Assembly (NCBI GenBank): GCA_009829735.1
Contig: CM020620.1
Coordinates: forward strand, 22,108,020 to 22,172,019
Direction: 5' to 3'
Length of the DNA: 64,000 bases
Origin: Pyropia yezoensis
Lineage: Eukaryota; Rhodophyta; Bangiophyceae; Bangiales; Bangiaceae
The position numbers and the translations under genes were made by a program. A model generated the notes under the pieces. The model was not told where the DNA came from. It ran no database searches and saw only the letters and a program-made list of their open reading frames with translations. Shown here one piece after another: positions 1 through 64,000 of this stretch (within the stretch, counting starts at the first letter, position 1; the number at the start of each line of letters is the position of its first letter).

Positions 1-203
1 GGGGGGGGGAGCTGGTGGTGTTGACGTCGACTGACGGGGAGCATACAGCCATGCAACAGCAATCACGAATGTAAGACTTCAGCGTACGCACAGCGGCGGC
101 GCTGCGAAAAGCGGGGGGGAAGCCATGCAACAGCAATTACAAAGGCAAGACTCAGCCGTGTCTGCCTTTTCGGAAGAGCGCGCATGACGTGCTAGCAGCT
201 CAG
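1..203. other. Intergenic start of window, no gene seen
   Basis: The stretch begins with a G run and contains two similar short segments carrying 'catgcaacagcaat' near 50 and 124, a weak local repeat. No credible coding sequence, RNA gene or transposon terminus is visible. It lies just beyond the 3' end of the minus-strand ATPase-nuclease gene, so it should include that gene's 3' flank. Confidence 0.4.
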
Positions 204-2387
204 CTAGTCGTCCACGGTCGCAGTGACCTCCAATTCTGCTTCAAAAAGCGTCTCAGCGTGCTCGATCACGCTGTAGAGGAAAGGGCCAGTACAGGCACGC
301 AAGTCCTCCCAGCACACCACAATCGCGTTGTCCATGACTCGCCTCGGATGGCTCGCTTTGTCATCCTGGTAGTTGGCCCCCATCCTTCGACGTGCAGCGA
401 CCAGGAACGTCACTCGCGGCTTCACACCGTTCCAGAGATGGCCAGCTGCCGCTGCGCACTGCTCCTGCATGGCCGATACCCAGTTGCAGCTGTCGGCCCA
501 CGATAGGGTGGTGGACGCATCTTCTGCAGAAAACTTGAGTTGAATGCACAGCAGCACGAGCTCACCATACACAGTGGTGAATAGAAGGGCGGCATCCAAG
601 GCGGGCGCACCGCGGTTCAGCCTCCAAACCTTGTTGACAAAGTAAGCATCTTTCGCAATGAAGCTCTGCATCAGCCGGCTCACGGTGATGGTGTTGACGC
701 CATAGCGAGGTTGAGCAGCTTCGATCAGGCCGTCAGAGACGACAGCACCAGTCCCCGAATGCGTAGACGACGTGAAGAGATCCGCGAGAGAGCACTCGTC
801 AACCGGATTACGGAGCAAGACCCGCGAGTTGCTGATGAGTCCCAAGACTGCCACAAAGAACACCTCCCAACCGCACCAGGAGACATGACCGCGGCTCCAA
901 GATAGCAACAACGACACGCCATCGTACAGAATGTTGCGCTCCGGTACCAGTGCTACGTTAGCAACTCTGCACACCGCGTGAAGTGGGAGCTGCGGCTGGA
1001 ACGTTTCACCACCAAACGCAAGCACATGGCCGCGAAGACGAGCCATGTCCCAGGTGACTGACAGCTTGGTTCCTTTCGCGTCCATCAAATACTGGTCGGC
1101 AGACACGGTACGGCCAAGCAGCACATGTGCAAGCACCACCGGTCCGTATGCCTGGTTCCACAGAGCGCCCACAGAGAAGGACGCCCTCGACGCTGCTGAC
1201 TCAATTGCGCTCCACATCGACCCCGTCCCCGCAGCGGCACTTTGAAAGTGCGTGGCGAGGTACGTCGCAAACCGTGCATCAGAGCCCACCAAACAGGCCA
1301 GAGCAGTCACGCCCCGCTCGAGCAACTCTGCAGTCCCCGCATTGGCCTCAGAGGTGAACGACCATGACGCAAGCGTGCCACTGAAGTCGAGGTAGACCCT
1401 GCGCTCCGCATTCGCGGCTAGCACCCCCCGAAAGAGGTCGCTGGAAGAGAACGGAGGAAGGCGCAACAGCTCTTGCACGGGACGATTAGAACTGATCCTT
1501 TCCTGGGCCATGAGCTCCGAGTTGAGTGACGAGAAGACAGCACGACCGCCCACAACTTGGGCCAGCCGGCACAGCTCAGACCGGTATGCGTCTCCGACAT
1601 TGGCGTGTGTGACCGAAAAAAACTCGGTCACCTTCTGCAGCTCGTCGACCAGAAGCACTAGAGGAAGGAAGGGACCCACGGTGCCGACCATCTCATGAAA
1701 CAAGTCTTCAACAGCGGTCGCCAGCACCTCCTCGTTGATCGTCCCATTCTTCAGCAGCGTCCCACACTCCCGGGTGAACTGCTTCCAGGCACGGGAGGAG
1801 TCACTTGACGCCAAGTCAGCCTTAGCAAAGAACAAGATACGTAGGTACAGCGGGTTGAACAGCCCATGTTCCGCCGTGGAGCGGTCCAAGGGGCTCAGTC
1901 CCCATCGTGAGCTGTTGAAGTTGACGCCGATAACAGAGAGTCCCTTCACCCACTCGGACAGCAGACCAGCATCCGGTGGTGACTCAACATTGACCATCCA
2001 GGTCGAGGAATCAAGGAAAGAAACCGCATCGTGGTCACTCAGTCGCACACGCGACACAAACTCCGCCATCTTGCCGCAAAAGCGTGACTTTCCACTCCCT
2101 GCAAAGGACGAGAAGTAGAGCAGCTCCAGCCTTGCGTTGGTTCCCTGGGCAATAAATTTGCCACGCAGCGTATGTAGCGCCCGGCACACGGCGTCGGTGG
2201 TGTCCACGTTCACCACCTCGTAGTTGGGGTGCCGCTCGAATAGTAACCGCCAAGCTGTCTGCGTCTCCGATGGCGACGTGCACCATCGGGAGACGACCCG
2301 CGCAAGCTCTTCAGCCCCGGGCACAGCCGCGATAGAAGAGTCGATGGAGTTAGCTACATGACGGAGGAGACTGCTGACAAGCGCCAT
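204..2387 (-). CDS. Crinkler/RHS-like P-loop ATPase with C-terminal PD-(D/E)XK nuclease-like domain
   Basis: This is a 727-residue single-exon gene starting at an ATG. A Walker A motif, FAGSGKS, sits at residues 95-101, a Walker B-like LVLLVDEL at 243-250, and a sensor-like hydrophobic strand ending in SSLN near 285-289. The C-terminal third looks like the restriction-endonuclease fold of this class: a helix with GWE (E508), then D598, then a strand ending Q616-L-K618, i.e. the E / D / QxK pattern. Known for the family: an NTPase coupled to such a nuclease is the core of Crinkler (CRN) effectors and trypanosomatid RHS proteins, which have been proposed to derive from transposon-associated nucleases. 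Inference: a DNA-acting, possibly nuclear protein. It could be a secreted-effector relative, a selfish-element protein or a host protein. I see no clear N-terminal signal peptide or LxLFLAK-like motif. The frame is intact although its neighbours are decayed transposons. Confidence 0.72.
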   Translation of the reverse strand: MALVSSLLRHVANSIDSSIAAVPGAEELARVVSRWCTSPSETQTAWRLLFERHPNYEVVNVDTTDAVCRALHTLRGKFIAQGTNARLELLYFSSFAGSGKSRFCGKMAEFVSRVRLSDHDAVSFLDSSTWMVNVESPPDAGLLSEWVKGLSVIGVNFNSSRWGLSPLDRSTAEHGLFNPLYLRILFFAKADLASSDSSRAWKQFTRECGTLLKNGTINEEVLATAVEDLFHEMVGTVGPFLPLVLLVDELQKVTEFFSVTHANVGDAYRSELCRLAQVVGGRAVFSSLNSELMAQERISSNRPVQELLRLPPFSSSDLFRGVLAANAERRVYLDFSGTLASWSFTSEANAGTAELLERGVTALACLVGSDARFATYLATHFQSAAAGTGSMWSAIESAASRASFSVGALWNQAYGPVVLAHVLLGRTVSADQYLMDAKGTKLSVTWDMARLRGHVLAFGGETFQPQLPLHAVCRVANVALVPERNILYDGVSLLLSWSRGHVSWCGWEVFFVAVLGLISNSRVLLRNPVDECSLADLFTSSTHSGTGAVVSDGLIEAAQPRYGVNTITVSRLMQSFIAKDAYFVNKVWRLNRGAPALDAALLFTTVYGELVLLCIQLKFSAEDASTTLSWADSCNWVSAMQEQCAAAAGHLWNGVKPRVTFLVAARRRMGANYQDDKASHPRRVMDNAIVVCWEDLRACTGPFLYSVIEHAETLFEAELEVTATVDD

Positions 2388-2535
2388 GGCGATCTAAAGG
2401 CTCGCACACAGATGCGCAACTCGGCCGCAGTTGTGAAGACCTCTGCAGCGGCAAAACGTGGTCGCCGACTGGATGCAACTGACGCCGGCTGGCAGTCGCC
2501 ACGACGAGGGGACGAAGGCAGGATGGCGGCCACTG

Positions 2536-2950
2536 GGGAGAAGGGAACCGCGGCGGCGACACCAGAGGGGACCGCGGCAGCGACACCAGAGGGGACCGCG
2601 GCAGCGACACCAGAGGGTACCGCGGCAGCGACACCGGAGGGGACCGCGGCAGCGACACCGGAGGGGACCGCGGCAGCGACATCAGAGGGAACCGCGGCAG
2701 CGACACCGGAGGGGACCGCGGGAGCAAGAGCGGAGAGGCCTGACGCAGCAAGAGCGGAGAGGCCCGCGGTAGCAAGAGCGGAGAGGCCCGCGGCAGCAAG
2801 AGCGGAGAGGTCCGCGGCAGCAAGAGCGGAGAGGTCCGCGGCAGCAAGAGCGGAGAGCCCCGCGGCAGCAAGACAGAGGACAGCGGAAGCGAGAGAGGAG
2901 AGGACCGAGGCAGCAAGAGAAGAGAGGACCGCGGGAGCAAGAAGAGAGGA
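2536..2950. repeat. 24-bp minisatellite (GC-rich, two variant types)
   Basis: About seven tandem units related to 'accgcggcagcgacaccaga' plus 'gggg' grade into about seven units related to 'cccgcggcagcaagagcgga' plus 'gagg', then into degenerate copies. The period is 24, a multiple of 3, so several frames on both strands stay open across it; on the plus strand the units would encode the octapeptides GTAAATPE and RPAAARAE. A 242-codon plus-strand frame (2358-3086) runs through it and overlaps the first ten codons of the minus-strand ATPase gene. I treat that frame as a product of the repeat, not a gene, though a divergent repeat-protein gene cannot be excluded. Confidence 0.8.
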
Positions 2951-3069
2951 CCGCAGCAAGACCGCCACAGCGGCTGCGCTCAGAACGCGGCTGTGGGGAG
3001 TGCCCTCCGCCTTGACCGAAGGTAGGGGGAAGAGGCTGCGGGCAGAGGGGCGGGAGCGCGCGGTGTATA

Positions 3070-3188
3070 GTGCGTCCCGTATATGAGAAGTGGACGTGCA
3101 CGTGTCGTGTTCATGTCAAATATCGGCCACAGGACCGATCAAACCCACACTGCACAACCTGTACACGTCCACTTTTTACGGGACGCAC
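3070..3188. repeat. Short inverted-repeat element, MITE-like
   Basis: The left arm 'gtgcgtcccgta' followed by 'aagtggacgtg' (from 3070) is the reverse complement of the right arm 'cacgtccactt' followed by 'tacgggacgcac' (ending 3188), apart from a small indel between the two blocks. Total length is about 119 bp with about 60 bp of unrelated interior and no coding capacity. It may be a miniature inverted-repeat transposon or a snap-back terminator. No clear target duplication was found beyond a possible TA on the left. Confidence 0.5.
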
Positions 3189-3228
3189 ATAAGTACCCAA
3201 GGATCTCCAACACTAAGCAAAATTTTTG

Positions 3229-3245
3229 CAGTGGCGGTGCGCGGA
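3229..3245. repeat. Possible hAT terminal inverted repeat (one end only)
   Basis: The sequence beginning CAGTGGCGG resembles the CAGTGGCG-type termini of many hAT transposons and lies about 280 bp beyond the stop of the minus-strand hAT transposase remnant, where a terminus would be expected. I could not find the opposite end, which is consistent with the 5' half of the transposase also being absent. Suggestive only. Confidence 0.3.
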
Positions 3246-3506
3246 GAGACGCTGACAGTAAGGTTGTCATTTACCGATCGATACGATTTTCTGTACCATT
3301 TACCGATCGGTATCCCGGGATCCCGATACCGTATCGGAATCTCGGTATCATAATTCTTCAGATAATTCCGCTTCACGGCACTCGGCCGGGCTGCCCGCTG
3401 TTCCCCAACCAGCGCAACCACGCGGACCGAGGCCCACCCAGGCCCACTCCACCCCATCCCTTCACACCCACGCCCATGTTTTCCAATGCACGCCGATCCA
3501 CACTGT

Positions 3507-4503
3507 TCAATCATCACTCACCAAGGCACGCATGTCCACGGCCAACTGCTTCCCCGTCCTGCTCCCCACCAAGTGACGCAGGAGGAACTTGGCTGCGCGG
3601 AAGTTGCGCAACCGCCACACTACCTCTTGCGGATACCTGGCCACGTCAGTAGCTGGTAATGGGCAGGCAAGCTCGGGTACAGCGAGCACAGAAAAGTCTA
3701 AAACCATAAAGGGTGGTACCTCTCCGCGCGGCTCTTGGGATGTCGCCTCGTCCGCGTCATTCAAACCCTCCAGGGCGTCAGTCCACCCCTGTAGGATATC
3801 AGCTGAGGAGGAACCGCCATCGGTGGGAGCGTCCTCGTCGACGCCCACGTCGAGTGCGGCGGGAGACGGGGCGGCAGTCGGCTCAGCAGGCAATCGGGCC
3901 CGCTCGCTCGCAGCGAGCACGCGGTTGCGTGACTTGGAGCTGCCGCCCCGACGCCTGGTCTGGTCATATGATGACTTGACCGTAGTGATCTTGTTGATTG
4001 TGGCCAGCCCCATGCGGTTCCTGGCCTTCGTGTGCTGCGCGGCGTACTCCTTGAAGATTCGCTCGACGGAGGAGGTCTGCGGCTTGCAGCCGAGGAGGAG
4101 GAGGGCAATCTTGGCCAGCTCAGGGCACGTGCCACCCATCGAGAGGAATTCCCAGAACTTCAGCCAATTCCACCCAGCGGCGCGGTACGACTGGTCGCCC
4201 GTTAGCGGCGGGGCGCAAAAAAAGGCTCCCAATATCGCCAGTCAAAAAGTCGAACGTCTGCTGGACGATGGCGTTGGCTTCCTCGCTCTCGTCCGGGAAC
4301 CACTTAGCAAAGTAGTCGGCGGAAGCGTTTGCCAAACACGGAGCGGAGAAGAGCGACATCGGCGTGGCCCGCCGATCTTGACCGAGAAGCGTCCGGGCTG
4401 CTCGCATGTAATGAGGGTGCAGGCAAAATGCCAAAAGGAAAATCACTTGCTCCTCCTGGGTGTGGCAGTATTGACCCCCAGGTGGGGGGGCAACACGTGC
4501 CAT
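3507..4503 (-). pseudogene. hAT transposase, C-terminal half, truncated and frameshifted
   Basis: Two overlapping minus-strand frames form one broken gene. The upstream part (4503 to about 4217) carries a Leu/His-rich stretch around LLAFCLHPHY, like the catalytic-core end of hAT transposases. The downstream part (about 4232 to 3507) carries the hAT C-terminal dimerisation region, including FWEFLSM, ELAKIALLLL and the signature SSVERIF followed by KARNRMG. The frame switches at an A7 tract (plus strand, near 4210-4217), so a single-base indel is the likely break. The N-terminal BED finger and first catalytic residues are missing, since no matching sequence lies upstream of 4503. The Ser/Ala-rich tail after the dimerisation region is unassigned. 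Non-functional relic. Confidence 0.75.
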
Positions 4504-5175
4504 GCAAGGGGCGGCAGGCCACTAGCCTGACCCGTTACTCCCCCTGCATTTGGGTCCATATTCTCTAAGTTAGGGATAGTTAGCTTAGTAGTAAATCCAA
4601 CGTGGATTTGTGGGTTTTCTGCATTTATCGTCTTGAATTTTCGTGTGGCCCGGTGGGCAGGTGCTGGGGTGGGAGATTCTGAGTGGCGAGATTCTGAGGG
4701 GACCCTGGGGGGATAAGGGGAGGGACAGCGGGGCTTGGCCCTGCGTCCCCCCCAGCCCCCTGCCCCGCAACGCCCCGGTCAGCTGGCCGCTCTCCAAACC
4801 GCTGTCCTCACTCAACGTGGACCCCTGCCTGGCGAGATTACACCACGTGCACCGCGCTGTGGCCCCCTCCAACACGTGGTAGCTTCTCGCGCGATCGCTA
4901 CATACAGGCCCACTATTATACCACAACATGGGAGGCGTGCGCACGACGAGGGAGGTGCCAGTCCCTCCTGCGCGCCCCCCCTTCCACCCGCCTCCATACA
5001 TCGTCACACTCCGTCTATGCTGAGAGCGCTCGCCCTCACGAACGTTGGCACTCGCGACGCAGCCACGCGCATCCCATAGGGTCGCCAACATATTTACCCA
5101 AGCGCTGACAGCCCGCCCGACGCGTGACACCTTGGTGCCCGCCCACAGTAGATTCACTTCACCCTCGCCATCCCG
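4504..5175. other. Intergenic stretch between hAT remnant and piggyBac-like gene
   Basis: The sequence is GC-rich on its right and more AT-rich near 4555-4640. The only long frames are low-complexity and have no recognisable domain. It should contain the 3' untranslated region and left terminus of the piggyBac-like element, but I found no convincing TTAA-flanked terminal repeat matching anything right of 7458. Confidence 0.4.
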
Positions 5176-7458
5176 TCACACACTCATCGCATGCGTGCTC
5201 CGCATGTGGCCTGCGAAGCAAGATCTGCCGGTGCGCGGGCCACACAGAAACGCCTCCTTGACTCCCGGGGTATCGCGGCAGGTTGAGCAAACAAGAGAAG
5301 TCTTGTAGGAGCACTCCAGACACTGGCGCTGGGCCAAGTGGTTGGTTGATGGATGCCGCCGCTTGGTTGTGGGTACCAAATGCGTGCCCACCCCGTACGC
5401 CAGGTGCGTCACATCCTCCTCGGGATTGGCAGGCACCGCCCGCTGCCGTGTGCCGGTGACGTCAAAGGTGTTGTCGATGAGCTCGGTCGCGAGTTGCTCG
5501 TAGAACTGAGTCTGCAGGAGTGTCGCGGCAGGCCCTCTTGCGCCATGGTACAGCATCCGCGAGTCGACATGGCAGATGCCCAGCAACGAGTGGTTGACAG
5601 GCGTTGACCAGTCGTGTGTGCCCAGCTTCTTCTCAAGCCGCAGATCGTCCTGCCGACAACGGTTGTGCCGGTCAATCTGAGAGCAACAGCCATAGTAGAT
5701 CTCTGCCACACGAGGTTGACGAACGATCAGGGACACCCGTTGAGCTCCACCCTCTTCCGTTTCCCGCCACCGCAAGCGCTCGTACGGGGTGCCCGGTTGG
5801 TTGCTGGAAGCGGAGGCAATAAAGTACCGCCTCTCGCGATCCACCCATACCACGGCCATCAGGTCCGGCCGGCCGGACTCATCTCGATGGACCATGGTCA
5901 CTTGATCCCCTCGACCGCAGAGCTCGCGAGTGGAGAGGAGCGCCAGAGGAAACAGCCGATGTGCTGTCTTCACGACGCCGATGAAGCGTAAGCCAGCCGC
6001 CTTCAGAGCCATGGCCGCCCCAACACTTGCGAAATAAGAATCGGCGCACACAATCCGGTCCGTCCCCGACCATGGCTCCACCAACCGCATCATGATGACA
6101 GTGCCGTGGGCTCCGGCACGTTCCTCCTCAGTAAAGCTCGCATGCTGGTCCGCGGAGGTGGTGACCACGTGCAGCCGCAGCATGATCCCGCTCCGGCCGC
6201 AGGCGGCGTCTTGAATCTCACAGCCATTTTCGAGCTTCCGATCGATAGCTACGTAGTTGGGCAAGCCCCGCGATATCCAGTGACCCCCTTGACCGTACCA
6301 CCGCGATATCGACTCATCCACGCAGATGGTGTCACCGGGGGTGACATTGGCTGCACGGTGGGCATTGATCGACCGCACGAAGTCGTTGACCAGCCCCCAT
6401 CGTCGTTGCTCCGATCCCGGGTCAGGTGCGTCGGCATCTCCCGAGTTTCTTTGACTGAACGCCAGGCACGACCAGAGGGTGTCAAAACGACGGCGCGGCA
6501 TTCCCGTGCTGCACCCAAACGCTGTTGCAGGCAAGTGCTTAGTCCCCGGAGTGGTGGACCACAGCTCGGCACGTGTCCCAAACTCGAAGCGCGTTGAAAG
6601 AAGGAGGATGCCAAAGAACTTTAAAACCTCCCCCGGTGTGGTAGTCGGATGGCCCTTGACCACCAACCTTGCCGAGGTCAAGACCACCATCCGTGTCAGC
6701 TGGTCGGGCGGGAAGACAGCCAGAAAGTAGTCCAGTGGCGAGCGCGTACGCCCGGTGCCGACAGAGTCCCCCCCCTCCGTGATAATCTCGCCGCCAAGCG
6801 TGCGTACGGACCACTGGCCGCGTACGGCAGGGCCTCCGATTGGCTGCAACACGTCAGCAGGCCCCCACTTGAAACCGTGGGCCACGACGGGTGTTGGCTG
6901 CGCTGTCGTACCCGTCGCGGCGGCGGCAGCTGCGGCGGACAGGGGTGAGGAAGAGAGTGCGGGGAGAGCCCGCTGGCTTGGGGGGTCCGCAGGGGACTCG
7001 AGGGAGGAGGACGCCAGAGGGAGGCCCGCCTGGCTCGGCCGGTCGCACTGAGGCTGGCGAGGAGGGAGTGGGGAACGGGGACCACGTGACAGGAGGGGAG
7101 CACCTGGCCCGGCAGTGGACGCGCCGCCGACTGGCCCATTCACTTGGCTGCCCTCCTCGGCCAAGGTCTCGAGTGGAGAAGGGGTGCCGTCGGCCGAGGG
7201 AGCGTATCCGGTCCGCACGTTCCGCAGCCCAAGGCACTTTTCCACCTCGTACCCGGACATGCGCCAGCGCGCTGTGACCGTCGTCACCAACCGGTTGTTT
7301 TCGTTCTTGTCTCTGCAAAACGCCGTCACGCAACCGTCGACCAACTTGGTAGTTGCAGCACTTCCGTACAGCCGCGCCCACTCAGAGTAGTGCTTGATGT
7401 GCACGGCCTTGGCGTGGACTGCTGCGCCAATGCTCAATCGGCTGTCCGACTTCCCCAT
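5176..7458 (-). CDS. piggyBac-like transposase (DDE_Tnp_1_7) with C-terminal Cys/His finger
   Basis: This is an intact 760-residue single-exon gene with an ATG start. Residues 1-85 form a small N-terminal region of unknown type, and residues 90-190 a Pro/Ser/Ala-rich linker. The piggyBac catalytic domain spans about 240-660. The three acidic residues expected for the family are visible as D381 in CVDES, D473 in CADSYF and D596 in QIDRHN. Residues 713-756 carry C-x2-C-x7-C-x2-C-x11-C-x7-C-x3-H-x4-H, the cysteine-rich finger that in piggyBac enzymes binds the transposon ends. Family role: cut-and-paste transposition into TTAA with seamless excision. Everything needed for activity appears present, so this is either a recently active transposon or a domesticated transposase. 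Flanking terminal repeats were not found by eye, which leaves domestication open. Confidence 0.88.
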   Translation of the reverse strand: MGKSDSRLSIGAAVHAKAVHIKHYSEWARLYGSAATTKLVDGCVTAFCRDKNENNRLVTTVTARWRMSGYEVEKCLGLRNVRTGYAPSADGTPSPLETLAEEGSQVNGPVGGASTAGPGAPLLSRGPRSPLPPRQPQCDRPSQAGLPLASSSLESPADPPSQRALPALSSSPLSAAAAAAATGTTAQPTPVVAHGFKWGPADVLQPIGGPAVRGQWSVRTLGGEIITEGGDSVGTGRTRSPLDYFLAVFPPDQLTRMVVLTSARLVVKGHPTTTPGEVLKFFGILLLSTRFEFGTRAELWSTTPGTKHLPATAFGCSTGMPRRRFDTLWSCLAFSQRNSGDADAPDPGSEQRRWGLVNDFVRSINAHRAANVTPGDTICVDESISRWYGQGGHWISRGLPNYVAIDRKLENGCEIQDAACGRSGIMLRLHVVTTSADQHASFTEEERAGAHGTVIMMRLVEPWSGTDRIVCADSYFASVGAAMALKAAGLRFIGVVKTAHRLFPLALLSTRELCGRGDQVTMVHRDESGRPDLMAVVWVDRERRYFIASASSNQPGTPYERLRWRETEEGGAQRVSLIVRQPRVAEIYYGCCSQIDRHNRCRQDDLRLEKKLGTHDWSTPVNHSLLGICHVDSRMLYHGARGPAATLLQTQFYEQLATELIDNTFDVTGTRQRAVPANPEEDVTHLAYGVGTHLVPTTKRRHPSTNHLAQRQCLECSYKTSLVCSTCRDTPGVKEAFLCGPRTGRSCFAGHMRSTHAMSV

Positions 7459-8371
7459 GGTTAAAAATCCAGCGCGGGAAGGGAAAAGCGTAGGTCAGCG
7501 TAGGGGGGGGCCAAGAGGTCAGAGGCGGGGGGCGGGCAGGGGAAAGTCCAAAGGGGGCGCGGGGCCGGGCGGGAAACCAGAGGGGTGGCGGGGGGGTCCG
7601 GAGAAGTTCTCAGGGGGGCACTGGGCCGGGGGGGAAGCCAGAGGGGTGGACGGGGGCGGAGAGGTAGGGGTGTTCGCGGAGATGGCGGCAGAAAGGCGGG
7701 CACCGTCACCAGCTGCTGCCTCCTTGCGCCGCGCAGACGGAGCGGCAAACCAGGAGGGGTCGAGCGCGTGACCGTCTCCCATGCCATGCACCCGCGACGG
7801 CACGCGACATGTACGTGGCGTCATCCCTCATCCAATGCACCCCGGAGCGCATGCGAGCGTGTGCTGGGGGGGGGGGGTGAGAGCAGATGGGTGGCGAGGT
7901 CGCGCCCTTTTTTCCCGCGCTATGCTCTGAGCGCAAGCGCGCGCGTGCTGCCAGGGAGGCTCAGGTGGCGCGCTGGGGCGTCTGGCGCAGAGTCTCGGAC
8001 GGGACTGCGCGGGAGCACAGGAGTGACCTTCTGCGAGACTGGCAGGAAAGTCCGCCTTGCCGTGGAAGTACTGAGAGTTTAGGGACCATAATTGGCTCCA
8101 AGGGTAAACAGACAGCGCTGACCACGCTTCTGCAGTCAGAAAAGAGACAGGAAGACCCAGTCCACGAGAAAACTGGATTGAAGATGAGCTTCATATGAAT
8201 CTAAAAGATTCAAATGAAGCTCAAGGTAGAATAGACACTAGTGGGGGGATTGCCCCACAACAGGGACAGAGTGTGTGCGACTTGCACTTCTTCCGGCTCC
8301 CCCGACACGGGGGGCAGCCCTTGCGCACGGCCCCAACTTGGGTATCGCGTGTGCCAGTGGTTTTTGCCACA
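7459..8371. other. GC-rich spacer with G-rich repeats, ending in the presumed LTR edge of E0
   Basis: From about 7500 to 7670 there are two imperfect copies of a roughly 60-bp G-rich unit containing 'ccagaggggtgg' (near 7578 and 7638). A G11 run lies near 7867-7877. Long frames here are low-complexity shadows. The last 300 bp become less GC-biased, contain a strong hairpin (8185-8223) and end in TTGCCACA directly before a primer-binding site. This suggests they belong to the 5' LTR of the deleted Ty3/gypsy element. Its left LTR boundary could not be placed. Confidence 0.45.
8185..8223. repeat. 17-bp inverted repeat hairpin
   Basis: Arms 8185-8201 and 8207-8223 pair at 16 of 17 positions around the 5-nt loop 'taaaa'. 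This is far more AT-rich than its surroundings. It lies inside the presumed 5' LTR of E0, about 150 bp upstream of its end, so it may be an LTR regulatory element or a terminator-like stem. Confidence 0.6.
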
Positions 8372-8373
8372 TT

Positions 8374-8391
8374 TGGTGGAGCAGCAGGGGA
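8374..8391 (+). promoter_or_regulatory. Primer-binding site of Ty3/gypsy element E0
   Basis: TGGTGGAGCAGCAGGGGA follows the LTR-like end TTGCCACA after two bases. The same 18-mer, with at most minor changes, follows the LTR in E1, E2, E3 and the E3-type remnant. It would pair with a tRNA whose 3' end reads ...CTGCTCCACCA. I cannot name that tRNA. Confidence 0.7.
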
Positions 8392-9067
8392 CGGAGGTAA
8401 ACTTTACCTCCGGGTGCACCCGGGTGTTGAGGGACCTCTGTCTCAGAGGAACGGTGGTCTTGGACTGTGTCGTGTGGATCGTTAGCCAAAACGGCTGGAT
8501 CGGACCCCCCGACGTTCGGGAAACTCTCCGGTGACGACTTTATTCCGGCGCCTTTGAATACTGGCCAGACACAGGGTGTACCTGGGGTCGCGGAGGTGCT
8601 AGAGGCACTCCAGCCAGCAGGGCCGTGGTTACCGGTGCGGGCGGTATGCCACCCCGACAAAGTCGGGTGTTCACCCTGAGGGTCTTCCTCGGACCGGTGG
8701 TTCGCACTTCGGCCACCGGGTGGTACACTCAAAGGGAACGTCCGAAGGTAAAAGGATTGTCCCCGCGAGATCCACTCGGGTTGGATTCAACTTCGGCATG
8801 GAACGATCGCCAAGTAGGCGGGTGGAGGACGGCGGACCTTTACTCATCGGTGATGGGCTCGAGCCTGTGACAGGGGTCGTAACAAGTTGCTACCCCCGCC
8901 ACCCTCAAGGAAGCTATCTTTGATCGGGAGCCAAGTTCGGCTATATCGACCAACATGAGGGACCAGCTGTAGCGGTCACCCTCAGCGCGGGCGCGAGTAG
9001 CGACCCGAAGTCTGAAGGGAAGAAGCACCAAGCCAAGCCGGCCGCCTCTCTTCGACCCCATGTGGAC

Positions 9068-9994
9068 ATGCAGAATGTTCCACCCCGGTTGAGGGTTCGA
9101 GTTGAACGCCTCTTGGACCAATATCACAAGTTGTGGGATGGTCAATTGGGACTCATGAGAGCCACCGAGCACCGGATCGAGTTGAAACCCGGTGCACCCC
9201 CTATACGTCAAAAACCGTACAGGGGAGGGCCCCGTTCAAGGGCCCTCGTCAAAGAGCAAGTCGCTCGCATGGAGGCCCTCGATGTGATTGAGGCCAGTAA
9301 CGCCGAGTGGGCGAGTCCGGTAGTCATCGTCCCAAAAGTTGATGGAACCCCACGGTTCTGTATCGACTACCGTAAGCTCAGCGAGAGCACGGTGAAGGAT
9401 AGTTATCCTCTACGTAGGATGGATGACTGTCTAGACTCACTGGGGGAAGCAACCGTGTTCTTCACCCTAGACTGTAACGCGGGGTATTGGCAAATTCCCA
9501 TTGCCCCGGAAGACAGGCATAAAACTACCTTTACCTCTCGCTGTGGTACCTACCGGTGCAAACGACTACCGTTTGGACTGTGCAACGCGACGGCAACTTT
9601 CCAGCGCGCCATGGACATGACTCTGGCCGGAGTACGGTGGCAGATCTGCCTTGTGTACCAAGACGATATCATTGTGTTCTCCCGAAGTCCGGAGGAGCAC
9701 ATCCGCCATCTTGACCAGGTGTTCAAGCTACTTGATGACGCCGGTGCTTCGCTAAAGGCGTGGCGCCTGCCTTCGCTACCTGCGACCAAACAGGGCCCGC
9801 AGGAATACGTGTTCGATAAGTTCATCGACCACGAGTGGGATGAGGACGATAACCGCCTCATGTTGAGGGGGCGTTGGTTCGGCTATATGGCCAAAGATGA
9901 TACGTGGGAGTACGTAGAGGATCTTTCTGCTGAGAAGGTCCGGGCATACTGCGCCCGGAATGATATCGACCCTACCTGCCCTCCCTCAACCTGA
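9068..9994 (+). pseudogene. Reverse transcriptase fused in frame to a chromodomain (deleted pol)
   Basis: A frame of about 308 residues from the first ATG. The N-terminal two thirds are a Ty3/gypsy reverse transcriptase: FCIDYRKLSE, the first catalytic Asp in FTLDCNAGYWQIP, FGLCNATATFQRAMD, and YQDD in place of the usual YLDD or YVDD. At about 9757, after the 'SLKA' that begins the thumb, the protein jumps to a segment (FDKFIDHEW ... LRGRWFGY ... DDTWEYV) that matches the chromodomain at the C-terminus of E3 integrase. The deletion removed about 700 codons of RNase H and integrase yet kept the frame. Inference: not autonomous. Whether the fusion protein is made is unknown. Confidence 0.75.
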
Positions 9995-10105
9995 GGGAAG
10001 GCCAAGTGACGGTGCCAAGAGAGTGCTTCAAGTCGAAGTGGTACGCAGAGTGGCTTTTAACTACAGCCCTAACCCATACACTCTCACAACAAAGGCAGCT
10101 GCCAG

Positions 10106-11236
10106 CTAGGCACGCATCCTAGACTCCTCAACACCGCGGCCATCGCCCTCGCGTGGAGCCGAGCGGTGAGACCCACGCCGATAACGTTCCCCACCCGTCG
10201 GCGGGGGCGGCGGCTCCAAGTCGGAAGCGTCGCGCCCCTCACGGTCGCGCAAGTGGCGACGACTGCGGCTACTCTTCTGCTTGGTCTTTCGCGCAAGTTG
10301 GCGACGCAGACGCCGGACCGACTCCGTCTCCGACGGGGTAAAGGACTCGGAGACGGAATAAGACAACTCGTCTTCCGACACGGAGGGAGAGCGCCGCGAG
10401 TGACGGCGACGACGGCAATGAGGCGGGCATGCCCGGCTTGCCCGACGCTTGCCGCGCCCAAGTGGGGCCGGCTGGGCCACAATCGACCCAATACGAGCCA
10501 ACTCGGTCGTCATGAACCCCGCTACCGACTTGCAACTCGCGGTCGCCACAACAGTACGAACGCGCTCCTCAAGTTGAGGAGTCTCGGAAACTTGAAGGGT
10601 TGCAGCCGACGCGGCCAACCAAGGAATGGTGCGCACCAACGTGGTGATCATCATCTCGGAGGTCAAGGGCGTGGCCGGCAGTACCAACTTGGGATAGACC
10701 GTGAGGAGGGTGGCCCCCAAGTTGGGGGACACCGGGGTGGATGTCTCAACAGCAACGCTTATCGGGATGTATCCGTGCGGCTGGAATGGGACAGGAGGAA
10801 GCGGAGGGGCTCGCCGAGTAGGCGGAGCCCGAGAGTACCTGCGACCCCTACTCGGTGCCCCCGCAATAGGTTGAGTCACGTAGTCATTGTGGGCGGGCAC
10901 GGCCAGCACGATTGCCTTGTCCGGGGGGGGCGCAGTGTGGCGTTCCACCCCCGGGGCATACGGGTAGTCCCCGATGCCCAGCCCCTCCTTGAGTACCACA
11001 CGGCCGTCGTGAAGCTCACGACCGACCCAGACGAATTGGCGAAGGGCGCCATCGTCTTTGGGCCCGCAGGAGGATCGGCGTAACTTGCGCTCGATGCTCT
11101 CCCACTCGATGCGCTTGTGGATGCGCAGCATCTCCTCAAGTAGAGTGAGCTGTCCTGATGAGCACCCCTCAGCAACTAGCTGAGGGGTGAGCTGTTCAAA
11201 ACCTTGGATAAGCCGGGGGGAGAGATGCCAGAGCAT
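10106..11236 (-). CDS. Convergent additional (antisense) gene of E0, unknown function
   Basis: An open frame of 376 residues from the first ATG (the frame extends upstream to a GTG at 11260). It lies tail-to-tail with the RT-chromodomain gene, only about 110 bp from its stop. The N-terminus is helical (SPRLIQGFEQL, LEEMLRIHKRIEW), the middle is Pro-rich, and a second helical segment (near SEMMITTLVRTIPW and LEERVRTVVATA) resembles in position and pattern the C-terminal helical segment of the E1-E4 antisense proteins. The C-terminus is basic and Arg/Ser-rich, unlike E2. No enzyme motif or membrane segment is recognised. Homology to the other antisense genes is inferred mainly from location and layout. 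It could instead be a degenerate gag-like frame. Confidence 0.45.
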   Translation of the reverse strand: MLWHLSPRLIQGFEQLTPQLVAEGCSSGQLTLLEEMLRIHKRIEWESIERKLRRSSCGPKDDGALRQFVWVGRELHDGRVVLKEGLGIGDYPYAPGVERHTAPPPDKAIVLAVPAHNDYVTQPIAGAPSRGRRYSRAPPTRRAPPLPPVPFQPHGYIPISVAVETSTPVSPNLGATLLTVYPKLVLPATPLTSEMMITTLVRTIPWLAASAATLQVSETPQLEERVRTVVATASCKSVAGFMTTELARIGSIVAQPAPLGRGKRRASRACPPHCRRRRHSRRSPSVSEDELSYSVSESFTPSETESVRRLRRQLARKTKQKSSRSRRHLRDREGRDASDLEPPPPPTGGERYRRGSHRSAPREGDGRGVEESRMRA

Positions 11237-11551
11237 CCCCCGGCGCTGGACACAAGACACCTAAGTTGACATGACCTCGAGGAGCCACTGGGTTGCCAAC
11301 ACGGCGAACACCACGTGGTCCGGGCGATGGGCTGCGCCGTACGGCGGTGGAAACAGAGATCTTGGCGCGCCAAAGGTGTCCAAGGACGTGGTGGTCGTAA
11401 TGGCGGTGGTGGTGAAGGTGTTAGTGGTGGTGTTCGCGGCGTTTGCGGCGGCGGTGGTGGCAGTTGGCTCGTCGGGAGCGCAACAGCTTCAGCCGGAAGG
11501 ACGACAGCACGAGAGCGAACCGACCGCCAGCACTGACCGGCGGTGCGTATC

Positions 11552-13460
11552 TCAGATGGTGAGTGCCACCCACCAGGCGTGCGCGCGAGGCACTCGAGTA
11601 CATTTTATATGCGGGGGCGGCCGGCCTGACGACCCTCCAGGCCCCCTCTCCCTCTCCCCGGCCATCGACGGGGCGGGCGCAGCCAGCGGAGGGAGGGTGG
11701 GGCCGGCGGCGAGCCCAGCACCGGCGCGGGCCGTCATCGCCACCTGCCGGCCGGCAGCGAGGAGGTGCGTGACAACGTCCCGTAGTGACGCGGCGGCGGC
11801 CGCGGCGGCGACACGCCGACAGGCGGGGGCGAGGCAGTGCGAGGGGGCAGCTCCAGCGGCGGCGCCTAGGGAGGTGTCCGACGGTGGCGGTGCCACCGCC
11901 GTCGCCCTCTGCGAGCGGCGATCGGCGCAGACGACCGCGCCCGGTGGGGGGAGGGGGGAGCGGGTGGGGATGGAGAGCGCTTGCCGTAGCGCCGCGTCCT
12001 CGGCGGCAACGGCGGCGGCGGTGACCGCTTCCGGCGACGAGAGGGTGGTTGAGGCGGCGAGGAGGTCCGCGGTGGCCGCCTCGGCGGCGGCGAGGCGCGC
12101 CTCCACCGCCGCCGTCGACACTGACGAGGCAGCGCCTCCCGCATCACCGTCATCCCCTGCGGGTGATGCCGTTTCTGTGGGGGTGCGCAGGGAGGCGGCG
12201 GCGGCAGGGGCCGGCTCCTCAACGGCCGCCGCCGCCCCGCCCACGGCGGCGGGCGTCGGATGGCGGGAGGCGACCGCGGCGGCGGCCGCCGCCGCCGTGT
12301 CAATCGGCGACGCAACGGCCGGCGCGCCCACCGACCGTGGCGGACAGCAGGTGGCCATGGCGGGCAGTGTCGCCACCGCCGGGGCGGCGTCTTGTGGCGG
12401 CGCGGTAGCGGCCGCGGTGGCCACCGTGCCAGCCGCAGTGGTAGCGCCAGCGGCCGCCGCGGCCGCGGCCGCAACGGCCGCGCCATCGGTGGCCGCAGCG
12501 GAGGCAGCTGGCGCGGCGTCCCCACCGTCGCACGCCGCACAGGCCGGCGGTGGCGGGGCAGACGGTGGCGGTGGCGACGGCGCCGGTGCGCCCATCGCCC
12601 CGGCCGCACCCGCCGGTGGCGGTGCCACAGGCGGCGCCGGTGGCGGCGGCGCCGTTGCGCCCGCCGCTTCTTCAGCGGGGGGCGGGTTGGCGGGGGCGGC
12701 AGCGGCGGCAGCGGCCCCGGCAGCAGCCGCCGCTGCCGCTGTCGCCGCGGCCGCAGCTGTGCCGTCGGCCGCCGCCGGTGGCGGCGGCGGCGGCGGCGGC
12801 GCGGTCGCGCCCTCCCCCCACCCCTCCGCCACGGTAGCGGCGACCACATCCGCCGCCGCCAGCCGGTCCCCCCCCCCTCCTATCCCCACCCCGAGCAAGT
12901 ACACGTACCACTGCACGCTTCCACCCACTTCAGGTCTCCCGTCGCGAGCCGTCGCACCCCCCCCTCCCCCCCCTCCCCCTCTTCCTCCTCGTCCTCCTTG
13001 CCGCCCGCCCATGACGCGAACCGGTCCCCCCACAGCGTCAGCTCCCCCCCCCCCCCCACTGCCACGCCCACCCCCCCCGCCAACCTCCCCCCACTCGTCG
13101 GCACGGTATCCGCCAGCCCATTGACGCCGGCAATTCCGCCCGCGCCAGGGGGGGGCGTAGGACGGGGAGAGGGAAACGCGGAGGGCGGCCTCGGTAGCGA
13201 CGAGGGCCGCGAGCGACGGCCCCTCACCGCCGCCGCCGCCGCCCCCGCCGCTACCGCTGCCAGGGAGGACGAGGCGCACAAAGGCGAGGCCGGGGGGGAC
13301 CGCCGCGGGGCGGACGGCTGCGGTGGCGGCGGCGACGAGGGCCGCGAGGCCCGCCGCGTCCGTGGAGAGGTACATGGCGCCGAGGGCGAAGGCCGCCTCG
13401 AGCACCGCCCGCCCCCCCCCCGCCGCGTCGCCCGAAGCCCCGTCCGCCAGCGGGCGCCGA
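11552..13460 (-). CDS. Ala/Pro/Gly-rich predicted protein fragment, low confidence
   Basis: Both strands are open for over 1.8 kb because the DNA is extremely GC-rich, so openness alone means little. The minus strand is the better candidate. Its translation has protein-like stretches, such as LEAAFALGAMYLSTDAAGL, SLAALVATEAALRVSL, and an amphipathic helix containing VEARLAAAEAATADLLAAS, between Gly/Pro/Ala runs. A motif with PACxRVAAAA...ASLRD occurs twice (near 11780-11860 and 13510-13600), suggesting an internal duplication. The frame stays open upstream to about 13460 with no clear start. A probable solo LTR and E1 lie just upstream, so the 5' part may have been cut away. I do not recognise the family. 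Confidence 0.3.
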
Positions 13461-13755
13461 CACAGCCGCCGCGCCCGCGTGGGCGGCGGGCACGGCGCTC
13501 GCGTCCCGTAGTGACGCGGCGTCCGCAGCGGCGGCTACACGCCAACAGGCGGGGGCGGGGCAGCGCGGGGGGGCAGCTCCAACGACGCCATCGCGGCGGC
13601 TGCCGTTTGATGGGGGAAGGGGGGGGGCGGGGGGGTTGTCGGCGTCGCCGGCAGCAACGCAGACGGCGGCAGCGGCGCCGGCGGAGGTGGTCATGGTAGA
13701 GGCAGCGGTGCCGCCGGCGAGGGAAGGGTGGCACGCCGCCACGGGAGAGGGGGGG

Positions 13756-14401
13756 TGTAGCGCAATGGAACCCAGGTTCCCGACACCACAAACCACAAAC
13801 ACACACACAGAGACCACAGTCCGATGCCCAGGAAGGAACAGGTAAGAGCCCTTGCTGGTCCACTCGCCCGCCACGATACGAGGCAAAGGTAATCAGGACA
13901 AAAGCCCGAGGGAGAAGTAAACGCAAAGTACTGTTGATTTTACAAGATGGCCCCGGGGAAAACCCCGGAGCACCCCTCAAGAACCTCCCCCCCTGGCCCC
14001 TCCAAGGGCCCAGAACGAGGCCCCCAGAGGGCGCCCCCAGCGGGCCAAGTGCCAGCAAGGCACCGGCCGCTCACCGGGCCAACACACGAAAAGCAAGCGA
14101 AATCCCCGCACACACAAAAGTCAATCTCCGAAAAAAAACCAGTGGGAAGAAGGGGAGAGACACGAAATCACGCAAGGAAAATAAATGCGAACAATCAAGA
14201 AAATGACCCGAAGGTCAGTATGCCCCCAACCGGGCAAGTCCTCCACTCCGGGGGACCAATCAGGGCACCGGGCGTGTGGCAACTGCCCCGGGGCACCGAT
14301 GCAGGGATCCCAAGCCAGCTCGTGGTTCCACGTAACGCTGCCAGCCGGGTCCCAAGTCAGCCTCCCGGGTCCCAACGGTACCTAAGGGCCACAATGCCAC
14401 A
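13756..14401. repeat. Probable solo LTR (646 bp) with GGGGG target duplication
   Basis: A block starting TGTAGCG and ending TGCCACA has the TG...CA termini, with near-inverted ends, seen in the E1-E3 LTRs. It is flanked on both sides by GGGGG. Its base composition is far less GC-biased than the surrounding low-complexity DNA, which resumes in similar form at 14402. No primer-binding site or internal genes accompany it, as expected for a solo LTR left by LTR-LTR recombination. Because the flanks are G runs, the target duplication is weak evidence. Confidence 0.45.
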
Positions 14402-14461
14402 GGGGGGGTATGGCCGCCAGCCGGCGCCGACACGGCCGCCACGCCCGCGTGGGTAGCGGGC

Positions 14462-14823
14462 TGTAGCAATATGGATGACCGTATTGTGACCCTAATATAA
14501 GAGGACTACTTCTAACCCTTAACTTTCAATTTGGGAGTCCGTATTGGTCACGGTATCTATAAGTTACGTATGACCAGAGGGACTTGCATCTTGGGGTGGA
14601 GGTTAGTTAGTAGTGTCTCCGAGGGTTTATAACGAGGGGGCCGGCGGCGAATCCACTGCCGGCCAAGGCAGAACAACAAACCCTTCCCATTTGGGCTCCC
14701 ATCTTGGTCCTGTGGCTTGCGCTCCAAGGACAGCAACCTTGGCCTCCCGGTGACGTTGGTGCCGATCCCCCTTGGTGAGTGTTCCCTGAGAGTGGACGCG
14801 CAGCGGATACCTATTGTGCTACA
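14462..14823 (+). repeat. 5' LTR of Ty3/gypsy element E1
   Basis: 362 bp, from TGTAGCA to TGCTACA, a perfect 7-bp terminal inverted repeat. It pairs with the 3' LTR at 24808-25169, equal in length but differing at roughly ten positions, so the insertion is not recent. A TATA-like 'gtttataacgag' lies about 200 bp from the end nearest the genes and is kept in the E2 LTRs. The flanking pentamers are CGGGC (left) and CGGGT (right of the 3' LTR), a 5-bp target duplication with one change. Confidence 0.92.
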
Positions 14824-14824
14824 T

Positions 14825-14842
14825 TGGTGTAGCAGCAGGGGA
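14825..14842 (+). promoter_or_regulatory. Primer-binding site of E1
   Basis: TGGTGTAGCAGCAGGGGA starts one base after the LTR end. It differs at one position from the site in E0, E2 and the E3-type remnant (TGGTGGAGCAG...). Confidence 0.75.
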
Positions 14843-15056
14843 CGGACTTCCGTCACCCTTGTGGTGACGCCGTCTTCGGCCCTGGCACACGGATATGGAT
14901 CCGGTCCTCTTCTTCTAGTAGAAACTCGTGGTGTTGCGATCTGGTTGATTGTGTTGAGTGAATACGTTTGACTGCGATCTACTGTTACTCTCCTCCCTCC
15001 GACTCCCTCGCTCTCTTATTCGTGGTGACCGTTACGTCGGTTGACTGATTGTGACT

Positions 15057-17233
15057 ATGTCTACCCAAGAGACGGGGAATGCTCAAGATGACGGATCGGC
15101 GTCAACCCCGACCCCGGAGCTGAACCCGGGAACCGGGATCGGTAATCTAGTCGACAACATTGAGACGCCGATGCTCTCCGGTGCCGGATCGACGTTTGGT
15201 ACGGAACGGACGGCCGGGGGCGGCGGACCGCCTCAACCGTCCTCTGCCGACCTTACTCCGCCGCCAACTTCACCAGGGGACTCCCTGATGGCGTCGTTGC
15301 CTCGCATCGAGGCCCGGTTCACCGGACTTGACGCCCGTCAAGAGCGTACGGAGGACGCAATGGCTGTGCTGATGTCAACACGCCACACGACGGTACCCCG
15401 TCGTGTTTCTCCCACACCGGTACGATTCGAACCGGCCGGACTACTTTCGGAGTCCACCAGGGTCGACCCCGGTGTTGCTACTCCTGGAAAACCCCCAGAC
15501 ACGGCGGGTTATGGATCCGACTCGTCAGCCGAGTTGGAAGGTAGCCATACGGAGCGCTACGCTCGGAGCACCCAGAGCGGGCTCCGCGGACATGGTCCGG
15601 CCGATACTTACGCCGGAACAGAGTCGGCGATGGGGAAAGACGGTACCGTATCGCAGTACCCCATCGACGACGGAAGCCAAGCAACTAGTGTACCCGAGGC
15701 ACCGACGCTGGAAGCTCTAGCGTCACTGGTGCAAGCGATGGCAGCGCAGGCTACTGCGAGCTTACTGAAGCGGATGGAGTCCGATGAGTTTACTCATCAA
15801 CTGGCCAAGCGACTGGATATCCAGGACGCGGACACGGAGATTGTCAATGAAGCTTTCAGGTCGGTACTGACTCCTGAACGTTATCGTTTGGAGGACCGAT
15901 CCACTACCGTGTCGGAATCGATGTGTACAACCTCGCATCGAGCGATCCGCTCGATGCAGACCCTTATGAAGGGAGTCCCTATGTGTGAGGGCCCGGACGG
16001 ACGCCCGTTGGCACTCATTGGCTTCTTGACTAGCTTCAAGGCAGCCGCAGATAAGGCACTCGTTAACAAGGGGCTGGCTCTGGAGATCCTCCCGTTCTTT
16101 GTTGATGAAAGGGTACGAGGCATCCTCCGCCAGGCATCCCCGATGCCGGGAATGAGGGTCGCAGCCACCCCCATGGATTACCGTGGTATACTGAAGGAGC
16201 TGCTTAGCAGCTACCTCAGCGAGGACAAGTGCGAAGGCCACTATCTGGCCCTTCGCACCGCCACCACCGAGTCCTGGGAGGATGAGTAGATGTTAGGACG
16301 CCGGATCCAAGAGCTCTACTACGAGCTGGGGAAGTTTCTCGGCGAAGGGGAGCTTCGGGCCATCCTGTTCGCAGGAGTACCCAACTATGTGCGGATATCC
16401 ACACGGGGAGCCAATACGGCCCGGACGAACTTCAGTCGACTGATGCACATGTGCAAGTCCCTAGGGGACGCCTACCGGGTGTTTCACGCGGAATGTGCCT
16501 TGGCCCCGAACCCAAGGGTGAGGGGGGCAAACCCAGTCTTTCCCCGGTACCGAGGCAAGACAAGATGGAACGGAAGGCCGCACCAGTACTGGTGGCGAAC
16601 GAGTATGCCCCCACGGGTGAGGATGAACCTCTAGTCGACCAACAGGGCCACCCAATGCTACCGGCGACGCCGGTGATTGATGAGCAAGATACCGTAGCGT
16701 ACATCGCTCCGGCTGGGACCCAGTTCCAGGTCAACGAGGGAGCGGGACGGCGCGTCCCGTATGTGCGGACTACGGGGTATGCCCCGGTTACGGGTAACTC
16801 CCACCAACCCCAGCCGACATGGGCGGTGCGTACGGAGGCACCTCCGCACATCGCTGGTAGAACCAACCGGCTGGGGGAGTCCATATTCCGTTTGGCACCG
16901 GGACCCAAGGCCTAACAAGGGGCAGGCAGTCGGGCGCCCGAGGCAGGCAACCGGACCTATGGAGCCAACCCGACGCGGACGCCCGGGACAGCCGGCACTT
17001 CCGGATGCATGTTGTGCGGAGACCCCCAACACTGGGTGTCATCATGCCTGCTCATCCCGGAGGAGTCTCTACGGGCAGCGGCGCAACGCAAGGCATCCAT
17101 TAGGGGGTATCCCGCCAGAGCACCGGCACCGGGTAGGCGACAAGGTCCAGGAGGAGTACTGGCAGTCGAGGAGGCACCTCCTCTCCCGGACATCCCGGAA
17201 GACAGTACCCGGCCGAGCACGGGAAACGAGTGA
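15057..17233 (+). pseudogene. gag: E1 gag, broken
   Basis: From the ATG at 15057 the protein begins MSTQETGNAQDDG, as in E2. The N-terminal 200 residues are Ser/Thr/Pro-rich, followed by a helical capsid-like region and, near the end, a zinc knuckle CMLCGDPQHWVSSC (C-x2-C-x4-H-x4-C; nucleotides about 17006-17050). Three lesions relative to E2: TAG at 16287-16289 in place of GAG, loss of one base near 16503-16515, and TAA at 16913-16915 in place of TAC. The frame ends with TGA at 17231-17233, two codons after the GGGAAAC heptamer. Family role: forms the virus-like particle and binds the RNA genome. Confidence 0.85.
17221..17227 (+). promoter_or_regulatory. Putative -1 ribosomal frameshift heptamer, E1 gag/pol
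   Basis: GGGAAAC is phased as G GGA AAC in the gag frame, followed by GAG and TGA. The pol frame is -1 relative to gag and open here. A possible 6-bp stem (17248-17253 with 17077... i.e. CGGGGT at 17248 and ACCCCG at 17277) lies downstream. The same heptamer sits at the same place in E2, E3 and E4. Confidence 0.7.
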
Positions 17234-20200
17234 GAGGAAGGGCGACACGGGGTCGCTGGGGCAACCCTAGCAAGCCACCCCGGACTGCCGCGAGGAAAGC
17301 TCCACGGAGAGCGCGGTTGAGCCGACGCCGCATCAACCCCCGGGTACACCTTCCGGGCCCGACGATACGGCGTCAGGGGATTGATGACCAACCTCCAAGG
17401 TTGGGAGGAGAGGACGGGAAGCCCCGTCACATGGAACCAGACAAGGGCCCTGTTCAGGATGCCCGAGCTACACCGGATATTGGTGTAGGCCACGTGCTGT
17501 TTACCTTGGAGAACTTCAAGGTATCAGCCACACTGGGGGTTGACCCCCAGTCGACCCGATCGTATTACCCTGTTCTGGATACAGGGGCTGGACCGAACCT
17601 GATCCGGAAGGATACCCTCGCGGACAAGTGGCTCCCGCGAGTCAGAGTTACTCGGGGACCCACGATCAAAGATGCGAATGGTCGTCTCATTCGTACGACC
17701 GCAACGATGTCGCTGCGGGTCACCATCGGGGAGCTCACCACGGAAGTCGACTTCCTGGTATATGAGACTCTATCTGTGCCCTGCATACTGGGGTGCACCA
17801 TCATCAACGTTCACGTTGTTGCAATCCGGCCGGGCCGGAGGACCGTCGAGCTGCAAAAGGCCGACGGGACGAAGAGAGGACAGACAGCTATCATCAGGGA
17901 CCTGACGCTACAGGGGAGCGACGTTAACGTGGCTGAGGTATACGCAAGCGCAGAACCAAATGCACTCCGGCTGGCCAAGCGGACCCGCTTTGAGCCGTTA
18001 TCGGAGACCGTCCTCCCGGTTAACTGTGACCTCGCAGGCATCTGCGGAGTTCAGTCCAACCTACGAACCTACAAGCGCCATGGGTTGACCATGGCCAACG
18101 GTATCGTAGACCTCCGAGCGGGGGGGTCATCACTGCTCGTGATGGCAAACTATCCCCGTAAGGCAGTCACCCTTCCGAAGGGAACTATCCTCGGGATTGC
18201 CGAGCTCTACGAAGGAGATATCCTTACCCCTGATAAGGAAGATCAAGTGGAACCACTTGAGGTACTGGCTGCCGCCGAGACCACCGAGCGACAGCAAACC
18301 GATGACGGGAAGCCTAACCCATCGGCGGCTCCGGCGGACATGCCGCCAAAGGACCAAGAAGCCTTGAAGGCACTGGCCGAGGCTGACCTCGACCATCTTC
18401 CCCCTTCGGTAGCCGAAGGGGTACGACGGATGCTAAGAAAGCATGACGTCATCTGGACCGGCGGGGCTCTGGGTACCATTGGGGCAACCCAACACCGTAC
18501 AGACTTGGTACCAGGTGCACGACCAGCGCGGTCCCAACCGCATCGCGCGGGACCTATGCAACGATAGATCGTTGATGGAGAAGTGAAGAGGATGAGCGAA
18601 GCTAAGGTGATCCGACCTTTGATGTCGGAGTGGGGTGCCCCAGTCGTGATCGTACCGAAGAAGCATCAAACCCCTCGGTTTTGCATCGATTATCGACGCC
18701 TCAACTTGGTAACCAAGAAAGACTCATACCCTTTACCAAGGATGGACGAGTGTATCGACTCCCTGACGGAAGCCACAGTGTTTACCACTATCGACTGCAA
18801 TGCCGGGTACTGGCAGATCCCAGTCGCGGAGGAGGATACCCCCAGGACAGCGTTCGCCTGTCACAGTGGAGTGTACGAGTTCCTCAGGATGCCCTTCGGA
18901 TTGTCCAACGCCCCCGCCACATTCCAGCGGGCCATCGACATTATACTGTCGCGAGTGAAGTGGCGTAACTGCCTGGTGTACCTGGACGATGTCATCGTCT
19001 TCTCACGTACCATGGATGACCATGTGCAACATGTGGACGAGGTACTCACCCTCTTGCAGAACGCCGGGGTAACCCTGCGCCTCAAGAAGTGCGCCTTCTT
19101 TCAGCAGACCGTCTAGTATCTGTGTCATCAGATCACACCAGGTAAACTGGGAGTGCTCGAAGCTAATACCCGGGCACTCCGGGATGCGCGATACACAACC
19201 ACCCAGACACAGCTGAAGAAAGCTTCCTGGGGATGTGCAACGTATACCGACGGTTCGTCAAGGACTTCGCTCGTATAGCCAAAACGTTAAAGGTTCTGAC
19301 GAGCAGCGCCTTGCCAAAGGTACTCCAACCTCCCTCGCCCAGCGAGAGAGAGGCATTCGAGCCGCTCAAGAAAGCTCTGCTAGCCCGACCCGTGCTGGCG
19401 TTGCCGCATAGACGCGGGACCTTCGTCATCGACGTCGATGCCTGCGATACCCAAGTGGGATGCACCCTGTTACAAAGAGAGACAGCCATCGGTACCGATA
19501 ATGCTATCCCGGACCTACATCCGGTAGGGTATTTCACCCGGACACTCAACCCGGCTGAGCGCAACTATAGTGCCACCGAGCGCGAGTGCCTCGGAGTCAT
19601 ACGGGCAGTGCAGCTGCTCCGGCCATACCTGGAAGGATCCAGGTTCATCGTGAGGTCCGACCACGAACCTTTACGATGGCTTCTCAACCTTGGTGACAAG
19701 GATTCCGACAGCCATGGACGGCTAGCCCGGTGGAGCCTGAAGATGGCCGAAGACGACTACCGGACCAAACATAAGGCCGGCTCTACCCGTCATCTGGGAG
19801 ACGCGCTGTCGCGACTCGACACCCCGAGCGGGGATACCCGACAGGTGGACGAAGACATCCCGGTGGTACCGGATTGCATGGTAGGTAACGCCACCCAGGG
19901 TATGGGTGACCATACCATGGCACACCTTCCATGCCCATTAACCCTCGCGGACTTCCGCCAGGCACAGGCCAATGACGATGACTGCAACGCCATCGCGCTA
20001 ACCTTCTGGCCGGCACGGCCGGCATCTTCTCCGAGAATGAGGACGGACTCATATACCGGCGGGCACTCGCCGATGGACGGCATCAGGTCGTGGTCCCCGT
20101 GTCCTTGCGGCAAGCCGTCATGGAACGAGAACACCAGAACCCCACAGCCATACACCCGTGGGGTTGGCGCATGTTCGCAGCAATGCGGAGGTTCTTCTAC

Positions 20201-21463
20201 TGGCCAGCAATGGCCGTCGACGTGGTCGACCACGTGCAGGGATGCCACCCGTGTGCACGGAATCGTATGAGTCTTCATAGGCGGGCATCCGCTATGAAAC
20301 TATCCCCCCCGGATGGGCCCAACGAGCAAGTCGCTATCGACATACTCGGGCCACATCCGGTAACGGAAGAAGGGAACAGGTACATCCTGGTCATGTCGGA
20401 CCGCTTTACTAAGCTGTCACGAGCAGTAGCGATCCCGAACGACACGGCCTACACGATCATGAACGCAGTGGTTAACAACTGTATCAGTGCTTTCGGAGTA
20501 GTGAAGCAACTCCTCTCCGACAACGGAGCAAACCTTACGTCAGCATTCTGCACTAAGGTTATGGGCATTTTCGGTATCGAACGACGTCGGGCATCCGACT
20601 ACCACCCGCAATCCAACGGGCAGGTGGAGCGGTTCAACCGCACCATAGTCAAGATGCTCCAATGCTATGTGGCGGAACACGCGAACACGTGGGACAGGCT
20701 TCTGTCCGTATTGACCCTGGCATACAATGCCACGCCCCACCGCAGTACCAGCATTGCTCCACTGGAGTGGGTCATGCCACTGGGCGTCGGTAATCTGACG
20801 CTGCCACCGGGCAGATGCACTCGGTATGACATGCCGAAAGGCAGACCGGCCAAAGGTATCCACTTAGCTTGGTTGGCCAAGCTATCGTGGATGATCCCTA
20901 AGCTCTAGGGTGCCCTTGACCGTACACAACTTCGATACAAGAAGAACTTCGACGCCCGACTACGGGTACGCAACGCAACCCTGATAACAGGTGACTGGGT
21001 CTATATCAGACACCAGAAGCTCTGAGGGAACAAGCTTATGCAATCGGTGAAGGGACCGTACCAGATCCTACACAGAGAGAATCACTCTGTAATCCTGCAC
21101 TCCGATACGGAGATACAACGCATCAATCTCAATGATGTGACACCTGCTCCGAAGCCGGAACAGCCTCAGCCGGTACCGGCTGGGTTTCTACATGGAGCTC
21201 TTACAACTCAAAGGTCAGATGACCCAGTGGGGCCAGATGGGATTCCATACCAAGTAGAGAGCGTGGTCGGACACACCCACCCGGACCTACCAGGACCCTG
21301 GTACGTCAAGGTGATATGGGTCGGATACGACTCACCCACCTGGGAACAGGCGGCGAATATACCCCGCCAACTTCTCATGCCCTACATGAGGCGACGTTGC
21401 CTACTGGAACAACCCAACCGACACCGACTTCGCCTGTTGGGGGGTGAGGCTTATACCTACTAA
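17230..21463 (+). pseudogene. pol: E1 pol (PR-RT-RH-IN-chromodomain), broken
   Basis: Domain order is as in E4: protease DTGAGPN, reverse transcriptase FTTIDCNAGYWQIP and YLDD, RNase H around VIDVDACDTQVG, integrase with an HHCC finger and D/D/E residues, and a C-terminal chromodomain. Compared with E4 it has TAG at 18565-18567, TAG at 19114-19116, an extra base near 19211-19222, a missing base near 19983-19995, TAG at 20906-20908 and TGA at 21023-21025. The original terminator is also changed to GAA near 21408, so the frame runs on to 21463. Not functional. Confidence 0.88.
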
Positions 21464-21857
21464 GTAGGGTGTCACATGGATTCGGCAAGACTTAGGTTCA
21501 CTCAGTTGGAGCGGACGTAGGCAGACTGAGTAGGCTACTGACTTTAACAAGTTTACTTGAAGGAGATGACTAACTCCAATAATTTCAAGGTAACCTGAGG
21601 CTTGCGCCATGGTAAACCTTCATCCATGGGGCAGGTGACGGACCGAGGAAGGTTGACCTTCATGAGTATTAACCAACCGGGATGGGTTGGGGGCGCGAGA
21701 AAAACCAAGGCAAGCCACTGCTATGGCAGACGGGGTACTCCCCACAGGCAGCCATCGGCATCATGCAAATGCCCCAGCGGGGAATGAGTTTGTACTCACT
21801 ACTACTCGGCCACCATAAGGGTCACCGGGTTCCTCTCCCTCTCAACAACAGCACTCC
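21464..21857. other. E1 spacer between convergent pol and antisense gene
   Basis: AT-richer than the genes. It holds degenerate remains of the palindromic 24-bp array seen clearly in E4 and E2 (for example 'acttaggttcactcagt' near 21488) and the conserved 'ctccaataatttc' block near 21573. Being tail-to-tail, it should supply the 3' ends of both transcripts. Confidence 0.5.
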
Positions 21858-24222
21858 TCAGTGGGTAGACCCGCTGCCCGAAGGAGGCCACTCAGACGTA
21901 AACGCGTACACCTCCATGCTCCACCGGTCGGCAATCTCACGACGGTCAATCGCCCGAGTAACCTCGGTGCATAGCTCGACGAGAGTGCTGCGGCGAGCCT
22001 CCACTTCATCCAGAGCTGTCTTGAGGCGGTCCAGCACACCATAGAAGCAACGCGAGGAACCAACCAGCGCAGCACCTGGGGGGATATCCCCCCAGCTAAC
22101 AGGGAGACCCTCCCGCAGCTCGCGGGCAACGAGGGCGTCAACGCCCTCATCCCATAGACGGGGACCCCCGTCACGCATGAAAGGGGCGGAAGGTGACACT
22201 GGCGCAGCCAGAGGGGCCCCAGGAGCCGACACAGCTACCACCGGAGCCGGTGGCGCCTGATACGAGGCCCGATAGGACCCCACCGAAGGGGCTCCGCCGT
22301 AACCCCGGCGGGGCTCCGCCCGACGACGGGACACCTCACGCTCCCCACCCGTAAAGTTCCAACCTCGGCGACGACGGCCAACCGCCACCGGTATCGGGTT
22401 ACCGAACCACCGGGCGAGGATCTGAAGAGGGTCATGGATAACCATGGGAATACCCAGGTCAGGAACAGCCTCGTTGGACGCCCACATACGGTAACTGGGC
22501 TGACCCAGCTGAGTACGCCGGATGCGCAACGAGTGACGAGGCAAGGGGGCAGCCCCAGCCTGCGGATCCCGGTACGGGGGAAGGGTCAACAGCCCAGCCC
22601 AGTTCACGGCAACGTGAACAGCCAGGAGCGCCTAGAACTCCCGGGCCAACCCGGTCTTGGCAGCAATCATTTCTGCGCCCAGCTGCCCGACATGCCGACG
22701 GACACCCGTCGGAAGATGAAACAGCCGCCCCTGCCGACGGACGGACAGCAGGAAGGAGGAAGCCTGCCCGAGGGTTACCTCGGGGGTGAAGGTCCCCTGC
22801 AGCGGGTGGACAGGCCGGGAGGCCAACATACTACCAAAGTATCGGAGACAGGAGCCGGTGTCAAACCGGAAAGCAGGGGCGGGCTCCCACCCTTCCTGCC
22901 ACAGAGGCGGGCGCACGGGAGTGTACACCGGCGCGCGACCGTTACCGGACTGCAACGCACACGTTATATCGGTGCGGAACGCATCCTCCATGAAACCACG
23001 GTTGCGTCGCCAGCTCGACGCCGACTTCAGCCCCGCCATTGGCGGGTACGGAACCGTCAACGTCAGATACGGCGATACCCCCGGGAAGTACTCAAACCCG
23101 GGATACCGGCCGGTATCGGCCACCGTCTGCCCGAACGCCACAGGAGCCACCGCAGACGCAACCCCCCGAGCAGTAGCCGGGTAGTCAACCTCCCGCGGCA
23201 ATGCGGGGGCAACCAAGTCGCATATCCCGAAGGCGGGGTCGAGAAAGACTTCACCCCGCCCCACCCGGGTGCGCCAGAGCTGCGCATGCCGGTCATCCGG
23301 CTGACTCAGGATCCAATGATGCTCCACCCGGACCACATTCGGCTGGTTGACCAGCCGCACCAACTCCCGCTCCCAACTCGGGTCCAACTTGACACGCCGG
23401 GAGGGCCCTCCACGGTGGCTCGGTGCGTAGAAGTCCACCCGCATCCGCCCAGCGGAGTCCATGGACTCCTGCACGGTGAGGCCTCGGACCCGAGCCACCA
23501 AGTCGGACATCGACATAGAGCGTTGACCCGCCACCAAGGCGACGCCGCCACCCAGCATGGCAACCCCGGCGGGCCCAGGAAGAATCGGTGGCGCCGGGGG
23601 AAGCCCCAGAGGCAGATGGGCCGGTGCCGCAGGCGCAAGGGGCCGAGAAGGAAGAAGAAGGGCGGACGCCCGCCCGGAGTAGCTCCTGGAGTCCACCGCC
23701 ATCGGGGAGTACACGTCTTGACCACCTGTCGCCCCCGGCACCGCGGGTAGAGCGTCGCCGCCACCCGGGCCTGACGAAGGCACAACGCGGACGGCGGGCG
23801 GTAGACCCGTTAGCCACCTCTGCGGACGGACCATCACCCGGGCGGGAACCCGCGCCGTCTTGACCCGCCGTCCCGGCTGGGAGGCCACCACGACCGTCCG
23901 AAGCACCGGCTGCACCTTCTTGGGGTAGAGCCGCGCCGGCACCGGCGACACGAGCCATGTGGGCCGCCGGAGGAGTAGGGGTAGAGGCAGCCACACGCGG
24001 TTGACCACCACCCGACGGAGTCGTCGTGCCGCTGCAAACGGACGACAACCCGTCCGGGGCGCCTTCCGCGGCCACCCGGACGGCTACCCGATCGTCGTCG
24101 TCCGACGAGCTCGCCAGGAAGCACTCGGCAGCGGCGGCGGAGACGGGAACGTCGTCCTGCATCACCTCCTCCTCCTCAAGCAGGAGGTCGTCCTCGCCCC
24201 CGGGCACCTGGGGGTCCGACAT
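21858..24222 (-). pseudogene. E1 convergent additional (antisense) gene, broken
   Basis: Reads from the ATG at 24222 (MSDPQVPGGEDD) down to 21858. An acidic N-terminus (GEDDLLLEEEE) and Pro/Ala-rich section lead into a conserved core with EHHWILSQPDDRHAQLW, PALPREVDY, CALQSGNGRAPVY, GRLFHLPTGVRRH and, at the C-terminus, GALVGSSRCF and RREIADRWS. These are nearly identical in E2 and E4. Two lesions are visible: a frameshift between about 23950 and 24010, and TAG at 22632-22634 where E4 has GAG. No family recognised; no transmembrane segment or catalytic motif is obvious. It is not a shadow of pol, because it lies wholly outside pol and is conserved as protein between elements. Confidence 0.75.
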
Positions 24223-24807
24223 GGTGGATCCGGAGTAGCAAAGGCGCCCCGTGCCAAAAAGCCGCAGCAGGCTCGACCCGGGACAAGGAACGCTCGCGGA
24301 CGAGCCAGCGAAGCGCGGGCACCCGCGATTATAACCACGCGCTGAGCACGAGCGATATGGCAGCGCGGGACGACCCGCGCCAGCCAAGCTACGAGGTCGC
24401 TCCAGCCAGGCACCTGGGGAGGGGCCACGCCCCCCAAGCGGGGTAATCAAGGGGGGTCACCCAACAACCGCCCCCACGCAACGCGGGCAGCCCCCGTCCC
24501 CCACTCAATCGTCCACACGAGAGGGATCCCCATACCACGAGACGCCTGGTGGCGAATCCGCTTGCACCACCCCTCGGAAAGGGGGGTCGTGAACAAAAAC
24601 CCGCATTGGGAATTCAACGGTCCAGAGAACGGATCGTGTGTGTACCACACAAAGGGGGGCACCCCCCTCAGACAACCCCGAAAAGGGGTGTATGTCGCGA
24701 CAGGGCGCAACGCCCCACCCGACTGGTAAACGGTCGCGCGACCCACTTACATTCGGACACCCGAATGCAACTCGACCCGAGGACGGGCCGAATCTAAGGG
24801 GGGGATA
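24223..24807. promoter_or_regulatory. E1 region upstream of antisense gene, with polypurine tract
   Basis: This 585-bp non-coding region is conserved with E2 (40376-40961). It should contain the antisense gene's promoter if that gene is expressed separately. The hairpin CATTCGG/CCGAATG lies near 24752. The polypurine tract AAGGGGGGGATA (24796-24807) directly abuts the 3' LTR and would prime plus-strand DNA synthesis. Confidence 0.6.
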
Positions 24808-25169
24808 TGTAGCAATATGGATGACCGTATTGTGACCCTAATATGAGGGGACTACTTCTAACCCTTAACTTTCAATTTGGGAGTCCGTATTGGTCACGGT
24901 ATCTATAAGTTACGTATGACCAGCAAGACTTGCATCTTGGGGTGGAGGGTAGTTAGTAGTGTCTCCGAGGGTTTATAACGAGGGGGCCGGCGGCGAATCC
25001 ACCGCCGGCCAAGGTAGAACAACAAACCCCTCCCATTTGGGCTCCCATCTTGGTCCCGTGGCTTGCGCTCCAAGGACAGCAACCTTGGCCTCCCGGTGAC
25101 GTTGGTGCCGATCCCCCTTGGTGAGTGTTCCCTGAGAGTGGACGCGCAGCGGATACCTATTGTGCTACA
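24808..25169 (+). repeat. 3' LTR of E1
   Basis: 362 bp, TGTAGCA...TGCTACA, partner of 14462-14823. The following pentamer CGGGT matches four of five bases of the pentamer before the 5' LTR. Confidence 0.92.
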
Positions 25170-27140
25170 CGGGTACGGCGCTCGCGGCGCTGCCGCCCGC
25201 CCACGCCTTCGCGTCTGCGGCGTCGGCGACAGTGGAGGGGAGGGGGGGGGGAAGGTCGACATGCCGCCGCGCCTTGCCGGGCGCGCCCCCACCCCGCCGC
25301 CGCGGCTGCGCAGCGTAAGGGCGGGGGGAGAGAGCACCTCCGCTGCTGCGGGGGGGGTAGCAGGGGGGAGGCGGGGGGGTGCGCCGCCCTTGCGGCTGCC
25401 GCGGAGGAGGGGGTGAGTAGTATTGCTACAAGGGCGACGGCGGCGGCCAGAGAGGGGGCGAGGGGGCGGGGGGGGGGGGATGGAAAGTGGGGATACTCCG
25501 GCGGATAGTGGCCTGGTCGGCCCCCATTCCCGCCACTATAGACCGCGTCGGGCACTCGGGTCGGTGGGGGTGTGTGGCGCCGCCCGCGCGCCCATCACGT
25601 CGGCGCGGGCGCAGCTGAGCTGCAGCTCAGCAGAGCGCATGCGCTGCGGGGCTGCAAGCGCGGCGGTCGCACTGTCTGTCAGCATCGCCCGACTCGTTGG
25701 GGTAGTATGCATAGGGGGGGGGGGGGTGAAAGGTGGCGGTTTTGGGGGGGAAGGGGGGGCGGGGGCGGGGGGGGGGGGGGGGCGGGGGCGGGGGACGGGT
25801 GGAAAGGGCGGGGAGGTGGGCGAATGGGGTAGGAATGAGGGGAATGGGCGGCAGCGCTTAGCGGCCGGGACTGCACGACGGCCGCGACGGCCGCGGCATC
25901 TTACGGAAGGGCGGCCTGCAGAGTAGTTGGGGGTGGTCGGGGGGGGCGCGGCCCCCGGCGGCGGTTGAGCGCTTCCTCCTTTTTCCAGTGCTCAGGTGGG
26001 TGTCGGAAAGGGGGATGGGCCGAGACCCCTCTGTCGTACGAGGAAGGGCAAAGGAGCTGTGGGGAGATGAAGGGCGGGGAGGGTGGGTTTGACGGGGGGG
26101 GAAGGTGGAGGCGCGGTGGCGGCCCCCCGCGCATTTCCCCCTCCTGCCCCCCCCCTCTGACCCCCTCCACTCCCTCCCCGGTATCCCCCAGCCGGCGTTG
26201 GGCGCCTGTGGCGGCGGCGGTTTCGCCCTGACGGCTGCGGCAACAATCACGGCGCGGTTGGCGAAGAAGGTGATCACGTCCTCGTCGGCAGCGAGCTCGG
26301 CTGCCAACGACGGCCGCTACGGCAGCCGCGGCTCGCCGTGGGTGCTTAGCGGAGGGAGTGGTAGAAGAGCGAGGGATGAGAACCAGGGGCTTTGATCATT
26401 GTCCGAGGAGGGAGGCGGGACGGATTAGATGGACGACTCTGGGTTTTAGCATCGGTCGGAAGGTGTCCAGCGGTGGGCAAGTGGATGGGCACCACCGTCA
26501 ATCCTCGCCGCCGCCGCCGATGCCCGCACGGGCGGGCGCCGCTTCATCCATCCGATTCTCACAACCACTTTATCAGCCTGGCCCCTCCCCCGCTTGGTAG
26601 TCCCCAAATACCCACCTATCCACCCACCCACACACCCACCCACCCACCCTCCGATGGATCCACCCAAACCAACCCCACCATCCCAGCCAAAGACACCGCG
26701 TATCGGCACATTAAACCTCATCGTCGCGACCGCCGCGGGCGGGTTCACATCCTTAAACCGAAGCATCAGTACCGCTGGCGGCGCGTTGCCGACCACCACG
26801 CCCATCTGCGCCGCGATGCGGTTGGCGCACCGCACCACGGCTGAGACCGCCGACGCTGCCACCGCCGACGTCATGGTTGATAGCGCTCGTCTGTAACGGG
26901 GCAATTATGGTGCGCGGATTGGGAGGGGGAAGCGGGGGGAGGCAGGTGGGCAAGCGGGGGCGCTGGCATGTCAGTCTGGGCGCCCACAAAAACGGGGAGG
27001 GCGGTGGCGCCTACCCGCCGCGGCGGCCGCCCTCCGCCCGCCGAAGCGGCAGCGGCTGGAGGCGGGCGGAGCGCGCCAGTCGCGGTAGCCCGTCACGCCC
27101 TCCTCCGTCCCACGCCGACCCCAATCCACAAGCACGCTTC
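25170..27140. other. GC-rich low-complexity DNA, no confident gene
   Basis: Contains long G runs (25715-25835, strongly G-quadruplex-prone), CCCA/CCAC microsatellite-like sequence (26600-26650) and many short overlapping frames on both strands. Two minus-strand stretches look mildly protein-like, about 26880-26700 (AVVRCANRIAAQMGVVVG, FKDVNPPAAVATMRFNVPI) and about 26310-26220 (DEDVITFFANRAVIVAAAV). They could be exons of a host gene but I recognise no family and cannot place splice sites with confidence. Confidence 0.4.
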
Positions 27141-27165
27141 GCCTAACCCCCTATGGGAAGTTTTT

Positions 27166-27198
27166 GGCGCGATATCCAGGCTGGCTGGATATCGCGCC
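27166..27198. repeat. Perfect 14-bp inverted repeat with 5-nt loop
   Basis: GGCGCGATATCCAG, loop gctgg, CTGGATATCGCGCC. The inner half (CTGGATATC) is the same word repeated in the array at 27252-27374, so the two belong together. Confidence 0.85.
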
Positions 27199-27251
27199 CT
27201 TGGATGTATGAGACTTTGATAGGCTGGAATTGCTTCTCAGCGGTCGAGATC

Positions 27252-27374
27252 CCTGGATAACGGGCACGATAGGCGTGATAACCAGCGCGACCTGCCTGGA
27301 TATCCAGCATGACCGGCCTGGATATCCAGCACGTCTAGCCTGGATATCTTGCTCGACCAGCCTGGATAACCAAC
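27252..27374. repeat. 22-bp palindromic tandem array, candidate transposon subterminal repeats
   Basis: Units starting CCTGGATA lie at 27295, 27317, 27339 and 27361, exactly 22 bp apart, with more diverged units at 27252 and about 27274. The best units contain CTGGATATCCAG, a perfect 12-bp palindrome. The array lies about 1 kb beyond the stop of the CACTA-like Tnp2 transposase. Known for CACTA elements: short subterminal repeats bound by an accessory protein lie just inside the ends. Inference: this is the subterminal region of that element. Confidence 0.65.
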
Positions 27375-28339
27375 ATTTGCAGGATACCCAGCCCTCGGCG
27401 ACGAGGTTATTGATAGCATGCGAAATGGTATGTTTTTACATGATAATTTCATGTCATCATCTCTATCGATTTGATTGCCCGTACAAACGATCAAACTATT
27501 CGTCCTCTGACCGCGGAACGCTTGCGTCGGGCGCAGAGTTGACGACTGCCTGCACACCATCCATTCCCGGAATGGGCGTAGCCTCGCCCGTCATTACGGC
27601 GTGGGGCTGCCGCGACGGGCGTTGCAACCTTGCAGGCAATAGGAGCGGCTCGCCAATGGCCAGGGGGGGGGGTGGCGCGCCGGAAGGAAGAAGGGCTGCC
27701 ATGGATGCTGCCGCCAGCAGGCCGCCTTCTGATGGGGGTAGTACAGGTCAACGCGAAAAAAGCAAGTGGGCGTAGATATGCGAAGGAGGGTGACGCAAGT
27801 GTCAGGATCTGTACATCATGCATGATGCCGCGTGTACATACATGAAAAGCACTGGATGATGGCCCTCATGACAACCAAAGTATCCAATGCCATCATCCCC
27901 CCATCCCCCTCCTTTTGCAACTCCGTGACAACTCTCCAATGATCATCTCCTCGTCTCCCCCTCCCCCGACGGCACAGCACATTCCGTCCTCAACAAGACA
28001 ACTTACCGCGCGCCGTGGATTGTAGACGATGCGACCGCCGTGGGGGAGGGCCACCAATTACGCCCATCGGTCTGCTCGTTCTTGTCGTGGAGGCCAAACA
28101 CCTCCTTGCGGATGCGCCCAAGCAGGATGAAGGTGCCCGATCGTGGAGCGCGTCCGTCGACGATCTTGCGGGTGTCGTCCCAAGTCGGGCGCGTGGCGGG
28201 TTGGTTGGTGGTTCCTTTAACCTTCCAGCGCGCCCGGAGATCCGGCCGAGGCCGACGAGGCGCTGGCGCCCTCCAGATGAAGCGCAATGGTCGACTTAAG
28301 AAGCCATAAAAAAGTAACATAAAATTTTGTAAGAAAACA
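27375..28339. other. Spacer downstream of Tnp2 transposase
   Basis: Mixed composition with AT-rich parts (27420-27500, 27800-27990, 28310-28370). A minus-strand frame (28761-28003) overlaps the end of the transposase frame and continues past it. Its last 90 codons are not obviously coding and have no recognised domain. This is likely the 3' untranslated and subterminal part of the DNA transposon. Confidence 0.4.
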
Positions 28340-30446
28340 TCAAAAGCTTGAAAACGGTTCCCTCGGAAAAAGAATGTGGTGCTTTCCACGCGTGAAGAGG
28401 GTGCCCACCACAACGTCGATGGCAGCAAGAGAGACGTACCGTCGGCGCCCCCCAAAACCTCCAAAAAATGGCAGCCCAAAGTGCGTCTCTGGCAGGCCAT
28501 ATTTCCCGAGTCGGTGCCGTCCAGAGCGAATGCATTCGATGTAGGCAAGCGCACGTGGAGATACACCGGCGAAAACAGCCACGTAGTGCAAGACGAGCCC
28601 ATAGGTCCGGGTGCTGACCTCCTCCACGCCTCCAGCAGCCGTCTCGACGCGGTCGGTTGACTGCGCACGCACGAAATTGCTTGGCCGCCTCGCCAAGTCG
28701 TCGTCGGAGAGAGCAGCTTTGGAGCCAGCCACCACTCCAGTGGCCAGACGTACCCGGCCATACTTCATGGCGCGCACGGGTCCAGGCACATCATAGACGC
28801 CCTCGACCGCTAGCACTGCGTGCATAGCGGTAAGTTCTGCACCGAGAAGGAGGGCCGCCTTCTGACGCGGCGGCAACATCACGATGTCAGATCCACCAAT
28901 CATGGGAAACGTTTTCTCTTCCGTCGTCTTGGAAAGTGGAAGCTTCCGACTGGCCGATGCCCAAATTTCAGGTAAAAATGTTTCACCAAAAGAAGTAATC
29001 AGCTTCGCTTGATACTTCCTTGAAATCGACTTGACAAGACTTGCATACGGACTTGATCTTGATCCGACAAGCCTTGGTAAGGTGCCAATGAGCCGCTCCA
29101 TTCCGCATTGCCAGTACGTCCAGATGGGCCTACAGCTGCGGATACTTAAGGCGATGTCGAGCAAGGCGGCGATCGTCGACCGGCAGAACGGCAGCCTAGA
29201 CTTCTTGCCGCGGTACACCAGCGCGTAGTAGTCTTGACAAAACCGCTTGAGCCCTTCTTCCGCGGCGGTCAACTCGTCTTGCGAGAGAGGACGCGGTCGA
29301 AACAGCAGTCTGCAAGCTACGACAAGATGCATGAGCATATTGTAGAGAGACTGCGAGATCCGGCCAGCCAAGACAACCTCCGCCGTTGATAGCAAAACCC
29401 CCATCCAGTCTGCAGCTTTGTAGGACCGGAACGAGACCGCCAAGTTCCGTTGCGACCGTGCCTGCGAGCACGGCATGGTTGCCCTTGCGTCCCGCAGTTT
29501 GCGTCCGACCTCCGCCACGACGGCCGGGGCCATTGCCATGTCGCTTGGCTGGTCACCGTTAGCGCCAATTTTACCAGAAAAAATCAATCACAGCAGCGGC
29601 GTGACGTTCGGAAGCAATACGTGCATACAGTCGCAGGGCATCACATCAGGACCACTGTCCAACAGGTACGTCAACCCAGGGTACTTGAGTCGCTGGTCAG
29701 CGCTGGGCGAGCAAAACAGCGAGTAGCCCTTGAACCCCGAAAGCTTGCTCAACTCCGTGATGCGGGATTGCGGCTTGCCGGCGAGCCGAGCAGACTCAAT
29801 CTCGTGGACATGCCTCGCAATCGAAGCGGCTGTCCGAAGAGGAGCTGGGCACCTGTCCACAGCGAATAGCACCTCCCCGGACCTTGGATTCACTGGGGGG
29901 TAGTACATGTGTGACTTGGAGTACACCCCACTAAAGGCCCGGAAGCGGTTTGGCTGGTGCCCATTTTTTCCGGTGGCGTTCACCATCTTGTCGCCACCAG
30001 GCATATCGGCGGATACATGTAGCAGGTAGACGAGCAGCGTGTGCTCTCCCGGCGTGCCCGCGACCTTGACGCCTGGCACACCAATTGCCAAAGTGTTCAG
30101 CTGCTCGGCCAATGGATGAAGATAGGATTCTAGGTCTGCTGGTTGCTTCGGGCCAGGAGTCACGCCGACAAGAAGCTGGTTGACCACCCTTGCCCTGCAA
30201 TTAGCGTCGAGGTTGAGGATCGTAACGACCATGGGCCAACCTTGGAATCCTTGTTGGCGCCAAACCTCAAAACCGTCCGTGGAAAGGCTCAATGCCACAT
30301 CGGTGTCCGATCGAAAAAGCCCACGTCGCACTGCACTTCGAAAGTTTGTCCGTCGTACCAATCTTCGGAGCTACTGATTGCCTGCGAGGCCCGTTGGCGC
30401 GCGTAGGCCATCTCGGCCATCATGTCCGCTCCGAGAACTGGATCCT
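28340..30446 (-). pseudogene. CACTA-like (Tnp2/Plavaka type) transposase, main part, split by E2
   Basis: Reading leftward from the E2 boundary: helical segment, SSEDWYDGQTF, then the Transposase_21 core with STDGFEVW (catalytic Asp), FQGWPMVVTILNLD, and PCDCMHVLLPN near 29610-29640. The C-terminal domain has IWTYWQCGMERLIGTLP and RTYGLVLHYVAVF. Known for Tnp2: it cuts CACTA-type transposons at their ends. Lesions: a one-base frameshift in or near an A5 tract at about 30305-30318 (the plus-one frame dies at 30289), and TGA at 29588-29590 between two otherwise continuous same-frame halves. The missing N-terminus lies beyond E2 at 41325-41905. Confidence 0.8.
30442..30446. repeat. Target-site duplication of E2, left copy (ATCCT)
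   Basis: ATCCT directly precedes the 5' LTR of E2 and is repeated exactly at 41325-41329 after the 3' LTR, as Ty3/gypsy integration produces. Confidence 0.93.
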
Positions 30447-30809
30447 TGTAGCAATATGGTTGGCCGTATTGTGACCCTAATGTTAGGGGGGTTACTTCTA
30501 AACCTTGGCTTTCAATTTGAGAGTCTGTACTGGTCACGGTATCTATAAGCTACGCATGACCAGAGGGACTTGCATCTTGGGGTCGAGAGTAGTTAGTAGT
30601 GTCTCCGAGAATTTATAACGAGGGAGCCGGCGGCGAATCCACCGCCGGCCAAGGCAGAACAACAAACCCCTCCCATTTGGGCTCCCATCTTGGTCCCGTG
30701 GCTTGCGCTCCAAGGACAGCAACCTTGGCCTCCCGGTGACGTTGGTGCCGATCCCCCTTGGTGAGTGTTTCCTGAGAGTGGACGTGCGACGGATTCCTAT
30801 TGTGCTACA
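30447..30809 (+). repeat. 5' LTR of Ty3/gypsy element E2
   Basis: 363 bp, TGTAGCA...TGCTACA, paired with 40962-41324. It is the same LTR family as E1 (subfamily difference 'atggttggcc' against 'atggatgacc'). The two E2 LTRs differ at roughly fifteen positions, so E2 is an older insertion. Confidence 0.93.
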
Positions 30810-30810
30810 T

Positions 30811-30828
30811 TGGTGGAGCAGCAGGGGA
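30811..30828 (+). promoter_or_regulatory. Primer-binding site of E2
   Basis: TGGTGGAGCAGCAGGGGA, one base after the LTR, identical to E0 and the E3-type remnant. Confidence 0.78.
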
Positions 30829-31034
30829 CGGACTTCCGTCACCCTTGTGGTGACGCCGTCTTCGGCCCTGGCACACGGATAGGGATCCGGTCCTTTTCTT
30901 GTACTCGTGGTGTTGCGACCTGATCGATTGTGTTGAGTTTTTACCTTTGACTGTGATCTACTGTTACTCTCCCCAATCTACCCCCTCGCTCTCTTATTCG
31001 TCGTGATTGTTACGTCGGTTGACTGATTGTGACT

Positions 31035-33218
31035 ATGTCTACGCAAGAGACGGGGAACGTTCAAGATGACGGATCGGCGTCGACGCCGACTCCGGAGGTG
31101 ACTACGGGAACCGGTATCGGGAACCCGATCGACAACATTGAGACGCCCATGCTTTCCGGTGCCGGATCGACGTTTGGCACGGCTCGGACGGCAGGAGGCG
31201 GGGGCTCGCCTCAATTGTCATCGACCGACCTCACTCCGCCGCCTCCTTCACCAGGGGATTCCCTGATGGCATCATTGGCCCGCATCGAGGCCCGGTTTTC
31301 CGGACTCGACGCTCGTCAAGAGCGGACGGAGGACGCAATGACAGTGTTGATGTCAACACGCCACACGACGGGACCCCGTCGTGTTCCTCCCACACCGGTA
31401 CGGTTTGAACCGGCCGGACTACTTTCGGAGTCCACCGGGGTCGACCCCGGCGCAGCAACTCCCAGACAGCCCCCGGACACGATGGGGTATGGATCTGACT
31501 CGTCGGCAGAGTTGGAACGGAGTCACACGGAGCGATACGCTCGGAGCACCCGAAGCGGACTCCGCGGACACGACCCGGTGGATACTTACGCCGGTGGAGA
31601 GTCGGTTATTGGGGGAGGGGGTACCCTCTCACAGTACCCCCACGACGAAGGAGGCCAGGCAACTCGGGTTCCCCAGGTGCCGACGCCTGAAGTACCATCT
31701 TCAGTGGTGGAAGCTATGACCGCGCAGGTAACTGCAAGCCTACTGAAGCGGATGGAGTCCGATGAGTTTGCTCACCAACTGGCTAAGCGACTGGATACCC
31801 AGGACGCTGACACGGAGATCGTTAACGAGGTCTTCCGGTCGGTTCTTACTCCGGAACGTTATCGTTTGGAGGACCGATCTACCACCGTATCGGAATCGAT
31901 GCGTAATACGTCGCACCGAGCGATTCGCTCTATGCAGACCCTTATGAAGAGAGTCCCAATGTTCGGGGGGCCGAACGGACGCCCGTTGGCAGTCATCGGC
32001 TTCTTGAATAGCTTCAAGGCAGCCGCGGACAAGGCCCTCGTTAACGAGGGGCTGGCCATGGAGATCCTCCCGTTCTTTGTTGATGAACGAGTGCGAGGCA
32101 TCCTTCGCCAGGCGTCCCCGATGCCGGGAATGAGGGTTGCGGCCACCCCCATGGATTACCGTGGGATTCTCAAGGAGCTGCTGAGCAGTTACCTCAGTGA
32201 GGACAAGTGCGAGGACCACTACCGGGCCCTGCGCACTGCCACCGCCCAGAGCTGGGAGGATGAGGAGATGTTTGGACGCCGGATCCAAGAGCTCGACTAC
32301 GAGCTGGGGAAGCTTCTCGGTGAAGGGGAACTACGGGCCATCCTGTTCGCAGGAGTACCCAACTACGTGCGGATATCCGCACGGGGAGCCAACACGGCCC
32401 GGACGAACTTCAGTCGACTGATGCATATGTGCAAGTCCCTGAGGGACGCCTAGCGGGTGCTTCACCCGGATTGTGCTCTGGCCTCAAAGCCCAAGGGTGA
32501 GGGGAGCAAGCCCAATCTAACCCCGGTACCGAGGCAAGACAAGATGGAACGGAAGGCCGCACCGGTACTGGTGGCTACCGATTACGCCCCCACGGGCGAG
32601 GAGGAACCACTGGTTGACCAGCAGGGCCACCTGCTGTTACCGGCTACGCCGGCGATTGATGAGCAAGGTACGGTAGCGTACATCGCTCCGGCGGGGACCC
32701 AGTTCCAGGTCAGCGAGGGCACGGGACGTCGCGTCCCGTACGTACGGACTACGGGGTACTCCCCGGTGACGGGTAACCCTCACCAACCCTTGCCAACATG
32801 GGCGGTGCGCACGGAGGCACCTCCGCAGATTGCGGGCCGACCCAACCGGTTGGGGGAGTCCATGTTCCGGTTGACCCAAGGACCCAAGGCCTACCAGAGA
32901 GCAGGCACTCGGGCGCCCGAGGGAGGCAACCGCAGCTACGGGGCTACCCCGATGCGAACTCAAGGAGGGACCGGCACGTCCGGATGTACGTTGTGTGGGG
33001 ATCCCCAGCACTGGGTGTCTTCCTGCCCACTCATCCCCGAGGAGTCTCGGCGGGCAGCGGCGCAACACAAGGCATCCACCGGGGGGTATCCCGCCAGAGA
33101 ACCCGGACCCGCACCGGGTAGGCAGCCAGCTCCAGGTGGAGTACTGGCCGTCGAGGAGGCACCTGTTCAGCCGGAGGTCCCGGCGGACAGCACCCTACCA
33201 AGGGCGGGAAACGAGTAA
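31035..33218 (+). pseudogene. gag: E2 gag, one in-frame stop
   Basis: Begins MSTQETGNVQDDG. Layout is a Ser/Thr/Pro-rich N-terminal third, a helical capsid-like region around LMASLARIEARFSGLDARQ and beyond, a conserved IRSMQTLMK segment, a conserved AILFAGVPNYVR segment, and the zinc knuckle CTLCGDPQHWVSSC near 32987-33030. The only break is TAG at 32451-32453 where E1 has TAC (Tyr). The gag stop TAA at 33216-33218 follows the frameshift heptamer by one codon. Without the TAG it would be about 727 residues. Whether the TAG is a lesion or a readthrough codon cannot be told from sequence; E1 argues for a lesion. Confidence 0.87.
33206..33212 (+). promoter_or_regulatory. Putative -1 ribosomal frameshift heptamer, E2 gag/pol
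   Basis: GGGAAAC, read G GGA AAC in the gag frame, then GAG TAA. Pol continues in the -1 frame without a stop from here into the ATG-bearing frame at 33227. Downstream, CCGGGG (33231-33236) can pair with CCCCGG (33263-33268), enclosing a small GGGTAACCC hairpin. E1 pairs different bases at the same place. The 18-nt spacer is longer than the usual 5-9 nt. Confidence 0.72.
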
Positions 33219-33226
33219 GAGGAAGG

Positions 33227-36200
33227 ATGACCGGGGGGCGCTGGGGTAACCCAAGCAAGCCACCCCGGAGTACCGCGGAGAAAGCTCCATGGAGAGCGCG
33301 GTTGAGCCGACGCCGCATCAACCCCCGGGTACACCTTCCGGGCCCGACGATACGGCGTCAGGGGATTGATGGCCAACCTCCAAGGTTGGGAGGAGAGGAC
33401 GGGAAGCCCCGTCACATGGAACCAGACGAGGGCCCTGTTCAGGATGCCCGAGCTACACCGGATATCGGTGTAGGACATGTGCTGTTTACCTTGGAGAACT
33501 TCAAGGTATCAGCCACACTGGGGGTTGACCCCCAGTCGACACGATCGTACTACCCTGAACTGGATACAGGGGCTGGACCCAACCTTATCCGGAAGGATTC
33601 CCTCCCAGACAAGTGGCTTCCGCGAGTCAGAGTGACTCGGGGACCCACCATCAAGGACGCGAATGGTCGCCTCATTCGTACGACCGCAGCGATGTCGCTG
33701 CGGGTTACCATCGGGGAACTCACCACGGAAGTCGACTTCCTGGTGTGTGAGACCCTATCGGAGCCCTTCATATTGGGATGCACCTTCATCAACGTTCACG
33801 TGGACGCAATCCGGCCAGGCCGGAGGACCGTCGAGCTTCAAGAAGCCGACGGGACGAAGCGAGGACATACGGCTATCGTCAGGGACCAGACGCTACAAGG
33901 GAGCCACGTTAACGTGGCTGAGGTGTACGCAAGCGCCGAGCCGAAGACACTTCGGTTGGCCAAGCAAACTCGCTTTGAGCCTTTGTCGGAGACAGTCCTC
34001 CCGGTTAACTGCGACCTCGCAGGCATCTGCAGAGTCCGGTCCATCCTGCAGACGTACAAGCGCCATGGGTTGACCATGGCCAACGGTCTCATAGACCTCT
34101 CAGCAGGAGGGTCGTCCCTCCTAGTGATGGCGAACTATCGCCGTAAGGCAGTCACCCTCCCGAAGGGAACTATCCTCGGGATTGCCGAGCTCTACGAAGG
34201 AGATATCCTTACCCCTGACAAGGAAGGTCAAGTGGAACCACTTGAGGTACTGGCTGCCGCCGAGACCACCGAGCGACAGCAACCCGATGACGGGAAGCCT
34301 AACCCATCGGCGGCTCCGGCGGACATGCCGCCAAAGGACCAAGAAGCCTTGAAGGCACTGGCCGAGGCTGACCTCGACCATCTTCCCCCTTCGGTAGCGG
34401 AAGGGGTACGACGGATGCTAAGAGCGCATGACGTCATGTGGACCGGCGGGGCTCTGGGTACCATTGGGGCATCCCAACATCGTATAGACCTGGTACCAGG
34501 CGCACGACCCGCCCGGTCACAACCGCACCGAGCGGGACCTATGCAACGAGAGATCGTTGATGGAGAAGTGAAGAGGATGAGCGAAGCAAAGGTGATCCGA
34601 CCTTTGATGTCGGAGTGGGGTGCCCCAGTCGTTATCGTACCGAAGAAGGATCAAACCCCTCGGTTTTGCATCGATTATCGACGCCTCAACTTGGTTACCA
34701 AGAAAGACTCATACCCTTTACCAAGGATGGATGAATGCATCGACTCCCTGGGGGAAGCTACAGTGTTTACCACCATCGACTGCAATGCCGGATACTGGCA
34801 GATCCCAGTGGCGGACGAGGATATCCCCAAGACGGCGTTCGTCTGTCACAGTGGAGTGTACGAGTTCCTAAGGATGCCCTTCGGATTGTCCAACGCCCCC
34901 GCCACATTCCAGCGGGCCATCGACATTATACTGTCGCGAGTGAAGTGGCGTAACTGCCTAGTGTACCTCGATGACGTTATCGTCTTCTCGCGTAACATGG
35001 ATGACCATGTGCAACATGTGGACGAGGTACTCACCCTCTTGCGGAACGCCGGGGTAACCCTGCGTCTGAAGAAGTGCGCCTTCTTCCAACAGACGGTCGA
35101 GTATCTGGGCCACCAGATAACCCCTGGTAAACTAGGGGTACTCGAAGCCAATACCCGGGCACTCCGGGATGCCCGGTTCCCTAACATCCAGATGCAGCTC
35201 AAGAGCTTCCTGGGAATGTGCAACGTATACCGACGGTTCGTCAAGGACTTCGCTCGGATAGCTAAACCGTTAACGGTTCTTACGGGCAGTACCTTGCCCA
35301 AGGCACTCCAACCCCCTTCGCCTAGCGAAGAGGAGGCATTCGAGTCGCTGAAGCGAGCCCTACTATCCCCACCCGTCCTTGCGTTACCGCACAGACGGGG
35401 TACCTTCGTCATCGATGTCGATGCGTGCGATACACAAGTGGGATGCACCCTGTTACAGGGAGAGACGTTGATCGGTTCCGATAACGTTATCCCGGACCTA
35501 CGTCCGGTAGGGTACTTCAGCCGGACACTCAACCCGGCTGAGCGTAACTATAGTGCCACCGAGCGTGAGTGTCTCGGAGTTATATGGGCAGTGCAACCGC
35601 TCCGTCCATACCTGGAGGGCTCTAGGTTCATCGTGAGGTCCGACCACGAACCCCTACGATGGCTCATCAACCTTGGTGACAAGGATTCCGATAGCCATGG
35701 GAGGCTAGCCCGATGGAGGCTGAAGATGGCCGAGCACGACTACCGCACCGTATATAAGGCTGGGTCAACCCACCACCTCGGAGACGCGCTGTCTCGACTC
35801 GACACCCCGAGCGGGGATACACGCCCGGTGGACGAGGACATCCCGGTGGTACCGGTCTGCATGGTCGGTAACGCTACCCAAGGTATGGTTGACCATACCA
35901 TGGCACACCGAGCATGCCCACTGACCCTCGCGGACTTCCGCGAGGCACAAGCCAATGACGACGACTGTAGACGTCATCGCGCTAACCTCCGGGCCGGCAC
36001 GGCCGGCATCTTCTCCGAGAATGAAGACGGACTCATATACCGGCGGGCACCCGCCGATGGACGACATCAAGTCGTGGTTCCCGTGTCCTTACGGCAAGCC
36101 GTCATGGAACGAGAACACGAGAACCCTACAGCCGGACACCCGGGGGGTTCACGTATGTTCGCAGCAATGCGAAGGTTCTTCTACTGGCCAGCAATGGCCG

Positions 36201-37393
36201 TCGACGTGGTCGACCACGTAAGGGGATGCCACCCCTGTGCACGTAACCGCATGAGTCTACATAGGCAGGCGTCTCCCATGAAACTGTTCCCACCTGATGG
36301 GCCCAACGAGCAGGTCGCTATCGACATACTCGGGCCACTTCCGGAAACGGAAGAAGGGAACAGGTACATCCTAGTCAGGTCAGACCGATTCACTGAGCTG
36401 TCACGAGCGGCAGCCATCCCGAATGATACGGCATATACCATCATGAACGCAGTGGTTGACCACTGGATCAGTGCATACGGAGTCATGAAGCAACTCCTCT
36501 CCGACAACGGAGCAATCCGGACGTCTGCAGTCTGCACTTAGATCATGGGCATGTTCGGCATCGAACCACGTCGGGCATCCGACTACCACCCGCAAACCAA
36601 CGGGCAAGTGGAGCGGTATAACTGCACCACCGTTAAGATGCTACAGTGCTACGTGGCCGAGCACAAGAACACTTGGGACAGGCTTCTTTCCGTACTCACC
36701 CTGGCATACAATGCCAGGCCACATCGGAGCACAAACATCGCCCCACTGGAGTGGGTCATGCCACTAGGCGTCGGTAACCTGACGCTGCCACCCGGCAGGT
36801 GCACTCGGTATGATACACCGAAGGGCCGACCGGCCGAACGCATCCACCTAGCTTGGTTGGCCAATCTATCGTGGATGATTCCTAAGCTCAAGGGTGCCCT
36901 TGACAGAACACAACTTCGATACAAGAAGAACTTCGACGCCCGACTACGGGTGCGCAACGCTACCCTGATGACAGGCGACGGGGTCTATATCAGACACCAG
37001 AAGTACCGAGGGAACAAGCTCATGCAACCGGTCAAGGGACCGTACCAGATCCTCCACAAAGATGACCACTCGGTTATCCTCCACTCCGATACGGAGATAC
37101 AATGCATCAGTATTAACGGTGTCACACCAGCGCCAAAGCCAGAACATCCTCAGCCGGTACCGGCTGGGTTGCTACATGAAGCTCTTACCACCCGCCGGTC
37201 GGAAGACCCGGTGGGACCGGATGGAATCCCGTAGCAAGTGGAGAGCATCGTCGGACATACCGACCCAGACCTACCAGAACCCTGGTACGTCAAGGTAATG
37301 TGGGTCGGTTACGACTCACCCACCTGGGAACAGGCGGCAAATATACCCCGCCAACTACTCATGCCGTACATGAGGCGACGCCGCCTCCTGTAA
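33227..37393 (+). pseudogene. pol: E2 pol (PR-RT-RH-IN-chromodomain), two in-frame stops
   Basis: Residues counted from the ATG at 33227: protease DTGAGPN near 113, reverse transcriptase with YLDD at 580-583, RNase H from about 700, integrase zinc finger (H...H...C..C) near 950-1010, catalytic D1033, D1093 and E1129 (35 residues between the last two, as in integrases), and a chromodomain near the end around VKVMWVGYDSPTWEQ. TAG at 36539-36541 replaces AAG seen in E1 and E4, and TAG at 37232-37234 replaces TAC. Otherwise open from the frameshift site to TAA at 37391-37393. Confidence 0.9.
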
Positions 37394-37472
37394 CAACCCA
37401 ACCGACACCGACTTCGGATGTTGGGGGGTGGGGCTTATACCTACTAAGTAGGGTGTGACATGGTTATGGCAG

Positions 37473-37536
37473 ACTTAGGTTTCTAAGTCAAATCGGACTT
37501 GGGTTTATAAGTTCAGCCAAGCTTAGATAACTAAGT
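37473..37536. repeat. Three palindromes at 24-bp spacing between convergent genes of E2
   Basis: ACTTAGGTTTCTAAGT (37473-37488), ACTTGGGTTTATAAGT (37497-37512) and GCTTAGATAACTAAGT (37521-37536) start exactly 24 bp apart; the first and third form 5-6 bp stems with 4-nt loops. The corresponding place in E4 (59230-59316) has four better copies. It lies between the stop of pol and the stop of the antisense gene. Confidence 0.7.
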
Positions 37537-37843
37537 AAAACCTGAACCTTAATAAGTTAACTTAAAGGTAGAGGCTTACTCCGATAATATCGAAGTAACT
37601 AGGGGGCTTACAAGGGAGGATGACCTCCCCAAGCCAAGACACAAAGTGAGGGAGGATGACCTTCCCAAGCATGAACCAACCGGAAGAAGTAGGACGGGAG
37701 GCATGGCACCACTGAGCCAGAAGGGGTACTCCCGAGGGCAGCAAACAGAGGCAAGCAATGCCCCCAGAGGGGATGAGTTTATACTCACTAATACCCGGCC
37801 GCCATAAGGGTCACCGGGTCCCTCACTCTCACTCCCACAACCA

Positions 37844-40375
37844 TCAGAAGGGGCTACCCCCGCCAGCAGAAGAGGGCCAGTCACGCGTCGTCGCGTACAC
37901 TTCCGTACTCCGACGGTCGGCTATCTCACGCCGGTTGAGCGCCTGAGCTACCTCAGCGCTAAGATGCACCAGAGTGCTGTCACCAGCCTCAACAGCATCC
38001 AGAGCCATCCGTAGGCGGTTGAGCACCCAACCGAGGCAACGCGCGGTACCGACCAGCGCAGCACCTGGGGGGATGTCCCCCCAGCTAACCGGAGGCGCCT
38101 CCGTCAACTCACGAGAGAGAAGGGCGTTAACGCCCTCATACGACAAGCGAGGACCCCCGTCGGGAATGACGGGAGCCGGCGATGCCACGGGAGGAACCGG
38201 AGCTACAGCCGGAGGAATGGACACCGCCACCGCCGGAGGCGGCAGTAGCTGGTAAGGAGCACGGTACGACCATGAAGGAGGACCAGACTCCTGGGCAGAA
38301 CGCCCACCGGGATCCCGGTGGAACTCCCCACGACGACGATACGTCTCGCGGCCCCCACCAGTGGAGTCCCACTCACGGCGACGGCGACCCGTCCCCGTAG
38401 GAGTCGGTTTACCGAACCAGGGGGTTCCCACCTGGAGAGGGTCGGGCAGGACCACGGGAATACCCAGGCCGGGTACCGACTCGGTGGATGCCCACCCCTG
38501 GTATCCAGCCTCACCCGAGACAACTCGGCGGATAAGTAGCGAGTGACGAGGCAACGGGAGCGTTCCCGGTTGCGCGTCGCGGAACGGCGGCAAGGTCGCC
38601 ACCGCCGACCAGTTCACGGCATCGTGAACGGCCACGAGCGCAGTCAGCTCACGGGTTAACCCCGTCCCAGTAGCAATGGCGGTAACGCCTAGCTCCCCAA
38701 GGTGCCGACGGACACCCGTCGGAAGATGGAAGAGCCGGCCCCGTCGGCGGGCCGACAACAGGAAGAAAGAAACCTGCCCGAGGGTAACCTCGAGGGTAAA
38801 GACACCCTGCAGCACATGCGTGGGCCGAGCGGCCAGCACACTGCTGAAGTAGCGCAGGCAAGGACCGGTGTCAAACCGGAAAGCCGGGGCGGGCTCCCAC
38901 CCCTCTTGCCACCCAGGCGGGCGCAACAGAGTGTATACGGGCGCACGACCGTTACCGGTCTGCAACGCGCACGTTACATCCGTGCGGAATGGGTCCGCCA
39001 TGACACCATGGTTTCGACGCCAGCTGGACGCCGACTTCAGGCCACCCATGGTCGGGAAGGGCGGCGTCAGCCACAGATACGGGGGATCCCCCGGGTAGTA
39101 ATCCAAACCGGGATACCGGTTGGTACCAGGCACGAGCTGCCCGAAGGCCACAGGGGTCTGAGTAGCAGCCACCCCGCGGGCACCCGCAGAGTAATCCACC
39201 TCCCGCGGCAGCGCGGGGGCAACCAAGTCGCACACCCCAAAGGCGGGGTGGTGGGCAGCCTCAGGCCGCCCGACCCGGGCGCGCCAGAGTTGAGCATGCC
39301 GGTCGTCCGGCTGGCTGAGTATCCAATGATGCTCGGCGCGAACCGCGTCAGGCTGGGCAACCAGCCGAGCCAACTCCCGCTCCCAACAAGGGTCCAACGG
39401 GACCGGACGGGAGGTACTTCCGCGGCGATCCGACGGGTGGAAGTCCACCCGCATCCGACCGCCCGAATCCATGGGCTCTTGCACGGTCAAGCTGCGCACC
39501 CGGGTCACCAGCTCGGAGACCGACAACGGGGGATGTCCCACCGTAGAGGCGTCGCCGCAACTCGCGGAGGCGGTACCGCCAACCGCAGAGGCGACGCCGC
39601 CACCGACCAAGCCAAAGCGGCCACCCAACGGGGCGACCCGGGCCGGCCCAGGAAGAAGCGCCGGCGCCGGCGGAAGCCCAACCGGTAGGTGCACCGGCGC
39701 CGGAGCACGGGGACGAGGAGGAAGAAGTAGGGCGGGCACCCGCCCGGAGTAGCTCCCGGTGTCAACCGCCATGGGGGAAGGAGCGTCTTGACCGCCCGAC
39801 GCCCGCGGCACCGCGGGTAAGGTACCGGCGCCGGCCCCACCCGTCGACGTCGCCCCCGCCTCGGAAGGGGGAGGAACTTGGACAACCTCGGGAGCCTGAG
39901 CACCAGCCGTGCGGGCACCCGCACTGTCTTGACCGGCCACCCCGGGTGTCGCGCCACCACCAGCACCCGTGTCAACGACGGGATCGCGTTCAGGATGCAC
40001 CGTCCGGACTCCCGGACCACATTGCCCAGCCGGAGTCGGCCGGGGATCGCCACTTCCGCCGTAGGGCGGGCCATCTTGGGGTAGCTGCGGCGAGCCGGCT
40101 CCGGCACCAGGCTCCATCCGGGCAGCCGGCAGAGAGGGGGTAGAAGCCGCCACGAGCGGTTGACCGCCGGGTTGGCCCCCGACCGACGGCACCGTCCTGC
40201 CACTGCACACGGACGACAGTCCTCCGGCCGCCAGATGGACGGATACCGCTGGCTCGTCGTCTTCAGACGAGCTCGTCCCGTAACGCGCGGCGGCAGGACC
40301 GACAGGCGCGTCGTCCTCCATCTCCTCCCCGATCAGGAGTTCTTCCTCCTCCCCCAGTACCTGGGGATAGGACAT
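37844..40375 (-). CDS. E2 convergent additional (antisense) gene, intact, unknown function
   Basis: 843 residues from the ATG at 40375 (the start conserved in E1 as MSDPQVP, here MSYPQVL). The N-terminus is acidic (GEEEELLIGEEMEDD), followed by about 250 residues rich in Pro, Ala and Gly. The conserved core begins near residue 340 (EHHWILSQPDDRHAQLW) and includes PALPREVDY, CALQTGNGRAPVY, FRFDTGPCLRYF and GRLFHLPTGVRRH, with HDAVNW near 578. A Pro-rich linker precedes a C-terminal helical segment (LVGTARCLG...RREIADRR, near 770-815). No signal peptide, membrane helix, protease or nuclease motif is evident. It is fully open although this element's gag-pol has three stops. Known parallel: maize Grande and rice RIRE2-type Ty3/gypsy elements carry antisense genes in this position. 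Any function, such as regulator, envelope-like protein or suppressor, is speculation. Confidence 0.8.
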   Translation of the reverse strand: MSYPQVLGEEEELLIGEEMEDDAPVGPAAARYGTSSSEDDEPAVSVHLAAGGLSSVCSGRTVPSVGGQPGGQPLVAASTPSLPAARMEPGAGAGSPQLPQDGPPYGGSGDPRPTPAGQCGPGVRTVHPERDPVVDTGAGGGATPGVAGQDSAGARTAGAQAPEVVQVPPPSEAGATSTGGAGAGTLPAVPRASGGQDAPSPMAVDTGSYSGRVPALLLPPRPRAPAPVHLPVGLPPAPALLPGPARVAPLGGRFGLVGGGVASAVGGTASASCGDASTVGHPPLSVSELVTRVRSLTVQEPMDSGGRMRVDFHPSDRRGSTSRPVPLDPCWERELARLVAQPDAVRAEHHWILSQPDDRHAQLWRARVGRPEAAHHPAFGVCDLVAPALPREVDYSAGARGVAATQTPVAFGQLVPGTNRYPGLDYYPGDPPYLWLTPPFPTMGGLKSASSWRRNHGVMADPFRTDVTCALQTGNGRAPVYTLLRPPGWQEGWEPAPAFRFDTGPCLRYFSSVLAARPTHVLQGVFTLEVTLGQVSFFLLSARRRGRLFHLPTGVRRHLGELGVTAIATGTGLTRELTALVAVHDAVNWSAVATLPPFRDAQPGTLPLPRHSLLIRRVVSGEAGYQGWASTESVPGLGIPVVLPDPLQVGTPWFGKPTPTGTGRRRREWDSTGGGRETYRRRGEFHRDPGGRSAQESGPPSWSYRAPYQLLPPPAVAVSIPPAVAPVPPVASPAPVIPDGGPRLSYEGVNALLSRELTEAPPVSWGDIPPGAALVGTARCLGWVLNRLRMALDAVEAGDSTLVHLSAEVAQALNRREIADRRSTEVYATTRDWPSSAGGGSPF

Positions 40376-40961
40376 GATAACGGGTGGCAGAGTCCCCCGC
40401 GCCCACAAGCCGTCGACGGCTACGACCCGGTACGGTGGGACAACCGGGACGAGCCAGGGATGCGCGGGCACCCGCGCTTATGACCACAAACAGCCACGAG
40501 AAGCGCCGCAGGCACGCGGGTCGACCCGCGCCCCACAGGGCTACGAACGCGCTCCACCCAGGCACCTGGGCGGGACGGGGCCACACCCCCGTACGGGGCA
40601 ACCAAGAGGGGTTCACACCGAAACCGCGCCCGCGAAAAGCGGGAGCGGCCGCCCCCATTCACTCGGTAACACGAGAGGGGCTCCCCTACGACCAGACACC
40701 TGGTGGCGGATCCGCTTGCCCCACCCCTCGGAAAGGGGGGGTCGTCAACAGAAATCCGCATCGGGAATTTAACGGTCCGGAAAACGGATCGTGTGTGTAC
40801 CACACAAAGGGGGGCAACCCCCTCAGACAACCTTGAAAAGGGGTGTCTGTCGCGACAGGGCGCAAAGCCCCACCCGACTAGTAACGGTCACAAGACCCAC
40901 TTACATTCGGTAACCCGAATGCAACTCGACCCGAGGACGGGCCGAATCTAAGGGGGGGATA
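40376..40961. promoter_or_regulatory. E2 region upstream of antisense gene, with polypurine tract
   Basis: Non-coding and similar to 24223-24807 of E1. It contains the conserved hairpin CATTCGG/CCGAATG near 40904 (loop sequence differs, stem kept) and the polypurine tract AAGGGGGGGATA (40950-40961) against the 3' LTR. Likely promoter region for the antisense gene; no core promoter element is certain. Confidence 0.6.
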
Positions 40962-41324
40962 TGTAGCAATATGGTTGGCCGTATTGTGACCCTAATGTTA
41001 GCGGGGCTACTTCTAATCCTTGGCTTTCAATTTGAGAGTCCGTACTGGTCACGGTATCTATACGTTACGTATGACCAGAGGGACTTGCAACTTGGGGTGG
41101 AGGGTAGTTAGTAGTGTCTCCGAGGGTTTATAACGAGGGGGCCGGCGCTGAATCCACCGCCGGCCAAGGCAGAACAACAAACCCCTCCCATTTGGGCTCC
41201 CATCTTGGTCCCGTGGCTTGCGCTCCAAGGACAGCAACCTTGGCTTCCCGGTGACGTTGGTGCCGATCCCCCTTGGTGAGTGTTCCCTGAGAGTGGACGT
41301 GCGACGGATTCCTATTGTGCTACA
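40962..41324 (+). repeat. 3' LTR of E2
   Basis: 363 bp partner of 30447-30809, followed at once by the ATCCT target duplication. Confidence 0.93.
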
Positions 41325-41905
41325 ATCCTCCAGCATTGATGTAAGCCAAGAGATCAACGGCCAATAGGTTACCTGCCGACGGGGGGTGGACGAACCGGGC
41401 TTGCAACGCGACTGCTTACAAACATCGAACGCGGACATGACGGCCCTTGCGGCCGTAAACGCTACGCAGCTATTGTAGCAGGTATCGACGAGCACCTCGT
41501 GCAGGTCTACTGCGGCGTTGACCAGCCTCTGCTGCCGATACGGTGAGCGGTAGCGGAGTTGATGACTTGCGAGATGCAGAAGGTGACCAACAGCTTTTCT
41601 TAAGGGCTGGTGGTACACCGACGAAGAGAAAAAAGCGAGGTCGTGAACAACGGATCGAAACTGGTCGACGTGGAGGACCCCTTGGCTCTTGGCACACCCG
41701 TCGGTCGCAGCCAGGGGAGGCAAAACGAAAAGTTCATCGTCCTCACGGGCGTCCACCTCCTTGTCGTCTTCCACCCACTCCTCCTCCGCTTCCCCGTCCG
41801 TGGGACAGCCTTCCAACCCGTCCTCCTCTCCATCCCAAAGGTCAAGAGTCCCCCCCCCCTCCCATCCAACCCCCGCACCCCCCTCCCTGCTGCCGTCTTC
41901 ACCAT
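41325..41905 (-). pseudogene. CACTA-like Tnp2 transposase, N-terminal part beyond E2
   Basis: Minus-strand frame running from the LTR edge at 41905 down to the E2 target site. It has an acidic stretch (EAEEEWVEDDKEVDAREDDE), a helical segment, Cys pairs CYNSC and CKQSRC typical of the N-terminal finger of Tnp2 proteins, then RRQVTYWPLISWL. It joins in frame to 30446 when E2 and one ATCCT are removed. The true start is lost because an LTR of the second family abuts at 41906. Confidence 0.75.
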
Positions 41906-42476
41906 TGTAGCATCCCTGGCCCCGACTTGGCGCCGACCCGGGACTGCAACCAGAGGGCACCAGGTGCCAGAACACGCCCGCCGTGCGGTGATGGTTGCCG
42001 GCCGTGGCCCGTGCCCGGCACAGGGATGCGGTGGACTACGCTACCCACACGTGAGAAAGGGATTTCTGCTGGGTTTTTGCATACTTGTGAGGGACTTGAT
42101 TTGAGAGAATTTGAGTGTGAGATTAGTGAGTGGGAATAGAATTAGTAGTGATAGTGGCCCCCGACCTGACGAGGTTAGACTCGGGTCGGGGCCATTCGGG
42201 GTTATGGGGGGGCTACCTGGCCAACGTGCCGAGGCTCCCCCAGATGCACGTTGAGAGGGACAGCGAGGCGCCCTTGGCCCGCGCCCTCAGGGAAAAGACA
42301 ACTGCGCGTTTGCTTTCCTCTTCCCCGTGTGCACTACCGTGCGTATCTGTTTGCTCTTCGAGCAGGCACGTGAGGCAGCAGGCGTACCACTCTCGTAGTT
42401 CCCCTTTCTGTGTTACCTGTCCCATTCCCCCGAGGGATATTGACACGTGTCTGAGAGGATCGAGTTTTATACCACA
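41906..42476 (+). repeat. LTR of family B (first copy)
   Basis: 571 bp from TGTAGCATCC to ATACCACA, followed after four bases by a primer-binding site (42481-42498). About 97% similar by eye to the copies at 42888 and 56550. It interrupts the Tnp2 remnant; the preceding pentamer ACCAT was not found after any later family-B LTR. Confidence 0.9.
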
Positions 42477-42887
42477 TATTTGGTGGAGCAGCAGGGGATT
42501 GGAGTGTTTGAGAAGAGACATTTGGGAGCAGCGGTTGGGTTGTTCCTGTTCGGTCTTTTTCTGTGGTTTGGGAATTATTTGCACCCGTTCATGGGAATCC
42601 CTTTCCTGGCTCTCCAACCCCTCTCTTGTGGTCTTGCGATCTTTGAACACGCAATGCAAGCATGGAACTATGTAGAAAAAACAAGCACCCGCTCGAGCAA
42701 CCCTTCTCTCCGCCTCTTCCCTCCTCACTCTTCCATAGACTCTCATCCTCCTTGCCTCCAAGAATTACTCCCGGCGCGGACGCTTCGCCGCAGAAGCATC
42801 CTCCAGTGCCGCCTCCGCGGCACGACGGGACCCAGAGGAAGGCAGGATGACGTAATGCGGTGGACGAGGCGCTTTCACGTATGACGC
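42477..42887 (+). mobile_element. Family-B internal remnant (gag, pol and antisense gene deleted)
   Basis: 42477-42654 matches the leader of E3 (43457-43635), including the primer-binding site. At 'aacacgca' it jumps to a segment (42655-42887) matching the pol-end/antisense-gene-end region of E3 (about 54138-54368, 'catggaac...aagcacccgctcg'). That word also occurs at the E3 acceptor site, so the deletion formed at a short direct repeat. It then runs straight into the next LTR. Over 8 kb of coding sequence is missing. A non-autonomous derivative or recombination scar. Confidence 0.75.
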
Positions 42888-43456
42888 TGTAGCATCCCTG
42901 GCCCCGACTTGGCGCCGACCCGGGACTACAACCAGAGGGCACCAGGTGCCAGATACGCCCGCCGTGTGGTGATGGTTGGCGGCCGTGGCCCGTGCCCGGC
43001 ACTGGGATGCGGTGGACTACGCTATCCATACGTGAGAGAGGGATTGCTGATGGGTTTTTGCATACTTGTGAGGGACTTGATTTGAGAGAATTTGAGTGTG
43101 AGATTAGTGAGTGGGAATAGAATTAGTAGTGATAGTGGCCCCCGACCTGACGAGGTTAGACTCGGGTCGGGGCCACTCGGGGTTATGGGGGGGCTACCTG
43201 GCCAACGTGCCGAGGCTCCCCCAATACACGTTAAGAGGGACCGCGAGGCGCCCTTGGCCCGCGCCCTCAGGAAAAAGACAACTGCGCGTTTGCTTTCCTC
43301 TTCCCCGTGTGCACTACCGTGCGTATCTGTTTGCTCTTCGAGCAGGCACGTGAGGCAACAGGCATACCATTCTCGTAGTTCCCCTTTCTGTGTTACCTGT
43401 CCCTTTCCCCCGAGGGATATTGACACGTGTCTGAGAGGATCGAGTTTTATACCACA
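42888..43456 (+). repeat. LTR of family B (second copy), 5' LTR of E3
   Basis: 569 bp, TGTAGCATCC...ATACCACA, directly upstream of the E3 primer-binding site and gag. It differs from the presumed 3' LTR at 56550-57120 by roughly ten changes, although the pol between them is intact. Confidence 0.9.
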
Positions 43457-43460
43457 TATT

Positions 43461-43475
43461 TGGTGGAGCAGCAGG
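43461..43475 (+). promoter_or_regulatory. Primer-binding site of E3
   Basis: TGGTGGAGCAGCAGG, four bases after the LTR end. Same first 15 bases as in E0, E2 and the family-B remnant, despite unrelated LTRs. Confidence 0.75.
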
Positions 43476-43668
43476 AGATGATTGGAGTGTTTGAGAAGAG
43501 ACATTTGGGAGCAGCGGTTGGGTTGTTCCTGTTCGGTCTTTTTCTGTGGTTTGGGAATTATTTGCACCCGTTCACGGGAATCCCATTCCCGGCTCTCCAA
43601 CCCCTCTCTTGTGGTCTGGCGGTCTTTGGACACGCAGGCAACTGAACTGTGGCTGTCAAGAGACCAAC

Positions 43669-45429
43669 ATGGCTACCCTCCCTGGCACGATGGTGCCCGA
43701 AGGGGTAGACCCCGCGTCCCTTGACGCATCCCTGGTCACCGCGGGGGACGGTGCCCAACCCGGAGCTCTCCCTACGGGTGAAGCAGACCTGGGTGTGATA
43801 TCCGGTAGCGGACTGGAGTCCACAGGCGGCCAAGCACCACCTGCTCCCGTTCCTCCGGCTGTTCCTCCTGTGGGAGCCACCCCGGGGTCAACGGCGTTTG
43901 AGTCCGCTCGCAGCAGACGTCTCCCTCCTGTCGGCTCTACTCCTCAACCTCCGGGGATAGCCCCTGGTGTGTTTACTCCTGGACCCACACATGGCAGCTG
44001 GGTGTATACACCTCTTCCTGTGGGCACTAGCGATGCCAGAGGCACCGTTGTGACTGGTTCTACGGGTCTTCCTGAGACCTCGACTCCTGGGACCGGCCAA
44101 GCTTTTCCTCCCCTTGCATCCTATGGGGCGGGGAGCTCCAAGACCGGTAACCGGAGCAGCCGAAGGCGTCGGTGTCATCGCCGTCGCTCTAGCACCAGCG
44201 AGACCAGTTCCTCCAGCTCTGAGGAGGGATATGATTGGGATGCATCTCCCGGTCCCACCCGGCGCAGGCTAGTCGAGTTTGACTTCCCTGCCCACCAAGT
44301 GGGAGATGCCACCCTAAACAAGGTCACGTATTGGGGTAACTACCGGCTGGAGAACCAAGACCAAGGTTACACCCGGAAGATGGCCAAGAAGATGGCGTCC
44401 CTGAACCGGCGAATGCAGCCGAGCTTCGGGGGACATCCTAAGTTTTCTGGGAAGAGACCGGCGCTTATCTTTGCCTTCCTGCGCCGGTTTGTCAAGGCAT
44501 GCAATGACAACGATGTGTCTGAGGGCAAGGATCTCTACCTCCTGGTTAACTTCATGACCGGAGAAGCGGAACAGCGGTTTGCACAGGTTCTACCAGACTC
44601 TGCCGGACACATTGTCGGACGTACCGTCGCGAGTTATCCGGAGGCGGTCAACTGGCTCCTGTCCAACTACGCTGACGCGGACTCTCTGCGTAAAGCAGTC
44701 GGCAGGCTGAACCGGGCAACCATGGAAAGACAAGAGACTCCAGAGGCGTTTGCCCGTCGTGTCCGGGAGATGAGGGATGCTTGTGGCAACGTTTACCCTG
44801 AGGACAGGCTCAAGATGATCTTCTCGGAAGGGCTTCCTGAATATCTTCAAGTGGATGCGGAGAACTACAACCAGGAACATCAACAACATACCTTCCAGCA
44901 GTTGATGGCCTACACCCAGGGCAAGTACCGGCAAGCCAGGGCCCTCCAAGCTCCCATGGTATCAACTCCCAAGCCGTTGTCGCGAGTTCGACCCGGACCC
45001 GACAAGTATAAGGGAGGTGATAGCCCTGTACCAGTACTCGCAGTTGGCGAGGCCTCACCCATGGGGTCAGGGGACAAGTGGGGCGGCTTCGTTTCTAAGG
45101 AGCAACCATCCCTGGTCGCCCCCAGGCAAGTCAAGAACCAGCGGTTCCGGTCTTGTTGGCTGTGCCAGAAGGAGGATCACATGTCCTACCAGTGCCCGAC
45201 CATTCCCAAGGACCTCCAGGAGAAACTCAAGCGTCAAGGACTGGTGTTTGCAAAGGCGGTCAACTGGGCTGACCGGCGGGCACCCTCCAAGATGGACAAG
45301 GCACAGGTACACGCAATCCGAGTGGCAACCTTACAGAGCATCACGGAGGCTCTGGCAAGGGAAGCTCCTACGGACTTTGACCTGGAGACCGAAACCTCTA
45401 AGGACTCCTCGGACCCGGGAAACGAATAG
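43669..45429 (+). CDS. gag: E3 gag polyprotein
   Basis: 586 residues from ATG (MATLPGTMVPEG). The first 200 residues are Pro/Thr/Ser/Gly-rich, then an Arg/Ser-rich patch (RSSRRRRCHRRRSS) and an acidic stretch. A retrotransposon-gag capsid-like region follows (ALIFAFLRRFVKACND, WLLSNYADADSLRKAV, RVREMRDACG, IFSEGLPEYLQ), then a CCHC zinc knuckle CWLCQKEDHMSYQC (C-x2-C-x4-H-x4-C) near 45151-45192. It ends TAG at 45427-45429, two codons after GGGAAAC. Forms the particle and packages RNA. The last 16 codons overlap the open pol frame, which begins at 45381. Confidence 0.9.
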   Translation: MATLPGTMVPEGVDPASLDASLVTAGDGAQPGALPTGEADLGVISGSGLESTGGQAPPAPVPPAVPPVGATPGSTAFESARSRRLPPVGSTPQPPGIAPGVFTPGPTHGSWVYTPLPVGTSDARGTVVTGSTGLPETSTPGTGQAFPPLASYGAGSSKTGNRSSRRRRCHRRRSSTSETSSSSSEEGYDWDASPGPTRRRLVEFDFPAHQVGDATLNKVTYWGNYRLENQDQGYTRKMAKKMASLNRRMQPSFGGHPKFSGKRPALIFAFLRRFVKACNDNDVSEGKDLYLLVNFMTGEAEQRFAQVLPDSAGHIVGRTVASYPEAVNWLLSNYADADSLRKAVGRLNRATMERQETPEAFARRVREMRDACGNVYPEDRLKMIFSEGLPEYLQVDAENYNQEHQQHTFQQLMAYTQGKYRQARALQAPMVSTPKPLSRVRPGPDKYKGGDSPVPVLAVGEASPMGSGDKWGGFVSKEQPSLVAPRQVKNQRFRSCWLCQKEDHMSYQCPTIPKDLQEKLKRQGLVFAKAVNWADRRAPSKMDKAQVHAIRVATLQSITEALAREAPTDFDLETETSKDSSDPGNE

Positions 45430-48400
45430 GGCAGGCGCTCTCCCCAAGTGTCTTCCCGAACCTCCAACGGCAGGGTACTTCTACCTGTTCCCCCCTTGCG
45501 TGCCGGGAGAAAGGACGGCGGTTACCTGCTCAACCGGTAGCCGCCTGGACACCCTGTTTGTTCAAGGGGACATTGCTCGTCCTGCGTAAAGAAAACCTCA
45601 AGATTAATGCTCGTATGCGTGTGGGGGATAGCCTCCCCCAAGCTGTTACGCCGGTGGTTGACACGGGAGCCGGACCAAGCGTCATCACTGAGAACCTGTT
45701 ACCTCCGGGCTGGCGTCGACATGCCTGGAGAGCGCCTCCCCGGACCCATATCGTCGACGCTTCGGGTCAAACCCTACGACCGCTTGGCCGTCTTCCTGTC
45801 GCCATCTATGTCAACAATGAACCAATGCTTTTTCCCTTTCTAGTAGTCAAGACCCTATCAGTCCCCCTCATCCTAGGCTGGGACTTCCAGAAGCAGCATG
45901 TCAAGAGCATCCTACCCGGAGAAGGGAAGGTCCAGTTCAGCCATGGGTTTGTGTCACCGGTATTGCAACATCTGGACGCCAAGGTTCGTGTAGCCAAGAG
46001 CAAGAGGGAACGCATCCCACCCTCTACCTTGACTCTCTTCAAACCGGTGCTCCTACCTCCTCGCTCGGAGACCAAGGTTCATGTAACGACCCGGATTGCA
46101 GGTCAATGCCTGATCTACGGACGTAAGGAATTTCTGGCGATACACCGGTTATACTTGGCCCACGGACATCACAAGAAGGTAGAAAGGCACACCCCGTTCT
46201 CGGTGCTAATCGTCAACGTGAGCCGGAAGCCAATAACCCTCGCCAAGGGCACCCGAGTTGGTACAGCAGAGCCTTACCGTGGATCCGCCCGTGCTATGAG
46301 CAAGGAAGACCTCCTGAACCTGCAACAAGAACTGGCATCCAACTTGACGGCCTTAGACGTACCTCCGAAGCAAGAGCAGGCTGGCAGCGCTACTCCGAAA
46401 CCCGAACAAGCACCACCCGGGATGCCGAAGGTCAAGCAAGAAAATGTCCCTCCCGACTTGAAGGAGGCACTGGAGAAGCTTCTCCAGGAATATCGGCACC
46501 TGTGGTCGGGAGAGCTGGGCAAGATGGACGCCACTCTACACCGGATTCAACTCAAGCCGGAAGCTAAGCCAGTGCACATGCAACCATATCGGGCCGGACC
46601 TCATCGCCGGGATGAGATTGAGAAGCAGGTTAACAAGATGCTCAAGATGGATGTTATCGAGCCGTCTGATGGCGAGTGGGCTTTCCCGGTGGTAGTCGTC
46701 CCGAAAACCGGCGGTCACTTCCGTTTCTGCGTTGACTACCGGCGCCTGAACGAGATGACAGTCAAGGACGTATACCCGATACCCCGGATGGATGATTGCC
46801 TCGACTTTCTTGGTGATGCCACCCTTTTCTCGACGCTGGATTGTAATGCCGGTTACTGGCAGATCCCTCTGGCTGACGAGGACAAGGACAAGACCACCTT
46901 CACGTGCCACCTGGGACTATTCCGGTGCAAGCGTCTTCCTTTTGGTCTCACCAATGCTCCCGCGACCTTCCAAAGAGCCATCGACATCATCCTGTCCGGG
47001 CTAAGGTGGAGACCATGTTTGGTCTACCTGGATGACATTATCGTTTTCTCCAAGACCCCAGCGGAACACCTGGAGCACCTTCGGGAGGTCCTGGCCCTCC
47101 TGTCCAAGGCTGGAGTTACCCTCAAGGCCGAGAAGTGCCACCTCTTTGAGACTGAGGTGGAGTATCTGGGGCACGTGCTGAGTCCGGGGGAGCTCCGAGT
47201 CAATGAGAAGAACATCAAGGCCCTCCGGCATGCACGGCAACCTAAAACCCAGACAGAACTCAAGAGCTTCCTGGGTATGTGCAACGTCTATCGCCGGTTC
47301 GTACGGGACTATGCTCTGATTGCCCGGCCATTGACCAAGCTTACCAGCAAGAAGCTTCCCGCACAACTCCCGGTGTTCGACGAGAAGCAGACCGCGGCCT
47401 TCGAAGAGCTCAAGAAGCGCCTGACCACCACTCCAGTACTGGCGTTACCCAAGCGGGAGGGCCAGTTTGTTCTGGAGACTGATGCCTGTGGCGTCCAGGT
47501 CGGGTGCTCACTACTCCAGCAGCAACCTGATGGGCACTTCCTCCCGATAGGCTACTACAGACGCGTCTTGATTCCAGCCGAGAAGAACTATTCCACGACG
47601 GAGCGCGAGTGCTTGGCAGTCGTCTGGGCTTGCTTCCTGTTACGGCCATATCTTGAAGGACAAGAGTTCCTCATCCGGACGGACCACGCCAGCCTAAGGT
47701 GGCTGCTATGCATGGACAGCAGTCAAGGAAGGGTCGCCCGGTGGCGCCTACGCCTTTCGGAGTTCAAGTACAAGGTGTGCACCAGAGCAGGGAGGGAGCA
47801 CCACTGCGCCGACACCATGTCCCGGCTGGAGACTCCTGCAGCCGATACCGGTCCTATCCCGGAGGAAATACCTTGCTTCATCCTCCCGAATGTCGGACGT
47901 GGCTGGCATGCTCCCCTGCATGAGACACCTGAAGCTGATCAACCGGTGACTATTCACCGGATGCTGGAGGCACAACTGACGGATCCTAAATGCTTGGAGC
48001 TTCGCCACCAAATGGACCTGAACCGGAACAGTCGTTTCTCCGAGTCTACAGACGGACTCCTAGTACGGGTGTCACCCTTCGATGGGGCCACTCAAGTCTA
48101 CGTACCCCGGGGCCTACGAGCTGACATCCTACGCCTGGAGCACTCGTCTCCCCAGGCCGGACATCCTGGTATCAATCGGATGTATGCTTCCATGAGACGA
48201 CACTATTACTGGGAAACCATGGCCAGTGACGTCCATAAGTACCTGGAGGCTTGTGTTTCTTGTGCAAGGAACCGGTTGTCCCAGAGGAAGAAGACTTCTA
48301 AGCTACGCCTATTCCCTGCGGCGGAGCCCTTTGCAAGCTTAAGCATGGACATCCTGGGGCCCCTACCTGAAACATCCAGTGGCAACATATACCTGCTCAT

Positions 48401-49781
48401 CGTATGTGACCGGTTCTCCAAGTTCACTCGAGCAATCCCGCTGAGGACCATCACGGCTCTGGATGTCACGTCAGCCTTCTGCGAGTACTGGATAGCTGCC
48501 TATGGCCCTCCAGACTCCGTCTTAACCGACAACGGTCCCCAGTTTGCATCCCTGTTCTTCCAAGGAGTCTGTGACCTGATGGGCATCAAGAACTTGTACA
48601 CCACGACGTACCTCCCGCAAACGAACGGCCAGGTGGAACGATTCAACCGGACCCTAGTAGACATGCTACGGCACTACGTGGAGGAGCACCAAGAAGACTG
48701 GGACGAGCTCCTGGCTGTCCTCACTCTAGCCTACAACTCCCGAGTTCACCGGACAACGGGGGTCGCTCCACTCGACTTTGTCACCCCAAGGCGGCTGACC
48801 AACTTCTCCCTGGAAAGAATACCAGACGGTCTCCAGCCTGCACTGAAGTCAGGTCCCAAGGCAAAGGATGAGTTCCTGGAACAACTGAAGCTCCTGCTCC
48901 CAAGAGTCAAGGAGTCAATCTCGAAGACCCAGGAGCGATACAAGCGGGGCTATGACAAGGGCGTTCGGGAAAAGAACAAGGAACTGGGTGGTGGCGACTG
49001 GGTTTTTGTGGACAACCATAGCAAGACCCGGGGGAAGCTGGACTCGAAGACGGATGGACCCTATGAGATCCTGAATACGGACGGTTGGACCTTTCTCCTA
49101 GACGTGGATGGCTCCCCGTACCGCGTGAGCAGCGACCATGTCACCCGAGCTCCACCGCCAAGCCAACGGGACTTGACCCGGCGCAAGCGGGCCGCAGTAC
49201 CCTGGCTATCCCAAGAAGAAGGTCGGGGATATGTCTACGTCAAGTTTGTGGACCATGCCTGGAGAGACGGACGCCTGTACCTGCGAGTAAGCTGGTTCGG
49301 TTTTAACCCGGCAGATGATACCTGGGAACCCTCAAACCGGCTACCCATCGCGGATGTCTCTGCCTACACGCGACGGAACGGGATAGAGGGCACTCCAGTG
49401 GCCAGAGCCGGCAAGATTCTGGAGTCGGACTCGGAGGAGGACCAAGAGGATGGGGCCAACCAAGACCCTCGGACGAGCCGAGTTCATCCGCAACGGATGC
49501 GGAACAAGAGGATTGAGAAGAAGGGAACGGGTATATCAAGGAGAACACGCAATACAAGCATGGAACAATCAAGGAAAACAAGCACCCGCTCGGGCAACCC
49601 TTCTCTCCGCCTCTTCCCTCCTCGCTTCTCCCAACACCCTCACCCTCCTTGCCTCCAACTACTACTCCCGGCGCGGACGCTGAGCCGCGGGAGTGTCCTC
49701 CAGCGCTGCCTCCGCGGCACGACGGGAACCGGAGGAAGACGGGATGACGTAGTGCGGTGGACGCGGTGCATCCCGGTATGA
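45381..49781 (+). CDS. pol: E3 pol polyprotein (PR-RT-RH-IN-chromodomain)
   Basis: Residues counted from nucleotide 45558: protease VVDTGAGPSV with DTGA at 35-38, reverse transcriptase with FSTLDCNAGYWQIP and YLDD at 490-493, RNase H from about 640 (LETDACGVQVGC), integrase finger and catalytic D931, D991 and E1027 (35 residues between the last two), and a chromodomain near 1220-1275 (KFVDHAWRDGRLYL ... WFGFNPADDTWEP). It makes DNA from the RNA genome and inserts it, with the chromodomain probably steering integration to modified histones. At about 49474 this copy lacks one G present at about 54057, so its last 100 codons are read out of frame; the proper C-terminus is QDPRDEPSSSATDAEQED, at 54049-54102. 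That missing base is probably a sequencing error. Confidence 0.92.
45417..45423 (+). promoter_or_regulatory. Putative -1 ribosomal frameshift heptamer, E3 gag/pol
   Basis: GGGAAAC, read as G GGA AAC in the gag frame, then GAA TAG. The pol frame is -1 and open from 45381 (after TGA 45378-45380). There is no usable pol ATG until residue 20 of the frame counted from 45558, past the start of the protease region, which favours a gag-pol fusion by frameshifting. A strong downstream stem is not obvious here. Confidence 0.72.
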
Positions 49782-51384
49782 CGCCATCGGAGTAGTACCG
49801 GTAGTTGCCGGGGGCTCCCGCTCATCCAGATATGCCCGTCGGCGCCCCTGGAAGCCAGTGAAGGTTTCTGACCACTGCTGGGCCAAGCCATGCCGCGTCA
49901 AGGTCGCCAGAAGTTCGCCAACCACCGGGCTGTTCGACATCTGGCCGCTGTCCGCGCAAGCAAACACCCGGTCAACCACGTTGTTCAAGACGCTGGCGTA
50001 AGTGCCCAGCACCAGGGAGGACCCGACGCCCTCAACCTGCACCGGAAGACGACCCAGCTGGTCTTCAATCATACCGACGTCGTATTGGTCGCATGTCGGG
50101 CCACCTTGGTTCAGGTACCAGTCAGGCACCCGGAAGCGGGTAAGGCGCAGAGTCGGCGCCGGAATCTCGAACCGCCCCGAGGATGACACCACCGGACGGT
50201 CCACAACGGCCCCCGAAACCGGAGTACCCAACTCCAGCGGAGGCACAGCGCCGCCGGCGTTGGAAGAAGGCGTCCGAGGCGGAGCGGCCGGAGTGGTAGA
50301 CGACCGCACGGTCACCCCCAGACTCGCCGCAGACAGGCGCGGTGCCGGAGGAGCTTGAAGTACCGGCACAGCCGGAACAGCGCGTGAACGCGCCGGCGAC
50401 GGTTCAGGCGAGGCCACCGGGGCGACAGGTGCAACAGGAGGAAGCGGAGCCGCCGCAGACGCCTGACCGACCGCCGCGGCCCATCCCGACTCCTGCACCG
50501 GCGGCCCCAACTGGCAGGAGATCAAGGGCGGCTGGGGCAGGAAAGCTACCTAGCTGCGGCCACGCCGGAAGCGGCGTCGCCAGCTGCACCTTGGCCGGAG
50601 AAGACTGGTAGACCACCTGCGCCCAACCGAAGCCATCCCGACGCGGGCGGTTCTGGTCGGCATCGCGTTCAAGAAGTTCCGGTCATGCACCGGCACCAGA
50701 CGCCGGAAGTCAATCATCGCCTGGAAGAGCCCCTTGTACTCTTCGTCCTGGCTGCACAGGAAGTCAACGGTCAACTTGTCGACAATCCAGACCATCAGGA
50801 GGTCAGGGAGAAACCAAAGCCGGTTGGACACCAAGACCTCGTGAAGCCAGTGGTTGGCCGCCAACACTGTCATCTCGGACGTGTACATCATGTACGGGAT
50901 CGAGTGGAAGAAGCCCTTGATCGACGCCTGAGTCAAGGCGTCCAAGAAGTACCAGGTGAAGGGGATGCTGGATGGAGCAAACCCGACCGGGATCTCGACT
51001 TCCTGCTGCTGCGGGAATGACCTTGGGGTAGTACGCCGCCCGGTTAGCCTTATCCAGCTTCCAGAACTCCTGATGGTTGCAGCTCACGATGAAGTCACGC
51101 TGGTGCCCGCGCCGCTCGCCTTGCTCCCGCGCCGGCGACAACACGGAGTACTTCCGGGTCAAGAAAGGCGGCTCCAGAGCGACCATGCTCGGACGGGGGT
51201 CGCAGTTCAGGCTCCCCGACCCCTTGAGCGCCTCGTCCCAGACCTTGAGCGCCCGGTGGACGTACCCTTCCTCCTCCGGCCACCGGAGAACGGACGCGGA
51301 CACGCGACGCTCGGTCAAGGGCAGATCCAGCACCAGCGCGAAGGGGAGATCCTCCAGACGAGCAACCCAGGAGGAACCCGAGAA
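47300..51384. repeat. Left copy of a 4.08-kb near-identical duplication flanking the N gap
   Basis: Matches 51885-55969 over its entire length with an offset of 4,585. I could find only four differences, all single-base indels: near 49474 (G missing), 50512 (extra C), 50665 (A missing) and 51015 (extra A). Each breaks a frame that is open in the right copy. It ends exactly at the gap, as expected for the unpolished end of a contig. Confidence 0.85.
49662..51384 (-). pseudogene. E3 antisense gene, left copy, partial and frame-broken
   Basis: Same sequence as 54248-55969 but cut by the gap and carrying three single-base indels (near 50512, 50665 and 51015) that split it into three frames. Because the right copy is open and otherwise identical, these are more likely errors than biology. 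Confidence 0.7.
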
Positions 51385-51884
51385 NNNNNNNNNNNNNNNN
51401 NNNNNNNNNNNNNNNNNNNNNNNNNNNNNNNNNNNNNNNNNNNNNNNNNNNNNNNNNNNNNNNNNNNNNNNNNNNNNNNNNNNNNNNNNNNNNNNNNNNN
51501 NNNNNNNNNNNNNNNNNNNNNNNNNNNNNNNNNNNNNNNNNNNNNNNNNNNNNNNNNNNNNNNNNNNNNNNNNNNNNNNNNNNNNNNNNNNNNNNNNNNN
51601 NNNNNNNNNNNNNNNNNNNNNNNNNNNNNNNNNNNNNNNNNNNNNNNNNNNNNNNNNNNNNNNNNNNNNNNNNNNNNNNNNNNNNNNNNNNNNNNNNNNN
51701 NNNNNNNNNNNNNNNNNNNNNNNNNNNNNNNNNNNNNNNNNNNNNNNNNNNNNNNNNNNNNNNNNNNNNNNNNNNNNNNNNNNNNNNNNNNNNNNNNNNN
51801 NNNNNNNNNNNNNNNNNNNNNNNNNNNNNNNNNNNNNNNNNNNNNNNNNNNNNNNNNNNNNNNNNNNNNNNNNNNNNNNNNNNN
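51385..51884. other. Assembly gap, exactly 500 N
   Basis: A run of N of round length, an arbitrary-size scaffold gap. Frames that appear to cross it are meaningless. Confidence 0.99.
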
Positions 51885-54102
51885 CGTACGGGACTATGCT
51901 CTGATTGCCCGGCCATTGACCAAGCTTACCAGCAAGAAGCTTCCCGCACAACTCCCGGTGTTCGACGAGAAGCAGACCGCGGCCTTCGAAGAGCTCAAGA
52001 AGCGCCTGACCACCACTCCAGTACTGGCGTTACCCAAGCGGGAGGGCCAGTTTGTTCTGGAGACTGATGCCTGTGGCGTCCAGGTCGGGTGCTCACTACT
52101 CCAGCAGCAACCTGATGGGCACTTCCTCCCGATAGGCTACTACAGACGCGTCTTGATTCCAGCCGAGAAGAACTATTCCACGACGGAGCGCGAGTGCTTG
52201 GCAGTCGTCTGGGCTTGCTTCCTGTTACGGCCATATCTTGAAGGACAAGAGTTCCTCATCCGGACGGACCACGCCAGCCTAAGGTGGCTGCTATGCATGG
52301 ACAGCAGTCAAGGAAGGGTCGCCCGGTGGCGCCTACGCCTTTCGGAGTTCAAGTACAAGGTGTGCACCAGAGCAGGGAGGGAGCACCACTGCGCCGACAC
52401 CATGTCCCGGCTGGAGACTCCTGCAGCCGATACCGGTCCTATCCCGGAGGAAATACCTTGCTTCATCCTCCCGAATGTCGGACGTGGCTGGCATGCTCCC
52501 CTGCATGAGACACCTGAAGCTGATCAACCGGTGACTATTCACCGGATGCTGGAGGCACAACTGACGGATCCTAAATGCTTGGAGCTTCGCCACCAAATGG
52601 ACCTGAACCGGAACAGTCGTTTCTCCGAGTCTACAGACGGACTCCTAGTACGGGTGTCACCCTTCGATGGGGCCACTCAAGTCTACGTACCCCGGGGCCT
52701 ACGAGCTGACATCCTACGCCTGGAGCACTCGTCTCCCCAGGCCGGACATCCTGGTATCAATCGGATGTATGCTTCCATGAGACGACACTATTACTGGGAA
52801 ACCATGGCCAGTGACGTCCATAAGTACCTGGAGGCTTGTGTTTCTTGTGCAAGGAACCGGTTGTCCCAGAGGAAGAAGACTTCTAAGCTACGCCTATTCC
52901 CTGCGGCGGAGCCCTTTGCAAGCTTAAGCATGGACATCCTGGGGCCCCTACCTGAAACATCCAGTGGCAACATATACCTGCTCATCGTATGTGACCGGTT
53001 CTCCAAGTTCACTCGAGCAATCCCGCTGAGGACCATCACGGCTCTGGATGTCACGTCAGCCTTCTGCGAGTACTGGATAGCTGCCTATGGCCCTCCAGAC
53101 TCCGTCTTAACCGACAACGGTCCCCAGTTTGCATCCCTGTTCTTCCAAGGAGTCTGTGACCTGATGGGCATCAAGAACTTGTACACCACGACGTACCTCC
53201 CGCAAACGAACGGCCAGGTGGAACGATTCAACCGGACCCTAGTAGACATGCTACGGCACTACGTGGAGGAGCACCAAGAAGACTGGGACGAGCTCCTGGC
53301 TGTCCTCACTCTAGCCTACAACTCCCGAGTTCACCGGACAACGGGGGTCGCTCCACTCGACTTTGTCACCCCAAGGCGGCTGACCAACTTCTCCCTGGAA
53401 AGAATACCAGACGGTCTCCAGCCTGCACTGAAGTCAGGTCCCAAGGCAAAGGATGAGTTCCTGGAACAACTGAAGCTCCTGCTCCCAAGAGTCAAGGAGT
53501 CAATCTCGAAGACCCAGGAGCGATACAAGCGGGGCTATGACAAGGGCGTTCGGGAAAAGAACAAGGAACTGGGTGGTGGCGACTGGGTTTTTGTGGACAA
53601 CCATAGCAAGACCCGGGGGAAGCTGGACTCGAAGACGGATGGACCCTATGAGATCCTGAATACGGACGGTTGGACCTTTCTCCTAGACGTGGATGGCTCC
53701 CCGTACCGCGTGAGCAGCGACCATGTCACCCGAGCTCCACCGCCAAGCCAACGGGACTTGACCCGGCGCAAGCGGGCCGCAGTACCCTGGCTATCCCAAG
53801 AAGAAGGTCGGGGATATGTCTACGTCAAGTTTGTGGACCATGCCTGGAGAGACGGACGCCTGTACCTGCGAGTAAGCTGGTTCGGTTTTAACCCGGCAGA
53901 TGATACCTGGGAACCCTCAAACCGGCTACCCATCGCGGATGTCTCTGCCTACACGCGACGGAACGGGATAGAGGGCACTCCAGTGGCCAGAGCCGGCAAG
54001 ATTCTGGAGTCGGACTCGGAGGAGGACCAAGAGGATGGGGCCAACCAAGACCCTCGGGACGAGCCGAGTTCATCCGCAACGGATGCGGAACAAGAGGATT
54101 GA
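51885..54102 (+). CDS. pol: E3 pol, 3' part, second copy (RNase H, integrase, chromodomain)
   Basis: Begins at VRDYALIARPL after the gap and runs to TGA at 54100-54102. RNase H, the HHCC finger, integrase D/D/E and the chromodomain are as in 47300-49490. It supplies the intact C-terminal tail, which is acidic and Ser-rich after the chromodomain. Partial only because of the gap. Confidence 0.88.
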
Positions 54103-55969
54103 GAAGAAGGGAACGGGTATATCAAGGAGAACACGCAATACAAGCATGGAACAATCAAGGAAAACAAGCACCCGCTCGGGCAACCCTTCTCTCCGCCTCT
54201 TCCCTCCTCGCTTCTCCCAACACCCTCACCCTCCTTGCCTCCAACTACTACTCCCGGCGCGGACGCTGAGCCGCGGGAGTGTCCTCCAGCGCTGCCTCCG
54301 CGGCACGACGGGAACCGGAGGAAGACGGGATGACGTAGTGCGGTGGACGCGGTGCATCCCGGTATGACGCCATCGGAGTAGTACCGGTAGTTGCCGGGGG
54401 CTCCCGCTCATCCAGATATGCCCGTCGGCGCCCCTGGAAGCCAGTGAAGGTTTCTGACCACTGCTGGGCCAAGCCATGCCGCGTCAAGGTCGCCAGAAGT
54501 TCGCCAACCACCGGGCTGTTCGACATCTGGCCGCTGTCCGCGCAAGCAAACACCCGGTCAACCACGTTGTTCAAGACGCTGGCGTAAGTGCCCAGCACCA
54601 GGGAGGACCCGACGCCCTCAACCTGCACCGGAAGACGACCCAGCTGGTCTTCAATCATACCGACGTCGTATTGGTCGCATGTCGGGCCACCTTGGTTCAG
54701 GTACCAGTCAGGCACCCGGAAGCGGGTAAGGCGCAGAGTCGGCGCCGGAATCTCGAACCGCCCCGAGGATGACACCACCGGACGGTCCACAACGGCCCCC
54801 GAAACCGGAGTACCCAACTCCAGCGGAGGCACAGCGCCGCCGGCGTTGGAAGAAGGCGTCCGAGGCGGAGCGGCCGGAGTGGTAGACGACCGCACGGTCA
54901 CCCCCAGACTCGCCGCAGACAGGCGCGGTGCCGGAGGAGCTTGAAGTACCGGCACAGCCGGAACAGCGCGTGAACGCGCCGGCGACGGTTCAGGCGAGGC
55001 CACCGGGGCGACAGGTGCAACAGGAGGAAGCGGAGCCGCCGCAGACGCCTGACCGACCGCCGCGGCCCATCCCGACTCCTGCACCGGCGGCCCAACTGGC
55101 AGGAGATCAAGGGCGGCTGGGGCAGGAAAGCTACCTAGCTGCGGCCACGCCGGAAGCGGCGTCGCCAGCTGCACCTTGGCCGGAGAAGACTGGTAGACCA
55201 CCTGCGCCCAACCGAAGCCATCCCGACGCGGGCGGTTCTGGTCGGCAATCGCGTTCAAGAAGTTCCGGTCATGCACCGGCACCAGACGCCGGAAGTCAAT
55301 CATCGCCTGGAAGAGCCCCTTGTACTCTTCGTCCTGGCTGCACAGGAAGTCAACGGTCAACTTGTCGACAATCCAGACCATCAGGAGGTCAGGGAGAAAC
55401 CAAAGCCGGTTGGACACCAAGACCTCGTGAAGCCAGTGGTTGGCCGCCAACACTGTCATCTCGGACGTGTACATCATGTACGGGATCGAGTGGAAGAAGC
55501 CCTTGATCGACGCCTGAGTCAAGGCGTCCAAGAAGTACCAGGTGAAGGGGATGCTGGATGGAGCAAACCCGACCGGGATCTCGACTTCCTGCTGCTGCGG
55601 GATGACCTTGGGGTAGTACGCCGCCCGGTTAGCCTTATCCAGCTTCCAGAACTCCTGATGGTTGCAGCTCACGATGAAGTCACGCTGGTGCCCGCGCCGC
55701 TCGCCTTGCTCCCGCGCCGGCGACAACACGGAGTACTTCCGGGTCAAGAAAGGCGGCTCCAGAGCGACCATGCTCGGACGGGGGTCGCAGTTCAGGCTCC
55801 CCGACCCCTTGAGCGCCTCGTCCCAGACCTTGAGCGCCCGGTGGACGTACCCTTCCTCCTCCGGCCACCGGAGAACGGACGCGGACACGCGACGCTCGGT
55901 CAAGGGCAGATCCAGCACCAGCGCGAAGGGGAGATCCTCCAGACGAGCAACCCAGGAGGAACCCGAGAA
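51885..55969. repeat. Right copy of the 4.08-kb duplication flanking the N gap
   Basis: Starts abruptly inside pol, just after the reverse transcriptase, and repeats 47300-51384. Open frames are preserved here, so this is the more trustworthy copy. Confidence 0.85.
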
Positions 55970-56365
55970 GCTTTGGGAGCGGTCTTGTGCCAGGCGCATC
56001 TGGTCCGCCGTGTGAAGACGAGCCTTATCCATCTCTGTCAAGACCCCGCGCTGGAGTTCCTTGCGCCAGAGGTCCAAGCAATCCTGCTGGCACTGGGCCG
56101 CGCCGGCGTTGCCGACCACCGTGGAGTAACGCCGGGCCGCCAGAGGGTCCTGCCCAAGAAGCATCTCCGGGAGACCCACCGGGGGGGTCTCGACCGGGTG
56201 CATCACAGAAGCCGGGGGAACCCGATCCGTCCCCGCCGTGGCGACCGGCGCCGACATCGACACCTGAGGAGCCGGAGGCAGGAGAGGGGCGCGACTACCC
56301 GAGTTCTCCTCCGCAACACTCGCTGCCGGAACCACGGGCCCAGCTTGGATCTCGGAACTGGACAT
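54248..56365 (-). CDS. E3 convergent additional (antisense) gene, intact, unknown function
   Basis: 705 residues from the ATG at 56365 (MSSSEIQAGPVV); an earlier ATG at 56557 lies in the LTR and would add 64 residues. It ends 145 bp from the pol stop, tail-to-tail. The N-terminus is Pro/Ala-rich, then come helices (LDLWRKELQRG), ARLEDLPFALVLDLPLTERR, a hydrophobic central region (FTWYFLDALTQASIKGFFHS, HEVLVSNRLWFLPDLLMVW), VPVHDRNFLNAI, a Pro/Ala/Ser-rich linker, and a C-terminal helical segment (SSLVLGTYASVLNNVVDRVF). The same order of acidic or Pro-rich head, globular core with a 'VHD' element, linker and C-terminal helices is seen in E2, but sequence identity is low. Homology is inferred from layout and position. 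Confidence 0.75.
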   Translation of the reverse strand: MSSSEIQAGPVVPAASVAEENSGSRAPLLPPAPQVSMSAPVATAGTDRVPPASVMHPVETPPVGLPEMLLGQDPLAARRYSTVVGNAGAAQCQQDCLDLWRKELQRGVLTEMDKARLHTADQMRLAQDRSQSFSGSSWVARLEDLPFALVLDLPLTERRVSASVLRWPEEEGYVHRALKVWDEALKGSGSLNCDPRPSMVALEPPFLTRKYSVLSPAREQGERRGHQRDFIVSCNHQEFWKLDKANRAAYYPKVIPQQQEVEIPVGFAPSSIPFTWYFLDALTQASIKGFFHSIPYMMYTSEMTVLAANHWLHEVLVSNRLWFLPDLLMVWIVDKLTVDFLCSQDEEYKGLFQAMIDFRRLVPVHDRNFLNAIADQNRPRRDGFGWAQVVYQSSPAKVQLATPLPAWPQLGSFPAPAALDLLPVGPPVQESGWAAAVGQASAAAPLPPVAPVAPVASPEPSPARSRAVPAVPVLQAPPAPRLSAASLGVTVRSSTTPAAPPRTPSSNAGGAVPPLELGTPVSGAVVDRPVVSSSGRFEIPAPTLRLTRFRVPDWYLNQGGPTCDQYDVGMIEDQLGRLPVQVEGVGSSLVLGTYASVLNNVVDRVFACADSGQMSNSPVVGELLATLTRHGLAQQWSETFTGFQGRRRAYLDEREPPATTGTTPMASYRDAPRPPHYVIPSSSGSRRAAEAALEDTPAAQRPRRE

Positions 56366-56536
56366 GACGTCCAGACTCCGGGGGAACGCGAGGGCCAAGG
56401 TGAAGGAGAGAAGGGGGGCAGAGAACCGGAGCAGGTGATCGTGACCAGGGTGAAGACGCTCGACCTCGGCACCGGTGTGGACGTGCTCGAGGCTGTGCAC
56501 GGTGGCACCTGGTTGGGCCCGAGGACGTGCCGGACT

Positions 56537-56548
56537 AGGGAGGGAGCT
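56537..56548 (+). promoter_or_regulatory. Polypurine tract of E3
   Basis: AGGGAGGGAGCT directly precedes the LTR start at 56550. Equivalent to the G7 tracts of E1 and E2, though it does not share their sequence. Confidence 0.6.
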
Positions 56549-56549
56549 A

Positions 56550-57120
56550 TGTAGCATCCCTGGCCCCGACTTGGCGCCGACCCGGGACTACATCCAGAGG
56601 GCACCAGGTGCCAGAACACGCCCGCCGTGTGGTGATGGTTGGCGGCCGTGGCCCGTGCCCGGCACTGGGATGCGGTGGACTACGCTATCCATACGTGAGA
56701 GAGGGATTGCTGATGGGTTTTTGCATACTTGTGAGGGACTTGATTTGAGAGAATTTGAGTGTGAGATTAGTGAGTGGGAATAGAATTAGTAGTGATAGTG
56801 GCCCCCGACCTGACGAGGTTAGACTCGGGTCGGGGCCATTCGGGGTTATGGGGGGGCTACCTGGCCAACGTGCCGAGGCTCCCCCAGATGCACGTTGAGA
56901 GGGACAGCGAGGCGCCCTTGGCCCGCGCCCTCAGGGAGAAGACAACTGCGCGTTTGCTTTCCTCTTCCCCGTGTGCACTACCGTGCGTATCTGTTTGCTC
57001 TGCGAGCAGGCACGTGAGGCAACTGGCATACCATTCTCGTAGTTCCCCTTTCTGTGTTACCTGTCCCTTTCCCCCGAGGGATATTGACACGTGTCTGAGA
57101 GGATCGAGATTTATACCACA
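56550..57120 (+). repeat. LTR of family B (third copy), right end of E3
   Basis: 571 bp, intact at both ends. Its left part shares bases with the copy at 42888 ('ctatccatacgtgagagag'), while its right part shares bases with the copy at 41906 ('agatgcacgttgagaggga'), so it is a mosaic of the two. It abuts, without any spacer, the interior of the E4 antisense gene at 57121. Confidence 0.9.
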
Positions 57121-58917
57121 CTTCCTCCTCGGCCCCGTGCCCCTCCGGCACCGGTCCATCTGCCGGTGGGGCTTCACCCGGCGCCCCCGATTCTTCCTGG
57201 TCCTGCCCGGGTTGCCCCGTTGGGTGGCGGCGTCGCCGTGGCGGCGGGTCAACCCGCCATGTCGATGTCCGACTTGGTGGCTCGGGTTCGCGGCCTGACT
57301 GTGCAAGAGTCAATGGAGTCCGATGGGCGGATGCGGGTGGACTTCCACCTGCCGCATCCCCGTGGAGAGTCTTCCCGGGGCGTCAAGGTGGACCCGAGTT
57401 GGGAGCGGGAGTTGGTGCGGCTGGTCAACCAGCCGAACGTGGTGCGGGTGGAACACCATTGGATCCTGAGTCAGCCGGACGACCGGCATGCGCAGCTCTG
57501 GCGCACCCGGGTGGGACGAGGTGAGGTCTACCTCGACCCCGCCTTCGGGATATGCGACCTGATTGGTCCCGCGTTACCGCGGGAGGTTGACTACCCGGCT
57601 AGTGCACGGGGGATTGCGGCGGCGGCGGAGCCGGTTGCGTTTGGGGAGACGGTGGGCGACACCGGTCGGTATCCCGACTTCGATTACTACCCGGGGGTAT
57701 CCCCGTATCTGTCGTTGACGGCTCCCTACCCGCCTATGGCGGGTTTGAAGTCGGCGTCGAGCTGGCGACGTAACCATGGTGTCATGGCGGATGCGTTCCG
57801 CACCGATATAACGTGTGCGTTGCAGACCGGCAACGGTCGTGCGCCGGTATACACTCCCGTGCGCCCGCCTCTGTGGCAGGAGGGGTGGGAGCCCGCCCCT
57901 GCTTTCCGGTTTGACACCGGCTCCTGTCTCCGATACTTCGGGAGTGTGTTGGCCTCCCGGCCGGTCCACCCGTTGCAGGGTACCTTCACCCTTGAGGTTA
58001 CCCTCGGGCAGGCTTCCTCCTTCTTGCTGTCCGTTCGCCGGCAGGGGCGCCTGTTTCATCTTCCGACGGGTGTCCGTCGGCACATCGCGCAGTTGGGCGT
58101 GGACCTGATAGCCGCCAAGACCGGGTTGGCCCGGGAGTTCGAGGCCCTGCTGGCTGTTCACGATGCCGTGAACTGGGCTGGGGTGTTGGCCCTTCCCCCG
58201 TACCGGGACCCGCAGGCTGGGGCTTCCCCCTTGCCTCGTCACTCGTTGCGTATCCGGCGTACTCAGCCGGGTGAGCCCAGTTGCCATGGGTGGGCGTCCA
58301 CCGAGGCTGTTGCTGACCTGGGTATTCCCATGGTTATCCATGACCCTCTTCAGGTCCTTGCCCCGTGGTTCAATAACCCGATACCGGCGGCGGTTGGCCG
58401 TCGTCCCCGAGAGTGGGGCTCTGCGGGTGGGGAGCGTGAGGTGTCCCGTCGTCGGGCGGAGCCCCGCCGGGGTTACGGTGGAGCCCCTTCGGTGGGGTCC
58501 TACCGGGCCTCATATCAGGCGCCACCGGCTCCGGTGGTAGCCGTGTCGGCTCCTGTGGCTCCTCTGGCTGCGCCAGTGTCCCCTCCCGCCCCTGTCATAC
58601 AAGACGGGAGTCCCCGTCTCTGGTATGAGGGCGTTGACGCCCTTGTTGCCCGCGCAATGCGGGAGAGTCTCTCTGTTAGCTGGGGGGATATCCCCCCAGG
58701 TGCTGCGCTGGTTGGGTCAGCGCGTTGCTTCGGTGGCGTGCTTGACCGCCTCCAGAGAGCTCTGGAGGACGTGGAGGCTGGCCGCAGCACCCTCGTTCAG
58801 CTATGCACCGAGGTAACTCGGGTGATTGACCGTCGTGAGATTGCCGACCGGTGGAGCACGGAGGTATACGCGCTTACGCGTGAGTGGCCTCCCTCGGGCA
58901 GTGGGTCTACCCACTGA
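57121..58917 (+). CDS. E4 convergent additional (antisense) gene, 5'-truncated
   Basis: About 598 residues remain, starting in frame at LPPRPRAPPAPVHLPVGL, which aligns with roughly residue 225 of the E2 protein. The acidic head and first Pro-rich section are gone, cut by the family-B LTR. The core and C-terminus are intact and very close to E1 and E2: EHHWILSQPDDRHAQLW, PALPREVDY, CALQTGNGRAPVY, GRLFHLPTGVRRH, HDAVNW, RREIADRWS. In the inverted E4 orientation it is again antisense to, and convergent with, pol. The frame also runs back to a GTG at 57091 inside the LTR, a chance extension. Confidence 0.8.
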   Translation, partial: LPPRPRAPPAPVHLPVGLHPAPPILPGPARVAPLGGGVAVAAGQPAMSMSDLVARVRGLTVQESMESDGRMRVDFHLPHPRGESSRGVKVDPSWERELVRLVNQPNVVRVEHHWILSQPDDRHAQLWRTRVGRGEVYLDPAFGICDLIGPALPREVDYPASARGIAAAAEPVAFGETVGDTGRYPDFDYYPGVSPYLSLTAPYPPMAGLKSASSWRRNHGVMADAFRTDITCALQTGNGRAPVYTPVRPPLWQEGWEPAPAFRFDTGSCLRYFGSVLASRPVHPLQGTFTLEVTLGQASSFLLSVRRQGRLFHLPTGVRRHIAQLGVDLIAAKTGLAREFEALLAVHDAVNWAGVLALPPYRDPQAGASPLPRHSLRIRRTQPGEPSCHGWASTEAVADLGIPMVIHDPLQVLAPWFNNPIPAAVGRRPREWGSAGGEREVSRRRAEPRRGYGGAPSVGSYRASYQAPPAPVVAVSAPVAPLAAPVSPPAPVIQDGSPRLWYEGVDALVARAMRESLSVSWGDIPPGAALVGSARCFGGVLDRLQRALEDVEAGRSTLVQLCTEVTRVIDRREIADRWSTEVYALTREWPPSGSGSTH

Positions 58918-59229
58918 GGAGTGCTATTGTTTGTGAGGGGGAGGGCCCCGGTAACCCTTCTGGTAGCCGGGTCGTAGTGAGTATAAACTCATCCCCTACG
59001 GGGGCATTGCTTGCCTCTGTTTGCTGCCCTGGGGAGTACCCCTTCCGGCTCAGTGGTGCCTTGCCTCCCGTCCAACTTCTTCCGGTTGGTTCATGCTTGG
59101 GGAGGTCATCCTCCCTCACTTTGTGTCTTGGCTTGGGGAGGTCCTCCTCCCGTGTAGGCCCCCTAGTTACTTCGATATTATCGGAGTTAGCCTTTACCTT
59201 TAAGTTAACTTATTAAGGTTTGGGTTTTG

Positions 59230-59316
59230 CTTAGTTACCTAAGCTGGACTCTACTTAGTTACCTAAGCTTGGTTCGACTTAGAGACCTAAGTCTGATTTG
59301 ACTTAGAAACCTAAGT
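59230..59316. repeat. Four palindromes at 24-bp spacing between convergent genes of E4
   Basis: CTTAG-4nt-CTAAG stems begin at 59230, 59254, 59278 and 59302, exactly 24 bp apart; the loops differ (ttac, ttac, agac, aaac) while the stems are kept. The equivalent, weaker array in E2 is at 37473-37536. Just left lie AAGTTAACTT and the block 'ttcgatattatcgg' (59171-59184), both also in E2. Position between two gene ends suggests a role in 3'-end formation or protein binding. Confidence 0.8.
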
Positions 59317-59395
59317 CTGCCGTAACCATGTCACACCCTACTTAGTAGGTATAAGCCTCACCCCCCAACAGCCGAAGTCGGTGTCGGTTGGGTTG

Positions 59396-62300
59396 TTACA
59401 GTAGGCGTCGTCGCCTCATGTAAGGCATGAGGAGTTGGCGGGGTATATTTGCCGCCTGTTCCCAGGTGGGTGAGTCGTATCCGACCCACATAACCTTGAC
59501 GTACCAGGGTCCTGGTAGGTCCGGGTTGGTGTGTCCGACCACGCTCTCTACTTGGTATGGAATCCCATCCGGTCCCACCGGGTCATCTGACCGGTGGGTT
59601 GTAAGAGCTTCATGTAGCAACCCAGCCGGTACCGGCTGAGGCTGTTCCGGCTTCGGAGCAGGTGTGACATCATTCACACTGATGCGTTGGATCTCCGTAT
59701 CGGAGTGTAAGATAACAGACTGGTCATCTCTGTGGAGAATCTGGTACGGTCCCTTGACCGGTTGCATGAGCTTGTTCCCCCGGAACTTCTGGTGTCTGAT
59801 GTAGACCCAGTCACCTGTTATCAGGGTAGCGTTGCACACCCGTAGTCGGGCGTCGAAGTTTTTCTTGTAACGAAGTTGTGTTCTGTCAAGGGCACCCTTG
59901 AGCTTCGGTTTCATCCACGATAGCTTGGCCAACCAAGCTAGGTGGATACGTTCGGCCGGTCGGCCTTTCGGTGTATGATACCGAGTGCACCTGCCTGGCG
60001 GCAGCGTCAGATTACCGACGCCTAGTGGCATGACCCGCTCCAGCGGAGCGATGTTCGTGCTCCGATGTGGCCTGGCATTGTATGCCAGGGTGAGTACGGA
60101 AAGAAGCCTGTCCCAAGTGTTCGTGTGCTCGGCCACGTAGCACTGTAGCATCTTGACGATGGTGCGGTTGAACCGCTCCACCTGCCCGTTGGTTTGCGGG
60201 TGGTAGTCGGATGCCCGACGTGGTTCGATGCCGAACATGCCCAGGACCTTAGTGCAGAATGCTGACGTACGGTTTGCTCCGTTATCGGAGAGGAGTTGCT
60301 TCATGACTCCGTATGCACTGATCCAGTGGTCAACCACTGCGTTCATGATGGTGTATGCCGTATCATTCGGGATGGCTGCCGCTCGAGACAGCTTGGTGAA
60401 GCGGTCCGACATGACCAGGATGTACCTGTTCCCTTCTTCCGTTACCGGAAGTGGCCCGAGTATGTCGATAGCGACTTGCTCGTTGGGCCCATCGGGTGGG
60501 AACAGCTTCATGGAAGACGCCTGCCTATGTAGACTCATGCGGTTACGTGCACAGGGGTGGCATCCCCTTACGTGGTCGACCACGTCGACGGCCATTGCTG
60601 GCCAGTAGAAGAACCTTCGCATTGCTGCGAACATACGTGAACCCCCCGGGTGTCCGGCTGTAGGGTTCTCGTGTTCTCGTTCCATGACGGCTTGCCGTAA
60701 GGACACGGGAACCACGACTTGATGTCGTCCATCGGCGGGTGCCCGCCGGTATATGAGTCCGTCTTCATTCTCGGAGAAGATGCCGGCCGTGCCGGCCCGG
60801 AGGTTAGCGCGATGACGTCTACAGTCGTCGTCATTGGCTTGTGCCTCGCGGAAGTCCGCGAGGGTCAGTGGGCATGCTCGGTGTGCCATGGTATGGTCAA
60901 CCATACCTTGGGTAGCGTTACCGACCATGCAGACCGGTACCACCGGGATGTCCTCGTCCACCGGGCATGTATCCCCGCTCGGGGTGTCGAGTCGAGACAG
61001 CGCGTCTCCGAGGTGGTGGGTTGACCCAGCCTTATATACGGTGCGGTAGTCGTGCTCGGCCATCTTCAGCCTCCATCGGGCTAGCCTCCCATGGCTATCG
61101 GAATCCTTGTCACCAAGGTTGAGGAGCCATCGTAGGGGTTCGTGGTCGGACCTCACGATGAACCTGGAGCCCTCCAGGTATGGACGGAGCAGTTGCACTG
61201 CCCATATAACTCCGAGGCATTCACGCTCGGTGGCACTGTAGTTACGCTCAGCCGGGTTGAGTGTCCGGCTGAAGTACCCTACCGGACGTAGGTCCGGGAT
61301 AACGTTATCGGAACCGATCAACGTCTCTCCCTGTAACAGGGTGCATCCCACTTGTGTATCGCACGCATCGACATCGATGACGAAGGTCCCCCGTCTATGC
61401 GGTAACGCAAGGACGGGTGGGGACAGTAGGGCTCGCTTCAGCGACTCGAATGCCTCCTCTTCGCTAGGCGAAGGGGGTTGGAGTGCCTTGGGCAAGGTAC
61501 TGCCCGTAAGAACCGTTAACGGTTTAGCTATCCGAGCGAAGTTCTTGACGAACCGTCGGTATACGTTGCACATTCCCAGGAAGCTCTTGAGCTGCGTCTG
61601 GGTATTAGGGAACCGGGCATCCCGGAGTGCCCGGGTATTGGCTTCGAGTACCCCTAGTTTACCAGGGGTTATCTGGTGGCCCAGATACTCGACCGTCTGT
61701 TGGAAGAAGGCGCACTTCTTCAGACGCAGGGTTACCCCGGCGTTCCGCAAGAGGGTGAGTACCTCGTCCACATGTTGCACATGGTCATCCATGTTACGCG
61801 AGAAGACGATAACGTCATCGAGGTACACTAGGCAGTTACGCCACTTCACTCGCGACAGTATAATGTCGATGGCCCGCTGGAATGTGGCGGGGGCGTTGGA
61901 CAATCCGAAGGGCATCCTTAGGAACTCGTACACTCCACTGTGACAGACGAACGCCGTCTTGGGGATATCCTCGTCCGCCACTGGGATCTGCCAGTGTCCG
62001 GCATTGCAATCGATGGTGGTAAACACCGTAGCTTCCCCCAGGGAGTCGATGCATTCATCCATCCTTGGTAAAGGGTATGAGTCTTTCTTGGTAACCAAGT
62101 TGAGGCGTCGATAATCGACGCAAAACCGAGGGGTTTGATCCTTCTTCGGTACGATAACGACTGGGGCACCCCACTCCGACATCAAAGGTCGGATCACCTT
62201 TGCTTCGCTCATCCTCTTCACTTCTCCATCAACGATCTCTCGTTGCATAGGTCCCGCTCGGTGCGGTTGTGAGCGGGCGGGGCGTGCGCCTGGTACCAGG

Positions 62301-63562
62301 TCAATACGATGTTGGGTTGCCCCAATGGTACCCAAGGCCCCGCCTGTCCACATGACGTCATGCTTTCTTAGCATTCGTCGTACCCCTTCGGCTACCGAAG
62401 GGGGAAGATGGTCGAGGTCAGCCTCGGCCAGTGCCTTCAAGGCTTCTTGGTCCTTTGGCGGCATGTCCGCCGGAGCCGCCGATGGGTTAGGCTTCCCGTC
62501 ATCGGGTTGCTGTCGCTCGGTGGTCTCGGCGGCCGCCAGTACCTCAAGTGGTTCCACTTGACCTTCCTTGTCAGGGGTAAGGATATCTCCTTCGTAGAGC
62601 TCGGCAATCCCGAGGATAGTTCCCTTCGGGAGGGTGACTGCCTTACGGCGATAGTTCGCCATCACTAGGAGGGACGACCCTCCTGCTGGGAGGTCTATGA
62701 GACCATTGGCCATGGTCAACCCATGGCGCTTGTACGTCCGCAGGTTGGACCGGACTCTGCAGATGCCCGCGAGGTCGCAGTTAACCGGGAGGACTGTTTC
62801 CAACAACGGCTCAAAGCGAGTTCGCTTGGCCAACCGAAGTGTCTTCGGCTCGACGCTTGCGTACACCTCAGCCACGCCAACATGGCTCCCTTGTAGCGTC
62901 AGGTCCCTGACGATAGCCGTATGTCCTCGCTTCGTCCCGTCGGCCTCTTGCAGCTCGACGGTCCTCCGGCCAGGCCGGATTGCATCAACGTGAACGTTGA
63001 TGAAGGTGCATCCCAATATAAAGGGCACCGATAGGGTCTCACACACCAGGAAGTCGACTTCCGTGGTGAGTTCCCCGATGGTAACCTGCAGCGACATCGC
63101 TGCGGTCGTACGAATGAGGCGACCATTCGCGTCCTTGATGGTGGGTCCCCGAGTCACTCTGACTCGCGGAAGCCACTTGTCCGGGAGGGTGTCCTTCCGG
63201 ATAAGGTTGGGTTCAGCCCCTGTATCCAGTACAGGGTAGTGCGATCGTGTCGACTGGGGGTCAACCCCCAGTGTGGCTGATACCTTGAAGTTCTCCAAGG
63301 TGAACAGTACGTGGCCTACACCGATATCCGGTGTAGCTCGGGCATCCTGAACAGGGCCCTCGTCTGGTTCCATGTGACGGGGCTTCCCGTCCTCTCCTCC
63401 CAACCTTGGAGGTTGGCCATCAATCCCCTGACGCCGTATCGTCGGGGCCGGAGGGTGTACCCGGGGGTTGATGCGGCGTCGGCTCAACCGCGCTCTCCGT
63501 GGGGCTTTCTCCGCGGTACTCCGGGGTGGCTTGCTTGGGTTACCCCAGCGCCCCCCGGTCAT
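59396..63562 (-). CDS. pol: E4 pol polyprotein (PR-RT-RH-IN-chromodomain), intact
   Basis: 1388 residues without interruption. Protease DTGA at 113-116 (followed by EPN where E1 and E2 have GPN); reverse transcriptase with FTTIDCNAG and YLDD near 580-583; RNase H with VIDVDACDTQVG; integrase finger and D/D/E near 1033, 1093 and 1129; chromodomain with VKVMWVGYDSPTWEQ near the C-terminus. The ATG at 63562 is probably not the real start, since the frame is open upstream into gag and the -1 heptamer lies at 63577-63583. One reverse-transcriptase change, CNAGHWQ where all others have CNAGYWQ, may affect activity. Confidence 0.93.
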   Translation of the reverse strand: MTGGRWGNPSKPPRSTAEKAPRRARLSRRRINPRVHPPAPTIRRQGIDGQPPRLGGEDGKPRHMEPDEGPVQDARATPDIGVGHVLFTLENFKVSATLGVDPQSTRSHYPVLDTGAEPNLIRKDTLPDKWLPRVRVTRGPTIKDANGRLIRTTAAMSLQVTIGELTTEVDFLVCETLSVPFILGCTFINVHVDAIRPGRRTVELQEADGTKRGHTAIVRDLTLQGSHVGVAEVYASVEPKTLRLAKRTRFEPLLETVLPVNCDLAGICRVRSNLRTYKRHGLTMANGLIDLPAGGSSLLVMANYRRKAVTLPKGTILGIAELYEGDILTPDKEGQVEPLEVLAAAETTERQQPDDGKPNPSAAPADMPPKDQEALKALAEADLDHLPPSVAEGVRRMLRKHDVMWTGGALGTIGATQHRIDLVPGARPARSQPHRAGPMQREIVDGEVKRMSEAKVIRPLMSEWGAPVVIVPKKDQTPRFCVDYRRLNLVTKKDSYPLPRMDECIDSLGEATVFTTIDCNAGHWQIPVADEDIPKTAFVCHSGVYEFLRMPFGLSNAPATFQRAIDIILSRVKWRNCLVYLDDVIVFSRNMDDHVQHVDEVLTLLRNAGVTLRLKKCAFFQQTVEYLGHQITPGKLGVLEANTRALRDARFPNTQTQLKSFLGMCNVYRRFVKNFARIAKPLTVLTGSTLPKALQPPSPSEEEAFESLKRALLSPPVLALPHRRGTFVIDVDACDTQVGCTLLQGETLIGSDNVIPDLRPVGYFSRTLNPAERNYSATERECLGVIWAVQLLRPYLEGSRFIVRSDHEPLRWLLNLGDKDSDSHGRLARWRLKMAEHDYRTVYKAGSTHHLGDALSRLDTPSGDTCPVDEDIPVVPVCMVGNATQGMVDHTMAHRACPLTLADFREAQANDDDCRRHRANLRAGTAGIFSENEDGLIYRRAPADGRHQVVVPVSLRQAVMEREHENPTAGHPGGSRMFAAMRRFFYWPAMAVDVVDHVRGCHPCARNRMSLHRQASSMKLFPPDGPNEQVAIDILGPLPVTEEGNRYILVMSDRFTKLSRAAAIPNDTAYTIMNAVVDHWISAYGVMKQLLSDNGANRTSAFCTKVLGMFGIEPRRASDYHPQTNGQVERFNRTIVKMLQCYVAEHTNTWDRLLSVLTLAYNARPHRSTNIAPLERVMPLGVGNLTLPPGRCTRYHTPKGRPAERIHLAWLAKLSWMKPKLKGALDRTQLRYKKNFDARLRVCNATLITGDWVYIRHQKFRGNKLMQPVKGPYQILHRDDQSVILHSDTEIQRISVNDVTPAPKPEQPQPVPAGLLHEALTTHRSDDPVGPDGIPYQVESVVGHTNPDLPGPWYVKVMWVGYDSPTWEQAANIPRQLLMPYMRRRRLL

Positions 63563-63570
63563 CCTTCCTC

Positions 63571-63999
63571 TTACTCGTTTCCCGCCCTTGGTAGGGTGCT
63601 GTCCGCCGGGACCTCCGGCTGAACAGGTGCCTCCTCGACGGCCAGTACTCCACCTGGAGCTGGCTGCCTACCCGGTGCGGGTCCGGGTTCTCTGGCGGGA
63701 TACCCCCCGGTGGATGCCTTGTGTTGCGCCGCTGCCCGCCGAGACTCCTCGTGGATGAGTGGGCAGGAAGACACCCAGTGCTGGGGATCCCCACACAACG
63801 TACATCCGGACGTGCCGGTCCCTCCTTGAGTTCGCATCGGGGTAGCCCCGTAGCTGCGGTTGCCTCCCTCGGGCGCCCGAGTGCCTGCTCTCTGGTAGGC
63901 CTTGGGTCCTTGGGTCAACCGGAACATGGACTCCCCCAACCGGTTGGATCGGCCCGCAATCTGCGGAGGTGCCTCCGTGCGCACCGCCCATGTTGGCAA
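63571..63999 (-). CDS. gag: E4 gag, C-terminal part (runs off window)
   Basis: 142 codons visible. Contains the zinc knuckle CTLCGDPQHWVSSC (C-x2-C-x4-H-x4-C) near 63762-63803, a Pro/Ala/Gly-rich tail, and the end PRAGNE followed by TAA (63571-63573). The N-terminal 80% lies beyond the window, so the first codon shown is not the true start. Confidence 0.85.
   Translation of the reverse strand: MPTWAVRTEAPPQIAGRSNRLGESMFRLTQGPKAYQRAGTRAPEGGNRSYGATPMRTQGGTGTSGCTLCGDPQHWVSSCPLIHEESRRAAAQHKASTGGYPAREPGPAPGRQPAPGGVLAVEEAPVQPEVPADSTLPRAGNE
63577..63583 (-). promoter_or_regulatory. Putative -1 ribosomal frameshift heptamer, E4 gag/pol
   Basis: GGGAAAC on the minus strand, read G GGA AAC in the gag frame, followed by GAG TAA, as in E2. 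Pol is open in the -1 frame. Confidence 0.72.
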
Positions 64000-64000
64000 G

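Follow-up and report, generated by a model that had tools for sequence, protein, structure and literature searches.

The layout with an antisense open reading frame (ORF) is documented in flowering plants and in the fungal element Boty (PMC7264820). Grande gene23 is described there as being driven by a promoter of its own, located upstream, and as encoding a product found in the nucleus (PMC7264820), and a nucleic-acid-binding regulator has been suggested for the antisense TRP28 ORFs of Retand (PMC11963269). In a survey of Viridiplantae, Retand, a non-chromovirus lineage, is reported only in Eudicotyledons and Liliopsida (PMC11963269). The antisense accessory genes described in flowering plants and fungi have no known function (PMC7264820, PMC11963269). 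An antisense promoter located within the 3' LTR of HTLV has also been cited (PMC7264820).

Here we analyzed a 64,000-nucleotide stretch of DNA from the red alga Pyropia yezoensis (contig CM020620.1), hereafter the window. A previous reading made from the letters alone (the sequence-only reading) had claimed that each Ty3/gypsy element in it, E1 to E4 and probably E0, carries downstream of pol a long gene on the opposite strand, convergent with pol. Besides these elements, the window contains an ORF with a DDE_Tnp_1_7 transposase domain (5176-7494, minus strand, E 1.4e-36) and an ORF with a hAT dimerisation domain (3507-4241, E 1e-4). The coordinates of the features are given in Table 1.

E2 possesses two LTRs (30447-30809 and 40962-41324) of 363 bp each, which are 95.3% identical, with 17 differences and 0 gaps, and its termini are TGTAGC...GCTACA, corresponding to TG...CA LTR ends. 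The element is flanked by the 5-bp target-site duplication ATCCT (30442-30446 and 41325-41329). Its pol contains RT, RNase H and integrase H2C2 domains of the Ty3/gypsy type, in that order; the integrase core (rve) was detected in the pol of E4 and not in the E2 frame, which breaks at 36539-36541. Because of these LTRs, the target-site duplication and its position between pol and the 3' LTR, the E2 antisense gene is part of the inserted unit. Three in-frame stops interrupt the E2 gag-pol (32451-32453, 36539-36541 and 37232-37234); the longer pol frame of E4 reads through the positions of the last two, the counterpart of the first lying outside the window in E4.

Table 1. Coordinates of the antisense genes, of the E2 element and of the edges of its putative exchanged cassette (positions in the window)
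Feature	Position	Strand	Remarks
E2, complete Ty3/gypsy LTR element with antisense gene	30447-41324	+	LTRs, target-site duplication, pol domains
E2 pol	33122-37234	+	interrupted; in-frame stops 36539-36541 and 37232-37234
E2 antisense gene	37844-40375	-	843 codons, ATG at 40375, stop at 37844
Acidic N-terminus	40256-40375	-	residues 1-40, net charge -11
Conserved core	38501-39388	-	residues 330-625; carries EHHWILSQPDDRHAQLW and GRLFHLPTGVRRH
Arg-containing linker	38096-38500	-	residues 626-760
C-terminal helical domain, predicted	37877-38095	-	residues 761-833
Left edge of putative exchanged cassette	37781-37791		best breakpoint, maximum chi-square 446, 1062 informative sites
Right edge of putative exchanged cassette, approximate	40660-40780		E1/E2 identity alone; E4 absent here
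E1 antisense gene, disrupted	21858-24222	-	start as given by the sequence-only reading
E4 antisense gene, 5' end cut off	57121-58917	+	truncation at the end of the E3 3' LTR
E3 antisense gene, different protein, same layout	54248-56365	-	partial duplicate within 49662-51384
E0 antisense gene remnant, probable	10106-11332	-	motif resembling the core

The window is GC-rich and long spurious frames occur in it, such as one of 517 codons at 22197-23750 (+), and the length of the E0 ORF is within chance, as expected if the antisense frames were chance openings in GC-rich DNA. However, the E2 antisense frame measures 877 codons from stop to stop, a length reached by none of 500 dinucleotide shuffles of 37400-40960, in which the longest frame averages 242 codons with a maximum of 476. 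The frames of E3 (54248-56587, -) and E4 (57088-58917, +) were likewise matched by 0/500 shuffles of their respective regions. For E1, E2 and E4, chance is refuted by the codon-level selection described below, in addition to these shuffles of the E2 and E4 regions, and we give it almost no weight as an explanation of the antisense frames.

To evaluate this selection, we compared the copies of the E2-type family, of which the window provides three (E1, E2 and E4), over 550 codons per pair, the one stop codon of E1 being excluded. The dN/dS ratio between E2 and E4, a check proposed by the sequence-only reading, is 0.27 (bootstrap 0.21-0.34), not near 1. It amounts to 0.35 (0.26-0.47) for E1/E4 and 0.30 (0.24-0.37) for E1/E2, with values of 0.17-0.27 in pol for comparison. 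In the antisense frame, changes are most numerous at third codon positions, with for instance 127, 88 and 218 at the three positions for E2/E4. The other five frames contain 3-19 stops per sequence and give dN/dS values of 0.42-1.90, the lowest being that of the frame which has its third positions in common with the antisense frame. The antisense proteins of the three elements are homologous (65-86% identity), and conservation of their core, as claimed earlier, is confirmed by E2/E4 dN/dS values of 0.15-0.29 according to the sub-region. The strongest constraint is found in the mid-core (0.12-0.17). In the E1/E4 comparison, the least constrained regions are the linker, with a value near 1 (0.94, bootstrap 0.51-1.85), and the C-terminus (0.62, with a wide interval). 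At the sequence level, these comparisons demonstrate that the antisense gene is protein-coding and has evolved under purifying selection in E1, E2 and E4.

It had also been pointed out that E2 keeps this gene open although its gag-pol contains three stops. Both the stops and the open frame are confirmed, but under neutral decay at the divergence of the E2 LTRs the probability of finding no stop in the antisense gene is 0.23; a gene as large as E4 pol would be expected to contain about 3.2 stops. With such a probability, the openness of E2 since insertion is weak evidence of selection, and the case for selection is carried by the comparison between elements. Another explanation could be that the antisense RNA, and not the protein, is functional, by pairing with genomic RNA and limiting copy number or feeding small-RNA silencing. 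The convergent layout is compatible with such pairing, and the formation of dsRNA is one role that PMC7264820 considers possible for transcripts of this kind. However, the amino-acid-level constraint in the antisense frame is unexpected if RNA alone matters, and we consider this explanation quite improbable; both roles may coexist.

The claim that every element carries the antisense gene stands for E1, E2 and E4, probably for E0, and for E3 as regards layout. In E1, the gene is disrupted by a stop at 22632-22634 and by a shift of frame that occurs between 23833 and 23795. That of E4 is without N-terminus because it starts at 57121, where the 3' LTR of E3 ends. A 24-bp tandem repeat (3.8 copies, 59230-59319) is located where pol and the antisense gene of E4 converge.

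In E0, the ORF of 384 codons does not exceed chance length (134/500 shuffles reach it). Nevertheless, it contains a motif resembling that of the core (GRLFHLP...HDAVNW in the E2-type family), with a tblastn E-value of 0.002; its strand and its side relative to the deleted pol are as expected. A profile domain was found at 11332-11093 (E 0.0055) as the top non-family match among 432 six-frame chunks, and hhalign gave an E-value of 0.0021 but a probability of 13.5%, with a score reached by 1/200 shuffles. When the profile was run on stop-to-stop ORFs, E0 gave E 0.29 and was not the top non-family match. Taken together, these sequence matches make it probable that the E0 remnant belongs to the E2-type antisense family. 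The E0 pol (8924-9994) has undergone an internal deletion, its RT (to ~9757) being fused directly to an integrase C-terminal piece (9806-9976).

The gene of E3 had been said to differ in sequence while keeping the layout, and both points hold. Concerning homology beyond layout, the score of the E3 core against the E2-type core was reached by 83/200 shuffles and that of its motif part by 30/200, whereas the C-terminal 115 residues beat 200/200 shuffles. This C-terminal match ranks third among 435 windows, the two higher ones being 10- and 18-column matches. Profile searches with the E2-type family did not find E3 at E<=5. The models of the E2-type and E3 proteins, which are poor, show helices lined up at the C-terminus in what may be a similar way. 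We regard the homology of the E3 gene to the E2-type family as at most suggestive. A protein search with E3 returned one close relative, P0014 (98%).

E3 itself appears twice in part. Within 47300-55969, a 500-N gap (51385-51884) is bordered on both sides by the same 4,085 bp, and since the two sides, compared over this length, differ by 4 single-base indels and by no mismatch, we read the doubling as unmerged contig ends; the two partial E3 copies are thus most likely a single locus. Upstream, two E3-type LTRs (41906-43636) surround a short remnant composed of a gag start (42512-42652) and an antisense-gene C-terminus (42768-42890), which looks like an internally deleted relative having its LTR in common with E3. 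The C-terminus of the E3 pol (45402-49781) gives a weak chromodomain-like match (PF00385, E 0.0048), below the Pfam cutoff; a retrotransposon chromodomain is reported by PMC3350952 as not found in Porphyra yezoensis, Galdieria or Cyanidioschyzon.

The E2 antisense protein begins with acidic residues after the Met, as do P0012 at its annotated start and an internal part of P0006, and continues with a Pro/Ala/Gly-rich stretch up to about residue 280. In the linker, the net charge is +3 over residues 641-680 and +2 over 681-720. A confident model was obtained only for the E4 counterpart of the predicted C-terminal domain (residues 541-600 of P0002, block mean pLDDT 70-91); searches with the antisense protein yielded no PDB sequence match, no fold match and no confident structure of the core. 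The sequence-only reading had recognized no domain, and indeed no Pfam family matched the 7 antisense frames at E<=1 or the 23 rows at E<=0.1. In particular, TRP28 (PF04195) gave no match at these same thresholds in either set, and no Pfam bZIP match was found in the antisense frames.

A protein of structural or envelope-like type, or a gene captured from a host or virus, serving particle function rather than regulation, would agree with the length of 843 aa and with the location after pol, which is that of env-like genes in plants (PMC7264820). However, the same source classes env-like genes with the sense-oriented additional ORFs (PMC7264820), profile comparison with the gag of E2 or E3 gives no similarity (hhalign E 0.11-0.15), and Pfam provides no match; we regard such a function as unlikely.

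Relatives were searched for with a protein search that reaches only proteins having short exact words in common with the query. A first search (9 matches among 7,985 scored candidates) revealed at least seven homologues in Pyropia vietnamensis, annotated as hypothetical proteins and 32-52% identical, six of which were recovered in a second search (18 among 7,993). Among the matches listed, relatives occur only in P. vietnamensis and in ENA/Logan contigs. These homologues, together with dN/dS and the six-frame comparison, bear out the proposal of a conserved accessory protein convergent with pol.

The mosaic structure of the E2 antisense gene relative to its own pol had been missed. Over the stretch between the gag end and the pol end, the identity of E2 and E4 in 250-column windows is 87.6-99.6%; it is 68-81% across the antisense gene, where E1 and E4 are 85-93% identical throughout. 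At informative sites, E1 is the odd sequence for 418/546 between 32780 and 37200; between 37844 and 39561 (three summed ranges with common end bases), it is E2 for 343 of the 479 sites, E1 for 73 and E4 for 63. In agreement, the dS between E2 and E4 is 0.09 in pol (1406 codons; 0.06 in the first 694) versus 0.77 in the antisense gene, and that between E1 and E4 is 0.28 (692 codons) versus 0.22. The left breakpoint falls just beyond the antisense stop codon, and a small patch at the pol end (37200-37400) likewise singles out E2 (14 sites versus 7 for E1). On the right, E1/E2 identity in 60-bp steps goes from 64-80% (40300-40719) to 88-98% (40720-41319). These sequence comparisons establish that the E2 antisense copy differs in history from the E2 pol; the gene, together with the region upstream of it, resembles an exchanged cassette of ~2.9 kb, comprising the antisense gene and the ~345 bp that precede its start.

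Judged from only three copies, a gene that evolved faster in place, without exchange, would lengthen the E2 branch and give site counts like those of an exchange. However, synonymous divergence is raised as well, the edge is sharp and lies just outside the gene, and E2 is no further from P. vietnamensis than E1 and E4. We judge faster evolution along the E2 branch very improbable, since E2 is closer to the P. vietnamensis protein P0007 (65.5% identity) than E4 (60.4%) or E1 (58.0%). In a tree of 14 rows, in which 3 of the 11 inner branches are well supported, the E2 branch equals the E1/E4 stem (0.17 each).

We favor, with moderate confidence, a joint reading in which the antisense gene is a selected accessory gene, a separately transcribed regulator of the element and an exchangeable module in this red-algal Ty3/gypsy lineage. 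The gene, antisense to gag-pol and located between pol and the 3' LTR, would have its own minus-strand transcription, starting from a promoter upstream of 40375, in the 40376-40961 region or in the 3' LTR. Its product would combine an acidic disordered N-terminus, the conserved core, the Arg-containing linker and the C-terminal helical domain. Judging from the analogous cases of Grande gene23 and of the regulator suggested for Retand, a nuclear regulatory role appears most likely: the protein may act in the nucleus on the expression, RNA or integration of its own element, or counter host silencing. Recombination, be it gene conversion or template switching between co-packaged RNAs, would have brought into E2 a divergent form of the gene along with the region upstream of it, and the antisense gene would accordingly behave as an exchangeable module. 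A tentative extension, which we hold to be possible but doubtful, is that the gene is a transferable specificity module, whole divergent versions being swapped on a background of near-fixed replication genes and LTRs. Such swapping would be expected if the protein is the part of the element exposed to host silencing, or if it decides which relatives get regulated.

The sequence-only reading considered the protein undescribed, which fits both the Pfam result and the literature searched, where subscription journals were thinly covered and no red-algal antisense accessory gene was found. Its comparison with Grande and RIRE2 holds for layout; a common protein family is not supported, TRP28 giving no match. 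Grande gene23 and the RIRE2 gene, compared by layout, have the same position and strand as the E2 gene. Retand is, like E2, a Ty3/gypsy element with an antisense ORF, but unlike E2 it has TRP28 (PF04195). Boty (Botrytis, Sclerotinia), compared by layout only, offers the same arrangement outside plants, in a fungal host. HBZ is an antisense regulator gene near the HTLV 3' LTR, and the E2 antisense protein is far longer; the analogy is functional only, with no homology claimed, the E2 gene being without bZIP match. The layout is thus already known, and what appears new here is a protein without recognized relatives, a new lineage, and a gene seemingly exchanged as a unit. Since this selected family, which has no Pfam relatives, comes from a red alga, the layout would seem to emerge, or to be retained, widely. 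The exchange of the cassette against a near-constant pol is a natural experiment, marking a part of the element that is maybe under diversifying pressure, and elements with a common pol but different antisense genes make the function of these genes testable.
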